Assembly (NCBI GenBank): GCA_903875045.1
Contig: CAIQUS010000161.1
Coordinates: forward strand, 1-57,186
Length of the DNA stretch: 57,186 bases
DNA from: an uncultured Bacteroidales bacterium
GTDB lineage: Bacteria > Bacteroidota > Bacteroidia > Bacteroidales > FEN-979
Direction: 5' to 3'
The translations under genes were made by a program, and so were the position numbers. The stretch's first letter is position 1. The number at the start of each line of letters is the position of its first letter. Below, in pieces: positions 1-57,186 of the stretch. The notes under the pieces were generated by a model, which was not told the origin of the DNA, did no database searches, and was given only the letters and a program-made list of their open reading frames with translations.

Positions 1-133
1 CCGTTTGTTTATCAACTTTTAAAATAATATTTGTTAGTATGTGCTGGATTTCAAAAAGTCAAAATTTCAACTTCAAATCACCCTGTTCATTACTGCAAAT
101 AAATGTTAATAACGCTTATTTTTTAACCACTGA

Positions 134-1378
134 TTAGTTACCATTGTTTTTATTTCAAAGGAAAACCGAACGTACGATGAGATATTCGGACAACTTTCCA
201 AAAGCGATGGTGACGCTTCCCTTGCACGGTATGGCAAAGATGTGAGTTTTTTCAACAAAGACCATTCGCGGCACGTGGAAAAAACCACAGTGATGCCAAA
301 TCACCTGAAACTGGCCGCCCGGTTTGCGTTGGCCGATAATTTTTACGTTGATTCAGATGTTTCTGCCGACGGGCACCGGTGGCTGGTGAACACCTATCCC
401 AACGAATGGATAGAAGCAATCACTCCTGCGAGTTATGGTAACAACCGTAACTATCGTCCGGCCTCAAAAGCACCCGGAAGCCTGGGCATGACCGGATCGG
501 CCGGCGCGATTTATCCGGAGGATTACAATGAAGCAGGCTCGATGTGGGAGCATCTTGACCGCCATGGTGTTGATTTTTTCAATTTCGGGTTTGGGGTGAT
601 GTTCGACCCCGCTTTCTATGCCGACTCCTTCAAACAGTTCGGCATACGGTATTTTGCCAATTACCCGATGCCGGCACCCATGTTTTCAAAGACATCCAAA
701 AGTTATGTCACCTACAACATGGCTATCCCGGATCAGTTCAGGGTAAGCCAGTTCATCAAGGAGTTCGATGAAAAATGGACCGGGCCCGGCAGGGATTTGC
801 CGAAGATGCTCACAGTCATCCTTCCAAACGACCACGGTGCAGGTGAACGTCCGGATGCAGGTTACCCTTTCCGGGAAAGCTACATGGCCGACAATGACCT
901 CGCCGTTGGCCGCATCGTGGAATTTCTTTCCCATACTCCTTATTGGAAGAACATGGCCATTGTGATCACCGAAGATGATGCCCAGAATGGCGTGGATCAT
1001 GTGGATGCTCACCGGAGCGTGCTGATGGTCATTTCGCCATATTCCAAAAAGGATTACGTGGGCAAGGTTCACTACAGTTTTGGAAGTATCTTCAAAACCT
1101 TCTGGAACCTGCTGGGGTTGCCTTACCTGAACCAATACGATGCCGGGGCAACCGATCTTTCCGATATGTTCACCGGGACACCTGATTTCACACCATACGA
1201 AGCATTGCCATCTGATATAATGGTTTTTGATCCGCAGAAAGCTTTGACACCGCTGGATGAAAAGTTTGACTGGAAGGCGCTGTCCACCTCCCCTGACCTT
1301 GACAATCCGCGGGATATGCCCGAAGATCAGAAGGAAAAGGAGGAATACCGAACGGGGGATCAGAAGAGACGCGATTAA
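134..1378 (+). pseudogene. 5'-truncated phosphoesterase (AcpA / YncE-fused alkaline phosphatase family)
   Basis: The frame encodes the C-terminal phosphoesterase domain found in bacterial acid phosphatase/phospholipase C-like proteins, often fused behind a YVTN beta-propeller. Family landmarks are visible: KENRTYDEIFGQL near 158-196, SADGHRW near 365, and the metal-site stretch EDDAQNGVDHVDAHR near 970-1015. The open frame runs back only to a TGA at 131-133, just upstream of the KENRTYDE motif, and holds no ATG or GTG before it. The first usable start is the GTG at 242, which lies inside the conserved domain and would drop KENRTYDE. The upstream 130 bases are AT-rich and show no matching coding sequence in other frames. 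The gene has therefore lost its 5' part and probably makes no active enzyme. The last residues (QKRRD) are encoded by a palindrome, so the 3' end may also be altered. Family assignment is confident; pseudogene status is an inference from the missing start. Confidence 0.75.
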
Positions 1379-1392
1379 TCGCGTCTCTTCTG
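1361..1392. repeat. Perfect 32-bp palindrome over the stop codon
   Basis: The sequence starts CAGAAGAGACGCGATT and its second half is the exact reverse complement, with no spacer. It includes the TAA stop of the phosphoesterase remnant. No T-run follows, so it is not a classical rho-independent terminator. It resembles dispersed intergenic palindromes. Confidence 0.85.
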
Positions 1393-1716
1393 GCAATCTC
1401 GTTTTCACGACCACATTATCAGAAATGAGGAGGAATATTTACGCATTTGCCATTATATCGAAACGAATCCTGACAATTGGGAAAATGACAAAATTTGTTT
1501 GACCGGCCCCGGATTCACTGGCCACTATGAGCATGGTGCGTGAGCATTTTGTTGTACAATTTTCAAACATTTAATATTCCCTTAATATTCATCAATAAAT
1601 AATAACCGATTTTTGCAGAGGTACGACATCCCTTCGAAATGGTTTGTTCCGGGTTTGTACAAAGAACTATCTTATCTTTACAGTTTCACCTGAATTCATG
1701 GATTAATCATGTTAGA
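1393..1716. other. Intergenic region, no convincing gene
   Basis: This stretch separates the pseudogene palindrome from the next gene. The second half is AT-rich, and GATTTTTG near 1610 is one base off the Bacteroidota -7 consensus TAnnTTTG, so a promoter here is possible but weak. Short open frames across it show no recognisable protein. Confidence 0.5.
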
Positions 1717-2172
1717 ATGAAACGGAAAAAGAGAAAATCAGAAAAAAAAAGTGGAAAAAAGCTGGTCGAAAAGGCAGGTTTGGCCATGAAACATGAATTT
1801 TACCTGGAGGCCTCCCTGATCATTTCGTATCTGATGGAACGAAAGTTGAAAAAGGTGCGCCAGAAAATTGAAAAACAAACAATAAATCCCGGATTTACCC
1901 TTGACCAATCGATCAGACGGGTAAAATTTTTACTGCTCAGCTCAAATCAAACTGAGTTGACAGAACGTTTCAGCATTGTATTCATCGATGAAATCCGCAA
2001 CTGGAAAAATCAGCGCAATGAAGTGTTCAGGGACATCACAGAGAGAAATGTTTCGCATGCCAGGATGGAGCGGCTGGCCACCGAAGGGGTAAAACTGTAC
2101 AAAACATTGAACAATGCCGCAAAATTGGCAAAACCGACCATTGGTCTGTCTGAAGGCGAAGCCGGGGGTTGA
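1717..2172 (+). CDS. Hypothetical basic helical protein, 151 aa
   Basis: I do not recognise a named family. The protein begins with a very basic run (MKRKKRKSEKKSGKK) and is otherwise predicted to be helical. Its core (EASLIISYLMERKLKK, then FIDEIRNWKNQRNEVFRDI) has the look of HEPN-like or DUF4145-like small helical proteins, but no RX4-6H signature of an active HEPN nuclease is clear. The ATG at 1717 is preferred over an ATG at 1639, because the extra 26 residues are low in coding character. It ends 15 bases before the CHAD-domain gene on the same strand, so the two are probably co-transcribed, which is the only functional hint. Confidence 0.6.
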   Translation: MKRKKRKSEKKSGKKLVEKAGLAMKHEFYLEASLIISYLMERKLKKVRQKIEKQTINPGFTLDQSIRRVKFLLLSSNQTELTERFSIVFIDEIRNWKNQRNEVFRDITERNVSHARMERLATEGVKLYKTLNNAAKLAKPTIGLSEGEAGG

Positions 2173-2187
2173 TAAAAACAGACATTT

Positions 2188-3048
2188 ATGAACAGGGAAG
2201 AGATTGGCGTATTTCTATTTCGTTTTTATCGCAAAAGGACGACCTCCTTCCTGGCAAACATTTACAAAGCCAGTATTACCGGCGAGTCAAAGGATATTCA
2301 CCGGGCGAGGCTGGATGTAAAAAAAATATTTGCGTTGTATGGCCTGTTTGAAATGGTGGCCCCTTCGGCGTTCAAACATCAGGGGGGATATAAATTATTC
2401 AGGCCGTTGTACCGGCAAGCCGGGAAAATTCGTGAAATACAGGTGAATTACCTTTTGCTCAACGCTCAGCAACCCCCGGATGCTGACTATACCTCCTTTG
2501 TTTTGTGGCTGAGGGATGAAGAGAGGAGAGCCATTTATAAATACCTTCAGCTGGTTAAGAAATTCAGGGAATCAGAATTAACGGACACTGAAAAACTGAT
2601 TCAAAAAATTTGTCACAGCAGTTCCATTTTCAAACTGCGGTCAAAAACAGAAGCTTATATCAAAAGCAAGGCGGCCATTGTGAAAGATCTCCAGTTATCG
2701 GAGCCCGGAGACAAGGAAATTCACAAGATCCGGCAGCAGTTGAAATCCATGTCGACCATCGCAACCCTTGTATATTCCATCAAGCCGGGAAAACATCTTG
2801 ATCTCCTTGTTACATCGTTTAATAAAACTGAAATGATGATCGGCGACTGGCATGACCGGGTTGTGCTGAAGGAGGCCATCGAACGGTTTTTGTCGGGGAA
2901 TACCCTTGATTTGACGGAATCCTCTGCAGAATTGAATTCTTTAAACCTGCTTAAACAGGGTCTTATTGATTACAATCTGAACCTGGTTCAGCATTTCATG
3001 CCGGAGGTAAATGGTATTGTGGAGGCTATATTGACGAAGGAAAGTTAA
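2188..3048 (+). CDS. CHAD-domain protein
   Basis: CHAD domains are helical bundles with conserved histidines and basic residues that bind inorganic polyphosphate. Two half-repeats can be seen. One begins near residue 36 with IHRARLDVKKIF, the other near residue 176 with EIHKIRQQLKSM, each with the expected H-x-x-R pattern, followed by GDWHDRVVL near residue 220. The length of 286 aa fits a lone CHAD domain, with no fused CYTH triphosphatase domain. There is no signal peptide, so it should be cytoplasmic. It lies directly downstream of a small helical protein and upstream of a repeat-rich gap. A polyphosphate-binding role is known for the family; any link to the phosphate genes at 38-44 kb is only suggestive. 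Confidence 0.75.
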   Translation: MNREEIGVFLFRFYRKRTTSFLANIYKASITGESKDIHRARLDVKKIFALYGLFEMVAPSAFKHQGGYKLFRPLYRQAGKIREIQVNYLLLNAQQPPDADYTSFVLWLRDEERRAIYKYLQLVKKFRESELTDTEKLIQKICHSSSIFKLRSKTEAYIKSKAAIVKDLQLSEPGDKEIHKIRQQLKSMSTIATLVYSIKPGKHLDLLVTSFNKTEMMIGDWHDRVVLKEAIERFLSGNTLDLTESSAELNSLNLLKQGLIDYNLNLVQHFMPEVNGIVEAILTKES

Positions 3049-3189
3049 CCTTTAAGAAACTCCCGTATTTTCCTATCGCGCCTCAGTTGGAACCTTCCGG
3101 ACGAGTACGCATGCTCCTGCGGGAGCCTGGAACATGGGCTTCAACAGTACAGGCAGCGACATAACAATCAACAACACATGGATTACATT

Positions 3190-3366
3190 TGCTGACAGGT
3201 TTTTTAAACACTGACAGGTCTTCCAGACACTGTCAGGTTTAGCGGGCACTCATACCTGTCAGTGTCTTTGGACCTGACAGTGTATGACTCCGTCCAGACA
3301 CTGTCAGGTTTAGCGGGCACTCATACCTGTCAGTGTCTGGAAGACCTGACAGTGTATGACTCCGTT
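3190..3366. repeat. Tandem 71-72 bp unit with nested inverted repeats
   Basis: Two nearly identical units run from 3223 to 3293 and from 3294 to 3365. Each contains ACACTGTCAGG and its complement CCTGTCAGTGT, so the RNA could form alternating strong hairpins. A partial copy of the same motif sits at 3191-3220. No protein-coding explanation was found. Confidence 0.85.
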
Positions 3367-3621
3367 CAATAGCGGGCTCTGGATATTAAGCACAGTTGCA
3401 CCAGAGAAGAAGAAGAAGAAGATCGAATTCACTGCATCGGCCGGATTTGATTTCTTTTCCGGTATATCCGCTATTCTCCCTGAAGAAAAGTGGGAATCAA
3501 TCCCGGAGAGTCTTGCAACATCAATTGTCATGGTTCAGGTGTACAAAAACATGGTATAACCCCTGACAAGTATTTAACAGTTTCTTAATATTTGATCCGT
3601 GCAAATGGAAAGCTGAAATTT

Positions 3622-3629
3622 TAACTTTG
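3622..3629 (+). promoter_or_regulatory. Bacteroidota -7 element (TAACTTTG)
   Basis: TAACTTTG matches TAnnTTTG of the Bacteroidota primary sigma factor. It lies about 150 bases before the secreted giant. The nearest upstream TTTG is at 3591, which is further away than the usual -33 spacing, so only the -7 box is claimed. Confidence 0.5.
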
Positions 3630-3778
3630 CACCCCGCAATAAAAATGAATGGCGAACAATGAGATACTTAAAAAGGTATTATCTTTATCGCTTTATTGGG
3701 GACAATTCCATTATTTAGCCATTTTTGCCAACCTTAGTTCGATATTCAACCAAATTTTAACACATAAAACCTGCATTT

Positions 3779-6700
3779 ATGAATAAAAATACTACGATCT
3801 TCAAAACGACTTTTGCCTCGCTGGCGCTTATAGTCATGTTGCTTGTGCCTGGGATGGGGTGGGGGCAAACTTCAAGTTATCTTGGTCTTGATGGTGGATT
3901 TGAAGGTAGCGCTACAATTGATAATACACCTACAGGAGCTAATGTGCCTGTTGCAGGTAAATGGTCAAAAGCCAATGGATTTATAACCATAGCAAATGAG
4001 ACAACAACTGTCAGAAGTGGAGTAAACTCCCTAAAAGTGTCCTCTTCCACCTCCAGTACCAGCCGTATTTGGTCTCCTTTAGTGACAATTTCTGCCTCAA
4101 CCACTAAATGGGTTGTGCAGTATTACCGCCGAGCTACAAGTTTAACGGCCTGTGTTCAAAATCAGACGTACAATTACAGAGGCACAACAGAAGCAGGAAA
4201 TGGTTCATATTCTACTGTTGCTGCGATTAATACATGGGAAAAAGTTACCTATGCTCCAACTGCAACTGCTTCGGCTACCCAGGGTGCAGCTGGTCTATTA
4301 GGAAAAATGATGACAACAGCCGGTGATACCTATTATGATGATTTCTGCCTTTACGAATCAGCAACAGGAGTAGATACCGGGATACCAGATCCTCCAACGG
4401 CCTCATCTGTGACTCCAGCCTCTGCAACCACACTCACGGTCAGTTGGACAGCTCCAGTAACTGGTGTAGACGGTGGTGGTTATTTAGTTGTGAGGGGTTT
4501 AAGTGATCCCACCACTGCACCACTTGTCAACGGTATTTATGCGGTTACCAATACCGTTGCGGCTGGAATGACAGTTGTGTATAGGGGTACGGGTACAAGT
4601 TTTGTTGATGCCGGTCTAACCACAGGAACACTTTATTACTACCGCATTTACACCTTTGATAAAGCATATAACTATTCTTCAGCACTGACTGGTTCCGGAA
4701 CACCTTCTGGTAGTAGTATCGCCCCAACCGTCACCACCCAGGCTGTTAATCCCATCGGTGTCACCACAGCTACGGGCAATGGTACTATTACCGCAACAGG
4801 AGGTGAAAATGCTCACACCAGAGGTGTCTGCTGGGTCCTTTATTCAAATGTTTCAGATCCAACAACAAGTGATGCCAATGCAGAGGAGACCGGAGGGTCA
4901 TTCGGAGCAGTCACCTTTACAGAGAGTATGACTTCCAACCTTGCCGCCGAAACAAGATATAAACTTAAAGCATACGCGATAAATACCATCGAGACAGGTT
5001 ACGGATCGCTGGTCGATTTCTGGACACGCTCCACAGAACCATCTGCCCATTCCTCCACTTTTTCAAATTCAATCGTATCACAGGTCCAGATTGACCTTTC
5101 ATTCGATGCGGCAAGTACCATCGCCAATGCGGATGGCTATATTATCCTGAAAAAAACCGGATCTGCACCCACAGGAACTCCTACTGATGGAAATGCATAT
5201 TCGGTTGGTACTACCATCGGTGATGGAACAGTTGCCGCCATTGTGGCCAGCACCTCTGCCACCTCGGCCAACATCACAGGGCTGACTGCCGGCACATCTT
5301 ACTTCTTTACGATAATGCCCTATAACTACAATGGTGCGAACAACGAAACCTACAATTATAAAACCGATGGATCCATCCCTTCCACAAATGGAACAACCGC
5401 TGCTCCTTTAGACGCTACATCCGAAGTATCCGGCCCTGCATTGGGAGGTCAGCCCAATCCGGTGCTGATTTCTTCCCTGGTTACAACCGATGCAGCAGCA
5501 GTCCGCGGGTTTGATATGGATGTGTATGACTATGGTACTGACGGGCAACCCACCAAGATTACCCAGGTTACCATCAAAGCCGGAACCGGCAACACAGCAA
5601 ACTGGTTGAATACGATTCAGGGGGTGAAATTATCAATAAATGGAGGAACTTCCTTTGCAACCATTGGAACTCCAACGATCACCGCTTCTTCCATCGTTAT
5701 CCCGATCACTTCGGGAAATTTGAATATTCCGGATGCAGATGCAAAGACACTCTCAATGTTCATCTATTTAAAATCGTCAGGGTTAACAGACAATCAGGTA
5801 TTTGAATTCAAGGTAGATGCTACCGCATCTTCACATGGCTTTACGGCTGATCTCACAGGTTCTACCTTTTTGGCCACTTTTGCATCGGCACCGGTTTCAA
5901 ACCAGATATTGATTGACGTGGTGGCAACGAAACTGAAACTTGTACAGCAGCCATCACCTGCAATCATTAATGCAACAATGTCACCTGCTGTTACTGTTGA
6001 ATCCACTGATGCCAACAACAATCGTGATTTGAATAAATCAGGCTCGGTGGCTTTGGCTTCAACAGGCACCATGACAGGACCCGTTACCGCATCTCTTACA
6101 TCCGGGTTTGGAACCTTTGGGAATATTGTGCATACCGCTGCCGGAACCGGACTGACCCTTACTGCTTCTCTGAGTGGATTAACTGATGCGGTAAGTAGTA
6201 CGTTTAACATATCTCTTGTTCCTGCCCTGACAGAACTTGTGGTACCGCAATATTTCGGCAGTAAAACCGCTGCTAGTGCAAACAATGCACGCACTCCGAT
6301 TGCTGTTTGTCTTCAAATTGACAACCTTAACCCCAGTACTGCCTATGATATAAAGGCTGGTTTAGCGTTGACATCAGAAGCGAGTACCTCTTTTGGTGCA
6401 GGTAATTTTTGGTCAACATCTTTTAGTACTACTTCCATTTCTAATGCTTTTACTACAAATGGCTCCGGGAGCAGTGGTCCTTTCTGGGTATTTATTCAGC
6501 CTACAGGTAATGCTTCGCGATTCGATGCCGGTCAGGTTCATGATTTAAGAATCGGTTATATTGCCAACGGCGGAACAATGCCAGCCTCCCCGAATTTTGT
6601 CGGTGCTAAAACCCTCACTGCCCTGGATATTGCAACAACGGCAAGAACCCCGGCAACCACCGATGATGGTGCTTTTATAAAAGGAACGGCAAACGTTGGC

Positions 6701-8617
6701 GCAACTGGTAAATATATTTTGCTGTATGATAATGAAAGTGGAACAGGAAACCCCTTATTTGCCTATCAGATAAGGAGTGCTACAGCCACAAGTACAACGC
6801 AAACTGACCTGCCGGCATCACTGAACGATATATACCTGCAAAGTGGAACAAGTGCTATTGGTGATTATCCTGCAGTGATACCTATTGGCGCAAACAATTC
6901 AAATGGAGTGCGTCGTATAGAAGCCCGTAACGCAGATAACACTATATACTCCTATAATACCGATCCTGACGGCATCTGGAGCAGCGGTGCAAATACAACA
7001 ACTGTTTTAAGAAGAGGTGTTGTCACTCTCACGAATCAGGATGCTCCGGTTTATCCGACAATCTGGAATGGTACAACCTGGGATAATGGTGATCCTTCTG
7101 CCACAAAAAATGCCATTATCAACGACAATTTATCTCTAAGTAACGACCTGACTTCCTGTGGCCTCATCATCAATTCAGGAAAAGTATTGACAGTCAATTC
7201 AGGAAGAAATGTCACCGTCACCGGTACCCTCACCAACTCCGCTACAGCTACCGGTCTGGTGATCGAATCGGGTGGTTCGTTGCTGAACAATACCGCGGGG
7301 GTTACGGCTACCGTTAAGCGTGATATCCCTTCCGACAGCAAATGGCATTTCCTCTCTTCGCCCGTGGCAGGCCAAATCATGATGGATGGCAACTTCGCCC
7401 CGGCTGTTTTTAACTCCTCCACAGGCGCCACCTACGATTTCTTTCAATGGAGCGAACTTGTGGTACCCGGTGACCTGAACTGGATCAACCTGAAAAAAGT
7501 GGATTGGTCGGCCAACACCGCGTCGTTCGGAACGCCACCGCAATTTGCCTCCAACACCGGCTACCTGGTTGAATATCTTGGCACCTTTGGCGGAAGTACT
7601 ACGAAAGCGTTTGCAGGCACCCTCCATAGCGGCGATCAGTCAGTTACCCTGACAACAGGCGGCAACACCTGGAACCTGATCGGCAATCCCTTCTCCTCAG
7701 CGATCAACTGGGACAATGTTACCAAAACAAATATCGACGGAGGTTACTATTTTATTTACAATGAAGCAAAAGCCGGTGGTTCAGGTTATGAATTTTATGC
7801 CGACGTGACACATGCAAGCACCGGGGGCACCGGAAAAATCTCTGCCACCCAGGGGTTCTTTGTCAAAGCAACCGGCCCCTCGCTTACACTGCCTTATACC
7901 GCAAGGATCCATGACAACGGATGGTTGAAAAGCGAAGAAAGTCAGCCAGTTAACAGATTAAAAATCACACTTGGCAACGTGACCAATTTCGATGAGACCT
8001 TCATTATTTTTGAGACGGGAGGAAATGTGTCAAAAGCCACATTTGATGCCGATAAGATGTTCAGCCTCGACGGCAATGTACCACAGGTGTATACGGTGAA
8101 AGAGAATGGCCGGAAAACATGTTTTAATTCCATGCCGCTTTTCACGGAAGCTCTTGCCATTCCCGTTGGGTTGGCTATCCAGGCCGATGGAAGTTATACA
8201 TTCCGGTTATCCGGGCTTGAAACTTTTCCGACATTGCCTGGCATCGTGCTGGAAGACCTGAAAACCCATGCAACCCAGAACATGGCCCAAACGCCGGTAT
8301 ATGCATTTACTGCGGCCAAATCAGACGATCCGAATCGTTTTCTGCTCCGTTTTACCGGGAACATCGGCATTGGTGAGCAACCGGCAAAGGATGATTTCCG
8401 GTTTTACGTTTCGGATAATTCCTTGTTTGTGGCAAACAATGCCGGTAAAGACCAGGGAACCGTTTACGTTTACAACATGATGGGGCAACTTTTAGCACAA
8501 CAGAAACTCAGCGGCGAGGCGCTCACAACCCTCCGGCTGAACGCACCCACCGGCTACTATCTGGTAAAGGTAATAACCGATAACCAGGTATACTCGGGTA
8601 AGATATTTGTCAATTAG
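3779..8617 (+). CDS. T9SS-secreted multidomain protein with fibronectin III-like repeats
   Basis: This 1612-residue protein starts with a signal peptide (about residues 1-29, ending GMGWGQ) and ends with a type A T9SS sorting domain in the last 75 residues (VYVYNMMGQLLAQQKL, then GYYLVKVITDNQVYSGKIFVN without interruption). The first 170 residues look like a carbohydrate-binding beta-sandwich. Fibronectin III-like repeats follow between about 200 and 560, with typical YYYRIYTFD and SYFFTIMPYN strands. Next come lower-complexity beta domains, and from about 1100 a parallel-strand region with phrases such as LIINSGKVLTVNSG, common in Bacteroidota surface proteins. No catalytic domain was recognised, so it is probably a surface or matrix protein. 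It is long, monocistronic and preceded by a -7 box. The product should pass Sec and then the outer-membrane T9SS channel, with cleavage of the C-terminal domain. Confidence 0.85.
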   Translation: MNKNTTIFKTTFASLALIVMLLVPGMGWGQTSSYLGLDGGFEGSATIDNTPTGANVPVAGKWSKANGFITIANETTTVRSGVNSLKVSSSTSSTSRIWSPLVTISASTTKWVVQYYRRATSLTACVQNQTYNYRGTTEAGNGSYSTVAAINTWEKVTYAPTATASATQGAAGLLGKMMTTAGDTYYDDFCLYESATGVDTGIPDPPTASSVTPASATTLTVSWTAPVTGVDGGGYLVVRGLSDPTTAPLVNGIYAVTNTVAAGMTVVYRGTGTSFVDAGLTTGTLYYYRIYTFDKAYNYSSALTGSGTPSGSSIAPTVTTQAVNPIGVTTATGNGTITATGGENAHTRGVCWVLYSNVSDPTTSDANAEETGGSFGAVTFTESMTSNLAAETRYKLKAYAINTIETGYGSLVDFWTRSTEPSAHSSTFSNSIVSQVQIDLSFDAASTIANADGYIILKKTGSAPTGTPTDGNAYSVGTTIGDGTVAAIVASTSATSANITGLTAGTSYFFTIMPYNYNGANNETYNYKTDGSIPSTNGTTAAPLDATSEVSGPALGGQPNPVLISSLVTTDAAAVRGFDMDVYDYGTDGQPTKITQVTIKAGTGNTANWLNTIQGVKLSINGGTSFATIGTPTITASSIVIPITSGNLNIPDADAKTLSMFIYLKSSGLTDNQVFEFKVDATASSHGFTADLTGSTFLATFASAPVSNQILIDVVATKLKLVQQPSPAIINATMSPAVTVESTDANNNRDLNKSGSVALASTGTMTGPVTASLTSGFGTFGNIVHTAAGTGLTLTASLSGLTDAVSSTFNISLVPALTELVVPQYFGSKTAASANNARTPIAVCLQIDNLNPSTAYDIKAGLALTSEASTSFGAGNFWSTSFSTTSISNAFTTNGSGSSGPFWVFIQPTGNASRFDAGQVHDLRIGYIANGGTMPASPNFVGAKTLTALDIATTARTPATTDDGAFIKGTANVGATGKYILLYDNESGTGNPLFAYQIRSATATSTTQTDLPASLNDIYLQSGTSAIGDYPAVIPIGANNSNGVRRIEARNADNTIYSYNTDPDGIWSSGANTTTVLRRGVVTLTNQDAPVYPTIWNGTTWDNGDPSATKNAIINDNLSLSNDLTSCGLIINSGKVLTVNSGRNVTVTGTLTNSATATGLVIESGGSLLNNTAGVTATVKRDIPSDSKWHFLSSPVAGQIMMDGNFAPAVFNSSTGATYDFFQWSELVVPGDLNWINLKKVDWSANTASFGTPPQFASNTGYLVEYLGTFGGSTTKAFAGTLHSGDQSVTLTTGGNTWNLIGNPFSSAINWDNVTKTNIDGGYYFIYNEAKAGGSGYEFYADVTHASTGGTGKISATQGFFVKATGPSLTLPYTARIHDNGWLKSEESQPVNRLKITLGNVTNFDETFIIFETGGNVSKATFDADKMFSLDGNVPQVYTVKENGRKTCFNSMPLFTEALAIPVGLAIQADGSYTFRLSGLETFPTLPGIVLEDLKTHATQNMAQTPVYAFTAAKSDDPNRFLLRFTGNIGIGEQPAKDDFRFYVSDNSLFVANNAGKDQGTVYVYNMMGQLLAQQKLSGEALTTLRLNAPTGYYLVKVITDNQVYSGKIFVN

Positions 8618-8774
8618 CGTTTTGGATTTAATTCATATAAATCTCCCGGGCAAAAATTTAAACGAAGCAAATTGAAAGTTGAAACATTCTTTTCATCAAA
8701 GATGGATGACTTTCAAACGAAATCCGGTTAATCAGGATGCCGGAAATTAACTTCCCGGAATAGAAAAATATTGA

Positions 8775-8782
8775 TACTTTTG
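8775..8782 (+). promoter_or_regulatory. Bacteroidota -7 element (TACTTTTG)
   Basis: TACTTTTG matches TAnnTTTG and sits about 100 bases ahead of the sigma-like gene. It is the likely promoter for the conflict-type gene row that follows on the same strand. Confidence 0.5.
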
Positions 8783-8879
8783 TGGTAATGGATTTACAAA
8801 TGTTATAATATCCTTGTCCGGAAATTTATCAGACTATACAACAATACTACAACATTAACTTGTCGCATGTCCCTGTTTT

Positions 8880-9554
8880 ATGCATGACCCCGTTGATGAA
8901 ACAAAAAAATGCCTTCCAAACACAAATACCGAAGACCGTGAGATCGTGACCCGGATTGTTGAGGGGAACAGTTTACTTGCCGCACTTTTTCTGAAGCAAA
9001 AATGTGCAAAAATATTTGAGTATATCAAAGATACCCGGCTGGAAGACCTGGATCTCCAGGTTGATGATCTGGTCAGTGACTTTTTCATTTATCTTCAGGA
9101 AAACAACTGGGAAAAACTCCGCACATTTCGCTTTGAATCCAGGCTGCAAACCTGGATAAATGTTGTTGCCTCGCGTTATCTGTTGAAAAAATATGCCAGC
9201 GAACTGAAAGAAAGATCTAAAACAGGTGCTCAATTAGATAGCATTCCTTCATTTACAGATGAGGGTCACCACTACTCAACGGTTCGTTTTATTGTCGGTG
9301 TGGATGCAGGCGAACTGTTCCCGCATTCAGGAATTGAAGGACTCTATGAAATCATGGAAGACTGGCTCGAAAGGAGACCGGATCATGCCCTTGTCATCAC
9401 AGACATAAACCGTTTTCACGGGGTAAACGAAGAATTCAGGGTGCTTAATTTCGAAAATGGTCTTCCGGTAAAGCATACTTTCCCGTCAGACCGTTTTATG
9501 GATGCCTGGGATGACTCCGACTACTTTATGGTAATGGCAAAAAAGAAAGTTTAA
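8880..9554 (+). CDS. Sigma-70 region 2-like protein without region 4
   Basis: Residues about 20-108 resemble sigma factor region 2: a helix with LQVDDLVSDFFIYLQENNW, then KLRTFRFESRLQTWINVVASRYLLKKY, the pattern ECF-like sigma factors use for core binding and -10 recognition. The rest (about 110-224) has no visible helix-turn-helix region 4. Instead it reads RFIVGVDAGELFPHSG and ends in a motif-poor stretch with DRFMDAWDDSDYFMVMAKKK. It may be a divergent sigma factor that recruits polymerase through another surface, or a sigma-derived module reused in a conflict system. It is the first gene of a same-strand row, 28 bases before the SIR2-like/TIR gene, which suggests it regulates that row. 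The region 2 likeness is clear by eye; the function is inferred. Confidence 0.6.
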   Translation: MHDPVDETKKCLPNTNTEDREIVTRIVEGNSLLAALFLKQKCAKIFEYIKDTRLEDLDLQVDDLVSDFFIYLQENNWEKLRTFRFESRLQTWINVVASRYLLKKYASELKERSKTGAQLDSIPSFTDEGHHYSTVRFIVGVDAGELFPHSGIEGLYEIMEDWLERRPDHALVITDINRFHGVNEEFRVLNFENGLPVKHTFPSDRFMDAWDDSDYFMVMAKKKV

Positions 9555-9582
9555 CAGGATAACGAAAACAGGTTCATCAGAC

Positions 9583-10992
9583 ATGTCAGATATCAATAAC
9601 ATTTTAGACAATATTGAGCGAAGTGTTTTAGTCATCGGTCCGGGGATTGTCCTCGATAAAGACGGCAATTCCCTGCAGGCCTCCTTTGCTGAACGATATT
9701 CCCAAAGAAACAAAGGATTGATCAGACATTATTTTGCGCAGGATAATATCATTCGTCCAAAAAATGCGGCTACCCGGCTGACCGTGCAGAAAAATTTTGC
9801 TGATTTTTATGAAAAGGACTTTCCAGAGAAGGTGAAGGAGCTCTACAGGAAGATCTCGCAGATCCCTTATCCGCTGATTATCTCCCTGAATCCGGATAAA
9901 ACGATGGTATCGTGCTTCGATGAATATGGATGCGAACACACCTTCGATTTTTATATCCGCGGGAAAAAGAACCTGATCAATGAAATACCAACAACGGGAA
10001 AACCCTATCTGTTTAACCTCGCTGGCTCATACACCGATCCGGAATCACTGATCCTGACGTATGATGACCTGTTCGAATATCTCAGGAATATTTTACCAGG
10101 GGATGCCCTGCCAACAGCCATCCGGACTAATCTTAAAAATGCAGTCAACATTACTTTTCTGGGAGTTGAGTTTGAGAAATGGTATTTTCAGTTGCTGGTG
10201 AAGCTTTTGACTGAATTTGATGAAAAATTCGAATTGTTACGGTATGCTGCCCCTGACCTCTCCTCTCTTGAGAACATCAATAGCATCTGCGCCAATAATT
10301 TTGAAATTACATTTGTCGGACCCGATGTGAATAATTTCATCAATGAGCTCTATTATCACTGCTATAAGCATAAAGATCATTCCTTGCGGGGAGAGAAGGA
10401 TCATACCGGGGTGAGGCTGTTCAATCCTGAAATATTTATTTCATACAAACACGGAGGCGAAAGTGAAGAGGTGGCCGACAAACTCTTTGAAACAGGCAAT
10501 GCAAAAGGATATAATATTGTTTACGATAAAGCAAATCTGGAATATAAAGGCAGGACGTGGGAGTTTATGCAACGTATCGGCTGGGGCAGGTATGTGATCA
10601 TCATAATCAGCGATGGATACCTGAAATCGGAATACTGCATGTTTGAGTTCATGGAAATCATGAGCAAAGCTGAAAATCTTGAAGACAGGTCGTTTCCAAT
10701 AGTTTTGCCGGATGCGGACATTTTCAGGGAGTTGAACCGTAAGAAATATGATAATTACTGGAAAGACGAAATAGAAAAACTTAAAACCGGCTTGTCGGAA
10801 ATGGGATCGGATGAACTTTTAAAGAGGGTAGCGGCCATCAGGAAATATGAAAAAATACAGAAAGCGATACCAAAGCTGATGGAGTTTTTGGATTCAAGAA
10901 ACAGTCTGACCCTGCAAAAACTCCGTGACGATCATTTTAACCCGATTTTTATGGCCCTTGATAAAAAAATAGAGGAGGACCTGAGTATCTGA
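9583..10992 (+). CDS. SIR2-like / TIR fusion protein
   Basis: Residues about 13-205 follow the SIR2-like fold used in antiviral NAD hydrolases: VLVIGPGIVL as the nucleotide-binding start, ISLNPDKT (N103, D105) where active members have TTNYD, YLFNLAGS near 143-149 and TFLGVEFEKW near 191-200. Active members carry K-L-H-G where this protein has N-L-A-G, so the catalytic histidine appears replaced by alanine at 147. Residues 283 to about 430 form a TIR domain beginning EIFISYKHGGESEE, with FDK-like VYDK at 313-316 and SEYCMFEF holding the likely catalytic glutamate E355. The TIR half therefore looks able to cleave NAD while the SIR2 half may only bind ligand. There is no signal peptide. The nSTAND gene follows after 52 bases. 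A role in phage defence or regulated cell death is inferred from the domains. Confidence 0.8.
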   Translation: MSDINNILDNIERSVLVIGPGIVLDKDGNSLQASFAERYSQRNKGLIRHYFAQDNIIRPKNAATRLTVQKNFADFYEKDFPEKVKELYRKISQIPYPLIISLNPDKTMVSCFDEYGCEHTFDFYIRGKKNLINEIPTTGKPYLFNLAGSYTDPESLILTYDDLFEYLRNILPGDALPTAIRTNLKNAVNITFLGVEFEKWYFQLLVKLLTEFDEKFELLRYAAPDLSSLENINSICANNFEITFVGPDVNNFINELYYHCYKHKDHSLRGEKDHTGVRLFNPEIFISYKHGGESEEVADKLFETGNAKGYNIVYDKANLEYKGRTWEFMQRIGWGRYVIIIISDGYLKSEYCMFEFMEIMSKAENLEDRSFPIVLPDADIFRELNRKKYDNYWKDEIEKLKTGLSEMGSDELLKRVAAIRKYEKIQKAIPKLMEFLDSRNSLTLQKLRDDHFNPIFMALDKKIEEDLSI

Positions 10993-11044
10993 TCTGTTAT
11001 CCGCCACATCACCGGAATGAAAGAATTCTTTAACCCGTAAAATC

Positions 11045-12679
11045 ATGAACTATTCAAGCCGCTATCCGGGTGTTAAACCGTTTGAAACTGCAGAACAACA
11101 CATTTTTTTCGGACGCACAAATGATATCCAGACTTTATATGAACTGGTAGGCGTAGAAAAAACGGTGTTGCTGTATTCCAAGTCGGGGCTGGGCAAATCT
11201 TCGCTGATCAATGCAGGCTTGATTCCCAGGCTCAGAGATGATAAGAGGGTTCGTTATACATGTTTTACCATTCGTTTTGGCGTCTTTTCAAAGGAAAATA
11301 ATATCCGCCCGAAAGAAAAAATCATTCAGCTTCTGAAGTCGGCATCGGGAGAGAGCAAATTACCTGATCACCCTGATTTATTGGAAAATTCGGTTTCATT
11401 CTGGCTGAAGGCTTTGCAGCTGAACAACCCGGAGAATACCTTCCTGCTTGTTTTCGACCAGTTTGAAGAACTGTTTACCTATCCGGAAGAACAGATCCTC
11501 GAATTGAAAAAAGATCTCCATGAATTGCTTTACCTGAAGACGTCACCGCATTTCAGGGATTCCCTGTTTAACCTTTATACACAGCATCCGGAGGTCTTCA
11601 CCGACGACGAGTTGAACCTGCTGAGTTCGGCAGTCAACGCCAGGTTGTTATTTGCCATCCGCAGCGATTTTCTAAGCATGCTGAACCGGCTTACAGATTA
11701 TCTTCCAAACCTGCAGCGTACCTTTTATGAACTAAAACCACTCGAGTACGCGGAAGCAAGGAATGCCATTGTGAGCCCGGCGGCCATTGAGGGGGATTTT
11801 CCGTGTCCCAGGTTTGCCTATTCGCAGGAAGCTGTGGAGAAAATAATTGCCGCCTTGTCCGATCATGGAAAACAACCGATCGAAACCTTTCAGTTGCAGA
11901 TCGTTTGCCAGTATTGCGAAGCCCTGATGCTGAAAAACAGGAACAGGTCCGCCATTTCGGCCGACGACCTGGGCGATATCAGGGAGATCCACCAGAGTTT
12001 CTACAACAACCTGATGGCCGGACTTCCCACCGAAAGTGAGGAGGAGAAAATAGATCTCCGGATTTTACTGGAGGAACAGTTTATTTATGAACCTGAACAG
12101 CGCCGTTTGCAGGTATTAAAAGGAATCATTCTGAAACATATATCAGAAAGAACCTTGCTTGCCCTGGAGAGGACCCACCTTATACGTTCCGAACCATACC
12201 AGGACAGCTTTACATACGAGCTCAGCCATGACACCCTGGTTGAGCCCATCCTTAAGTCGTACCGTATCCGTAAGGCTGCGGAGGAGCAAAAGGAAAATGA
12301 AAAGCGGAGGGAAGCTGAACTTGTCTCTATTCGTGCAAAAGCCCGCCGGCAGCGGAACTTGATTGTTGTTGTTTCGGTTGCTGCCATCTTTTCGGCAGGG
12401 TTCGCCATTTTTGGTTTTACGATGTGGAACACTTCCGAAAAAGCGTTGAAGGAGGTTGAGTTTGCCCGGAGGAAGGCTGAATCTGCAGTTCTGAATTACG
12501 AGCAGGCCGAAATAAAGAGAAAAGCGGCGGAGGTAAACACCTGCCTCGACGATGCCCGGAGCTTTGAAATGTACGGGAAGATGGATGATGCCCGGCGTTC
12601 CGTTGAAAAAGCACTGCAAATAGATCCATCCAACAAACAGGCGGTAGAACTGATGAATAAGTATAAAACCGGAAAATGA
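11045..12679 (+). CDS. nSTAND NTPase with membrane helix and C-terminal TPR-like tail
   Basis: The start (YPGVKPFETAEQHIFFGR) is the hallmark of novel STAND NTPases of the nSTAND1 type. Walker A is SKSGLGKSS at residues 45-53, and Walker B is FLLVFDQFEE at 133-142. An arginine-rich sensor region (LLFAIRSDFLSMLNRL) and a winged-helix part (YELSHDTLVEPILKSYR) follow. A charged coiled coil leads to one membrane helix near 437-458 (NLIVVVSVAAIFSAGFAIFG). The end has a TPR-like helix pair (ARRSVEKALQIDPSNKQA). STAND proteins switch on by NTP-dependent oligomerisation after sensing a ligand. Its stop overlaps the start of the LRR gene by four bases (ATGA), so expression of the two is coupled. The membrane helix would place the C-terminal tail across the inner membrane, facing the exported partner. 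Confidence 0.85.
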   Translation: MNYSSRYPGVKPFETAEQHIFFGRTNDIQTLYELVGVEKTVLLYSKSGLGKSSLINAGLIPRLRDDKRVRYTCFTIRFGVFSKENNIRPKEKIIQLLKSASGESKLPDHPDLLENSVSFWLKALQLNNPENTFLLVFDQFEELFTYPEEQILELKKDLHELLYLKTSPHFRDSLFNLYTQHPEVFTDDELNLLSSAVNARLLFAIRSDFLSMLNRLTDYLPNLQRTFYELKPLEYAEARNAIVSPAAIEGDFPCPRFAYSQEAVEKIIAALSDHGKQPIETFQLQIVCQYCEALMLKNRNRSAISADDLGDIREIHQSFYNNLMAGLPTESEEEKIDLRILLEEQFIYEPEQRRLQVLKGIILKHISERTLLALERTHLIRSEPYQDSFTYELSHDTLVEPILKSYRIRKAAEEQKENEKRREAELVSIRAKARRQRNLIVVVSVAAIFSAGFAIFGFTMWNTSEKALKEVEFARRKAESAVLNYEQAEIKRKAAEVNTCLDDARSFEMYGKMDDARRSVEKALQIDPSNKQAVELMNKYKTGK

Positions 12680-15600
12680 TGAAGCTCCTGAAACACCTTC
12701 ATTTCTGTCTCTTGCTTATAGCAGGACTTTTCCCTGCCACCATCTCCCTGGCACAATGTGACCTGAAACGATATCAGGAGTTGATCAAAGAGGGTGATGC
12801 TTACCTTATCAGGCAGGAACCTGATTACAAACAGGCCATGAACGCCTATTCGGCCGCCATGACTGCCTGCAAAGATAAGATGCCGGAAGTACAGAAGAAA
12901 ATTGTGGGACTTTTTGAAAAGGTCAACCAACTGAAAACCAAAGCCGAGAAATCAGAACAAAAGGCGTTGGCACAACAGTTAAGGACTGACAGCGCCCTCA
13001 CTGTTGCTGAAAATGAAAAGCAAAATGCATTTCAGGAAAAGCTCAGGGCAGATTCGGCCCTTCATATCGCGGAAAGCATTGTTCATCAATTCTATTTTTA
13101 TGATGACAAATTCGCACTTGCGGTAAAAAAGAAACATGAATATATCGATATCAAGCAATGCCAGGTATGCATGGCAACAAATAACCTTTATGGGTTTATC
13201 GATCCGGAAGGAAACACCGTCATCGATTTTAAATATGAGGAGGCCTTCCCTTTTGACATGGAAACCGGGTTTGCAAAGGTCAAACTTAATAACCAGTATT
13301 ACCTGATCGACACAACAGGGACCCGTGAATACCTGCTGTGTGATGATCCGGAAAAACTGAACAATTTCACTGTTGCCCTTGATTTGCGGAACAGGGGACT
13401 GAAGTCAATACCCGAAAAGATTTATAAATACCCGCAGATCAAGATCCTCCTGCTTTCGGGCAATGAACTTGAACAATTACCTCCGGAACTTACCTGTTTC
13501 TCAGACAGCCTGATCTACATGGATGTTTCAAAAAACAACATGGTGGCTCTTAGCCCGGATATCGGAAAGTTCAAAAATCTGCAAGTTTTGAAGTTAAGTA
13601 ATAACAGAATCCGCTTGTTACCTCCCGAAACAGGGAGTCTTTCAAACCTGGAGGAACTCGATTTGACGGTTAATGAACTGGTTGACTTTCCACCCGAAAT
13701 CGGAAAATTGAAAAAACTCATGGTTTTTAAATCAGGGTACAATCATCTTACATCGGTTCCATCAGAGATAGGTGAATTGAATTCATTACGCGAAATGAAT
13801 CTTTACAACAACCAGATCTCTTCGCTCCCCGTAGAATTCTGGAACCTTCTAAATTTAAAATTTTTAAGTTTAGAAAATAATGAAATCTCCTCCCTGCCAC
13901 CTGAATCAGGAAAGTTGAAAAACCTCTCTTATTTAGGACTTAGTAATAACAAGATTCGCTCATTACCCCATGATATCAGCAATTTAATCAACCTGAAAAA
14001 ACTTAAAATTGATTTTAATCAATTCGAGGAGTTCCCGCCTGAAATTTGGAATTTTAAAAATCTGGAAGGTTTGAATGCTTCAGGAAATCAAATTATCCGG
14101 ATTCCGGGGAATATTTCCGAATTAACAAACCTTTCCGGTTTGTTCATCGGGCAAAATAAAATTGATTCATTGCCCCGGGAATTCTGGACCTTGAAAAATC
14201 TTAATGAGTTTAATGCAGCAGGCAATCGGATTAAAAGCCTGTCTGCTAAAATAGGTCAATTGGAGAATCTTACCTATTTGGATTTGAGTGAAAACAACCT
14301 TCTTTCCCTGCCTCCGGAAGTCTGGAATTTAAAAAAATTGTCATCCCTGAAACTGAATGGAAATTTTCTGACCAATTTACCTGCTGACATCGGTAAGTTA
14401 TCAGATTTGGAACTACTGGCTATCAGGAATAATCTGCTCCCAACCATACCATCCGAGATAGGGAAACTGAAAAAACTTACTGTTTTGTATCTGGACACAA
14501 ACCGGTTTTACACCATTCCAAATGAAATCTGGAAATTATCCGGTCTGAATACCCTTGGGTTATCAGGTAATCAAATCACCATCCTGCCCGCCGCCATCGG
14601 TCACTTAACAAAATTAACCGCGCTATACCTTCAGAATAATCAAATCTCAAGTCTTCCTCCTGAAATCCGGAACCTGAAAGAGCTGACGGATTTAAGGCTG
14701 GCAAACAATAGACTCACTGAATTTCCTGCGGAATTTTGGAACATCAAGAATCTTAATTTTTTAGATATTAGCAACAACATGATTTCTTCTATTCCGGGTG
14801 AACTTGGAAATTTAATTAAGTTGAATCATCTGTACATGGATTCGAACCAAATCAGCCATGTCCCTTTGGAATTCTGGAATTTAAAGAACCTGACCCACCT
14901 GGGTTTCGCTGACAACAGGTTCAGCCAATTACCAGATGAGATCGGTAAGCTCACACAGTTAAAAACCATTGATTTTTCCGGCAATCATTTAAAGAAATTG
15001 CCACCTGGATTTGGGCATCTAATTAACCTGAATGAAATCAGTCTCGGAAATAACCAGATTGATTCACTTCCACCAGAATTCTGGAGTCTGAAGTACCTGA
15101 CAGAACTGGGTCTGGAGCAGAATAGACTAAGTAGTATACCCCCGGGAATAAAGGGGTTGGGAAATTTAACATACCTAAACCTGGAAGAGAACAAACTTAC
15201 AGTTCTGCCTCAGGAAATGTGGACGTTGAAAAACCTGAAATATCTGGTGTTGAATGATAATCAACTTGATGTTCTTACATCTGATATCGGAAACCTGGCT
15301 TCCCTAACCAGCCTTAGAGTGTCTTCCAACAAATTAAAACGAATACCTTCTGGGATTGGTATGCTTACAAAATTGGTTTCTCTGGATGTATCCTCCAACG
15401 AAATTGATTCACTTCCAGAGGAGACAGGCATGTTAAAAGACCTTGAATTTCTGGACATCTCGGATAACAAATTTAAATCTCTTCCTCAAACAATAAGGAA
15501 TTTAAAGAACCTTACAACAATGTTTGTTCATGAAAACAGGCTTGGCCCGTTACCTCAGGAATTTGGAAACTTAAAGAGAATAGAATCCCTGGCGATAGAT

Positions 15601-17223
15601 AATTACCTGCCAATGTGGCCTCATGAAATGAAAAGATTGTGGCATTTTGGAGAGGAGCCATTAGAAGAAGCAGATACGATGCCATGTGCCATCTGGCAAT
15701 TGGATAATCTAAAACACCTGTATCTTATCATGGTTCAAGAACCGGGTCTGCCACCAGAACTTTGGACCAGGAAAGAACTGCAAAGTTTGACCCTGTCCCA
15801 ATGTTACCTTGATTCACTTTCAGGCGACATTGGAAAGCTGACGAACCTGACACGTCTTGAAATTTTTTCAAACAGTCCAGGCAGGGGCCTTATAACATTA
15901 CCGACTGAGATCGGAGAGTTATCAAACCTGAATGAACTGGTTCTCGATAGAAACGCGATTATCAGGTTGCCGCATGAAATAGGGCAACTGACGAGGTTGA
16001 CAACCCTGTCGCTCATCGAGAATGCCCTGGACAGTCTGGTGCCAGAGATCGGAAATTTGAATAGCCTTGAACGTTTGAATTTAAAATATAACCGTTTAAC
16101 ATACCTGCCATCAGAAGTTGGAAAATTGACAAACCTGAAAGAACTGAACCTGAGCGGAAATTACCTGACAGAATTGCCCACGGAATTAGGTAAATTACAA
16201 AACCTGAAGGAACTAGATCTAACGTATAACAATCTGCAAAGCCTGCCTGTGGAAATTGGAAATATGTCAGCCCTCAGAAAGCTGAAACTGGGTTATAATG
16301 AATTTTCGGAATATGAAAAACAAAGAATCCTGGAATTATTACCTAATTGTGAAATCGACTTGACTGAGAAAGAAGAGAAGGTCGCAAATGAAAATGCAGG
16401 TGATTTAATCAAATCAAAATCTTATGCTGATAAAGATCTGGAAGATGTGGAAAAAATCAGAACTCTCTGGAAATCTGATCCATCGGAATATTCAGAACAG
16501 TTGGCGGCAGCGCTTTGTAAACTGGCCAGTTTTCAGATCTCAACGTACGACAAAATAAATGCTGAATCCAACTGTTCCGAAGCCTTATCTCTGTACCGGG
16601 AATTGGCAAAAACCAACCCCGACCGCTATACACCCATGGTGGCAGCAACGCTCGACAGTCTTGCAGATATTCAGTTATGGTATGGTAAACCATCAGCCGA
16701 TTCAACTTGTCTGGAAGCTTTGATCATTCGTAGAAGCCTGGAACAAATTAACCCCGAAAAATATACTTCAAGTGTGGCATATAGTCTCAGGAATCTGGCG
16801 AGGGCACGGTTTAAAACAAATCCTCAGGGTGCCATGGCAAATATTCAGGAGGCGACTGATATTTACAAAGAACTGGTGAAGACCAAAAAGGATTTAAATG
16901 GACAATTGGCAAAGTGCTATGCCAATCTGGCTTATTATACCATTTTTGATCAGAAGTACAGGGAAGCTGAAAACTATGCCCGGCTTGCCATTAAAACAGA
17001 TCCAACATTAAAAACCGTGTACATGAGCCTTGCTCCGATCTTGCTTTACCAGGGAAAATTTGATGAGGCCAAATCCATTTATCTTGAATACAAGGACCAG
17101 GAAATTCCCAAATACAAGTATGTTAAGTATATCGATGGATTTCTGTTGGATTTCGACAGGTTCGAAAAAGCCGGTATCACCCACCCGGATGTAGCGAAAA
17201 TCCGCGAACTGCTGAAGAACTAA
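12676..17223 (+). CDS. Exported leucine-rich-repeat giant with WG and TPR parts
   Basis: The 1515-residue protein has a signal peptide (ending TISLAQ near residue 27), a helical region and coiled coil to about 135, and a WG-type repeat near 172-225 (YGFIDPEGNTVIDFKYEE). About 40 leucine-rich repeats of 23 residues follow from about 232 to 1220, and TPR-like helices run to the end. The LRR consensus is LxxLxLxxNxLxxLPxEIGxLxNL, the bacterial SDS22/LPxxI-type class. Every second or third repeat carries EFWNLKNL in place of EIGKL, a sign of growth by duplication of multi-repeat blocks. One degenerate stretch near 970-1030 breaks the register. Such repeats usually bind proteins. The four-base overlap with the nSTAND gene argues that this is its sensing or binding partner, placed outside the inner membrane. 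No sorting domain is seen at the C-terminus. Confidence 0.85.
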   Translation: MMKLLKHLHFCLLLIAGLFPATISLAQCDLKRYQELIKEGDAYLIRQEPDYKQAMNAYSAAMTACKDKMPEVQKKIVGLFEKVNQLKTKAEKSEQKALAQQLRTDSALTVAENEKQNAFQEKLRADSALHIAESIVHQFYFYDDKFALAVKKKHEYIDIKQCQVCMATNNLYGFIDPEGNTVIDFKYEEAFPFDMETGFAKVKLNNQYYLIDTTGTREYLLCDDPEKLNNFTVALDLRNRGLKSIPEKIYKYPQIKILLLSGNELEQLPPELTCFSDSLIYMDVSKNNMVALSPDIGKFKNLQVLKLSNNRIRLLPPETGSLSNLEELDLTVNELVDFPPEIGKLKKLMVFKSGYNHLTSVPSEIGELNSLREMNLYNNQISSLPVEFWNLLNLKFLSLENNEISSLPPESGKLKNLSYLGLSNNKIRSLPHDISNLINLKKLKIDFNQFEEFPPEIWNFKNLEGLNASGNQIIRIPGNISELTNLSGLFIGQNKIDSLPREFWTLKNLNEFNAAGNRIKSLSAKIGQLENLTYLDLSENNLLSLPPEVWNLKKLSSLKLNGNFLTNLPADIGKLSDLELLAIRNNLLPTIPSEIGKLKKLTVLYLDTNRFYTIPNEIWKLSGLNTLGLSGNQITILPAAIGHLTKLTALYLQNNQISSLPPEIRNLKELTDLRLANNRLTEFPAEFWNIKNLNFLDISNNMISSIPGELGNLIKLNHLYMDSNQISHVPLEFWNLKNLTHLGFADNRFSQLPDEIGKLTQLKTIDFSGNHLKKLPPGFGHLINLNEISLGNNQIDSLPPEFWSLKYLTELGLEQNRLSSIPPGIKGLGNLTYLNLEENKLTVLPQEMWTLKNLKYLVLNDNQLDVLTSDIGNLASLTSLRVSSNKLKRIPSGIGMLTKLVSLDVSSNEIDSLPEETGMLKDLEFLDISDNKFKSLPQTIRNLKNLTTMFVHENRLGPLPQEFGNLKRIESLAIDNYLPMWPHEMKRLWHFGEEPLEEADTMPCAIWQLDNLKHLYLIMVQEPGLPPELWTRKELQSLTLSQCYLDSLSGDIGKLTNLTRLEIFSNSPGRGLITLPTEIGELSNLNELVLDRNAIIRLPHEIGQLTRLTTLSLIENALDSLVPEIGNLNSLERLNLKYNRLTYLPSEVGKLTNLKELNLSGNYLTELPTELGKLQNLKELDLTYNNLQSLPVEIGNMSALRKLKLGYNEFSEYEKQRILELLPNCEIDLTEKEEKVANENAGDLIKSKSYADKDLEDVEKIRTLWKSDPSEYSEQLAAALCKLASFQISTYDKINAESNCSEALSLYRELAKTNPDRYTPMVAATLDSLADIQLWYGKPSADSTCLEALIIRRSLEQINPEKYTSSVAYSLRNLARARFKTNPQGAMANIQEATDIYKELVKTKKDLNGQLAKCYANLAYYTIFDQKYREAENYARLAIKTDPTLKTVYMSLAPILLYQGKFDEAKSIYLEYKDQEIPKYKYVKYIDGFLLDFDRFEKAGITHPDVAKIRELLKN

Positions 17224-17229
17224 AATACA

Positions 17230-17676
17230 ATGATTAATTATCAGGATTTTATCCACCCCGAAGATGAAACCGCCCGCAGAAACATGGAAGCCATCCCTGG
17301 ATTTGCAGCTGTCGTGAAAGCATTCCTGAAACTAGGGATGGAGCAATATTACCATGGAGTAAATATGGGTTCTAAAATTCGGTTATCCGAAAAACAACTG
17401 CCGGATCTATATCTTAAGCTACCGCCAATTTGCCCAAAACTAAATATCCTGGTAACCCAGATATGGGGCCTGGTGCGGCAATCCAGCCTCGATGAAAAAA
17501 CAATAGAAATTGCCGAGGCCAGCATACAGCGACAAATCATAGAAGGCCAGAGCACTTCATTGGGAAATAATACCGGTAATTTTTTTTGTACTAAATGTGG
17601 AACCCCTGCCACTCAGGGCGTAAACTTTTGCGGGCAATGCGGTTTTCCTTACACACAGGGCTTCACCCTGTGTTGA
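17230..17676 (+). pseudogene. Internally deleted M48 metallopeptidase with zinc ribbon
   Basis: The first 75 residues (YQDFIHPEDETARRNMEAIP, then MEQYYHGVNMGSKIRLSEKQLP, each part shown up to its motif) match the start of Bacteroidota M48-family zinc proteases, reaching LPPICPKLNI. The protease core with HExxH should follow, but the sequence jumps to a short helical piece and then a zinc ribbon, FCTKCGTPATQG and FCGQCGFPYTQG, as found at the C-terminus of these proteases. At 148 aa the product lacks the catalytic centre, so it cannot be a peptidase. It may be a remnant or a small protein that kept only binding parts. It starts six bases after the LRR gene. Its last codons lie in a hairpin repeat, so the native end may be lost. 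Confidence 0.6.
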
Positions 17677-17698
17677 CAGATTCCGCCCTTGCAGGGCT
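17653..17698. repeat. Double-hairpin palindromic element over a stop codon
   Basis: ACACAGGG and CCCTGTGT form an 8-bp stem with a CTTCA loop at 17653-17673, and GCCCT-TGC-AGGGC forms a second stem around 17687-17699. The first stem encodes the end of the zinc-ribbon frame. No T-run follows. The layout is that of a dispersed intergenic palindrome. Confidence 0.7.
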
Positions 17699-17808
17699 AA
17701 AGGAAATTTTGATCGAAGAGTTGAATCAGATAAACTGGATATTACTTTTTGAACCCTGAAACTTAATTTATAAACATTATTATTCCAATTGATTATTGAA
17801 AACCGCAG

Positions 17809-18267
17809 ATGAAAATGGCAAATGAAAACCATGAATGTGTTTTCCTGAAAGAAAAGCGCAACAATCCGTTCATGATCAATGACACAATTTACAACGGAAT
17901 AACAGATGTTGAACCGGGTAAAGGAACCATTGTAACCCCGATGGAGGATTCTGATTTTGATATTTATGAAACACTTCATAAAAAGTACATCCTGCGATAC
18001 TGGAAATTATTCCCATGTTTTGACTCGTCTGACCGGATGAAGGAAGACCGTTATAATCGCAGGTACATGATCTGTGATTCAAGGGAGGAGGCTTTCGGGA
18101 AATACAATTACATAAAATGTGAGGATGAAAAATTTTACTCCATGGAGTGGAATTCACCCAAACTGGCGCCACTGATTTACGCCGACGATGGTATGCCCAA
18201 CATTGAAATCATGACCTTATTTTACCCGGATGACGCCAAAGCTGGTAATTGTGCCCGAAACCTGTAA
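17809..18267 (+). CDS. Hypothetical protein, 152 aa
   Basis: I do not recognise this family. The protein is soluble in appearance, with no signal peptide or membrane helix. It has several aromatic-rich stretches (YILRYWKLFPCFDSSDR, KFYSMEWNSPKLAPLIYADD) and reads as a single small mixed alpha/beta domain. An alternative start is two codons downstream at 17815. It is the last gene of the conflict-type row and is separated from the M48 remnant by 132 bases, so it may have its own promoter. The gap of about 470 bases after it marks the end of this row. Confidence 0.55.
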   Translation: MKMANENHECVFLKEKRNNPFMINDTIYNGITDVEPGKGTIVTPMEDSDFDIYETLHKKYILRYWKLFPCFDSSDRMKEDRYNRRYMICDSREEAFGKYNYIKCEDEKFYSMEWNSPKLAPLIYADDGMPNIEIMTLFYPDDAKAGNCARNL

Positions 18268-18497
18268 TGAATTATAAATCCACATCTTATGTCTGAACAA
18301 ATACATATATCCGATTTAATCCACTAATTTTTCCTGCAGGGAAATACGAATCATGACAGCGACCTTATTATCGCAGCAATCATCTATTTTGATTTATTCA
18401 TGTTAATTGGGTTTGCTCAAGGGAAATAAATTTAGATGTGTTAGGGCAAGCCAATAGCATCATAAAATCCCAACTCAGGTTGTTACGAAAAATTTAA

Positions 18498-18505
18498 TAT
18501 ATTTG
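18498..18505 (+). promoter_or_regulatory. Bacteroidota -7 element (TATATTTG)
   Basis: TATATTTG fits TAnnTTTG. A TTG lies at 18480-18482, somewhat closer than the usual -33 spacing. It is the best promoter candidate for the radical SAM island and would leave a leader of more than 200 bases. Confidence 0.45.
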
Positions 18506-18576
18506 CTCTTCAAGTAAGGTGACTTATATTCAAGAAACAGTTTTTGGTGTACCCAATAGGTCGCGTAAGTCAGGTG

Positions 18577-18596
18577 AAATTGTATAAAATTGTATA
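18577..18596. repeat. Perfect direct repeat of AAATTGTATA
   Basis: Two head-to-tail copies of the 10-bp unit place equal faces one helical turn apart. The second copy forms a near-palindrome with flanking bases (GTATAAAATTGTATAC). It could be an operator or part of the leader structure. Confidence 0.5.
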
Positions 18597-18737
18597 CAGT
18601 AGCTGCCTGAAAAATTAGTAACAAAAGAGAAAAGCTGGTCTAAGAACCTTGGAGCAGACTAAAAAGAGGTAATGTCTGGATTGACGTTTCAACCGTAATG
18701 TTTGACAGGTAAAGAAGAAAACCAGGGAAAGACTCAA

Positions 18738-19199
18738 ATGGGTATAAAAAAGCCGGAAATAATCTCAAGGAGAAACTTTTTTAAATCACTTGTAGGTGAA
18801 ATAATTATCAATTATGATGAAGCCAAAGGAATTACGAATGTTCCCTTGAACAGGTTGAATGAATTGCCGGAAGAGATGATCAGAGAAATCATTCCCGTAT
18901 TGTTTGATGACCCTAGGTGGAGAATCCAGGATGGGGAGCTCTTTCGCTTCAACGATAAAGAGAATAAATATGAATTGTATCAGAAACTAACCGAACATGA
19001 GGCATACATTGTAAGTCAGTTCGATCGGAACAAAACCTTGTTTGTGATCAGCATGTACCTGGCGGATGTCATGAAGATCGAATTGCCGGATGCTTTGGCA
19101 GAGGTTAAAGACTTGTTTTTTCAATGGGTTTCGCTTCTGATCTGTCACCCCATACAGCAGTATGATTTTGATAAAATTGTCACCCGTGAAAGCAACTGA
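18738..19199 (+). CDS. Possible PqqD-like / peptide-binding protein of the radical SAM island
   Basis: The 153-residue protein starts MGIKKPEIISRRNFFKSL. The SRRNFFK stretch looks like a Tat motif, but the following segment (VGEIIINYDEAKG) is not hydrophobic enough for a normal signal. The C-terminal 75 residues (EAYIVSQFDRNKTLFVISMY, then a helix ending EVKDLFFQWVSLL) recall the layout of PqqD-like winged-helix domains, the recognition elements that hand peptides to radical SAM enzymes. This match is weak and made by eye. The ATG at 18738 is chosen because GGGAAAG lies eight bases upstream; a TTG at 18702 is also in frame. It is the first gene of the island, 54 bases before a radical SAM/SPASM enzyme. 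Confidence 0.5.
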   Translation: MGIKKPEIISRRNFFKSLVGEIIINYDEAKGITNVPLNRLNELPEEMIREIIPVLFDDPRWRIQDGELFRFNDKENKYELYQKLTEHEAYIVSQFDRNKTLFVISMYLADVMKIELPDALAEVKDLFFQWVSLLICHPIQQYDFDKIVTRESN

Positions 19200-19253
19200 T
19201 TCATGATAATCCATTGGTGATGCTTCAATAGGAATGTAATTAAGATCAAAACG

Positions 19254-20624
19254 ATGAATGAAAAAACAAAAATATTTTCCATCCCGGTCTTAGATAAGTA
19301 CATCCTCTATGCGCCTTTGAAACAACTGGCGATGGTCGTCAACAATGCTTTACTGACACGTGTGGCGAAGCAACTGGATTTCCCTGAAGAACGAATTGAT
19401 GAAGATAGCGAACTATTCCTTTTATTAAAAAACATGGGCCTTTTTGATCCCGACCCGGTCTTGTTCTCAGGGTGCAACTGTATTCAGCCCTTTCGCCCTT
19501 CACAGGTCATTCTGATGCTTACCACCGGTTGCAACCTTGCCTGCACCTATTGTTATGCTGCCAGGGATAAAAGCAGACCAGTTTTCATAAAATGGCCGGT
19601 CGCAAAAAAAGCAATTGATATCGCATTTGAAAATTCAAGGAGTGTAAAGGGGGGGGCATTTTCTTTGAGCTTTCATGGTGGAGGCGAACCCACCCTTGCA
19701 CGGTCCCTTTTTTTTCAAACAATTGAATATGCCAGGTCGCTTGATCCGAATTGCCGGATTGCTGTTACAACCAATGCCGTATGGGATTCTGATTTTCGTG
19801 ATCGCGCATTGGACTTGCTCAATGAAATCAGCATCTCCCTGGATGGAAATGAATTAACCCAGAATCGACAGCGACCCGATAAGCATGGGCGGGGAACCTT
19901 CTTAGCCGTGATGGAGACCATCGCTGAAATTGAAAAACGGTCTCTGAATTATGGGATCCGGGTGACGTGTACGAAGGAGAGTCTTTCGGAATTATCAGGC
20001 AATGTGAAATTTCTTTGTGAGAATACTACCTGTCGGACATTCCAGGTTGAACCTGTTTATAACCAGGGACGTGCTGAAGGCAAAGGGATGACCATTGATG
20101 ACGTAAGCTCCTTTGTTGAAGCCTTTATGGATGCTTATTATCTGGCAAATTCAAAAGGAAAAAACCTCTACTATTCAGGCGCCCGCCCCCATGTCAGAAC
20201 GTTGACTTTCTGCAGGGCAACTTCCGATGTGCTGATAGTGACAGCCAATGGTGAGCTAACTGCATGTTATGAGGTTTTTGACAGAAGCCATGTTCTTTCT
20301 GATGATTTTATCATTGGTAAAATTGATTTGGAAAAAGGAATCATACTGACACCGGGGAAACGCGAAGCGCTTTTCGGGAAAATTGAAGAAAACAGAGCAC
20401 GATGCGAAGGATGCTTTTGTTATTTCCATTGCGCAGGTGATTGTCCTCCCAAAGCCTTCATTGCAAACCTGCATGATGATGAATTCCGCTGTTCAGTCGC
20501 CAGGGAAATCACCAAAGAACTGATCCTTGAACGGATTGCCTCGAGTAACGGAGTTTGGCAGGGAGGACTAAGTAACCGGATCGGACAATCGGTTTACCAA
20601 ACAATTGAATCGAAAAAAAAATAA
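19254..20624 (+). CDS. Radical SAM/SPASM peptide maturase 1
   Basis: The [4Fe-4S] cluster motif that binds S-adenosylmethionine is CNLACTYC with C93, C97 and C100, followed by HGGGEPT near 141-147 and SISLDG near 200. The C-terminal SPASM region, which carries auxiliary clusters, includes CEGCFCYFHCAGDCPP and a later FRCSV cysteine. An N-terminal extension of about 85 residues (IPVLDKYILYAP) is shared in style with the other two SPASM enzymes of this island and may help bind the substrate. SPASM enzymes modify proteins and peptides, for example in PQQ, mycofactocin, sactipeptide and sulfatase maturation. The gene ends 27 bases before the first Tat beta-propeller gene, so that protein is the natural substrate candidate. 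Confidence 0.9.
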   Translation: MNEKTKIFSIPVLDKYILYAPLKQLAMVVNNALLTRVAKQLDFPEERIDEDSELFLLLKNMGLFDPDPVLFSGCNCIQPFRPSQVILMLTTGCNLACTYCYAARDKSRPVFIKWPVAKKAIDIAFENSRSVKGGAFSLSFHGGGEPTLARSLFFQTIEYARSLDPNCRIAVTTNAVWDSDFRDRALDLLNEISISLDGNELTQNRQRPDKHGRGTFLAVMETIAEIEKRSLNYGIRVTCTKESLSELSGNVKFLCENTTCRTFQVEPVYNQGRAEGKGMTIDDVSSFVEAFMDAYYLANSKGKNLYYSGARPHVRTLTFCRATSDVLIVTANGELTACYEVFDRSHVLSDDFIIGKIDLEKGIILTPGKREALFGKIEENRARCEGCFCYFHCAGDCPPKAFIANLHDDEFRCSVAREITKELILERIASSNGVWQGGLSNRIGQSVYQTIESKKK

Positions 20625-20651
20625 ATTGAAACAAAAACCAAAGAATATCTT

Positions 20652-21905
20652 ATGAAAAAGGAAAAGCATAACGACCGGTTGAAAGATCAGCTTTCTGAAT
20701 CTGAGGAGAATCCTGAGGTTTATGTATTCAAGTCGGAGGAGGCACCAAACGGGATCACCAGGAGAGAATTCCTGGCCAGGTCCCTGGCAATGCCGGCTGC
20801 AATTTCATTAGGAGCAGCGGCAGCCCTGGCATCATCTGGTTGCAAAAAGGATACGCTGTCAGATTTTAAGAGTCTCCACCTGATGCAGCATCAGGGAAGC
20901 GTAAATTGCCTTGCCATCAGCCCGGACGGGACAATCCTTGCCTCCGGAAGCTCTGACAAGACCATCAAGCTTTGGGAACTTCCAGCCGGAAGGTTGCTGA
21001 ATACGTTGGAGGGGCACAGCAGTGACATAGTTTCATTGGCAATAAATCCGAACGGGACACTCCTTGTCTCAGCAGAGCGCAATGGAAAGATAAAATTTTG
21101 GAATCTGCCCGGAGGATCACTGGTGAAGACCATTTCAGGTGAATTTTCAAATATTTACAACCTGGGAGTCAGTCCGGATGGCCAGGTACTGATTGTAGGA
21201 GGGCACCAGCCATCGATCAAGATTTTCAGCATGCCTGACGGGAATTATATGAACTTCATTGAAATGCCGGCTTCCAATACTTACAGTTGTTTGGCGATTT
21301 CAAAGGATAGTCAGCAAATAGCGGTTGGAACCGATGAAGGGAAGATCCTTTTCTATAGCCTGCCAGGAGGAGAGTTGTTAACCGGTTCTATGAATCCAAG
21401 TACCTCAAAGATTCTTGAACTTACATTTAGCCCGGATGGTAAAATGATTGCAGTAGGCAGCCTTTATCACATCAATATTTACCAGTTTCCCGAGACCACG
21501 GGTTTAGGGAGTTTTGAAGGCAATTTGAATGATATCAATTCGCTTATTTTCAGCCCGGATGGAAGCACGGTTTATACAACAAACAGACGTGACCTGGACC
21601 ATTATGGTTTTCCTGACATGAAAATACGAATTCGAAATGTCCCTGACGGAGCGGTATCGAAGGTCATACAGGTATATTCAGAGTTTGAATCGTTTATAAA
21701 TGACCTGGCACTAAGTCCGGATGGAACGATTCTCGCTGCAGGCCTCGACGATAAAACGATCAGGTTGTGGAGCCTTCCCTCTGGCAATGCCATTACTACC
21801 CCATGTACGTGCGACCAGGTTTGTACGTGCGATACAGTGTGCTCCAGCGTCTCCGTGTGTACTTGCGACGGGAATTCAGGAGGAACTTATTGGTACCCAA
21901 GTTGA
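20652..21905 (+). CDS. Tat-exported WD40-like beta-propeller with Cys-X-Cys tail (short tail)
   Basis: The 417-residue protein begins with a charged leader (MKKEKHNDRLKDQ) and then a Tat signal, TRREFLARSL with a hydrophobic stretch to SSGCKKD near residue 73, where the cysteine could be lipidated. Residues about 80-380 form WD40-like blades with the pattern SPDGTILASGSSDKTIKLWELP. From residue 385 the tail reads as hexapeptides, CTCDQ-V-CTCDT-V-CSSVS-V-CTCDG, with seven cysteines, and the end is GTYWYPS. The propeller itself is almost free of cysteine. Tat substrates are exported folded, so modification of the tail would happen first in the cytoplasm. It is flanked by a radical SAM gene and a paralogue with a longer tail. 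The tail is the probable target of the island's enzymes (inference). Confidence 0.85.
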   Translation: MKKEKHNDRLKDQLSESEENPEVYVFKSEEAPNGITRREFLARSLAMPAAISLGAAAALASSGCKKDTLSDFKSLHLMQHQGSVNCLAISPDGTILASGSSDKTIKLWELPAGRLLNTLEGHSSDIVSLAINPNGTLLVSAERNGKIKFWNLPGGSLVKTISGEFSNIYNLGVSPDGQVLIVGGHQPSIKIFSMPDGNYMNFIEMPASNTYSCLAISKDSQQIAVGTDEGKILFYSLPGGELLTGSMNPSTSKILELTFSPDGKMIAVGSLYHINIYQFPETTGLGSFEGNLNDINSLIFSPDGSTVYTTNRRDLDHYGFPDMKIRIRNVPDGAVSKVIQVYSEFESFINDLALSPDGTILAAGLDDKTIRLWSLPSGNAITTPCTCDQVCTCDTVCSSVSVCTCDGNSGGTYWYPS

Positions 21906-21961
21906 GAGGTCTGATGATCATGAAAACGAGGTGTTGATTTTTGAATAATAAAAGATGCTGC

Positions 21962-23332
21962 ATGAGAAAAGAGAAACACAATGACCGGTTGAAAACCCAG
22001 CCTACCGAGCAAAATGAAAAACCTGAGGTTTATATCTTTAAAACAGATGAAAAACCGCAAGGAATGAGCAGGAGAGATTTTTTAGCCTCATCCATGGTTA
22101 TACCTGCTTCATTGGGCGCTATTGCGGTTATTGGTGCAGCTGGCTGCGCAAAAGATGAAACTCCTGATCCGGTACCTCCGGTAAATCCCAATCAAACGCG
22201 ATCCGATTACAAATCCTTTCGCAAAATGGCGCATAATAAACCGGTTACTTCCCTGGTTTTTAATGCACAAAGCAATGTTCTAATTTCAGGAGGGCTGGAC
22301 GGGAAAATAAAATTCTGGACTGTGCCGGGCGGATACATGTTGAAATCGCTTGATGCGGATTCGGCAGGTGTCCGGTCACTCGCTATCAATCCAACAGGAA
22401 CTATCGTGGTTTCCGGCGGGGATGACCATATTGCAAAGCTCTGGAACCTCCCTGGCATGACCCAGATAAAAACATTGCCTGCAGAAGCTGATGAAATACA
22501 TGCACTTGCAATAAATTCGGATGGGAGTTTGCTGACTTCCGGAACTAAAGGAGGCAGAATATCCATTAACAGCCTACCGGCAGGAGAGCTGATTAAAACG
22601 ATTGACAATACAATTCCATGGTTGAAATCGTTGGCTTTTTATTTACATGGATCTTTACTGGTTACAGCCGGGGATCTGGCAGAAATTAAAATCTGGAAAG
22701 TAAATGATGGGTCGCTTTATAAAACGCTTTCCGGACATACAGCTAATGTTAATGCAATTTCTTTCAGTCAGAATGGAGCACATCTTGCTTCCGGCAGTGA
22801 TGATGGGACAATCAAAATATGGAGATTTGCCGACGGAGCGCTTCTAAATAGCATTCCTGGTGAGGCTTCCAATATTTTCTCGGTATGCATAAGTCCGGAT
22901 AAGAAAATAGTGGTATCCGGGAATGGCGATTCAACCGTTAAATTGTGGAATTTTGACGACGGTGAATTACTATTCACCCTGAAGGGGCACACCCAGCGTG
23001 TTAATTCAGTTGCAATCAGCCCTGACGGGAAATTATTGGCTTCGGGAGGTGACGATAAAACGATCTTGCTATGGAGCCTTCCCTCCGGAGATTTGATCGC
23101 GAACGTCTGTTCTTGTGATACGGTATGTACGTGCAACACGGTTTCCACAACGGGAGTATGTAACTGTGATTCGGTAGTACCTTGTTCGTGCGACAGTATA
23201 TGTACTTGTGATAATGTATGCACATGCAATTTAGTTTGTTCATGTGTTTCAGATTGTTCCTGCGTTGCTGTCTGCACGTGTAATTCAGCTTGTTCCTGCG
23301 ATGGAAATACCCATTACTGGTACCCGACCTGA
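21962..23332 (+). CDS. Tat-exported WD40-like beta-propeller with long Cys-X-Cys repeat tail
   Basis: This 456-residue paralogue of the preceding gene has the same leader (MRKEKHNDRLKTQ), the same PEVYIFK block, a Tat motif SRRDFLASS and GAAGCAKD, a plausible lipobox. WD40-like blades run from about 90 to 378 (ASGSDDGTIKIWRFADG). From residue 383 the tail holds ten Cys-X-Cys motifs, twenty cysteines in all, in a roughly six-residue rhythm of the form V-C-[ST]-C-[DN]-x, for example VCTCNS and ICTCDN. The end is DGNTHYWYPT, matching the YWYP end of the paralogue. The start is the ATG at 21962; a TTG at 21941 is less likely because the two paralogues align from the later position. The cysteines occur as CxC, not as heme-binding CxxCH. 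The radical SAM gene 2 starts 34 bases downstream. Confidence 0.85.
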   Translation: MRKEKHNDRLKTQPTEQNEKPEVYIFKTDEKPQGMSRRDFLASSMVIPASLGAIAVIGAAGCAKDETPDPVPPVNPNQTRSDYKSFRKMAHNKPVTSLVFNAQSNVLISGGLDGKIKFWTVPGGYMLKSLDADSAGVRSLAINPTGTIVVSGGDDHIAKLWNLPGMTQIKTLPAEADEIHALAINSDGSLLTSGTKGGRISINSLPAGELIKTIDNTIPWLKSLAFYLHGSLLVTAGDLAEIKIWKVNDGSLYKTLSGHTANVNAISFSQNGAHLASGSDDGTIKIWRFADGALLNSIPGEASNIFSVCISPDKKIVVSGNGDSTVKLWNFDDGELLFTLKGHTQRVNSVAISPDGKLLASGGDDKTILLWSLPSGDLIANVCSCDTVCTCNTVSTTGVCNCDSVVPCSCDSICTCDNVCTCNLVCSCVSDCSCVAVCTCNSACSCDGNTHYWYPT

Positions 23333-23366
23333 TCAATAAAGGAGGATTGCTTCAATCATTTACTGA

Positions 23367-24740
23367 ATGAATATTTTACAAAACACATATTTGCTCCCGG
23401 TTAACGGGAAATATTTAGTTTATTCTCCTTTTGCAAGTACCAGGGCACTGGTCAATAAATCAGCGGCCCTGGAGATTAAAAAAGGGATGAAGGCGGGGGC
23501 TGCTTTTTCAGACAACCAGGGGCAGGTGGAGAATCTTTTGATCCATCTCAATGAAAAAAAAGTTCTTCCGGAAAAACGAAAAGGAGAAATCAACCCTTTA
23601 TTTCTGGGGATCATCCCTACGCGGTCCTGTAACGGAGCCTGCAACTATTGTGATTTCGGGGCAGACAAAGCCCCGGATCTTTACATGCCATTGAAGAGGG
23701 CCGTAAGCGCCGTAGACTGGTACTCCGGAATCGTCAGGAAAAATAAACACAAACTTCTGGAAATTCACTTTTTCGGCGGCGAACCCATGATGGCCATGGA
23801 CGTGGTTGAGACGGTTGTTCATCGCGCACGATTCAATGCACAAAACGCAAATCTGAAAACTGTTTTTGAAATTTCTACAAACGGGCAGTATCACCGGGAT
23901 AAGGCTGAATTTCTTGGCTCTTATTTTACAACAGTCATCCTTTCCCTGGATGGATTTGAACCGGTTCAGAATGCTCACAGACCATTGAAAAACGGAAGGG
24001 GGAGCTTTCAGGATGCAAGGAGAACTGCTGAAATAATCAGTGGTTCCTCTGCCCGGCTCGGCCTCAGGGCTTGTGTAAGCGATAAGAATGTTGACCAGAT
24101 GGGGAAAATTGCGGAGTGGTTCTGCCGTGAATTCAAGCCCTTTTCCATAAATTTTGAAGCATTAAGGGAAACGTCAGAGACATCAATAAAGAATTTATAT
24201 CCTCCGGATCCGGTTAAATTTGCAGTCAGCCTGATCAAGGCCAGGAGAATTTGTGCTTCTTACGGCATCCCACTGGTGTATGCAACTGACATATCCATGA
24301 ATCCTGTATATTCATCCTGCCCGGTTGGTAAAGATACTGCCATTGTGTCACCTGACGGAAGGATCAGCAATTGTTATCTGATGCCGGAGAAATGGAAAGA
24401 GATTGGGATGGACCTTGATTTCGGTTTCATAAGAGATGACAATGTAGTTGTCATTGAAAAGGGAAACTTGAAAACCATTCGGAACGATATAACAAAAAAA
24501 CCAAGATGTTCAAGATGTTTCTGCAGGTGGAGCTGCGCAGGAGGATGTCATGTGGGCAACACGTTTCCGGGAGCGGGAAATGATTACAACGATTATTGCC
24601 GTCAAACGCGTATGATATCCTTATCCACCCTCCTGGATTCGCTTGGTATGGATGAAATGACAAATGAAATTCTGGAAGAGACAGCCAGGCTGGAATCTTT
24701 TGCAAATCAATCGAGCGACCTGCTTATGGATTTTATGTGA
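23367..24740 (+). CDS. Radical SAM/SPASM peptide maturase 2
   Basis: The cluster motif is CNGACNYC (C88, C92, C95), followed by FFGGEP near 135-140 and VILSLDG near 190. The SPASM region has CSRCFCRWSCAGGCHVGN near 390-405 and a downstream cysteine in NDYCRQT. The N-terminal 80 residues (LLPVNGKYLVYSPFASTRALV) resemble the extension of enzyme 1. It lies just after the long-tailed propeller and four bases before a PqqD-like gene, the usual order for a maturase with its recognition protein. The reaction is unknown. Cysteine-directed chemistry such as thioether bridging is attractive, because the neighbouring substrate candidates are so rich in cysteine. Confidence 0.9.
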   Translation: MNILQNTYLLPVNGKYLVYSPFASTRALVNKSAALEIKKGMKAGAAFSDNQGQVENLLIHLNEKKVLPEKRKGEINPLFLGIIPTRSCNGACNYCDFGADKAPDLYMPLKRAVSAVDWYSGIVRKNKHKLLEIHFFGGEPMMAMDVVETVVHRARFNAQNANLKTVFEISTNGQYHRDKAEFLGSYFTTVILSLDGFEPVQNAHRPLKNGRGSFQDARRTAEIISGSSARLGLRACVSDKNVDQMGKIAEWFCREFKPFSINFEALRETSETSIKNLYPPDPVKFAVSLIKARRICASYGIPLVYATDISMNPVYSSCPVGKDTAIVSPDGRISNCYLMPEKWKEIGMDLDFGFIRDDNVVVIEKGNLKTIRNDITKKPRCSRCFCRWSCAGGCHVGNTFPGAGNDYNDYCRQTRMISLSTLLDSLGMDEMTNEILEETARLESFANQSSDLLMDFM

Positions 24741-24744
24741 TGCT

Positions 24745-25014
24745 ATGAACCCGAAAAAAATGACCGTTTTGCCGGAAATAGCCTGGGTTGTGGAAAATCA
24801 AGGCATTCTTGTTATAAACACCGATACTTCGATCGTAAAATTACTGGATTATCCGGATGCGGCTGTATGGTCAGTCATCCTGAGATATGGTTTCAGGCCA
24901 AAAGCCGTAGAAATCCTTTCGGCTATTATAGATTCGACAGCAAAGAATACCCGGGAAAAAATTGAAAACACGTTAATAAACTGGGAAAAAGAAGGATTCA
25001 TAACCGTTTCATAG
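24745..25014 (+). CDS. PqqD-like RiPP recognition element protein
   Basis: This 89-residue protein has the size and layout of PqqD: an N-terminal beta part (VLPEIAWVVENQGILVIN), then AVWSVILRYGF in place of the usual IW-x-LLDG, and a last helix IENTLINWEKEGFI ending in the typical hydrophobic-Gly-Phe-Ile. PqqD-type proteins bind the leader of a substrate and present it to a radical SAM enzyme. The ATG at 24745 begins four bases after the radical SAM gene 2 stop, and the following gene starts four bases after its own stop, so the three are translated as one unit. The charged leader KEKHNDRLK shared by the two propellers is the obvious binding candidate (inference). Confidence 0.7.
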   Translation: MNPKKMTVLPEIAWVVENQGILVINTDTSIVKLLDYPDAAVWSVILRYGFRPKAVEILSAIIDSTAKNTREKIENTLINWEKEGFITVS

Positions 25015-25018
25015 TTCC

Positions 25019-27298
25019 ATGTCGAACCTTTCATTAACAACGAGCTGTAATAATAATTGTTCCTACTGTTTTGCAGGAGATTCACGAAGCCAGGGAGTCG
25101 TTATGGATAATTTCATGACTTCCGGGGTTTTTCATTCGGCACTTGATTACCTGGAACGGTCCGGTATAAAGCAATTAAGGATTCTGGGCGGGGAGCCGAC
25201 CATTCATCCCCGCTTTACGGAGTTTGTTGATGTCGGAATAAAGAGGGGGTTTACCTTGCTGATTTTCTCGAATGGACTGATGCCGGAAAAGGTGCTGAAT
25301 CATCTTCAGTCGCTGGATCCGCGGCAATTGACAGTGTTGTTGAACACCATCCATCCGGTGGAAAATAATCCGGCAGGTGTGTGTAAGCAACAGGATACGA
25401 TGAGAATTCTCAGTAAACGGGTTAAACCGGGCATCAATCTCTTCAGGAGGGGACAAACTTTTGAATACCTGATCCATGATATATTAAGGTATGACCTTAT
25501 CAGGGAAATCAGAATGGGCCTGGCTCATCCTCTTTTGAGCCGCAGGAATGTGTACCTGCATCCTGAATATTACAGGGAAACCGGAATCAGGATTTCTGAC
25601 TTCGTTGAGAAGGCTGCGCATGAAGGAATAAAAGTCGGGTTTGATTGCGGATTTGTGCCCTGCATGTTTCAGCAAAATTCATTTCAGAAAGGGGTTGAGC
25701 CATGGACAACCCCCGGCAAAAGCTGTAACCCGATCCTGGATTTACTGCCAGACGGACGCTTCATATCATGTTATCCCCTGAACGATTTTTATCAGTTTCC
25801 ATTGCTTCCGCAGATTACCTCAAAACAACTTGTGGAGATATTTGAACATAAACTCGCTCCATTTTCACATTTCGGAATTTTCCCCCATTGCAGGGAGTGT
25901 TCATTATTTAGAACCCGGTGTTCGGGAGGTTGTGTTTCTCAAAAGATCATCAGGCTTAACAGGGAAAAGCGGGAGCGTATCCGGGGCACTATTCCTGACC
26001 GGTCAGAAGTCCTCAGAAAAGCGGAAATTCTGAAATTATCAGAAAATCTTGATATTGGTTCAAGAATTCCCCCGAAGCCGTACAGACCGGAAAACGGAAG
26101 AGAGATTTTAAATGAGCCGGAAATAATAGCACATCTGAAGAAAGGACAAATCACTAAGGAGGTCTCAATCTATCTCCATATCCCGTTTTGCAGGACAAAA
26201 TGTGCTTTCTGCGACCTCTACTCCTTCCCATTGAACCACCATAACGATCACCTGAAAACCCCTTATGTTGAAGCAATGATCCGGGAAATAGAATTCTGGG
26301 GGGAATTAATGGGGAAACAATGCACTCATGTCACAACCATTCATTTTGGCGGCGGAAGTCCGATGGTTCTCCCCCATGAACTTTTATCGAAGATTCTGGC
26401 AACATTAAAATCGTATTTCCCAATCGATAAAACGACTGAAATTGCCCTGGAAATCACAACCGATGAGATCAGCGAAGAAAACATCAGGTTTTTCGGGAAC
26501 GAAAATATATCCAGGATTCACACAGGCATTCAAACCCTCAGCAAGGATATTAGAAAAATAATCGGAAGGAATGACCATATTGAAGGTGTAGGGGAGAAGA
26601 TCAAAGAACTGAAAAAAAATCATAAGGTAATTTCTGCTGATCTTTTATTCGGGCTTCCAAATCAATCGCCCGACGGATTCCTTTCCGATATTCATCACCT
26701 GATCGGACTGGGCTTTGATGGTTTTGCCCTGTATGAATTTCAGCCTTCAAAGTTCATCAAAAGGAAGAAATTGACGGATCGTTTTTTTCTACCGAACAAG
26801 TACGAAAATTTCATCATGCTTCAGAACGCGAAAGAGTTGCTGAACGGAAAGAAATTTCACAATGTTTTCTATAATCATTATGGGAATGAACGTGACAAAA
26901 ACCTCTATTTTACTTTTCTTCAAAGAAAGGAAGATTGTATTTCTATTGGTGCAATCAGCGACGGAGTTGTCGGCGGGATCAACTTCAGGCATAATTCATT
27001 CAACAAGTACATGAATTCAGTGAACCAGCATAGAATCGGACTGGATTACGGATACAGGGAGTCGGCAGAAAGGAGCATGAAAACGCAGTTCGAAGTGGCC
27101 CTGATGTCGACAAAAATACCGGAATCCCTTTTAGCCGGATTTTCCGAAATCTATGGAGACCGCTTCGAAAAGATCTTCAAAGGATGGAACCGTAACGGCA
27201 TGATAAATGAAAGCAGCGGGAAATTCGAACTGAGTGCCGGCGGATGCTATTTTATTTCGACCATGATTGAAGAGGTGAGGAATTTAAAACAGGGTTAA
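25019..27298 (+). CDS. Two-headed radical SAM protein (SPASM-like half plus HemN-like half)
   Basis: The 759-residue protein contains two complete radical SAM cores. The first starts at once with CNNNCSYC (C10, C14, C17) and LGGEPT near 60, and ends with a cysteine cluster CRECSLFRTRCSGGC near 293-307, a short SPASM-like or twitch-like end. The second starts YLHIPFCRTKCAFCD (C391, C395, C398), with FGGGSP and GIQTL, the pattern of HemN/HemW and class C radical SAM methyltransferases, including a HemN-type C-terminal region. A fusion of a peptide-maturase type half with a HemN-like half is unusual. One reading is that it performs two steps on one substrate, for example cross-linking and methylation. 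It lacks the N-terminal extension of its neighbours, whose role may be filled by the PqqD-like protein encoded just upstream. Confidence 0.85.
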   Translation: MSNLSLTTSCNNNCSYCFAGDSRSQGVVMDNFMTSGVFHSALDYLERSGIKQLRILGGEPTIHPRFTEFVDVGIKRGFTLLIFSNGLMPEKVLNHLQSLDPRQLTVLLNTIHPVENNPAGVCKQQDTMRILSKRVKPGINLFRRGQTFEYLIHDILRYDLIREIRMGLAHPLLSRRNVYLHPEYYRETGIRISDFVEKAAHEGIKVGFDCGFVPCMFQQNSFQKGVEPWTTPGKSCNPILDLLPDGRFISCYPLNDFYQFPLLPQITSKQLVEIFEHKLAPFSHFGIFPHCRECSLFRTRCSGGCVSQKIIRLNREKRERIRGTIPDRSEVLRKAEILKLSENLDIGSRIPPKPYRPENGREILNEPEIIAHLKKGQITKEVSIYLHIPFCRTKCAFCDLYSFPLNHHNDHLKTPYVEAMIREIEFWGELMGKQCTHVTTIHFGGGSPMVLPHELLSKILATLKSYFPIDKTTEIALEITTDEISEENIRFFGNENISRIHTGIQTLSKDIRKIIGRNDHIEGVGEKIKELKKNHKVISADLLFGLPNQSPDGFLSDIHHLIGLGFDGFALYEFQPSKFIKRKKLTDRFFLPNKYENFIMLQNAKELLNGKKFHNVFYNHYGNERDKNLYFTFLQRKEDCISIGAISDGVVGGINFRHNSFNKYMNSVNQHRIGLDYGYRESAERSMKTQFEVALMSTKIPESLLAGFSEIYGDRFEKIFKGWNRNGMINESSGKFELSAGGCYFISTMIEEVRNLKQG

Positions 27299-27332
27299 CA
27301 TCATTTAATGATTAAGTAATAAACAAGAACCG

Positions 27333-28259
27333 GTGGCGGAAAAGATTCACGTGATTCCCTATATTGATCAGCCAGGACCTTTCTGGGATAATCTGTTTAA
27401 TAACTATTCGTCTTTTATCAAAGAGGTCTATTTTCCTGTGCAAAGCGATTTTATCGGGACGGGCAGACCCGTTCAACCCGCCAAATATCTGAATGACTTT
27501 CTCAGAAACGATGCAATCCCAAAATCAATTCTGATCAATCCTGTAATTTTGCCGCGACCTGTGAATGAAATCAAGGAAGTCATCCTGGAATATTTAACAG
27601 ACATGGTTGAAAATTACAATATTGTGGGTGTTTCTGTTGTAAATCCATCCCTTGCCGGAATAATCAAATCGGAATTTCCATCCCTTGAGATTACCGCATC
27701 AACGCTGATGGATATTTCTACCGTGCAGCAGGTTATTATGCTAAGGGCCAATGTTGATGCGATCGTTCCCTCAGGAAGAATCATCAGGGATATAGGGCAG
27801 ATGCAGGAGATCCGTGCAAGTTTTCATGGCAAGATCAGGTTACTGGTCAATGAATCATGTCTTCCGTCATGTTTGTACAGAACGCAGCATTTTTATGAAA
27901 TGTCTGATTTTTCAAACAAACATCCTGAGTCGCTTTGCATTGATCAGTTGGCCAGGTTTCCATGGATGCGGTTGACAGGCTCCTGGATTCTGCCGCAGCA
28001 TTTACACTTTTTTGACGGATTGTATGATGAGATCAAACTGGCAGGCAGGGTGACCCTTAGCAACCCAGCTGACTATCTGGAAATAATGGAGAACTATTTC
28101 CTGAAACGGACCATCGGCATTAAGAAAATAGGGGGAGGCCCTGCTTCAATACCATACGGGATCAATATTACAAATGAATTTTATGAACATACTCTTCACT
28201 GCAATAAAAATTGTGATGAATGTTCAATCTGCATGGATTACTGGATTGCCAATACATGA
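27333..28259 (+). CDS. U32-like TIM-barrel protein with cysteine motifs
   Basis: The 308-residue protein starts at a GTG. It looks like a TIM barrel of the peptidase U32 / UbiU-UbiV type, with the central motif LLVNESCLPSCLYRTQHFY (C176, C180) that resembles the NExCxxxCPxR cluster site of such proteins. A further cysteine is at 202. The last residues form a separate cluster, CNKNCDECSIC (C290, C294, C297, C300). Known U32-family proteins bind a [4Fe-4S] cluster and act in oxygen-independent hydroxylation. Here it could be an auxiliary enzyme for the tail or an electron carrier. Its stop overlaps the next radical SAM gene by four bases (ATGA), so it belongs to the same operon. The fold call is moderate. 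Confidence 0.6.
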   Translation: MAEKIHVIPYIDQPGPFWDNLFNNYSSFIKEVYFPVQSDFIGTGRPVQPAKYLNDFLRNDAIPKSILINPVILPRPVNEIKEVILEYLTDMVENYNIVGVSVVNPSLAGIIKSEFPSLEITASTLMDISTVQQVIMLRANVDAIVPSGRIIRDIGQMQEIRASFHGKIRLLVNESCLPSCLYRTQHFYEMSDFSNKHPESLCIDQLARFPWMRLTGSWILPQHLHFFDGLYDEIKLAGRVTLSNPADYLEIMENYFLKRTIGIKKIGGGPASIPYGINITNEFYEHTLHCNKNCDECSICMDYWIANT

Positions 28260-29563
28260 TTCAACAGGATCATACTTATAATGACCGGGCCCATCCCGAC
28301 CTCCCGATTTATGCATTAAATTGGGAACAACGATATTTTTTTTACACACCGGGCCTCATAGCCCTTGTCGAAAATGAAGAGTTCAATGGTCTCCGGGATG
28401 CCGTTCTCAAAAATGATCCTTCAGGGTTAAAGGAGGAGGCTGCAGGGCTTTACCTTCACTTAATTGATATTGCATCGAAACAAAAGGAAAGGTATTTAAG
28501 CCGGCGAACGAAAGAATACCTTCCCGAATGTTTGACTATCAGTATCAGCAATGATTGCAATTTAGCCTGCGATTATTGTTATACACGTAGCCATAAAGGG
28601 TCCAGCGTGCATCCTGTTGTTGATCTGAATGTTGTTGAGGCATCTGCAAAGTTGGTAGCTGAAAACTGCAAACAACTCGGAAAACCTTTTTCTGTCGTTT
28701 TTCACGGGGGTGGAGAGCCTACCTTTCATTGGAATTATTTTACCGGATTGTATTTCCTTACCAGAAGGCTGGCCGGTTCAATGAAAATTCCTTTCTTCAG
28801 TTATATTTCAACAAATGGTTTTATAAGCAGGGAAAAGGCAAAATGGTTGTCAGATCATTTCAGTCTGATTGGTGTCTCAATTGATGGGCCTCCGAAAATT
28901 CAGCATCAAAACAGGAAAACATTAAGCGGGGGACAAACCTCACCATTGGTCATTGATGCCATTAAATCCATCGCCAACCGGAAAACGCAGGTGGAGGTCA
29001 GGAGTACTATCACATCCGGGAACATGTTTTCGCAAAATGAAATCGTTGAGTACTTTATCAAGGAATTATCTGTCAGGAAGATACGGTTTGAGCCGAAATA
29101 CGGCGGATCAGATCCGGAGTTCAAGGAAACTGATTCGGATGAATTTGCCAAAAATTTTATTCTTGCTCAAAAAACTGCCAGTCGCCTGGGAGGGGAGTTG
29201 CAGTTTTCAGGTGTCAGGCTGGATGAAATCCACGGAGTGTATTGTGATGTCTTAAGGAACAATTTGCGCATCGGCCCTGACGGCATTTCTGTGAATTGTT
29301 TCTTTTCCCCGCTGGCGGTAAAGGATAATATCACAGGCAAATTTGATGAAGTCCATAACAGGTTTGTTCTGGATGAAAATAACATAAAGAACATAGTTAA
29401 AAAGGCTTTTTTAGCACCATTGAAATGCCGGAATTGTTTCCTGGAGTACCATTGTTCAAAAGGGTGTCCCGACTTTTGCTGGAACGATTCAACAAAAATG
29501 GAGCTTGTTGGTTTCCGCTGTGCTGTACACCGTAAAATTGCGCTGAGCACCATTTTGTCCTGA
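28256..29563 (+). CDS. Radical SAM/SPASM peptide maturase 3
   Basis: The cluster motif is CNLACDYC (C101, C105, C108), with FHGGGEPTF near 154-162 and LIGVSIDG further on. The SPASM end has CRNCFLEYHCSKGCPDFC and a final FRCAVHRK. The N-terminal 90 residues (LPIYALNWEQRYFFYTPGLI) again resemble those of enzymes 1 and 2. The ATG at 28256 is chosen because it overlaps the stop of the preceding gene (ATGA); an earlier in-frame ATG at 28220 would add 12 residues inside that gene. It is the last gene of the island. Its stop codon lies inside the left end of an inverted-repeat element, so the original downstream context may have been changed. Confidence 0.9.
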   Translation: MIQQDHTYNDRAHPDLPIYALNWEQRYFFYTPGLIALVENEEFNGLRDAVLKNDPSGLKEEAAGLYLHLIDIASKQKERYLSRRTKEYLPECLTISISNDCNLACDYCYTRSHKGSSVHPVVDLNVVEASAKLVAENCKQLGKPFSVVFHGGGEPTFHWNYFTGLYFLTRRLAGSMKIPFFSYISTNGFISREKAKWLSDHFSLIGVSIDGPPKIQHQNRKTLSGGQTSPLVIDAIKSIANRKTQVEVRSTITSGNMFSQNEIVEYFIKELSVRKIRFEPKYGGSDPEFKETDSDEFAKNFILAQKTASRLGGELQFSGVRLDEIHGVYCDVLRNNLRIGPDGISVNCFFSPLAVKDNITGKFDEVHNRFVLDENNIKNIVKKAFLAPLKCRNCFLEYHCSKGCPDFCWNDSTKMELVGFRCAVHRKIALSTILS

Positions 29564-29822
29564 CTTCTGACATTTAGTGCGGAACAACGCGAAATATTAA
29601 GTACGAATGACGAATGACGAAGTACAAAGTTGGGATTAGCAAGCCATTGTTCGTCCTTCGAACTTTGTCCTTCCCACTTTCGTTTGTACTTTGTCGGTTT
29701 TATTTCGTACTTAAAGTGGGCGTTAGTGCGGTAAAAGTCACAATTATGAATTTTATGTCATTCAAATTCAATTACTTGAAAAATGTCAACGGACTAAAAC
29801 TGAGAAGCGTCAGAAGTCAGGA
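29558..29822. repeat. 265-bp element bounded by 14-bp inverted repeats (MITE-like)
   Basis: TCCTGACTTCTGAC at 29558-29571 is the exact inverse of GTCAGAAGTCAGGA at 29809-29822. Inside, AAGTACGAA at 29599 and TTCGTACTT ending at 29712 bound a second, imperfect inverted repeat. No transposase is encoded and no clear target duplication was found. The left end covers the stop of radical SAM gene 3. Confidence 0.6.
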
Positions 29823-29959
29823 CACCATGCCCGGCAGTGATTATTAAAACCGGGAGCATTTACGGTGTCCGGTACAATATTTTCAATCTGCTGACAGATT
29901 TCAGAAGGTTGGTGACTCTGAATAATAAACCATCAGCGTTATAACCAACACTAAAAGCC

Positions 29960-30720
29960 ATGAAAAATTTCGGGACATTCTGGAAAATTGTACTGCTAAC
30001 CTTTACCCTTGCACTTGTTTTAATTACATCCTACACCGGCTGGAGAATCTATGACCGGAAATACGGAACCTGCTATTGGGAAACCTCCCTGAGCGAACAC
30101 TGCTACATGGTTCATTATCGCGACGGCAGGGTGAAAATATTCAACAATCATACAGGGAAGTCAACCACGCCAAAATTGAACTGGGTGTCTGTTGGTGGAG
30201 ACAATCATGATAGTATTACTGTTTACAGAAGAGGTCATAAGCGGGGCTTCCTTAACAGATTGACCGGGGAAATTATCATACCGGCTGCATTTGACCATGC
30301 CTGGAATTTCTCGGAAAGTTTAGGGGCAGTTGTCGTTGGGAACAGACTTGGTTTTATCGATATCCCATCATCTATGACAATATTTCCATCGAAAAAGATG
30401 GTTTTATTGTCATGCAGGATGGAGGGCAACAGAAACTGGCACCTGATGCAAAGACGGTGGTTCAACCATTTATCTATGATGAAACAGAACCATTATATTA
30501 TAATTCCGGAAAAGTAAATGACAATGGCGGCGACATCACATTAAAGAGCGATTATATTTCATATCGGCTGGATCAAAGCTGGGGTGTCATGGACCAAAAC
30601 GGCACGGTGGTCATCAAAGCCTTCTATTCCCATATCGATGCGCTCTCCAATGATCTTTTCAGCTGCAATGTTGGAAATAACCTGATAACCCTGGATGCGA
30701 AGGGAAAAGTCGTTTATTGA
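29960..30720 (+). pseudogene. WG-repeat membrane protein broken by a frameshift
   Basis: The first frame begins with a membrane anchor (MKNFGTFWKIVLLTFTLAL) and runs through WG-type repeats up to NRLGFID near 30361. The protein pattern then continues in the -1 frame as YPIIYDNISIEKDGFIVMQD and ends LDAKGKVVY at 30720. In WG repeats, GFID is followed by roughly K-x-G-K-x-x-I-P before the YD element, and these residues are missing, so a deletion of about 20 bases explains the frame change. Left alone, the first frame would add an unrelated 50-residue tail and stop at 30517. Alternatively an assembly error could produce the same picture. WG-repeat proteins are common and poorly understood, and no partner is evident here. 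Confidence 0.65.
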
Positions 30721-30746
30721 ATTACCGGAAGGAATGAGTAGTTATT

Positions 30747-30754
30747 TATCTTTG
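30747..30754 (+). promoter_or_regulatory. Bacteroidota -7 element (TATCTTTG)
   Basis: TATCTTTG matches TAnnTTTG and lies 74 bases ahead of the chosen GH92 start. Its position before the ATG at 30784 leaves either start possible. Confidence 0.55.
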
Positions 30755-30828
30755 CATCCGATAGATCATAATCGTGTTGCTATATGTTTCATTTGTTTTT
30801 AAACAGTCTCGTAAGCCGAAAAGTTCAA

Positions 30829-32985
30829 ATGAGAATATTTCTGCTTGCTTTATGCCTTATTGCACTATCTGCGGCCAATGGCCAGAATAACGCCCGGTTT
30901 GTGAATGTGTTCATCGGAACCGATGGCACAGGGCATACATTTCCGGGGCCTTCCATGCCTTTTGGGATGGTGCAGCCCGGCCCCGACAACCGGGAACAGG
31001 GCTGGAACCACACCAGCGGATACCAATACCAGGACAGTGTGCTCATGGGGTTCTCTCAAACCCGTTTCAGCGGAACCGGTATCAATGAGATGGGCGACAT
31101 CCTGCTGCTTCCTTTTTCGGAAACCGGCGATGTGACCTTCAGAAACCGGTATTTTAAAAATTCCGAAAAAGCAGTTCCTGGGTATTACGGTGTTACAAAA
31201 AAGGATCAGGTGAAGGTGGAATTGACCTGCTCCGAGCGGGTGGCTTTTCACCGGTATACTTTTCCTGAAGAACAAGGTAAAGTGCTGATCGACTTTCAGC
31301 ATGGACTGCGTTTTCTGACCGACAGCCTTGTGTTGAATTCGGAGGTGAAAATTGAGGACGAACGAACTATTTCAGGGTATTGCCACACAAAAAACTGGGT
31401 GGAACGAAAGTATTTTTTCGTTGTAAAATTTGATATTCCCTTTGGGAAACCTGAACAAACTGCCAGAAGAAAATATGACAATGCTCCCAGGTATATTTTA
31501 CCGTTCCAGTGTGGCCGGCAGAAGGTTCTGTTGGTTAAAATCGCCTTGTCAACCGTTAATGCCGACGGAGCTGAACTCAATCTGAAAACAGAAATTCCCG
31601 GATGGAATTTTGACCAGGTGAAGGCAGACGCAGAAAAAGCTTGGAACGACCTTCTGGGGAGGATTGATATCGAAGCCGATGGCAAACAGCGTGAGATTTT
31701 TTACACATCGCTGTATCATTTCATGCTGCAACCGTCCAACATCGCCGATGTCGATGGAAAGTACCGTGGTGCCGATGATAAAATCGCCACTGCGCCCGGT
31801 AAAGAATATTATTCCACCCTTTCCATCTGGGATATCTATCGTGGCGCTTTTCCCTTGTTACAGATCCTTTTTCCTGAAAAAACAGACGGAATCATCAATT
31901 CCATGCTGTTGCATCACAAGGCCAAGGGATTTTTACCGATCTGGACCGCCTGGGGTCAGGACAATTACTGCATGATCGGCAATCACGCCATTCCGATGAT
32001 CCTTTCGGCCTGCAATAAAGGGTTCACAGGCTTTGACAAAAAGGAAGCTCTCCGGGCAATGGTCGAAACTTCAACCATCAGCCATATCAATTCTGATTGG
32101 GAGCTATACAATAAATATGGATACTATCCATTTGATAAACTTGACAATGAAGCCGTTTCACGCACCCTGGAGAGTGGTTATGACGATTGGTGTGTAGCGC
32201 AAATGGCAGCTGCACTGGGTGATCAACCCACTGCTGAAATTTTCCATCGCCGGGCAAATTATTACAAGAACCTTTACGATCCTGATACCAGGTTGTTCCG
32301 GGGAAAAGATACCAAAGGTAACTGGCGGACGCCATTTGACCCGATCACAGCCACCTCGCCCATGAACAATCCGGGAGATTATACCGAAGCCAACGCCTGG
32401 CAGTACTTTTGGACGCCGGCGCAATTTGATGTTGATGGAATGAAAAAGCTGTTAGGTGGCACCGAAGCCTTTACCAGACAACTCAATGATTTCTTCACCA
32501 TTGAAGCCAAAAATCCAAACAAATTCCTGGGACAGGAAGCCATGATCGGGCAGTATGCACATGGCAACGAACCCGGACATCACATCCTCTACCTTTATGC
32601 TTTTTCCGGCACTCCCCGGGTAGGGCAGCAATACATCCATCGTGTTATCAACGAGTTTCACAACAACACCCCGAACGGAATGATCGGCAACGACGATTGC
32701 GGACAGATGTCGGCATGGTACATCTTATCGAGTTTGGGATTTTATCCCGTCAATCCTGCCGGAAATGAGTATGTGCTTGGAGCACCCCAACTGAAAAAGG
32801 CGACGCTCCATTTAGCGACTGGGAAGAAGTTTACTGTTGCCGCGAAAAATATTTCATCTCAGAATATATGCACGGATAAAGCATTTTTGAATGGTGTCCT
32901 GATTGAAAATCCATACATTACCTACCGGCAGATCATGAACGGAGGAAACCTGGTTTTTGAGATGGTTCATCCAACTGCAAACTGA
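30829..32985 (+). CDS. GH92 family alpha-mannosidase
   Basis: The protein matches glycoside hydrolase family 92 along its length: FVNVFIGTDGTGHTFPGPSM and GMVQPGPDN at the start, GFSQTRFSGTG near 80, the (alpha/alpha)6 barrel with SIWDIYRGAFPLL and WTAWGQDN, and the late motif GNDDCGQMSAWYI followed by LGFYPVNP. GH92 enzymes are calcium-dependent exo-alpha-mannosidases that trim mannans and N-glycans. The ATG at 30829 is preferred over 30784 because it opens directly into a signal peptide (MRIFLLALCLIALSAANGQ), giving 718 residues exported to the periplasm or outer membrane. There are no SusC/SusD genes nearby, so it is not in a classical polysaccharide locus. Confidence 0.9.
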   Translation: MRIFLLALCLIALSAANGQNNARFVNVFIGTDGTGHTFPGPSMPFGMVQPGPDNREQGWNHTSGYQYQDSVLMGFSQTRFSGTGINEMGDILLLPFSETGDVTFRNRYFKNSEKAVPGYYGVTKKDQVKVELTCSERVAFHRYTFPEEQGKVLIDFQHGLRFLTDSLVLNSEVKIEDERTISGYCHTKNWVERKYFFVVKFDIPFGKPEQTARRKYDNAPRYILPFQCGRQKVLLVKIALSTVNADGAELNLKTEIPGWNFDQVKADAEKAWNDLLGRIDIEADGKQREIFYTSLYHFMLQPSNIADVDGKYRGADDKIATAPGKEYYSTLSIWDIYRGAFPLLQILFPEKTDGIINSMLLHHKAKGFLPIWTAWGQDNYCMIGNHAIPMILSACNKGFTGFDKKEALRAMVETSTISHINSDWELYNKYGYYPFDKLDNEAVSRTLESGYDDWCVAQMAAALGDQPTAEIFHRRANYYKNLYDPDTRLFRGKDTKGNWRTPFDPITATSPMNNPGDYTEANAWQYFWTPAQFDVDGMKKLLGGTEAFTRQLNDFFTIEAKNPNKFLGQEAMIGQYAHGNEPGHHILYLYAFSGTPRVGQQYIHRVINEFHNNTPNGMIGNDDCGQMSAWYILSSLGFYPVNPAGNEYVLGAPQLKKATLHLATGKKFTVAAKNISSQNICTDKAFLNGVLIENPYITYRQIMNGGNLVFEMVHPTAN

Positions 32986-33001
32986 TGCTCCACCACATTG
33001 T

Positions 33002-33092
33002 GATTTGGGATTTGGAATTTGGGATTTGGAATTTGGAATTTGGAATTTGGAATTTGGGATTTGGGATTTGGAATTTGGGATTTGGGATTTGG
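33002..33092. repeat. Heptanucleotide tandem repeat RATTTGG x13
   Basis: Thirteen units of GATTTGG or AATTTGG follow one another without a gap and stop nine bases before the -7 box of the copper ATPase gene. Each unit brings a TTTG, the core of the Bacteroidota -33 element. Confidence 0.9.
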
Positions 33093-33100
33093 AATTAGTT

Positions 33101-33108
33101 TAAATTTG
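33101..33108 (+). promoter_or_regulatory. Bacteroidota -7 element (TAAATTTG) for the copper ATPase
   Basis: TAAATTTG fits TAnnTTTG and precedes the start codon by 25 bases. TTTG copies at 33074 and 33081 in the repeat upstream lie at spacings of 23 and 16 bases and could act as the -33 element. Confidence 0.6.
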
Positions 33109-33133
33109 CAAAACATTTCATTAAGAAAAGAAA

Positions 33134-35398
33134 ATGGGTAACATGAAAGCGATGTACCGTGTTGACGGTATGTCCTGCGCCTCCTGCGCCGGGAGTATTC
33201 AAACCATGCTGGCAGCTCAGGAAGGGGTGAATTCAGCCAGTGTCAACCTGGCATCAGAACAGGTGATGGTGGATTATGACCCATCGGTTATTACCCTGGA
33301 ACAAATCATAAAAACAGTTGATGAACTGGGTTTTAAAATCATTACACGTGATTTATCGCTTGAAGAAGCGCAAGACCTCTCGGCGGTAAGGTTAAAAAGG
33401 CTTCGGGCCAATACGATACTGTCGGCCTTGTTTTCCATTCCGGTTGTGCTGATTGCCATGGTTTTTCATCATATCCAATACGGAAATATCATCATGATGG
33501 CGCTCACCATCCCGGTGCTGGCATGGTTTGGACGCGAATTTTTTGTCATTGCATGGAAACGGATGCTTCATTTTTCGGCCAACATGGATACGCTGGTAGC
33601 GCTTGGTACCGGCAGTGCATTTATTTTCAGTGCATTCAATACCATTTATCCCGGATATCTTTTGAACCACGGATTTGAACCGCATGTCTATTTTGAAGCG
33701 GCCACTGTGATCATTACGTTCATATTGCTGGGACGTTTTTTTGAAGAAAAAGCAAAACAGAAAACCTCCGAAGCCATTAAAAAACTGATGGGGTTGGGGG
33801 TGAAAACCGCCCTGGTTATCCGCAATGGCGTAGAAAAAGAGATGCTTATCTCGAAAATAGTAAAAGGGGATATCCTGGTGATCCGGCCCGGGGAGAAGAT
33901 TCCCACCGACGGGAGGGTGGTTGAAGGGCATAGTTCCATTGATGAGAGCATGATTACCGGAGAGTCGATGCCGGTGAATAAATGGCCGGGCGATACCGTG
34001 ATCGGAGCTACCATCAACCAGACCGGCAGCATGAAAGTAGTGGCTGAAAAAGTTGGAAATGATACCTTGCTGGCACAGATTATCAGGCTGGTCCAGGAAG
34101 CGCAGGGCAGCAAAGCACCTATCCAGAAACTGGCTGATAAAATTGCCGCGGTGTTTGTACCGGTTGTGATGGCCATTGCAGTGCTCACCTTCATTGCCTG
34201 GATGGTATGGCAACCCGCAACCGGGGCGCCGTTGGCATTCGTTGCTGCTGTAACCGTGCTTGTTGTTGCATGTCCATGTGCACTGGGACTGGCAACACCA
34301 ACTGCCCTGATGGTTGGGTTGGGCAAGGCTGCACAGTCGGGAATCCTGGTGAAAGATGCGCAAAGCCTGGAAATGTTTTGCAAAACCACGGCCATTGTTC
34401 TCGATAAAACCGGAACAGTTACCATCGGAAGGCCGCAGGTAACAGATGTGTTTCTCGATCCGGAATCAGATCGCGGGCAGGAACAGGCTGGCAGGGATAT
34501 TCAGCGGGCGATTGTTGCCATTGAATCAATGTCGGAGCATCCTTTTGCTGAAGCCCTGGTAAATTTTTTCACCGAAAAAAAAGGTAAAAATCAAGGTGAA
34601 TTGCAGCCGCAACTTCCCGGGGAAAGTATGGTTTCAGGTTTTGAAAGCATAACCGGTAAAGGAGTTTCGGCCACGTTTGCCGGGGATCTATATCACATCG
34701 GAAGCAGGAGCTATATCACAGGAAGTGGTTGTAAAGTGCCGGAAGTATTCGTGCAGGATGAGATCAAACTGAAGCAACAATCAAAGTCGGTCGTTTACGT
34801 ATCGTGCAACAATATCGTAGCAGCCATGGTTGCATTCGCCGACACAGTGAAGCCGGGTTCTGCAAAAGCAATCTCCAAACTTCGGGAGATGGGCTTGCAG
34901 GTTCATCTTTTATCGGGCGACAGTGTGGCGATTACCTCACACATTGCGGCCCTTGCCGGCATTGAATTTTTCAAGGCCGAAGCCACCCCGGTTGAAAAAT
35001 CAGACTATGTGAGGCATTTGAAGGAGCAGGGGTTTGTCGTGGCCATGGTGGGCGACGGGATCAATGATTCGCCGGCACTGGCCGTTGCCGATATCGGCAT
35101 TGCCATGGGAACCGGAACAGATATTGCCATTGAAAGCGCCCAGATTACCCTGATAAAAGGGGATTTGGGAAAACTGGTCACGGCGCTGAAACTTTCATCG
35201 GCAACCGTAAAAACCATCCGGCAGAACCTTTTCTGGGCATTTTTTTACAACATCATCACCATTCCTATCGCGGCAGGGATCCTGTATCCCTTTACCGGTT
35301 TTATGCTGAACCCCATGCTGGCAGGTGCAGCCATGGCTTTTAGTTCGGTGTCGGTGGTGAGCAACAGCTTGCGGCTGAGGTCCAAAAGATACGATTGA
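33134..35398 (+). CDS. copA: Copper-exporting P1B-type ATPase
   Basis: One N-terminal heavy-metal-associated domain carries MSCASC with C15 and C18. The membrane part holds CPC at residues 380-382, the transport site of P1B-1 copper(I) pumps. DKTGT with the phosphorylated D424 and the hinge [11 protein letters not shown] from residue 640 complete the catalytic set, with TGES near 275 as the actuator loop. The 754-residue length and single HMA domain are usual for Bacteroidota CopA. The start could also be the ATG at 33143. A well-placed -7 box and a heptanucleotide repeat lie upstream. There is no CueR, CsoR or chaperone gene next to it, so its regulator is not in this window. It should export Cu(I) across the inner membrane. 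Confidence 0.92.
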
Positions 35399-35431
35399 AT
35401 TTTCGCGGCCCAATGATTTCATTATTTTTTC

Positions 35432-35439
35432 TACCTTTG
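35432..35439 (+). promoter_or_regulatory. Bacteroidota -7 element (TACCTTTG)
   Basis: TACCTTTG matches TAnnTTTG and is 23 bases before the histidine kinase start, a typical distance for a short leader. Confidence 0.6.
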
Positions 35440-35461
35440 AGCGCTAAGGCAGCACCCTTGT

Positions 35462-37834
35462 ATGCATAAGTGTTTTCTGACTGTCACCTTTATTTTGGGC
35501 ATTATTTCATTGGAATTAAATGCGCAAACTATCCCCCCGGACCGTTGTGTCCGCGACAGTTTGTTTCGGATAAAACCACACGACAACCTTGTTCAGCAGG
35601 CTTTTATCTACCTCGAAATGGCTGAACAGATGAAAGATTATCTGCCTGATAAGTCATTCAGTTATATTATCAAAGCTTTCAAAATTTCAATCCTTGAAAA
35701 AGACAACAGCCTGAAAGCAAAGGCTATGATACAAATGGGCGATTTCTACGCCTTTAAGCGCCGGTTCCTGCTGGCACATGAACGATATCTGTCGGCAGCA
35801 AAAATTTATCAATCGATCAAAGATACGGCCGGCGAAGGAAATGCATTGTTATATGTCGGAGTGTTAAATCGTTTGCTGAATGCTGACTATAAATCGGTTG
35901 CCTATCTGAAGATGGGGCTGGTACTGGCCCAAAAAATCCATGATAAAGCATTGTGTTCGAAAATATATGATCAGTTGGGGCTCACTTTTCAGATGATGGG
36001 CTATGATCGTACGGCTATGTTATACTTTAACAGGGCACTCGTATTAACCCGAAAAATCGGTAACAGATTAGGTGAGTTATGTGTGTATAAAAATATCGGA
36101 AATTTTTATTTGTCCGGAAAACGGGATGAAGAAGCCTTGAAATATTTCACCTGGCTGTTGCAGGAAACGGGCCAATCAAGCCCGGATTTAACCGGGTCAA
36201 TTTATTCATGTATCGGTCACATCTACTCCACGAAAAAAGATTACCGTTCTTCTCTTGACTATAATCTTAAAGCATTAAAAATCAGGCAGATTGGTAAAAT
36301 ACCAGTTTCGGTGAACAGTTCACTGATCAATATTGCCGGGGATTATTTCAATCTCGAAAAACCGGATTCCGGGAAAATATACATGGATTCAGGATTAATA
36401 CTCGCAAATCGATATGGCAGGAAGAGCTATATTGAAAACGGTTATCGTCATCTTTACAACTATTACAATAACCAGGGAAATTATAAAAAGGCACTGGAAT
36501 GTTATGCACGCTTTAATTCGGTGCATGATGAGATCATCCGCGAACAGAACAAAAACAATATTGCAATTCTTGAAGCCCTTCAGCGCATTCAGGGTATTCA
36601 GCAAACCGGGAAAAAGTTTGCAACGGAACACGTTATTAACTCCCTTAATTTAAAATTTCACATTTATCAGACATCTGTGTTAAAGATCCTGATATGGGCG
36701 GCTGGTCTTTCCATGGTGTTTTTTGTATTGTCCCTGTTATATATCAGGCGTGGCAGAAGAAAAATGCAGAAATTACATCTTCAGCTATCGGATGAAATCC
36801 TCGAACGTGAGGCCATGGAGGTACATACACGTGAAAATGAAACGCAATACAAATTTATCACAGATAATTCGGTTGATTTTATCACCCACCTGGATCATGA
36901 AAAGAACCGGATATATGCCTCACCTGCCTCCCTCAGAGTTTATGGCTACGAACCGGAGGAGATTATCAACAAATCACCATACGATCTTACCATACCCCTG
37001 TTTCATGCCCTTGCAGAGACAAAATTCACTGAAATGGTCGAAACAAAGTCAGCGCGCCAATTTATTTGTCAGGCACAAAAAAAGGATGGCACTGTTTTTT
37101 GGGCCGAATCGATTTTACACCCGCTTTTCGATCCCGTCAGTGGTGTTTTTAAAGGAATTGTAGGAGTAACCCGCGATATTCAGGAACGTAAAACCAAAGA
37201 GATAGAAATTATGGAAGGAACAAAGCAAAAAGAGATTCTGCTGAAGGAGATACATCACAGGGTAAAAAATAATTTTGCCATTCTGGTGAGTTTGATCAAC
37301 ATGCAGGTGGCCCAGACCAAAAACCCGGAATTGGTGCAGTCACTTACCAACCTGCAGTTGCGTATCCGCACCATGTCACTTGTACATGAAATGCTTTACA
37401 GGTCGAACGATTTTGAAAAGATTTCCTTTCCGGGGTATCTACGGTCGCTGGCATCGGTGATTGCCGGCACTTATAATCGCCGGGATATATTGTTAACCGT
37501 TGAGGCAGATGAAGTTGTGATGGATATTGAAGCATCGATACCCCTCGGTCTGATCATCAATGAGATTCTGAGCAATTCCTTTAAGCATGGCTTTCCGGAT
37601 GGCAGGGCAGGCCGGATAAGCATTATCTTTCAGGTTGACCCGAAGAACGGATGCCAAACGCTTACATTGCAGGATGACGGGATTGGAATGCCCGACGGGG
37701 TAAAACTTGACCAGTTCAAGACCATGGGATTACAGGTTGTGCAGATTCTTTGTACGCAAATTGAAGCCAGGCTTGTTGTAGCCAATGGACCCGGCACCTG
37801 CTTCACCATCACATTTCATGAATTGGAAAGATGA
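35462..37834 (+). CDS. TPR-PAS sensor histidine kinase (HisKA_2 type)
   Basis: A signal peptide (ending LELNAQ near residue 22) is followed by tetratricopeptide repeats to about 400, which would be periplasmic. Then come one membrane helix near 405-425 (ILIWAAGLSMVFFVLSLLYI) and a PAS domain near 455-575. The kinase core contains IHHRVKNNFAILVSL, with the phosphorylated histidine at 598 or 599. This is the HisKA_2/HWE-like type, usually found with stand-alone response regulators. The ATPase domain shows NEILSNSFKHGF and DDGIGMP. No response regulator is encoded next to it, so its partner lies elsewhere. It sits between the copper pump and the phosphate genes, but nothing in the sequence links it to either stimulus. 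Confidence 0.88.
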   Translation: MHKCFLTVTFILGIISLELNAQTIPPDRCVRDSLFRIKPHDNLVQQAFIYLEMAEQMKDYLPDKSFSYIIKAFKISILEKDNSLKAKAMIQMGDFYAFKRRFLLAHERYLSAAKIYQSIKDTAGEGNALLYVGVLNRLLNADYKSVAYLKMGLVLAQKIHDKALCSKIYDQLGLTFQMMGYDRTAMLYFNRALVLTRKIGNRLGELCVYKNIGNFYLSGKRDEEALKYFTWLLQETGQSSPDLTGSIYSCIGHIYSTKKDYRSSLDYNLKALKIRQIGKIPVSVNSSLINIAGDYFNLEKPDSGKIYMDSGLILANRYGRKSYIENGYRHLYNYYNNQGNYKKALECYARFNSVHDEIIREQNKNNIAILEALQRIQGIQQTGKKFATEHVINSLNLKFHIYQTSVLKILIWAAGLSMVFFVLSLLYIRRGRRKMQKLHLQLSDEILEREAMEVHTRENETQYKFITDNSVDFITHLDHEKNRIYASPASLRVYGYEPEEIINKSPYDLTIPLFHALAETKFTEMVETKSARQFICQAQKKDGTVFWAESILHPLFDPVSGVFKGIVGVTRDIQERKTKEIEIMEGTKQKEILLKEIHHRVKNNFAILVSLINMQVAQTKNPELVQSLTNLQLRIRTMSLVHEMLYRSNDFEKISFPGYLRSLASVIAGTYNRRDILLTVEADEVVMDIEASIPLGLIINEILSNSFKHGFPDGRAGRISIIFQVDPKNGCQTLTLQDDGIGMPDGVKLDQFKTMGLQVVQILCTQIEARLVVANGPGTCFTITFHELER

Positions 37835-37881
37835 TATAAACGTCAGAATGTCAATTTATAAAGTTTAAATTTTCGCTATTC

Positions 37882-37920
37882 GTTAACAATTATTTAATGT
37901 AAACGTAACCATTTGTTAAC
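37882..37920 (+). promoter_or_regulatory. Candidate Pho-type operator (repeated GTTAAC/GTAAAC hexamers)
   Basis: GTTAAC occurs at 37882 and at 37915, 33 bases (about three helical turns) apart, with GTAAAC at 37899 and GTAACC at 37905 between them. The block ends 22 bases before the -7 box of the phosphate porin gene. Binding by a PhoB-like regulator is only a suggestion. Confidence 0.35.
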
Positions 37921-37941
37921 ATAGCCAGGGATGAGTAGAAA

Positions 37942-37949
37942 TACCTTTG
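37942..37949 (+). promoter_or_regulatory. Bacteroidota -7 element (TACCTTTG) for the phosphate regulon
   Basis: TACCTTTG fits TAnnTTTG and lies 22 bases before the porin start, so it is probably the main promoter of the porin and pst genes. Confidence 0.6.
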
Positions 37950-37971
37950 CCGAAAATTTAAACAAAAGACC

Positions 37972-39513
37972 ATGAAAAAAATTACAAACATCTTTTTAAC
38001 GTTCGCCCTGATCCTTCCCATGTTGATTTTGTCAACCGGCATCAAGGCACAAAAACAAACAGATGACCTGAGAAAAGAGCAGGATACGCTGAAAGAAAAT
38101 GTGAGCACCCTGCGCGACAAGATCAGTGGTGTTGAAGAAAGAATTGCAACAGCTGAAGGCGACCTTGCCAAGCTGACCAAGATTAAATTATCGGGTTATA
38201 TCCAGGCCCAGTATCTGCATTATGAAGCTTCCAATGCATACCCCGACAATGTTTTCATGCTTCGCAGGGTCAGGATCAAATTTCAGTACGAGCCAATCAA
38301 TGGTGTTGTATTTGTATTGCAGCCAGACTTTGTACCCGGCAACATCACCCTCAAAGATGCTTATGTACAGTTAAACGACCGCTGGCTGAAGACCTTTTCG
38401 CTGTATGCAGGTAAATTCAACAGGCCCAATTATGAGGTGGAATATTCATCAAGCAGCCGCGAAGTTCCGGAGCGTTCCCGTGTGATCCGCGCCATTTACC
38501 CTGATGAGCGTGCCACCGGTGCCAAGTTGGAGATTGCCCCGCCCAAAATTCCATTGAAAATTCAATTGGCCGTATTTAACGGCAATGACGGACTCACCAT
38601 CCCTGATGCTTCAGGGGTTAACATCAATCCGCTGAACAACGATTTCGACAAGCATAAAGATTTTATGGGCCGTGTAACCTACACCTTCAAACTCGGGCAG
38701 ATCGGAGCCCTCGGCATTGGTGCTCATGGCTATTATGGCAAGATCAAAGCCAACACGCTCGATGTGCTCAACTCTGATTATACCCTGAACAGGACCAATG
38801 ACAATGTTGGCAAACTCATTAAAAAGAACTGGGTGGGTTTTGAAGCTCAGCTCTATTTCGACTTTCTTGGCGGCCTTGCCCTCAAAGGGGAGTACATTTT
38901 CGGGGTGAATGGTACACCGGGGTATTCAAGCAAAACAACCGTTGTTGGTCCGCAGGTGGTAAGCGGCGGGAAAAACGATACAATCACATTAACCACCACT
39001 ACGGCCATCACTAACAATAACCGCCCGGCAATCGAACGGAATTTCAGCGGATACTATGTTTACCTGATCAAGAACATCGGCAAACATCATCAGGTGGCTT
39101 TCAGGTACGATTATTATGATCCCAATACCAAACTCGCCTCCGACCTCATTGGTGTAAATAGTTACAATGGCAATGTGGCTGTAAAAACCACCGATAAATA
39201 TACGTATGCCGGAACAAACCCGGTTGTGGCAACCAATGCCCAGACAAAGACTGAAGTAAAAAACTCCCTGACGAGCGGCACCAGTGATATCAAGTACCAG
39301 ACCATCACCCTTGGATACACCTATTTCTTTGATGACAACATCAAAATTATGCTTGGCTATGAAATCCCGATGAACAAAAAGATTGGTGTAAATTCAAAAG
39401 GCGTTGGAAACGTTACCACCGCGTATGCTGTGAACGGAGTACCGGGTGTTTGGGATTACAGCAATTCAATCAAACAGAATACATTGACGGTGAGGTTGCA
39501 GGTGAAGTTTTAA
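37972..39513 (+). CDS. OprO/OprP-type phosphate porin
   Basis: The 513-residue protein has a signal peptide (ending STGIKAQ near 23), a coiled-coil segment (DDLRKEQDTLKENVSTLRDK) that probably trimerises it in the periplasm, and then a beta-barrel of the phosphate-selective porin O/P family. The barrel begins SGYIQAQYLHYEAS and continues with FMLRRVRIKFQYEP and AYVQLNDRW; the last strand ends TVRLQVKF with the C-terminal phenylalanine typical of outer-membrane barrels. It heads a same-strand row with pstS, pstC, pstA, pstB and phoU, which makes phosphate uptake the likely role. A -7 box and repeated GTTAAC sites lie upstream and fit induction under phosphate limitation. Confidence 0.85.
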   Translation: MKKITNIFLTFALILPMLILSTGIKAQKQTDDLRKEQDTLKENVSTLRDKISGVEERIATAEGDLAKLTKIKLSGYIQAQYLHYEASNAYPDNVFMLRRVRIKFQYEPINGVVFVLQPDFVPGNITLKDAYVQLNDRWLKTFSLYAGKFNRPNYEVEYSSSSREVPERSRVIRAIYPDERATGAKLEIAPPKIPLKIQLAVFNGNDGLTIPDASGVNINPLNNDFDKHKDFMGRVTYTFKLGQIGALGIGAHGYYGKIKANTLDVLNSDYTLNRTNDNVGKLIKKNWVGFEAQLYFDFLGGLALKGEYIFGVNGTPGYSSKTTVVGPQVVSGGKNDTITLTTTTAITNNNRPAIERNFSGYYVYLIKNIGKHHQVAFRYDYYDPNTKLASDLIGVNSYNGNVAVKTTDKYTYAGTNPVVATNAQTKTEVKNSLTSGTSDIKYQTITLGYTYFFDDNIKIMLGYEIPMNKKIGVNSKGVGNVTTAYAVNGVPGVWDYSNSIKQNTLTVRLQVKF

Positions 39514-39579
39514 TGAACTTGAAATTGGAAATTGGAAAATAGAAATTGGAAATTACATTATTTCGTAAAATAAAAAAAA

Positions 39580-40419
39580 ATGAAAAAATTGAAAACAAAG
39601 ATCGGAATGGCAGCAATTGTGATGATTGCGGTGTTAGGTTTCGCCTTTATGCCTGCTCCCAAAAAAATAACAGTAAAAGGTTCTGACACCATGGTCATCC
39701 TTGCGCAGAAATGGGCCGAAGTGTACATGAAATCACACCCCCAGGCGATTGTGCAGGTAACAGGAGGTGGTTCCGGAACAGGTATCTCGGCGCTGATCAA
39801 CGGCGCGACCGACATTTGCAACTCCAGCCGCCCGATGAAACAATCAGAAATGGATAAGCTGAAAGACCGTTATGCTTCCATGGGAGTTGAAATCAGATGC
39901 GCCAAAGACGGCATCACCATCTTCCTGAACGAATCAAACCCGGTAAAAGAGTTGACTGTCAAACAGCTGAGTAATATTTTTTCAGGAAAAACCCGTAACT
40001 GGAAAGAAGTAGGCGGACCCGATCAGGACATCAAACTGTATGGCCGTGAGAACAGTTCAGGGACGTATGTGTTTTTCAAAGACAATGTGGTAAAAACGGA
40101 TTATGCAGCCAGTTGCCAAACCTTACCCGGCACTGCGGCGGTGGTGAATGCAGTTTCAAAAGATAAATACGGCATTGGTTATGGCGGCGCGGCTTATGCT
40201 GCCGGCGTAAAACACTGTGCGGTAAAAAAGGACGATAAAAGCCCTTCTTTTGTGGCCAATGCTGAAACTGTAAAATCAGGTCAGTATCCTATTACCCGAT
40301 ACCTTTACATGTATCTTTGCAACAGGCCTACCGGTGAGCTGAAGGCTTACATCGACTGGATTCTCAGCCCGGAAGGACAAAAACTCGTAACGGATATTGG
40401 ATATTTCCCGGTAAAATAG
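39580..40419 (+). CDS. pstS: Phosphate ABC transporter substrate-binding protein
   Basis: A short signal sequence (MKKLKTKIGMAAIVMIAVLG) precedes the PstS-type binding domain, which starts KITVKGSDTMVILAQKWAE. The phosphate-binding loops GGGSGTGISAL near 65-76, CNSSRPMK near 85 and GRENSSGTYVFFKD near 149 are all present. At 279 residues it belongs to the short PstS branch common in Bacteroidota. It would capture phosphate in the periplasm and pass it to PstC and PstA. It follows the porin gene after 66 bases, a gap that contains a small AAATTGG repeat and no visible promoter, so readthrough is likely. Confidence 0.9.
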   Translation: MKKLKTKIGMAAIVMIAVLGFAFMPAPKKITVKGSDTMVILAQKWAEVYMKSHPQAIVQVTGGGSGTGISALINGATDICNSSRPMKQSEMDKLKDRYASMGVEIRCAKDGITIFLNESNPVKELTVKQLSNIFSGKTRNWKEVGGPDQDIKLYGRENSSGTYVFFKDNVVKTDYAASCQTLPGTAAVVNAVSKDKYGIGYGGAAYAAGVKHCAVKKDDKSPSFVANAETVKSGQYPITRYLYMYLCNRPTGELKAYIDWILSPEGQKLVTDIGYFPVK

Positions 40420-40499
40420 TGTTTGGCAGCTACCATTAAATGTGCAAAGGATGACGGGCGACATTTATCGATGTTGCCTGTGATCGTTAAAAATAACCA

Positions 40500-41624
40500 A
40501 TGAAGAATTCAACAGATCACAAAGGATTTGTATTTACCAAAGAGTCGTTGAAAAAGAAATTCAGGTGGTCAGAATTTCTTTCCGAAAAGATCATTACCGG
40601 GGTGGGTTTTCTATCCATTACCATCATCGTGCTGATCTTTTTCTTTGTGTTCAAGGAATCCATTCCTATTTTTTATACCCAGAAAAAGGTGGTTGCAAAG
40701 GTTGAAACCTTTCAGAAACAAGAGCAATACGGTGGTGAATCGGATACAGTGCAGACCAATTCTTCTGGGCAGGAACAATATGGGGAAACTACGGCTGACA
40801 CCATGATGATTGAGAACCAGACAAGGGTAGATGATACCATTGTTCATGGATCTGATAAAGCCACCGCAAAAAGTTTGCTGGGGACACAGTGGTTGCCGGT
40901 TTCCGATAATCCCCGGTATGGATTGATTCCGCTTTTTGTCGGCACCCTGAAAATAACCCTCATCGCCATATTATTTGCCGCCCCCATTGCCATCCTGGCC
41001 GCGTTGTTTTCTGCATCCTTCGCGCCATACTGGCTGCGTGAACTGATCAAGCCGGCCATTGAACTGCTGGCAGGTTTTCCGTCGGTGGTGATCGGATTTT
41101 TCGCCCTGATGGTGATGGCCTCCTTTTTCCAGAATATTTTTGGGTATGACGGCCGGCTGAATGCATTTGTGGGAGGCGTAGCCATGGCCCTGGCAGCCAT
41201 TCCGATTATTTTTACCATTACCGAAGATGCCCTTACCGCCGTTCCACGTACCTATACAGAAGCAAGCCTTGCCTTGGGGGCAACCAGATGGCAAACAGCT
41301 TTGTTTGTAACCCTTCCTGCCGCCACCCCGGGAATATTTGCTGCCATCCTGCTGGGGATAGGCCGTGTTTTCGGGGAGACCATGATCGCCCTGATGGCTA
41401 CCGGAAATGCAGCGATGATCGGGATCAACCCGTTTGAATCGGTCCGCACCCTGGCAGCTACCATCGGCGCTGAAATGGCTGAGGTTGTTTTTGGGGATAC
41501 GCATTACAATGTGCTCTTTCTGATAGGCTCGCTGCTGTTTATCTTTACATTCAGCCTGAATGCCCTCGCTGAGTTTTATGTGAAAGGCAAATTGGTGAAA
41601 CGTTTTCAGGGGAAACAGTCATGA
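40500..41624 (+). CDS. pstC: Phosphate ABC transporter permease PstC
   Basis: The membrane core shows the ABC permease signature, EASLALGATRWQTALFVTLP, near 257-276, with six or so helices from about residue 145 onward. After the first helix (residues 34-56) there is an unusual periplasmic loop of about 85 residues with a repeated QEQYGGE / QEQYGET motif and many acidic residues, not found in short PstC proteins of model bacteria. It pairs with PstA to form the inner-membrane channel. Its stop overlaps the pstA start by four bases (ATGA), which supports coupled translation and equal amounts of both subunits. Confidence 0.92.
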   Translation: MKNSTDHKGFVFTKESLKKKFRWSEFLSEKIITGVGFLSITIIVLIFFFVFKESIPIFYTQKKVVAKVETFQKQEQYGGESDTVQTNSSGQEQYGETTADTMMIENQTRVDDTIVHGSDKATAKSLLGTQWLPVSDNPRYGLIPLFVGTLKITLIAILFAAPIAILAALFSASFAPYWLRELIKPAIELLAGFPSVVIGFFALMVMASFFQNIFGYDGRLNAFVGGVAMALAAIPIIFTITEDALTAVPRTYTEASLALGATRWQTALFVTLPAATPGIFAAILLGIGRVFGETMIALMATGNAAMIGINPFESVRTLAATIGAEMAEVVFGDTHYNVLFLIGSLLFIFTFSLNALAEFYVKGKLVKRFQGKQS

Positions 41625-42520
41625 GCAAACAGAAATCGATCACCGGCGGCTTGTTTATCGGGGCTACGGCATTTTCTGCCTTCCTGATCATTGCCGTAAT
41701 CATTATCCTGCTGGTAGTGATTATCAACGGAGGAAAAGGTACATTTTCATGGGAATTTCTGACAGCTTTCCCCGAAGATGGCATGATGAAAGGGGGAATT
41801 TTTCCGGCAATCTATGGAACCGTTTTGCTGGTACTGATCATGTCGGTTGCAGCTGTTCCGTTTGGCACCATTACAGCCATTTACCTCACCGAATATGCCC
41901 ATGAAAAATCAATCATGGCACAAACCATCCGTTTTGCGGTACGTACCCTGGCCACTGTGCCTTCCATCATATTTGGTTTATTCGGGCTTGGCTTTTTTAT
42001 CAAATTTGTCGGCACCGGCATGGACGATGTATTTCTTGGCGGCCAGTTAAAATGGGGCCAGCCGAATATTCTCTGGGCCAGTCTGACGATGGCTCTGCTC
42101 ACCCTTCCGGTGGTGATTGTTTCAGTTGAAGAGGCTATCCGCACTGTCCCCCGTGAAATGCGTGAAGCAAGCCTCGCTCTCGGTGCTACAAAATGGGAAA
42201 CCATCAAACGGATTGTCCTTCCCGGCTCTCGTTCGGGGATCATGACCGGTACTATCTTAGCCGTAAGCCGCGGTGCCGGCGAAGTTGCACCCATCCTGTT
42301 TACCGGCGCAGCCTATTACCTCGCAACCCTGCCAACCTCTCTGAGCGATCAGTTTATGAACCTAGGATATCACATTTATATCATGGCGACCCAATCGGCC
42401 AATGTGGATCAGACCCTGCCCATTCAGTTTGCCACCACCATGGTGTTGTTAATGCTTACTTTTTTGTTAAATTTGACAGCAGTTATCATCCGTTCACGCT
42501 TACGCCGGAAGGCCAAATGA
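41621..42520 (+). CDS. pstA: Phosphate ABC transporter permease PstA
   Basis: The 299-residue protein has six predicted membrane helices and the permease loop REMREASLALGATKWETIKR, which docks onto the ATPase. Other family stretches are PFGTITAIYLTEYA and PSIIFGLFGLGFFIKF. It begins inside the last codon of pstC. PstB follows after 67 bases on the same strand, a spacing that still fits one transcript. Confidence 0.92.
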   Translation: MSKQKSITGGLFIGATAFSAFLIIAVIIILLVVIINGGKGTFSWEFLTAFPEDGMMKGGIFPAIYGTVLLVLIMSVAAVPFGTITAIYLTEYAHEKSIMAQTIRFAVRTLATVPSIIFGLFGLGFFIKFVGTGMDDVFLGGQLKWGQPNILWASLTMALLTLPVVIVSVEEAIRTVPREMREASLALGATKWETIKRIVLPGSRSGIMTGTILAVSRGAGEVAPILFTGAAYYLATLPTSLSDQFMNLGYHIYIMATQSANVDQTLPIQFATTMVLLMLTFLLNLTAVIIRSRLRRKAK

Positions 42521-42587
42521 TGTTGAAACCTTCCGGGTTTCTCAAATCCGGAAGGTTTGCAGATGAAAATAAGAATTGATCTCAACG

Positions 42588-43346
42588 ATGAAAGAAGTTA
42601 AAATAAAGACCCGGAATTTAACACTGTTTTACGGTGAAAAAATGGCATTGAATTCCATCACCATGGATATACCGGAGAAGGAGGTTACCGCTTTTATCGG
42701 TCCTTCCGGTTGCGGGAAATCCACCTTTTTGCGTACCCTGAACCGCATGAATGACCTCATTCCCAACGTTCGGATCACAGGTGAAGTGCTGGTGGATTCC
42801 CTCAACATTTACGATAAACAAATCGATGTGGTTAACCTTCGTAAAAAGGTTGGCATGGTTTTTCAAAAATCAAACCCCTTCGCCAAGTCGATTTTTGAAA
42901 ATGTGGCTTATGGCCCCAGGATCAACGGGATCAACCAGAAGTCAAAACTGGAAGAGATTGTTGAAACCTCCCTGAAGAAGGCATTTATATGGGAGGAGGT
43001 CAAAGACCGTTTGAACAATTCGGCCATGGCATTGTCGGGAGGCCAGCAGCAACGCATGTGTATTGCCCGTACACTGGCAGTAGAGCCTGAGATTATTTTG
43101 ATGGATGAGCCGGCCAGTGCCCTCGACCCGATTTCAACAGCCAAAATAGAAGAACTGATCTTTGAACTGAAAAAAAGCTATACCATCGTCATTGTTACCC
43201 ATAATATGCAGCAGGCAGCCCGGGTGAGCGATCTTACGGCCTTCTTTTATCTTGGCGAACTGATAGAATTCGGAAAAACAAAGAAAATATTCACCACCCC
43301 GGATAAGAAGCACACGGAGGAGTATATCACCGGAAGATTCGGATAA
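42588..43346 (+). CDS. pstB: Phosphate ABC transporter ATPase
   Basis: All ATPase motifs are present: Walker [10 protein letters not shown] near 38-46, the Q-loop VFQKSNPF, the signature LSGGQQQRM, Walker [14 protein letters not shown] and the switch histidine in [17 protein letters not shown] following the Walker A helix is typical of PstB. The ATG at 42588 is chosen over a TTG at 42576 because it matches the family length of about 252 residues. It powers phosphate import through PstC and PstA. Confidence 0.94.
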
Positions 43347-43384
43347 TTGTTTCAGTGTGAGATGGAAATGAATTTTTGATTTAC

Positions 43385-43482
43385 GATTTACGATTTACGA
43401 TTTTTCTATATAGTAAGCATCATTTCGTAAATTACGTCTGCCATTTCCTAAATCAAAAATCAAAAATCGTAAATCGTACATC
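43385..43482. repeat. Inverted repeat of GATTTAC units between pstB and phoU
   Basis: A 21-base arm at 43385-43405 pairs with 43462-43482 with one mismatch. The left arm is part of a run of GATTTAC heptamers from 43378. The RNA would form a long AU-rich hairpin in the pstB-phoU gap; there is no following T-run. Confidence 0.75.
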
Positions 43483-43495
43483 AAAAATTAAAATT

Positions 43496-44200
43496 ATGGA
43501 ACGTCACTTCGAACATGAACTGGAAAAACTGAATAACCGGATCCTCAAGATGGGAAACCTGGTATACGTCCAGGTTCACAACTCCCTGGAGGCACTGCTT
43601 ACCTGTAACCTGGAACTGGCGCAACAGGTGGTAGGGTTGGACAATAAGGTAGACAAACTTGATGTGAAGATCGACAAGTTGTGCCAGCGCATTTTTGCCC
43701 TTACCCAGCCTGTGGCTACCGATTTGCGGCTGATCATGTCGGCATTGAAAATGAACAACGATCTTGAGCGACTTGGCGACCTTGCGGTGAATATTTCCGG
43801 GAAGATAGAGGGAGTAAGTGAATACAAAGAAATCCTGACTGAACTCCATGTGGACGAACTGGCCAACATGGCCGATCTGATCGTCAAGGATGTCGTCAAC
43901 ATCCTGCACTCGCGCAACACTACGTTTGTAAAGGATATTTTTACTGCAGCCAGTGCCATTGAAGCGAAGGTTCAGGCCATTTCCGGCAGGATCCTGGATG
44001 AGATGATGCATAAAACCGATGTCATCGTGGTAGCCACCAACCTGATCATCATCCTCACGCAGATTGACCGTATCGCCGGCTATTCAACCAATATTGCCGA
44101 ATCGATCGTTTTTATCGTAGATGGCAAGATGATCAAGCATAAGAATCCGTTTAAGGAAGGGCGACTTGGGACAACGGAGGTGCAGGAGGTGGGGGAATAG
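43496..44200 (+). CDS. phoU: Phosphate signalling protein PhoU
   Basis: The 234-residue protein has the two three-helix bundles of PhoU. The first metal-binding stretch is near DLRLIMSALKMNNDLERLGD, and the second is near IIILTQIDRIAGYSTNIAES, the pattern ExxxDxxxD being relaxed in the second half. PhoU restrains the phosphate transporter and its two-component system when phosphate is plentiful. The ATG at 43496 is preferred, since the 40 residues further upstream are encoded by the AT-rich inverted repeat and are not conserved in style. It closes the phosphate row; a GTGGGCGA repeat follows at once. Confidence 0.9.
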   Translation: MERHFEHELEKLNNRILKMGNLVYVQVHNSLEALLTCNLELAQQVVGLDNKVDKLDVKIDKLCQRIFALTQPVATDLRLIMSALKMNNDLERLGDLAVNISGKIEGVSEYKEILTELHVDELANMADLIVKDVVNILHSRNTTFVKDIFTAASAIEAKVQAISGRILDEMMHKTDVIVVATNLIIILTQIDRIAGYSTNIAESIVFIVDGKMIKHKNPFKEGRLGTTEVQEVGE

Positions 44201-44202
44201 AG

Positions 44203-44274
44203 GTGGGCGAGTGGGCGAGTGGGCGAGTGGACAAGTGGACGAGTGGACGAGTGGACAGGTGGGCGAGTGGGCAG
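44203..44274. repeat. Octanucleotide tandem repeat GTGGGCGA x9 (imperfect)
   Basis: Nine units of GTGGGCGA or variants such as GTGGACAA and GTGGACGA fill the space straight after the phoU stop. It is strongly purine-biased, with no cytosine-rich strand partner nearby. Confidence 0.85.
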
Positions 44275-44325
44275 GGATATTTAGTTTTCATTGGTTTTTG
44301 AGGCGGTGAATTCCACTTATTTGAC

Positions 44326-44333
44326 TATTTTTG
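44326..44333 (+). promoter_or_regulatory. Bacteroidota -7 element (TATTTTTG)
   Basis: TATTTTTG matches TAnnTTTG and lies 41 bases before the chosen start of the sugar transporter. It lies inside the longer open frame beginning at 44291, which argues against that earlier start. Confidence 0.55.
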
Positions 44334-44374
44334 TGGCGAATATTCTCACAAAATTCCGCATCAATTTTTTCTCC

Positions 44375-45724
44375 ATGGCACATCAGGCTGGATTACCCCT
44401 TACCGACCGGTCGAAGGGAAATTATATTCTTTCGATCACGATCATCGGCATTTTTTTCTTCATCTTCGGGTTTGTCACCTGGCTTAATTCGGTGCTTATT
44501 CCGTTTTTGAAAATTACCTGCGAGAAAAACAATTTTGAATCCTATTTCGTTGCCTTTGCTTTTTACATCTCCTATTTTGTGATGGCCATCCCATCTTCGT
44601 TCGTGTTGAAGAAAACCGGGTTTAAAAACGGAATGTCGCTGGGGTTGCTGCTGATGGCAGTTGGCGCTTTGATCTTTATCCCGGCGGCTTATTCCAGGAT
44701 GTACGGACTTTTCCTTACAGGTCTTTTTGTTCAGGGTACGGGACTGGCAGTACTTCAAACTGCTTCCAATCCCTATGTCACCATCCTCGGGCCGCTTGAA
44801 AGTGCCGCCAAGCGGATCAGCATCATGGGAATTTGCAATAAAATCGCCGGGGTGATCAGTCCGCTGATCCTCGGTGCCATTGTGTTAAAGGGCATGGACC
44901 GGTATGACAAAACCATGCTTGGCGCGATGGATGAATTGCAAAAGAACGTGCTGCTCAATGAACTGGCCGGCCGGATCATCCTGCCATACATCATCATGGC
45001 GGTTGTGCTGGTCATACTGGCGGTGTTGCTGAGGTTTTCGGTACTGCCAGACATCGATACCGACAAGGAAGACGAAACAACCTCTTCGGCGAACCTTGCC
45101 AAAACCAGCATTCTTCAGTTTCCGCAACTGGTGCTAGGAGTGGTCGCCATTTTTGCTTATGTAGGTGTGGAGGTGGTTGCCGTAGATACCATCATCAGTT
45201 ACGGCAAAGCCCAGGGCTTTTCATTCGAACTTTCCAAATATTTTGCATCCTATACCCTCACTGCAATGGTGCTGGGTTACATCATCGGGATCATCACCAT
45301 ACCAAAATATCTTAAACAGGAGAAGGCACTCATGATTTCAGCATTGCTGGGCATTGTTTTCGGGGTGCTGGCCATCCTTTCCGCCGGTATACATTACCAG
45401 ACAACCTTTTCATTTTCGATTGCAGGATTTTCCATGATGTTCCCCTTTGATTTATCGGTGTTCTTTATTGCCATGCTGGGACTTGCCAATGCCATTATGT
45501 GGCCGGCCATCTGGCCGCTGGCCATTGATGGATTGGGCAGGTTTACCAAAACCGGATCTGCCCTTCTGATCATGGGGATAGCCGGAGGCGCTTTGTTGCC
45601 TTTGCTGTATGGGAAAATGGTTGATATGTTCAGCCCTCATCAGGCCTACCTGATCCTGATACCTTGTTATTTGTTCATTTTTTATTTTGCACAGTCGGGG
45701 CACAAATTACGTTCCTGGAAATAA
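44375..45724 (+). CDS. FucP-type sugar/proton symporter (major facilitator superfamily)
   Basis: About twelve membrane helices are visible, beginning ILSITIIGIFFFIFGFVTWL, which with the following LNSVLIPFLK is typical of the FucP/GluP family of fucose, glucose or galactose:proton symporters. The stretch VQGTGLAVLQTASNPYVTIL is a second family mark. The substrate cannot be read from the sequence. The ATG at 44375 is chosen because it gives the usual short cytoplasmic N-terminus (449 residues) and lies after the -7 box. The nucleotidyltransferase gene follows after 54 bases, a pairing seen in Bacteroidota sugar-salvage loci, so imported sugar may be activated by the next enzyme after phosphorylation. 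Confidence 0.88.
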   Translation: MAHQAGLPLTDRSKGNYILSITIIGIFFFIFGFVTWLNSVLIPFLKITCEKNNFESYFVAFAFYISYFVMAIPSSFVLKKTGFKNGMSLGLLLMAVGALIFIPAAYSRMYGLFLTGLFVQGTGLAVLQTASNPYVTILGPLESAAKRISIMGICNKIAGVISPLILGAIVLKGMDRYDKTMLGAMDELQKNVLLNELAGRIILPYIIMAVVLVILAVLLRFSVLPDIDTDKEDETTSSANLAKTSILQFPQLVLGVVAIFAYVGVEVVAVDTIISYGKAQGFSFELSKYFASYTLTAMVLGYIIGIITIPKYLKQEKALMISALLGIVFGVLAILSAGIHYQTTFSFSIAGFSMMFPFDLSVFFIAMLGLANAIMWPAIWPLAIDGLGRFTKTGSALLIMGIAGGALLPLLYGKMVDMFSPHQAYLILIPCYLFIFYFAQSGHKLRSWK

Positions 45725-45778
45725 TTCGCTGGCACCAAAACACCCCGCACCTGAGGGACAGGGGTAAAAAAAACAACT

Positions 45779-46687
45779 ATGAAACCAACACTTTTAATTC
45801 TTGCTGCCGGCATGGGCAGCCGTTATGGCGGGCTTAAACAGCTTGACCAGGTTGGCCCGTCGGGCGAAACCATTATCGACTATTCAATTTATGATGCCAT
45901 CCGGGCAGGCTTTGGTAAGGTGATATTTATCATCAAGGAGGCCATCGAGGAGGATTTCAAGGAGACATTTGTAGAGCGGTTGAAGGAGAAAATTGCCATC
46001 GACTATGTGTTCCAGGAAACCTGGATGGTGCCGGAAGGTATCATCATACCCGACAATCGCAGTAAACCGTGGGGAACAGGCCATGCGGTGATGATGGCCG
46101 ATGGAAAAATAAACGGTCCGTTTGCCGTGATCAATGCCGATGATTTTTATGGTCGCGGGGCATTCGAAACCCTTGCCGGTTACTACAAAGATTGGACACC
46201 TGGAAAAGAGAACGACTACTGCATGGTTGGTTATCACGTTGCCAACACATTGTCGGAGTTTGGTGCGGTGTCGCGCGGAGTTTGTCAGGCAGGTGCTGAT
46301 TCACTGCTGGTGGATGTGGTCGAACGCACCCATTTAGAGCGGATGGAGTCAGGAATCGCCTACAAAAACGAAAAGGAGCAAAATATTACGATTCCCGACG
46401 ACAGCATTGTTTCGATGAATTTCTGGGGATTTACACCATCTTTTTTCACTTTTCTGAACCAGGGATTCAACATGTTTATTCAAAAAAATGCAGAGAATCT
46501 CAAAGCTGAATTTTATATTCCGAGCGTTGTCAACGATCTCATCAAATCGAAACAGGCCAGTGTGAGAATTCTCCATTGCAATGAAAAATGGTTTGGGATG
46601 ACCTACAAGGAAGACCGTGAAACGGTGGTGAAAAGCATCCGCGGACTGGTTCAGGCAGGTGTTTATCCGGAAAACTTATGGGGTTGA
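45779..46687 (+). CDS. Sugar-phosphate nucleotidyltransferase family protein
   Basis: The N-terminus has the nucleotidyltransferase signature LILAAGMGSRYGGLKQL, followed by GPSGETIIDYSIYDA. The metal-binding motif is INADDFYG near 117-124, and GTGHAVMMA binds the nucleotide. The C-terminal part is short, without a left-handed beta-helix, so this is a simple transferase of 302 residues. Such enzymes join NTP and a sugar 1-phosphate. The exact sugar is unknown. It shares a strand with the FucP-type transporter just upstream and has no promoter of its own in the 54-base gap, which suggests one operon. Confidence 0.85.
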   Translation: MKPTLLILAAGMGSRYGGLKQLDQVGPSGETIIDYSIYDAIRAGFGKVIFIIKEAIEEDFKETFVERLKEKIAIDYVFQETWMVPEGIIIPDNRSKPWGTGHAVMMADGKINGPFAVINADDFYGRGAFETLAGYYKDWTPGKENDYCMVGYHVANTLSEFGAVSRGVCQAGADSLLVDVVERTHLERMESGIAYKNEKEQNITIPDDSIVSMNFWGFTPSFFTFLNQGFNMFIQKNAENLKAEFYIPSVVNDLIKSKQASVRILHCNEKWFGMTYKEDRETVVKSIRGLVQAGVYPENLWG

Positions 46688-46732
46688 CCCAATTTTCTGA
46701 CTTTTTGATCGTTATCCAGCCTATTAAATAGC

Positions 46733-46740
46733 TACTTTTG
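46733..46740 (+). promoter_or_regulatory. Bacteroidota -7 element (TACTTTTG)
   Basis: TACTTTTG fits TAnnTTTG and precedes the barrel protein start by 21 bases, a short leader. It also shows that the earlier in-frame start at 46738 is improbable, because that codon overlaps the box. Confidence 0.65.
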
Positions 46741-46761
46741 TACGCGGCAAAAACCCCTTCT

Positions 46762-47457
46762 ATGAAAAGTTTTAAGAAAACCCTGATCAGCATCACAACA
46801 GTCATCCTGTTCGTTTCAATCCTTATTCCCGGTTTCGGGGTGGCACAGGTGGTGAATTCAGCCACAAAAAAGCGTATCAGCATCGGTGTCGGATTGTTTA
46901 CCGATATCTGGATGAATACCCCGGATGGCATGAAAACCCGCACCATCAATCAGGGAGTGCAGGTATTTGGCACCTATAACATGCCTTTCGGCAAAAGTAA
47001 CTTTAGTTTTGCCATCGGTTTAGGTGTCAATATTCACAATCTCTATTGGAATTACAGATATGAAGGAAGCAGCGATTCGCTTCAGTTTAAGCCCATTCCG
47101 GCAAATTCAAGTTACAAGCGGAGCAAACTGACCATGCCTTATCTGGAAATTCCCCTCGAATTTCGCTTTAAATCGAAGAGCAAATTTGCACTGGGGGTAG
47201 GATTTAAGGTCGGATATATGATTTACGGGCATTCCAAATATGTGGGATCCGATTATATATTTAAAACCAGCAGTACCATCGTCTCATCATTCAAAGATAT
47301 CAAAAACATTGAGAAATTTGCTTACGGACCCACGCTCCGGCTGGGATACAAGTGGTTTCATGTCAACGGTTATTATTCCCTCTCAAGTATTTTTGTCAAA
47401 GGGAAAGGACCGGATATCTATCCGATTTCAGTCGGTTTTGTGCTGATGCCCTTCTGA
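46762..47457 (+). CDS. Outer-membrane beta-barrel protein, PorT-like
   Basis: The 231-residue protein has a signal peptide (MKSFKKTLISITTVILFVSI, cleaved near GFGVAQ). An eight-to-ten-stranded barrel pattern follows, with alternating strands such as FAIGLGVNIHNLYW, LEIPLEFRFKSKSKFALGVG and LRLGYKWFHVNGYYSLS, and it ends in VGFVLMPF with a terminal phenylalanine. This is the style of the outer-membrane beta-barrel (PorT/OmpA-like) families that are numerous in Bacteroidota. No specific function can be assigned. Its stop codon abuts the stop of the convergent membrane gene on the other strand; the two stops form the palindrome TGATCA. Confidence 0.75.
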   Translation: MKSFKKTLISITTVILFVSILIPGFGVAQVVNSATKKRISIGVGLFTDIWMNTPDGMKTRTINQGVQVFGTYNMPFGKSNFSFAIGLGVNIHNLYWNYRYEGSSDSLQFKPIPANSSYKRSKLTMPYLEIPLEFRFKSKSKFALGVGFKVGYMIYGHSKYVGSDYIFKTSSTIVSSFKDIKNIEKFAYGPTLRLGYKWFHVNGYYSLSSIFVKGKGPDIYPISVGFVLMPF

Positions 47458-48072
47458 TCAGAGCAGGGTTATCAGAATTGACATCACAACAACTCCCATC
47501 ACGAAGCCTGAATATATTTCGGCGGGTTGATGGGAGTTTGATTTTAAACGGGCAAACCCGATGATGCCTGCCAGCATGATTCCCGTGAAGATCTCCGTAT
47601 TCAGATTGACCCCGAAATTCAGGGAGAGCCCGAGGAACAATCCTGTGAAACTGCCGATCCCTACCAGATGCAGGCTGATTTTGTGATAATAATTGACCAT
47701 CAGGGAGAGAATGGATAGAAGGGTGGCACCCAGCATATAGTAGCTGAAAACGGACGATATATGAACCCCTCTCAGGAGAAAATAGGTCAGATAATAGAAC
47801 ACGGAAATGGCCAGGATCGGGTAAGTTCTGTCTTCCCTGGTGGTCATGTACATAGAAGAGATTATTTTGAGGCGGGCAAGCATCCAGCTGAGAAACAGCG
47901 GGAAAAGAACCGTGGTCAGAAAAACCATGCCCGCAAGTGTCATCTTATAAGAAAAAGGAAGCGAAAAAGATAACAAGCTGTTAAGGTTCAACAGCAGTAG
48001 CAGAATGTACGTTGGGATAAGCAATGGATGAAAAATATATGAAATCACCCTGGCAAGTTTCGTTTCAATCAT
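47458..48072 (-). CDS. PAP2-like integral membrane protein
   Basis: The 204-residue protein has about six membrane helices, starting FHPLLIPTYILLLLLNLN. The C-terminal half shows HLVGIGSFTGLFLG and FARLKSNSHQPAEIYSGF, which recall the last histidine-containing motifs of the PAP2 phosphatase superfamily, as used by undecaprenyl- or phosphatidate-phosphatases. The first PAP2 motif (KxxxxxxRP) appears reduced to REDRTYPI. It may therefore be a PAP2-fold protein with altered activity. It lies 11 bases downstream of rpoN on the same strand and is probably co-transcribed with it. Confidence 0.65.
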   Translation of the reverse strand: MIETKLARVISYIFHPLLIPTYILLLLLNLNSLLSFSLPFSYKMTLAGMVFLTTVLFPLFLSWMLARLKIISSMYMTTREDRTYPILAISVFYYLTYFLLRGVHISSVFSYYMLGATLLSILSLMVNYYHKISLHLVGIGSFTGLFLGLSLNFGVNLNTEIFTGIMLAGIIGFARLKSNSHQPAEIYSGFVMGVVVMSILITLL

Positions 48073-48083
48073 GCAGCAGATGG

Positions 48084-49571
48084 TTAAAGCTCTTTACGCA
48101 TACGGGCAACAGGGACATTCAGTTGCTTGCGGTACTTTGCAATGGTTCGGCGTGCGATGTTGTAGCCTTTTTCTTTCAGCAGGTCCACCAGTTCATCATC
48201 GGTAAGAGGTTTTGATTTTTCTTCGGCTTCAATGGTATCGGAAAGGATTTTTTTAATTTCCCTGGTGGAAATTTCCTCACCTTCGGTATTGAGCATCGAT
48301 TCGCTGAAAAAACTCTTCAGCAGCAGCGTCCCGAAAGGTGTTTGCACATATTTGCTGTTGGCCACGCGTGAAACGGTGGAGATGTCGAGCGCGACAATGT
48401 TTGCAATGTCTTTCAGGATCATGGGGCGCAGTTTGGTATCATCACCGGAAAGAAAATATTCCCGCTGATAATCCATAATGGCCTTCATGGTGGTGTAGAG
48501 GGTTTCCTGCCGTTGTTTGATGGCATCAATGAACCCGCGTGCTGAATCAAGTTTTTGCTTGATGAACGACAATGCTTCTTTCTCTGCCGGTTTACGTTTG
48601 GCGCCGCCATATTCATGCAACATGCTGATGTAATCGCGGTTCAGCGATAATTCGGGGGTGTACCTGGTATTGAGTGTAAGTTCAAGGATGCCGTCGATGT
48701 TGGTGATCACGAAATCGGGCACCACATACTGGCTGTCGCGGGCCACTTCCGCAATGGTATTACCGGGTTTGGGGTTGAGGGTTTGAATTTCCGCGATAGC
48801 CTCCCTGAGTTCTTCTTCTGAGATATTTCCCTTTTGAAGGATTTTATCGTAATGTTTCTTGCTGAATTCTTCGAAATAAAACCGCAGGATGATGATGGCC
48901 AGGTCGGTGGCGTAAGAGCGGTCGGGTTTGTGTTCGAGCTGGATCAGCAGGCATTCCTGGAGGCTGCGGGCGGCAATGCCAGGAGGATCGAACGATTGAA
49001 CGACTTTCAGCACTTCGAGGATTTCATCCTGGGTGGCATCAATGGCCTGGTTGAAAGCCAGATCGTCGGCAAGGGCCGGAATTTCACGGCACAGGTATCC
49101 CGATTCATCAAGGTTGCCAATGATGGTGGCAGCAATGATGTATTGCTTATCGGTGAATTTATGCATGCCGATCTGGCTTATGAGGAAATCCTGAAAACTG
49201 ATCCCCGAAATAATCGGAATTTCACGGGTTTCTTCATCAGGACTTTTATTATTGGCAACCAGGCGATATTCGGGAATTTCTTCCTCATCCACATAATCCT
49301 CAAAGGTAAATTCATCTTCGGCCGAGGGAACCGGATCAGTTTCGTTAAAATCATCCTCATCCGCATCAATTGAATCGGTAACGGTCTCCTCGTCCTGGGT
49401 GTTTACGTCCTCTTCTTCCGAGCTGGCTTCTTCCAGGGCCGGATTTTCCTCAATCTCCTGCTTGATACGCTGGTCGAGTGAGAGAATTGGCTCCTGCAAT
49501 AAACGCATCACCAGCACCTGCTGAGGGGAAAGTTTCTGGATTAAACGCTGCTGTAATTTCTGGTTCAACAT
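48084..49571 (-). CDS. rpoN: RNA polymerase sigma-54 factor
   Basis: The 495-residue protein has the glutamine-rich activator-contact region at its start (LNQKLQQRLIQKLSPQQVLV), then an acidic linker with many Glu and Asp, the core-binding region, and the DNA-binding C-terminus. The RpoN box is ARRTIAKYRKQL, close to the end, and the helix-turn-helix includes LDISTVSRVANSKY. Sigma-54 directs transcription from -24/-12 promoters and needs an AAA+ activator, none of which is encoded in this window. The ATG at 49571 is chosen because an upstream in-frame start at 49589 would lie in the promoter and add six non-conserved residues. The -7 box ends six bases before the chosen start, so the message may be nearly leaderless. 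Confidence 0.93.
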   Translation of the reverse strand: MLNQKLQQRLIQKLSPQQVLVMRLLQEPILSLDQRIKQEIEENPALEEASSEEEDVNTQDEETVTDSIDADEDDFNETDPVPSAEDEFTFEDYVDEEEIPEYRLVANNKSPDEETREIPIISGISFQDFLISQIGMHKFTDKQYIIAATIIGNLDESGYLCREIPALADDLAFNQAIDATQDEILEVLKVVQSFDPPGIAARSLQECLLIQLEHKPDRSYATDLAIIILRFYFEEFSKKHYDKILQKGNISEEELREAIAEIQTLNPKPGNTIAEVARDSQYVVPDFVITNIDGILELTLNTRYTPELSLNRDYISMLHEYGGAKRKPAEKEALSFIKQKLDSARGFIDAIKQRQETLYTTMKAIMDYQREYFLSGDDTKLRPMILKDIANIVALDISTVSRVANSKYVQTPFGTLLLKSFFSESMLNTEGEEISTREIKKILSDTIEAEEKSKPLTDDELVDLLKEKGYNIARRTIAKYRKQLNVPVARMRKEL

Positions 49572-49577
49572 AGCTGA

Positions 49578-49585
49578 CAAATATA
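49578..49585 (-). promoter_or_regulatory. Bacteroidota -7 element (TATATTTG on the minus strand) for rpoN
   Basis: On the minus strand TATATTTG is followed by only six bases (TCAGCT) and then the rpoN ATG, so transcription would start at or next to the start codon. Confidence 0.6.
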
Positions 49586-49716
49586 ACAATTAATCCTTCT
49601 AACTTATTTCCCTGATCGGTGAAAAAATCTTTCCGGGCATTAAAATATGATGAACTGTCTATTTTGTCGAAAAGATGAGATGGAATTGAATAAATTCGCC
49701 AAAAAAAAGATTCACC

Positions 49717-50745
49717 ATGGAAGGAATTCCCGGTCTGCGATCGAAATCTTATACCGTTTTAATACATATTTTGGTTTGGGTTGCATTTTTGCTGATTCCC
49801 CTGATTTTTATTGAATCGGCAACCGGAAGAGAGCGGTTCATGCTGATGGGATGGTTTCAGCAACTGCTGATGGCCGCTTATTTTTATTTCAACTTCCTGT
49901 ATCTCATTCCGCGTTTTTTATTGCGGAAAAAAATAGGCGTCTATTTTTTGATGCTGTTTGTAGGCCTGGCAGCCATCAGCGGGATAAATGTCATTTTCGC
50001 CCTGGCCACCTCCGGTTTGATTGAGCATCACCATCCGTTTAACTTCTGGCGTACGGCCTTCTTCCCTTTTTATCCGGCGGTGATGGCTTTTGCCTTGAGC
50101 AGTTCAGTTCGCATCACCATGGAATGGTTTAAAAATGAACGCCAGAAAAAGGAGATGGAAGCTGAGAAACTCTCGTCGGAACTGGCATTTCTGAAATCTC
50201 AGGTAAACCCTCATTTTCTTTTCAACATTCTGAACAACATCTGTTCACTGGCCCGAAAAAAATCGGATGAAACCGAGAATGCGATCATCAAACTTTCACA
50301 GATCATGCGGTATATGCTGCAGGATTCGAAGGACGAAAAGGTGAGCCTCGATAAGGAGGTGGAGTACCTTCAGAGTTACATTGAACTTCAGCGGTTGCGG
50401 CTGCCCGAGGCGGTTAAAATCGATTTTTCGACCGAAGGCCGGACCGGATTGTGTTCAATCGAGCCATTGCTGCTCATCCCCTTTGTCGAAAATGCCTTCA
50501 AGCATGGTGTGAGTTACCAGGATTCGTCGGAAATCAAAATCCGGCTGGTATGCCGGGGACAGTCAATTTCGTTTTTCGTAGGAAATCATATCACAAAATT
50601 TCATGGTGAAAAAGTTGAACAAGGATCGGGGATTGGCCTGAAAAATGTGATGCGCCGGCTGGAACTCCTCTATCCCGGCAAACATCAGTTAAAAATCACC
50701 GATGATGGCAACCAATACCAGGTGGAACTTGATATACAATATTAA
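49717..50745 (+). CDS. LytS-family sensor histidine kinase
   Basis: Four membrane helices occupy about the first 140 residues (ILVWVAFLLIPLIFI, then a long hydrophobic run to FALSSSVRIT), without a large extracellular sensor domain. The kinase part starts with LKSQVNPHFLFNILNNICSL, where the histidine is phosphorylated, and includes IIKLSQIMRYMLQDSKDEKV, LIPFVENAFKHG and GSGIGLKNVMRRL. This is the LytS/YehU type (His_kinase domain) that works with LytTR response regulators. The next gene overlaps its stop by one base and encodes exactly such a regulator. The signal sensed cannot be read from the sequence. Confidence 0.9.
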   Translation: MEGIPGLRSKSYTVLIHILVWVAFLLIPLIFIESATGRERFMLMGWFQQLLMAAYFYFNFLYLIPRFLLRKKIGVYFLMLFVGLAAISGINVIFALATSGLIEHHHPFNFWRTAFFPFYPAVMAFALSSSVRITMEWFKNERQKKEMEAEKLSSELAFLKSQVNPHFLFNILNNICSLARKKSDETENAIIKLSQIMRYMLQDSKDEKVSLDKEVEYLQSYIELQRLRLPEAVKIDFSTEGRTGLCSIEPLLLIPFVENAFKHGVSYQDSSEIKIRLVCRGQSISFFVGNHITKFHGEKVEQGSGIGLKNVMRRLELLYPGKHQLKITDDGNQYQVELDIQY

Positions 50746-51476
50746 TGATGATACGCTGTCTGGCCATTGATGATGAAATGCTTGCCCTTGATTTACTTGA
50801 GGACAACATTAAAAAAGTTCCGTTTCTGGAGTTGGTGAAAACCTGCCGGAGCGCCATGGAGGCGATGGAAGTTTTGCGCAATGAACCCATCGACTTGTTG
50901 TTCCTCGACATACAGATGCCCGACATTTCCGGGATCCAGCTTTTGAAAAGTCTGCATCACAAACCACTGGTTATTTTTACCACCGCATTTTCAAAGTACG
51001 CCACCGATGGTTTTGATCTCGATGTGATTGACTACCTGCTGAAGCCATACTCCTTTGAACGCTTCCTGAAAGCCGTGAACAAAGTACACGAATACATCGA
51101 TCTGCGTGATCGCGCTTCTAATCAGGCCAATGCGAAAGAAATCGTTGCATCTCCGAATTTTTTATTTGTCAAGGCCGATTACAAACTCTACAAGATAAAT
51201 CTGAAAGACATTCTTTATGTTGAAGGATTGAAGGATTATGTAAAGATTTATGCCAGTGATAAACCCATCGTGACCCAGATGAGCATGAAAGGGCTGGAGG
51301 AAAAACTTCCGTCACAGGATTTTATCCGCGTTCATCGCTCTTTCATCGTGGCATTCAATAAAATTGATTTCGTACAAAAACACATGCTCACCATCGGGAA
51401 AAAGGAAATTCCGATCAGCGAACATTACCGTGATCAGCTTTTTAATATTATTAACTACGAAAAACCGCTGGAATAA
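50745..51476 (+). CDS. LytTR-family response regulator
   Basis: A receiver domain fills about residues 1-120, with acidic pocket D9-D10, phosphoacceptor D55 in LLFLDIQMPD and the late lysine in YLLKPYSFERF. A LytTR DNA-binding domain follows from about 140 (FLFVKADYKLYKI, ILYVEGLKDYVKIY, FIRVHRSFIVAFNKI). The start ATG at 50745 overlaps the kinase stop codon by one base; the ATG at 50748 is equally possible. Together with the LytS-like kinase it forms a two-component system that typically controls envelope or metabolic genes. The following efflux operon is separated by repeats and may or may not be a target. Confidence 0.92.
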   Translation: MMIRCLAIDDEMLALDLLEDNIKKVPFLELVKTCRSAMEAMEVLRNEPIDLLFLDIQMPDISGIQLLKSLHHKPLVIFTTAFSKYATDGFDLDVIDYLLKPYSFERFLKAVNKVHEYIDLRDRASNQANAKEIVASPNFLFVKADYKLYKINLKDILYVEGLKDYVKIYASDKPIVTQMSMKGLEEKLPSQDFIRVHRSFIVAFNKIDFVQKHMLTIGKKEIPISEHYRDQLFNIINYEKPLE

Positions 51477-51538
51477 TGTAAAATAACAGATCCATTGAGT
51501 GTTTACAACCACCCACCATTCATCCCCAGGCAACTCTG

Positions 51539-51591
51539 TAACCCTTTAACCCTGCGACCTTATGACCCTGTAACCCTGTGACCTTGTGACC
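51539..51591. repeat. Degenerate GACCYTGT-type short repeats
   Basis: About six imperfect units (ACCCTGTAACC, ACCTTGTGACC and similar) run through the gap after the LytTR gene. They are directly followed by a perfect 10-bp repeat array. Confidence 0.6.
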
Positions 51592-51600
51592 AAATAATTT

Positions 51601-51700
51601 TACACAGAGATACACAGAGATACACAGAGATACACAGAGATACACAGAGAACCACAGAGAACCACAGAGAACCACAGAGAACCACAGAGAACCACGGAGA
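51601..51700. repeat. Decanucleotide tandem repeat, ten units
   Basis: Five copies of TACACAGAGA are followed by four copies of ACCACAGAGA and one ACCACGGAGA, exactly 100 bases. The array lies 26 bases before the TolC-type gene, so its length could affect expression of the efflux operon. Confidence 0.95.
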
Positions 51701-51726
51701 AATTTAATTATAAAGTAAGTTATCAA

Positions 51727-53067
51727 ATGAAACGAACGATTTGGCTTTTTATCATCTTGTTTTTTGCTGCCGGAACGACCGGAGCCCAAAACAAGCCGTG
51801 GACTTTTCAGCAATGTCTGGATACAGCGCTTCAGCGGAACATATCGGTCAACCAGAGCCGGATGAGCAACGAGCTCAATAAGGTAAGCCTGGAACAGTCG
51901 AAAGCTAACCGGATACCAAGTTTAAGTGCCAGCGCGAATGAAGCGCTCAATGTGGGGAAAAACGTCGATCCCACCACAAATACTTTCGTAACAGAGGGTT
52001 ACCATTCCACCAATCTGGGGATCAGCAGCAGTTATAATCTTTTCAACGGTTTACAGAATGCCAATACCATCCGGCAAAACCGGCTCAATGTTCAGGCGGG
52101 AGAATCGGACATCGAAAAAGCAAAAAATGATGTAATCCTGAATATTACGACCGGATATCTTCAGGTACTCTTTACCAAAGAGATCCTTGCAGCCGCTAAA
52201 AGCCAGGAGGAAGCCACTACTTCTCAGGTTGATCGGACAGAGAAGATGGTGAATGCCGGTAAATCGCCCGAAAGTGACCTCCTGCAAATCAAATCGCAGC
52301 TGGCTACCGACAACCTTGCAGTCATCACTGCGCAAAACCAGTTTGACCTGGCCAAAGTCACACTGATGCAGCTCATGGACATTCCCATTGCCGATAATTT
52401 TGAGGTAGCGATTCCGGTGATGGCAGAATCAGCCGCTTTGGTCTTTCCTTCCAATGCTGAGATTTATCAGAAATCGCTGACCATATTGCCGCAAATCAAC
52501 AGTGCTTCGCTGAGGACCAGCGCTTCAGAAATGGCGCTGAAAGTTTCACAGGGGGCGCATTGGCCAAGGATAAACCTGGGGGCCAACATGAATACAAACT
52601 ATGCATCAAGCAGAAAAAAGGGCAATGTAAATCCAGAAGGGTATCCTTTTTTCGAGCAGGTGTGGGATAACATCGGACAATCATTTTCCATGGGCATTTC
52701 AATTCCGATATACAGCAACCGCCAGATAAAGAGCAATATCGACCGGGCTAAAATCAATCTGATTACCACCCGGTTGAATGAGCAGAATGTTAAAAATGTC
52801 CTGAGAAAAAGTATTGAGCAGACATACACCGATATGCGTGCCTCTGTGAAGAAATATGAAGCGACCAAACAGCAGGTGGCAGCGGTGGAATCGGTGTATA
52901 AAAATGCCGAAAAGAAGTATACGGTAGGAGTGATGAGCGCTACCGATTTCCTGATCCAGAAGAACAATTTTACACAATCGCAGTCAAACCTTATTCAGGC
53001 CAAATATGATTACATCTTTAAACAGAAGATTCTGGACTTTTATCAGGGGAAGGCGATACAATTCTAA
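51727..53067 (+). CDS. TolC-family outer-membrane efflux protein
   Basis: A signal peptide (MKRTIWLFIILFFAAGTTGA) precedes a TolC-type repeat: two copies of a long helix-strand-helix unit. Marks include FQQCLDTALQRNISVNQSRM at the start, GISSSYNLFNGLQNANTIRQ in the first beta region and GISIPIYSNRQIKSNIDRAK in the second. The end reads KYTVGVMSATDFLIQKNNFTQ, typical for the last helix. The product would form the trimeric outer-membrane channel for the MacA/MacB-type proteins encoded directly downstream. The spacing to the adaptor gene is 57 bases and contains an ACGATTT repeat. Confidence 0.9.
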   Translation: MKRTIWLFIILFFAAGTTGAQNKPWTFQQCLDTALQRNISVNQSRMSNELNKVSLEQSKANRIPSLSASANEALNVGKNVDPTTNTFVTEGYHSTNLGISSSYNLFNGLQNANTIRQNRLNVQAGESDIEKAKNDVILNITTGYLQVLFTKEILAAAKSQEEATTSQVDRTEKMVNAGKSPESDLLQIKSQLATDNLAVITAQNQFDLAKVTLMQLMDIPIADNFEVAIPVMAESAALVFPSNAEIYQKSLTILPQINSASLRTSASEMALKVSQGAHWPRINLGANMNTNYASSRKKGNVNPEGYPFFEQVWDNIGQSFSMGISIPIYSNRQIKSNIDRAKINLITTRLNEQNVKNVLRKSIEQTYTDMRASVKKYEATKQQVAAVESVYKNAEKKYTVGVMSATDFLIQKNNFTQSQSNLIQAKYDYIFKQKILDFYQGKAIQF

Positions 53068-53069
53068 TT

Positions 53070-53097
53070 ACGATTTACGATTTACGATTTACGATTT
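53070..53097. repeat. Heptanucleotide repeat ACGATTT x4
   Basis: Four perfect units fill most of the gap between the channel and adaptor genes. It is the same unit, in another phase, as the GATTTAC run between pstB and phoU. Confidence 0.85.
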
Positions 53098-53124
53098 GGG
53101 TTGAAAACTAACAAGATTAATATT

Positions 53125-54501
53125 ATGAAAAAGGCATATTGGATTATCGGGGCAGTGTTTATTGTGGTGGCTGCGGTTGCTATCTGGATGATTTTGGGTA
53201 GTAAAAAGGCAGCGGCCGTAGAGTACAGGACAGCCAAAATTGAAAAGGGGGATATCCAGGTTACTGTGAGGGCCAGCGGGACCTTACAGGCGGTGACGAC
53301 AGTTCTGGTTGGCACACAGGTGTCGGGGATCATCAAAAAGATACTGGTGGATTTCAATTCTGTGGTACGGGAGGGACAGGTCATTGCGGTGCTGGATACC
53401 ATTTTACTGGCACAGGCCGTTGATGATGCAAGGGCTTCCCTCAAAAAATCGGAGATACAGGTTAACCAGACCAGGCGTGACTTCGACCGGACAAAGGTGT
53501 TGTTCGAACAAAAGGTAATGGCCCAGGCAGATTACGACCTTTCTCTTACGGCTTACGAAACGGCAATGGCTAATGCCATCTCATCACAGTCGGCACTGAG
53601 CCGTGCAAAAATTAATCTGCGGTATGCCACCATCATAGCGCCCATTTCAGGGGTGGTGGTTTCGCGGGCTGTGGATGTCGGTCAAACTGTGGCAGCCAGT
53701 TTCAGCACCCCAACTATGTTTACAATTGCCAACGACCTTACAAAAATGCAGGTTCAGGCAAACATCGATGAGGGCGATATTGGAAAAATCCTGGTCGGCC
53801 AAACTGTAAAATTCACCGTGGATGCCTATCCCGACAGGACTTTCGATGGAACGGTACGCCAGGTTCGCCTGCAACCGGTGGTAACCCAGAATGTGGTCAA
53901 TTACACCGTGATCATAGATGTTCCCAATCCCGACCTGAAATTGTTGCCCGGGATGACTGCCAACATTACCGTGATGATCCAGGAGGAAAAAGATGTACTG
54001 AAAGTTCCGACAACCGCTTTGCGGTTTAGCCCGCCTCAGGAATACCTTGATGCCCTGGAGAAGAACCTTCCTGATTCCATTAAGAAAAAGCGTGCCCAAT
54101 GGGCCAGCGGGGGAGGCCATGGACGTGGAGCCGGGAACGGGACCGGAGGCGGTGCAGGGAATGGAAGCGGAGGTGGCAACGCGGGCAATGCAAACAATGC
54201 AGGCAGGCAGGGTGGAATGGCTGGGGGAATGCAGGGCAATATGGGCGCTGGCGGCGGACAAATGAGGCGTGGAAATTTTGGTATGCTCTGGATCAAGGTT
54301 GGGGATTCTCTGAAACCCCGTCGTGTTCGAACCGGGGTGACAGATGGGTTGAATACGGAAGTCAGGGGGAAAATTGAAGAAGGTGAGGAGGTTGTTCTCA
54401 GCATGACAACAGCCCAGGGAACCCAGACCAGTGCGCAACAACAAAATCCGTTTGCACCATCCATGCAAAGAGGTGGTACCAGTGGCAGGGGGGGACATTG
54501 A
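53125..54501 (+). CDS. MacA-like periplasmic adaptor with glycine-rich insert
   Basis: The 458-residue protein has an N-terminal membrane anchor (AYWIIGAVFIVVAAVAIWMIL), a lipoyl half-motif (VRASGTLQAVTTVLVGTQVSG), an alpha-hairpin and the second lipoyl half (ATIIAPISGVVVSRAVDVGQ), then beta-barrel and membrane-proximal domains. Between about residues 325 and 390 there is a low-complexity insert very rich in Gly, Asn, Met and Arg (GGGHGRGAGNGTGGG and more), splitting the membrane-proximal domain before FGMLWIKVGDSLKPRRVRTG. The ATG at 53125 is preferred over a TTG at 53101. The adaptor bridges the inner-membrane MacB complex and the TolC-type channel. The ABC ATPase gene starts one base after its stop. 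Confidence 0.88.
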   Translation: MKKAYWIIGAVFIVVAAVAIWMILGSKKAAAVEYRTAKIEKGDIQVTVRASGTLQAVTTVLVGTQVSGIIKKILVDFNSVVREGQVIAVLDTILLAQAVDDARASLKKSEIQVNQTRRDFDRTKVLFEQKVMAQADYDLSLTAYETAMANAISSQSALSRAKINLRYATIIAPISGVVVSRAVDVGQTVAASFSTPTMFTIANDLTKMQVQANIDEGDIGKILVGQTVKFTVDAYPDRTFDGTVRQVRLQPVVTQNVVNYTVIIDVPNPDLKLLPGMTANITVMIQEEKDVLKVPTTALRFSPPQEYLDALEKNLPDSIKKKRAQWASGGGHGRGAGNGTGGGAGNGSGGGNAGNANNAGRQGGMAGGMQGNMGAGGGQMRRGNFGMLWIKVGDSLKPRRVRTGVTDGLNTEVRGKIEEGEEVVLSMTTAQGTQTSAQQQNPFAPSMQRGGTSGRGGH

Positions 54502-54502
54502 T

Positions 54503-55258
54503 ATGAACAAGGCAATTATTTCGGTTAAAGCCCTGGTAAAAACTTATAAAATGGGAGATGTTGAGGTACACGCCCTTCGGGGGGTCCATGCCGACATCAT
54601 CAAAGATGATTTTGTTGCCATCATGGGTAAAAGTGGTTCCGGCAAGTCGACTTTTATGAATATCATCGGCTGCCTCGATGTGCCCACCCGAGGACAATAT
54701 CTGCTCGATGATGTGGATGTAGGCAGTCTCACCAAAGATCAGCTTGCCAATCTGCGAAACCGTAAGATCGGCTTTGTTTTCCAGTCGTTTAATTTGCTTT
54801 CACGCACTTCGGCGCTGGAGAATGTTGAATTGCCACTGATGTACAATAAAAAAATCACTTCCCGCGAGATGCGCGAAAGATCGCTCAAGGCACTCGAAGC
54901 GGTTGGCCTTGCCGGCAGGGCGCACCATTTTCCGAATCAGCTTTCGGGAGGCGAGCAGCAGCGGGTGGCGATTGCCCGTTCGCTGGTCAATGATCCGGTG
55001 GTGATCCTGGCCGATGAACCAACCGGAAACCTCGATACCCGGACCAGTCTGGAGGTGATGGCGATTTTTCAGGAACTGAACCGGAAGGGAATTACCATTG
55101 TGATTGTAACCCATGAGGCCGATATCGCAGCATTTACCAAGCGAAACATCACCTTTCGCGATGGCAGGATCATCAAGACCGTGGATGTGGATAAGCCCCG
55201 AAATGCAATGGAGGAGTTGGCAATAATGCCTGTAATGGTTGAGGAGGATGATGTATGA
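54503..55258 (+). CDS. MacB-type ABC transporter ATPase
   Basis: This is a LolD/MacB-like ATPase of 251 residues with Walker [10 protein letters not shown], the Q-loop VFQSFNLL, signature [15 protein letters not shown], Walker [13 protein letters not shown] and H-loop VTHEADIA. It starts [20 protein letters not shown], typical of this family. An earlier in-frame ATG at 54431 lies inside the adaptor gene and is not used here. Its stop overlaps the permease start by four bases (ATGA). In most Proteobacteria MacB is a single fused protein; in Bacteroidota ATPase and permease are commonly separate, as here. Confidence 0.92.
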
Positions 55259-56475
55259 AGATGAAAAACCTGTTAAGGGCAGCTTTGCGCTCGCTGGCTA
55301 AAAATAAAATGAGGACATTCCTCACCATGCTGGGCATCATCATCGGTGTTGCTTCTGTGATCGCCATGCTGGCCATTGGCCAGGGATCGAAACAAAGCAT
55401 CCAGGCGCAAATCTCCACATTGGGCACCAATGTGCTGATGATATGGCCCCAGGCCAGCAGTACCGGAGGCGTACGAATGGAGGCCGGTTCATCGCAAAAA
55501 ATGACCCTGGAGGATGTTACAGCCATTTCCGACCGGTGTCCTTCGGTTGCTTTCGTAACGCCACAAGTCCGCAGCAGCGGTCAATTGGTGAATGGCAACA
55601 TGAATTGGCGGACCTCCGTTTACGGTGTTTATCCGAATTATTTTGAAATCAGAAATCTGAACCTGATGAGCGGGAACCTCTTCACCATGAGCGACGACCG
55701 CAGTGCCACGAAGGTTTGTGTGATCGGGCAAACAGTTGTGAACAACCTATTTGGCACCGATGCCGATCCGGTGGGCAGCTACATCCGGATCAATAAAATT
55801 CCGTTTAAAATTGTCGGCATCACCGAAAAAAAAGGGCAGAATGCTTTCGGCCAGGATCAGGATGATATGGTGATTGCCCCTTTTTCCACTGTACAGAAAC
55901 GATTAATGGCCATCACTCACATTCAGAGCATGCTGGCTTCTGCCAAATCAGAACCTCAGATACCTGCTGCATCTCAGGAAATCACAGACGTGCTGAAAGC
56001 AAAACACAACCTTGGGCCATCGGAAGACCCCGATTTCACCATCCGCACACAAACCGATATTGCCAATGCTGCAACAGCAACATCCGGGATTCTCACGATT
56101 CTGCTGGCTACCATTGCAAGCATCTCCCTGCTGGTTGGAGGTATCGGGATCATGAACATCATGCTCGTATCGGTTACCGAACGCACCCGCGAAATCGGGA
56201 TCCGCATGAGCGTGGGGGCCCGTGGCCGCGATGTGCTTCTTCAGTTCCTCATCGAAGCTTTACTGATCAGTTTGCTGGGCGGTTTCATCGGTATTTCACT
56301 GGGAGTACTGGTTTCACAGCTCATCGCCAATCTTCTCAGCTGGCCTGTCTCCATCACAGTACAGTCTATTCTGATGTCGTTCATTTTCTCATCTGCTATC
56401 GGGATATTCTTCGGCTGGTACCCGGCACGCAAGGCCGCAGGGTTAAATCCGATAGATGCACTGAGATACGAGTAA
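55255..56475 (+). CDS. MacB-type ABC transporter permease (FtsX-like)
   Basis: One N-terminal helix (MRTFLTMLGIIIGVASVIAM) is followed by a large periplasmic domain of about 240 residues (MacB_PCD), then three helices with the FtsX signature: GGIGIMNIMLVSVTERTREIGIRMSVGARGRD, here cut at 20 residues in each part, near residue 295-325. The end, GWYPARKAAGLNPIDALRYE, is diagnostic for the MacB permease family. With the ATPase, adaptor and TolC-type channel it makes a tripartite mechanotransmission pump that could expel macrolides, peptides or signalling molecules. It is the last gene of this operon. Confidence 0.92.
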   Translation: MKMKNLLRAALRSLAKNKMRTFLTMLGIIIGVASVIAMLAIGQGSKQSIQAQISTLGTNVLMIWPQASSTGGVRMEAGSSQKMTLEDVTAISDRCPSVAFVTPQVRSSGQLVNGNMNWRTSVYGVYPNYFEIRNLNLMSGNLFTMSDDRSATKVCVIGQTVVNNLFGTDADPVGSYIRINKIPFKIVGITEKKGQNAFGQDQDDMVIAPFSTVQKRLMAITHIQSMLASAKSEPQIPAASQEITDVLKAKHNLGPSEDPDFTIRTQTDIANAATATSGILTILLATIASISLLVGGIGIMNIMLVSVTERTREIGIRMSVGARGRDVLLQFLIEALLISLLGGFIGISLGVLVSQLIANLLSWPVSITVQSILMSFIFSSAIGIFFGWYPARKAAGLNPIDALRYE

Positions 56476-56502
56476 GGGAAAAGTTAGAAATCCCGATTTT
56501 TT

Positions 56503-56510
56503 TATCTTTG
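56503..56510 (+). promoter_or_regulatory. Orphan -7 element (TATCTTTG)
   Basis: TATCTTTG matches TAnnTTTG on the plus strand just after the efflux operon, but no plus-strand gene follows in the remaining 670 bases. It may be chance, or mark a small RNA or the promoter of a gene lost to the transposon-side rearrangement. Confidence 0.35.
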
Positions 56511-56686
56511 CTGTTCCGGGGGTTGAAGTCTGAAATCTGAAATGTGAATTTCATGCTTTGCTATCTCTCTCCCCCAGAAATTCTTCTTGATCCGTATTTA
56601 CCTATTGCGTATTATTACGGGAGAAAAAAAGGAAATCATAAAAATCATCAGGCAGTAATAACGGGATGATTTTCGGATACAGCCCT

Positions 56687-56866
56687 TCATCGTATAGCGA
56701 CCTCCCCGGGAGTATGCTTCTTTAGTAAACGAGTTTTTTTTAACTGCTTCCCGATCTCAAGTTTCCTCTTGGAGATAAACTCGCTTAATTCCTTTTCCTG
56801 TTTATCTGTAAGTGGCTTGTGCTCAATTACCAGATCAATTCCTTCCGGTTCTTTAATAAATCCCAT
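56687..56866 (-). CDS. Small hypothetical protein, 59 aa
   Basis: The minus-strand frame encodes a charged, helical protein, starting MGFIKEPEGIDLVIEHKPLT and ending in a basic helix (KRKLEIGKQLKKTRLLKK). Short Bacteroidota proteins with a similar DLVIxxKPLT...ExExxISxFI layout are familiar as hypothetical proteins, but I know of no function. The ATG at 56866 is used; a TTG at 56891 would add nine residues. It stands alone beside a transposase end and may be a small antitoxin-like or cargo gene, which is a guess. Confidence 0.5.
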   Translation of the reverse strand: MGFIKEPEGIDLVIEHKPLTDKQEKELSEFISKRKLEIGKQLKKTRLLKKHTPGEVAIR

Positions 56867-57060
56867 AACATTAAGGTTTAAAATATTTGGCAACTAATCT
56901 TTTAGCTGCAATCGTATCGATAACCATTAATCGCCCGCCAAAATGATATGCTCCCAGCGCTGTAACATAGTGTTGGATCAACTTGACACCAGGGAAACCT
57001 CCGTTTGAAAACTATCACCACTTATTCTGTTCAGAATAGAATCAGTGTAACTAATCAGTC

Positions 57061-57186
57061 CTACTTATAATGTGCGATTACATTCAGGGCTTGCAGCACA
57101 TCTTGTTTGTTTTTGATGGCTGTTTCGATAATGGATCTCAGGATGGCAAAGTTCTCGGCGGCGAACATAGTCTTGAACTGGCCGGA
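57061..57186 (-). CDS. Transposase, C-terminal end only (runs off the window)
   Basis: The minus strand is open from the window edge to the TAG at 57061-57063 and encodes 41 residues with SGQFKTMFAAENFAILRSII and a closing helix (QDVLQALNVIAHYK). The pattern of G-x-F, an alanine-rich AxxFAxLRSxIETA helix and a last x-VLQAL helix is that of the C-terminus of IS66-like and related DDE transposases. The start and catalytic residues lie outside the window, so the family is provisional. No terminal inverted repeat could be placed in the 194 bases between it and the small gene. Confidence 0.55.
   Translation of the reverse strand, partial: SGQFKTMFAAENFAILRSIIETAIKNKQDVLQALNVIAHYK

What the first reader, a model, noticed from the sequence alone, without database searches (positions are those of the whole stretch)
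18738..29563. Radical SAM island built around two Tat-exported propellers with Cys-X-Cys tails
Seen directly: nine same-strand genes with short gaps or ATGA overlaps, holding three SPASM enzymes, one protein with two radical SAM cores, a PqqD-like protein, a second possible one, a U32-like protein with two cysteine clusters, and two Tat-signal beta-propellers with repeated CxC tails. Established: SPASM enzymes with PqqD-like partners modify cysteine-containing peptides (sactipeptides, ranthipeptides), and QhpD places Cys-to-Asp/Glu thioether bridges in the small subunit of a periplasmic amine dehydrogenase that also has a beta-propeller subunit. Inference: the tails are modified in the cytoplasm and exported as part of folded propellers, a RiPP-like system in which the product stays attached to a large protein. 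I know of no described family with this combination.
Basis: partly seen in the sequence, partly recalled or inferred. Interest (0 to 1): 0.92.

Follow-up and report, generated by a model that had tools for sequence, protein, structure and literature searches.

The report
Enzyme-matured portable cysteine tail system
Bacteria of several phyla carry a gene cluster, not described as far as I could find, in which up to six radical enzyme units appear to modify a cysteine-rich tail on otherwise unrelated exported proteins; what the modification is and what it is for are still unknown.

Summary
In detail: nine same-strand genes (18738-29563) encode three SPASM radical SAM enzymes, a two-core radical SAM protein, two PqqD-like proteins, a U32-fold protein and two twin-arginine WD40 proteins with CxC tails. 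The system exists elsewhere. Orthologues of the first SPASM enzyme (B) occur in 18 of 681 genomes of three other phyla; 15 of these encode a CxC-rich protein, 14 in the same cluster. At E <= 1e-3 a tail profile matched 13 of 19 B-positive and 0 of 58 B-negative genomes. Tat-type substrates share two parts: an N-terminal motif at fixed spacing before the twin arginine (17 of 17 intact N-termini), and the tail. Bodies differ (WD40, SH3, another). Candidatus Chlorohelix has two substrates alike only in leader and tail, and a paralogue of one body lacking both. In clusters with extra enzymes 11 of 12 tails end Y[WY][YH]P; in minimal clusters 0 of 8. Best reading: a RiPP-like maturation system for a portable protein tail, leader and Tat signal being one unit. 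The chemistry is inferred, not shown.

The parts
18738..19199 (+). A: PqqD-like protein with an N-terminal SRRNFF motif but no hydrophobic signal region; proposed leader-binding partner
   Evidence: orthologues in 9 of 9 full loci and in none of the fetched flanks of 6 minimal loci; RR invariant in 8 of 8 aligned; PqqD is the Pfam family that more members match than any other, 2 of 8, weakly
19254..20624 (+). B: SPASM radical SAM enzyme, through which all loci but one were found; proposed CxC-tail maturase
   Evidence: nearest named families PapB, SCIFF maturase, DynA, none near its cut-off
20652..21905 (+). WD1: leader + Tat-type signal + WD40 propeller + CxC tail ending YWYPS (substrate)
20712..20771 (+). 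WD1 leader motif PEVYVFKSEEAPNGITRREF (residues 21-40)
   Evidence: same motif and spacing in 17 of 17 intact Tat-type substrate N-termini
21804..21902 (+). WD1 CxC/YWYP tail
21962..23332 (+). WD2: leader + Tat-type signal + WD40 propeller + longer CxC tail ending YWYPT (substrate)
23102..23329 (+). WD2 CxC/YWYP tail, period six, mostly C[ST]C[DN]x[VI]
23367..24740 (+). rS2: second SPASM radical SAM enzyme
   Evidence: clade of 6 rows, support 100/100; found in full loci only
24745..25014 (+). D: small PqqD-like protein just before, or overlapping, the dblN unit in 8 of 8 loci where both were found; proposed leader-binding partner of it
25019..26017 (+). dblN: N-terminal radical SAM unit of the two-core protein (boundary approximate)
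   Evidence: separate gene in L042, L045, L185; fused to U32 in L143, L145, L163
26018..27298 (+). dblC: C-terminal ChuW/HemN-like radical SAM unit of the two-core protein (boundary approximate)
   Evidence: separate gene in L042 and, cut by the contig end, L158; fused to rS3 in L143, L145, L163
27333..28259 (+). U32-fold protein with seven cysteines conserved in the 4 sequences aligned
28256..29563 (+). rS3: third SPASM radical SAM enzyme, ATGA overlap with U32
   Evidence: clade of 7 rows, support 100/100

Best explanation
The island is a maturation system for a portable tail. (1) Tat-type substrates start with a leader whose motif, roughly P-x-[VI]-[FY]-x-[VF], lies at a fixed distance before the twin arginine, so leader and Tat signal are one unit (shown by sequence). 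(2) The PqqD-like proteins A and D, and perhaps the N-terminal domains of the SPASM enzymes, hold the leader (inferred). (3) B modifies the CxC segment, most likely with thioether links from Cys thiols to neighbouring residues, because its nearest named families include PapB and the SCIFF maturase and, for one orthologue, QhpD (inferred; this chemistry about 50%). (5) The folded, modified protein is exported by Tat, and signal peptidase removes leader and signal together, leaving the matured tail on the body (inferred). What the tail does outside the cytoplasm is open; a metal-binding or redox site is my first guess.
For: B at E <= 1e-60 in 9 of 247, 5 of 221 and 4 of 213 genomes of the phyla of G726 (Bryobacterales MAG), G725 (Chloroflexi MAG) and G724 (Lentisphaerae MAG), these three included. 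Of the 18, 14 have a CxC-rich protein in the same cluster and 1 on another contig (G763). Tail profile at E <= 1e-3: 13 of 19 B-positive, 0 of 58 B-negative genomes. Leader motif: 38 hits in 5814 ORFs of 177 partly overlapping loci, all in 13 CxC proteins; mean 0.6 in 5 shuffles. The motif was fixed before the Chlorohelix plasmid was fetched, and both its substrates fit. Chlorohelix: the two substrates match only in leader (83% of 29 aa) and tail (38% of 66 aa); one body is 70% identical over 267 aa to a nearby protein without the motif, without RR in its first 60 residues and without CxC. Three different fusions join the extra enzymes: dblN-dblC here, dblN-U32 and rS3-dblC in L143, L145 and L163. 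YWYP-type end in 11 of 11 Tat-type substrates of 9 full loci and 0 of 7 of 6 minimal loci; with the small peptides L147 and L164 counted in, 11 of 12 and 0 of 8. Tat profile TIGR01409 above its cut-off in 6 of the 10 substrate N-termini tested, of 17.
Against: No mass or activity data: modification is not shown. Three B-like genomes (G1011, G1062, G1078; 237-300 bits) show no CxC protein in the fetched flanks; they lie outside the main B clade. Two more (G788, G1324) have small CxC peptides without the leader motif or a Tat-type signal, and G788 (L147) has a dblN-like gene (284 bits) although its tail does not end Y[WY][YH]P. The window's own tails lack the LPCGSPIPPGAVCxCNCV segment and are not matched by the tail profile. 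The profile was built from tails of 10 of the 13 matched genomes, so only G742, G763 and G1377 are independent positives. The leader motif was drawn from the proteins it was then counted in, Chlorohelix apart. Loci are related by descent, so the Fisher values overstate independence. PqqD likeness is weak: profile comparison with two PqqD proteins of the own genome was inconclusive, as was the model of D (pLDDT 44.5). The Tat profile is under its cut-off in WD1 and gave no match in WD2. The extra enzymes were not searched for elsewhere in the minimal genomes.
Confidence: 0.82

Rival explanations
1. The tail is an unmodified metal-binding (Cu, Zn or Fe-S) cysteine tail, and the radical SAM enzymes make a separate small cofactor that the exported proteins bind.
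For: CxC repeats resemble metal-thiolate tails (recalled). A P-type ATPase gene of copper type (recalled from its motifs) lies downstream at 33134-35398.
Against: A leader shared by carriers of unrelated bodies, and two PqqD-like proteins, point to peptide modification. B's nearest families are peptide maturases. Small CxC peptides stand beside divergent B enzymes.
Confidence: 0.15
2. An ordinary RiPP: the tail is modified and then cut off the carrier as a free bioactive peptide.
For: L147 and L164 have B-like enzymes next to CxC peptides in frames of 178 and 125 residues that look like RiPP precursors.
Against: In the 17 intact Tat-type substrates the CxC part sits on a large body, and in L140 about 140 residues follow it. 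Among the nine window proteins the family scans showed no peptide exporter, and no protease apart from the U32 likeness.
Confidence: 0.12
3. The YWYP end becomes a protein-derived redox cofactor (a quinone or crosslinked Tyr/Trp), made without oxygen: SPASM enzymes crosslink, the U32-fold protein hydroxylates, the ChuW-like unit methylates. An anaerobic counterpart of the cysteine tryptophylquinone pathway.
For: YWYP ends go with the extra enzymes. The U32 proteins UbiU/UbiV are O2-independent hydroxylases (PMC6747719, passages). In the quinohemoprotein system QhpD makes Cys-Asp/Glu thioethers and QhpG dihydroxylates a Trp of the same leader-bearing subunit (PMC7876137, passages).
Against: U32 was found in only 4 of 9 full loci, two of the other five being cut or split contigs. 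Its cysteines are spaced CX3CX21C...CX3CX2CX2C, not the recurrent CX6CX15CX3/4C of U32 families. No spectroscopy.
Confidence: 0.2
4. Chance neighbourhood: the propellers are unrelated to the enzymes.
For: The island's U32 gene was not found in 119 relatives or in 394 genomes of the phylum (some genomes in both), so in its own group the cluster is isolated.
Against: Same neighbourhood in several phyla, with unrelated bodies.
Confidence: 0.02

Closest known systems
QhpD/QhpC of quinohemoprotein amine dehydrogenase
   Same: A SPASM enzyme acts on a leader-bearing protein subunit in the cytoplasm before export and is encoded beside it (PMC7876137, passages). TIGR03906 is eighth among B's matches (71.9 bits) and first for the L145 orthologue (117 bits).
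   Different: Cut-off 453 bits not reached. QhpC has a 28-residue leader cut by QhpE, then export by an ABC transporter; here the leader runs into a Tat-type signal and the bodies vary. The family scans of the nine window proteins showed no flavoprotein or subtilisin-like protease.
PapB ranthipeptide maturase
   Same: Best named match of B (116.8 bits) and second best of rS2 and rS3; repeated Cys units in the substrate; PapB tolerates Cys-Xn-Asp with n = 0-6 in vitro (PMC9413430, passages).
   Different: Cut-off 340 bits not reached. PapB's natural substrate has six CX3D/E motifs; the WD2 tail has none, and 4 of its 10 CxC units hold no Asp or Glu.
SCIFF maturase and SCIFF peptide
   Same: 5wgg (CteB, name recalled) is B's nearest solved structure by sequence (E 1e-17).
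   Different: TIGR03974 cut-off 425, B scores 89.3. SCIFF is a small peptide (recalled).
U32 hydroxylases UbiU/UbiV
   Same: U32 fold, conserved cysteines.
   Different: Different cysteine spacing; fused to a radical SAM unit in three loci.
ChuW/HutW radical SAM methyltransferase
   Same: Nearest model of dblC (211 bits) and of the rS3-fused unit in L143 (193 bits).
   Different: Cut-off 400 not reached; fused to other radical SAM units.

Membership tests
RiPP (radical SAM type) | Genetically encoded precursor with leader and modified region beside the modifying enzyme | tested here: met
   Leader and tail conserved over unrelated bodies, same cluster
RiPP (radical SAM type) | Post-translational modification of the precursor | not testable with these tools
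   Needs mass spectrometry
RiPP (radical SAM type) | PqqD/RRE leader-binding domain | tested here: inconclusive
   Weak Pfam PqqD matches in 2 of 6 D and 2 of 8 A proteins; searches did not support it
PapB family (NF047865) | Score above curated cut-off 340 | tested here: not met
   B 116.8, rS2 109.5, rS3 75.4
PapB family (NF047865) | CX3D/E crosslink motifs in the substrate | tested here: not met
   0 in the WD2 tail; but PapB accepts other spacings in vitro
QhpD family (TIGR03906) | Score above curated cut-off 453 | tested here: not met
   B 71.9; L145 orthologue 117
SCIFF maturase (TIGR03974) | Score above curated cut-off 425 | tested here: not met
   B 89.3
Tat substrates | Twin-arginine signal at the N-terminus (TIGR01409 cut-off 16.7) | tested here: inconclusive
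   6 of 10 N-termini above the cut-off; WD1 13.6, WD2 no match; RR in 17 of 17 intact N-termini
Peptidase U32 family | U32 fold | tested here: met
   Foldseek first hit 5d88, E 5.1e-9; model pLDDT 63.4; Pfam below its cut-off
Peptidase U32 family | CX6CX15CX3/4C-type cluster of four cysteines | tested here: not met
   C176, C180, C202, C290, C294, C297, C300 against PMC6747719, which also notes families without it
ChuW/HutW (TIGR04107) | Score above curated cut-off 400 | tested here: not met
   211 bits

The most novel reading that the evidence does not exclude
The full clusters build, without oxygen, a protein-derived redox cofactor from the Y-[WY]-[YH]-P end next to a radical-SAM-crosslinked cysteine scaffold, and attach it as a portable module to any Tat-exported protein: an anaerobic, modular counterpart of tryptophylquinone cofactors, with a U32-fold protein as the hydroxylase.
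Probability: 0.17. Interest if true: 0.96.

Novelty: new variant of a known kind. Interest (0 to 1): 0.87.

Why it matters
It would be a class of protein modification in which the modified part is a portable tail rather than a free peptide or one fixed subunit, and in which RiPP leader and Tat signal are one element, so that export itself can remove the leader. It would extend radical SAM peptide chemistry to large exported proteins in several phyla, including a named organism, Candidatus Chlorohelix allophototropha, whose genes are annotated only as radical SAM, WD40 and hypothetical proteins. The minimal clusters (one enzyme and its substrate) make the chemistry directly testable, and the extra enzymes paired with an aromatic end pose a clear second question.

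Tried and rejected
Searches that gave nothing or little: the U32 protein in relatives and in the phylum (only the own genome in 120 and in 395); the WD2 tail as a single query (only itself in 120 genomes, and not even the sister tail, so low sensitivity); the leader in 61 genomes (own only, both copies); leader alignment against genome contigs (162 stretches, none related); the two-core protein in viral contigs (3 stretches, none related) and in 295 genomes of the order at E <= 1e-40 (own, plus a stand-alone relative of the N-half in G602, which lies in a different radical SAM trio); B in 247 genomes of the window's phylum at E <= 1e-40 (own only); the tail against viral contigs (87 stretches, none related) and phages (none).

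Considered and rejected: that the propeller is the modified part (bodies vary); that the CxC tail is a recent DNA duplication (codons differ); filing the system under PapB, SCIFF or QhpD (cut-offs not met). Rows left out of the first YWYP count: L147 and L164, small peptides without Tat-type signal; one search counts them in. Literature: ten searches of an open-access library; no title or start of abstract listed described this system. Subscription papers and preprints were not searched. Papers seen: passages of PMC9413430, PMC6747719 and PMC7876137; all others only as listings.
Full report
OBSERVATION. The nine genes exist at 18738-29563, on one strand, with gaps of 4 to 56 bases and one ATGA overlap. 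B, rS2 and rS3 are SPASM-type radical SAM enzymes (CX3CX2C plus CX2CX5CX3C; above the Pfam Radical_SAM cut-off), related to each other over most of their length at 23-25% identity. The 759-residue protein has two radical SAM cores (residues 10 and 391). The two WD40 proteins carry a twin arginine at residues 37-38 (WD1) and C-terminal tails with 7 and 20 cysteines, ending YWYPS and YWYPT. Their identity is uneven: 22 of 36 before the RR, 15 of 26 in the signal, 110 of 303 in the propeller, 22 of 31 in the tail. At the identical residues, 12 of 22 codons differ in the leader and 12 of 22 in the tail, which points to selection on the protein rather than recent copying.

FINDING THE FAMILY. Searches with the U32 protein, tail, leader, two-core protein or B among relatives and in the window's own phylum found only the window's own genome, apart from a stand-alone relative of the two-core protein's N-half in G602. 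Each of the three lies in a cluster with a CxC-tailed protein. A profile of the four B proteins then found B at E <= 1e-60 in 9 of 247, 5 of 221 and 4 of 213 genomes of the respective phyla, the three starting genomes included. I fetched the flanks. Of these 18 genomes, 14 have a CxC-rich protein in the same cluster, one (G763) has it on another contig next to D and dblN genes, and three (G1011, G1062, G1078) show none; these three are a separate branch of the tree.

CONTROL FROM THE SUBSTRATE SIDE. A profile of ten tails was run on 77 genomes: the 19 with B, the window's included, and 58 without it, the first listed from the same three phyla (20 of 238, 20 of 216 and 18 of 209). At E <= 1e-3 it matched 13 of 19 and 0 of 58. 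Ten of the 13 positive genomes supplied tails to the profile, so the independent positives are G742, G763 and G1377. B-positive genomes without a match: the window's own, G788 and G1324 (CxC proteins of another make), G1011, G1062 and G1078. In a separate collection, tblastn with one tail against 72,556 plasmids found one record, a plasmid of Candidatus Chlorohelix allophototropha. It carries, in order, rS2, D, dblN, a WD40 substrate, a second substrate, B and A, then an IS21 element. No rS3, dblC or U32 was found in the 18.7 kb fetched there or in the next 16 kb.

ANATOMY OF THE SUBSTRATE. I compared 18 Tat-type substrates. L158 is cut at its N-terminus; the other 17 all have [PT]-x-[VIL]-[FYV]-x-[VLIFAM]-x9-[STND]-RR at the same spacing. 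In 5814 ORFs of at least 100 residues from 177 partly overlapping loci the motif occurs 38 times, always in one of 13 CxC proteins, against a mean of 0.6 in 5 shuffles. The motif was drawn from these proteins, but it was fixed before the Chlorohelix record was fetched, and both Chlorohelix substrates fit. It is absent from the two small CxC peptides of L147 and L164. The middle of the protein is free: WD40 in most, a bacterial SH3 domain in L042, and an unrelated body in Chlorohelix. The two Chlorohelix substrates match each other only in the leader (29 residues, 83%, E 1e-12) and the tail (66 residues, 38%, E 2e-9); the second body is 70% identical over 267 residues to a protein about 5 kb away that has no leader motif, no RR in its first 60 residues and no CxC. 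This is a natural control: leader and tail go together. Outside the window the tail often begins LPCGSPIPPGAVCxCNCV, followed by CxC units; the window's tails lack that first segment.

TWO GRADES OF CLUSTER. Six loci have, in the fetched flanks, B and one or two substrates but none of the other enzymes (L041, L140, L142, L144, L146, L162). Nine have more of A, rS2, D, dblN, U32, rS3 and dblC (window, L042, L045, L143, L145, L158 on a cut contig, L163, G763 over two contigs, Chlorohelix). The extra enzymes are fused in three ways: dblN-dblC in the window, dblN-U32 and rS3-dblC in L143, L145 and L163; in L042 dblN and dblC are separate genes. Such exchange of partners ties them to one pathway. 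D stands just before or overlaps dblN in 8 of 8 loci where both were found. All 11 Tat-type substrates of the nine loci end Y-[WY]-[YH]-P-x; none of 7 in the six minimal loci does (Fisher 3e-5 by substrate, 2e-4 by locus). Two loci were left out of that count: L164, B with a small CxC peptide, and L147, B with a small CxC peptide and a dblN-like gene (284 bits) whose Tyr-rich tail does not end so. With them in, the counts are 11 of 12 and 0 of 8 (Fisher 7e-5); relatedness is not corrected in any of these. Hence B is likely to act on the CxC part and the others mainly on the aromatic end. The rows of rS2 (6) and rS3 (7) form groups with support 100/100, and 14 B proteins including the window's form one with 86/92; the B proteins of L147 and L164 fall outside it.

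THE ENZYMES. B scores best with PapB (116.8 bits), the SCIFF maturase (89.3) and DynA (83.4); QhpD scores 71.9. Its L145 orthologue scores best with QhpD (117). All lie far below the cut-offs of 340 to 453. PapB and QhpD make Cys-Asp/Glu thioethers (passages of PMC9413430 and PMC7876137), as does the SCIFF maturase a thioether by the model's name, which is why I favour thioether links. But the WD2 tail has no CX3D/E, and 4 of its 10 CxC units have no Asp or Glu, so the acceptor residue is unknown. A and D look like PqqD: it is the Pfam family that more members match than any other, though weakly; other tests gave no support. A has RR in 8 of 8 aligned sequences, without a hydrophobic stretch after it in the window's protein, perhaps as a mimic of the substrate leader. 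The U32 protein has the U32 fold by search of a middling model, but its cysteine spacing differs from known U32 families. dblC is nearest to ChuW/HutW.

MECHANISM AND LIMITS. Shown: constant leader plus Tat-type signal, constant tail, variable body, co-occurrence with B, two grades of cluster. Inferred: leader held by PqqD-like domains; tail modified in the cytoplasm; folded export by Tat; leader lost with the signal peptide; aromatic end modified by the second set. Not shown: any modification, any function. Small CxC peptides beside divergent B enzymes (L147, L164) and, on a Caballeronia plasmid, a protein with CxC pairs right after a twin-arginine stretch beside a B-like enzyme suggest that the tail system is one branch of a wider group.

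NOVELTY. I know of no described family with this combination, and the ten literature searches listed under Tried and rejected showed none. I file it as a new variant of radical SAM peptide maturation; it works like QhpD and ranthipeptide systems but fails their membership cut-offs.

Noticed in passing
L020 11407-15461; L022 3-5815 (viral contigs): Viral contigs with proteins made of many CxCNxRT-like cysteine repeats, on the same fetched stretch as a radical SAM gene: perhaps phage-encoded proteins modified in a similar way.
   Followed up: no
L187 7785-9769 (Caballeronia sp. NK8 plasmid, NZ_AP024325.1): B-like enzyme (295 bits) next to a small protein with a DRRTLL stretch followed soon by CSC, CAC and CVC; no features annotated there.
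   Followed up: partly
L185 5770-7638: The body of the second Chlorohelix substrate also exists as a separate protein without leader motif or CxC.
   Followed up: yes
L140 10718-13795: Substrate with many WD40 repeats in which the CxC part is followed by about 140 residues that look like an S74-type tail-fibre chaperone domain (recalled; not in the 25 Pfam rows shown).
   Followed up: no
L147 2626-6516 (G788): Beside the divergent B enzyme and its small CxC peptide: a dblN-like gene (284 bits) and a second, weaker one (54 bits); perhaps a related system on free peptides.
   Followed up: partly
L007 15108-18059 (G602): Another radical SAM group in a genome of the window's order: a dblN-like enzyme, a protein of unknown type and a radical SAM enzyme with SPASM-like cysteines (types read from the sequence).
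   Followed up: no
window 33134-35398: P-type ATPase with a GMSCASC motif and CPC, copper-type as recalled, about 3.6 kb downstream of the island; possibly of interest for a thiolate tail.
   Followed up: no
window 12676-17223: 1515-residue protein that reads as many leucine-rich repeats, upstream of the island.
   Followed up: no
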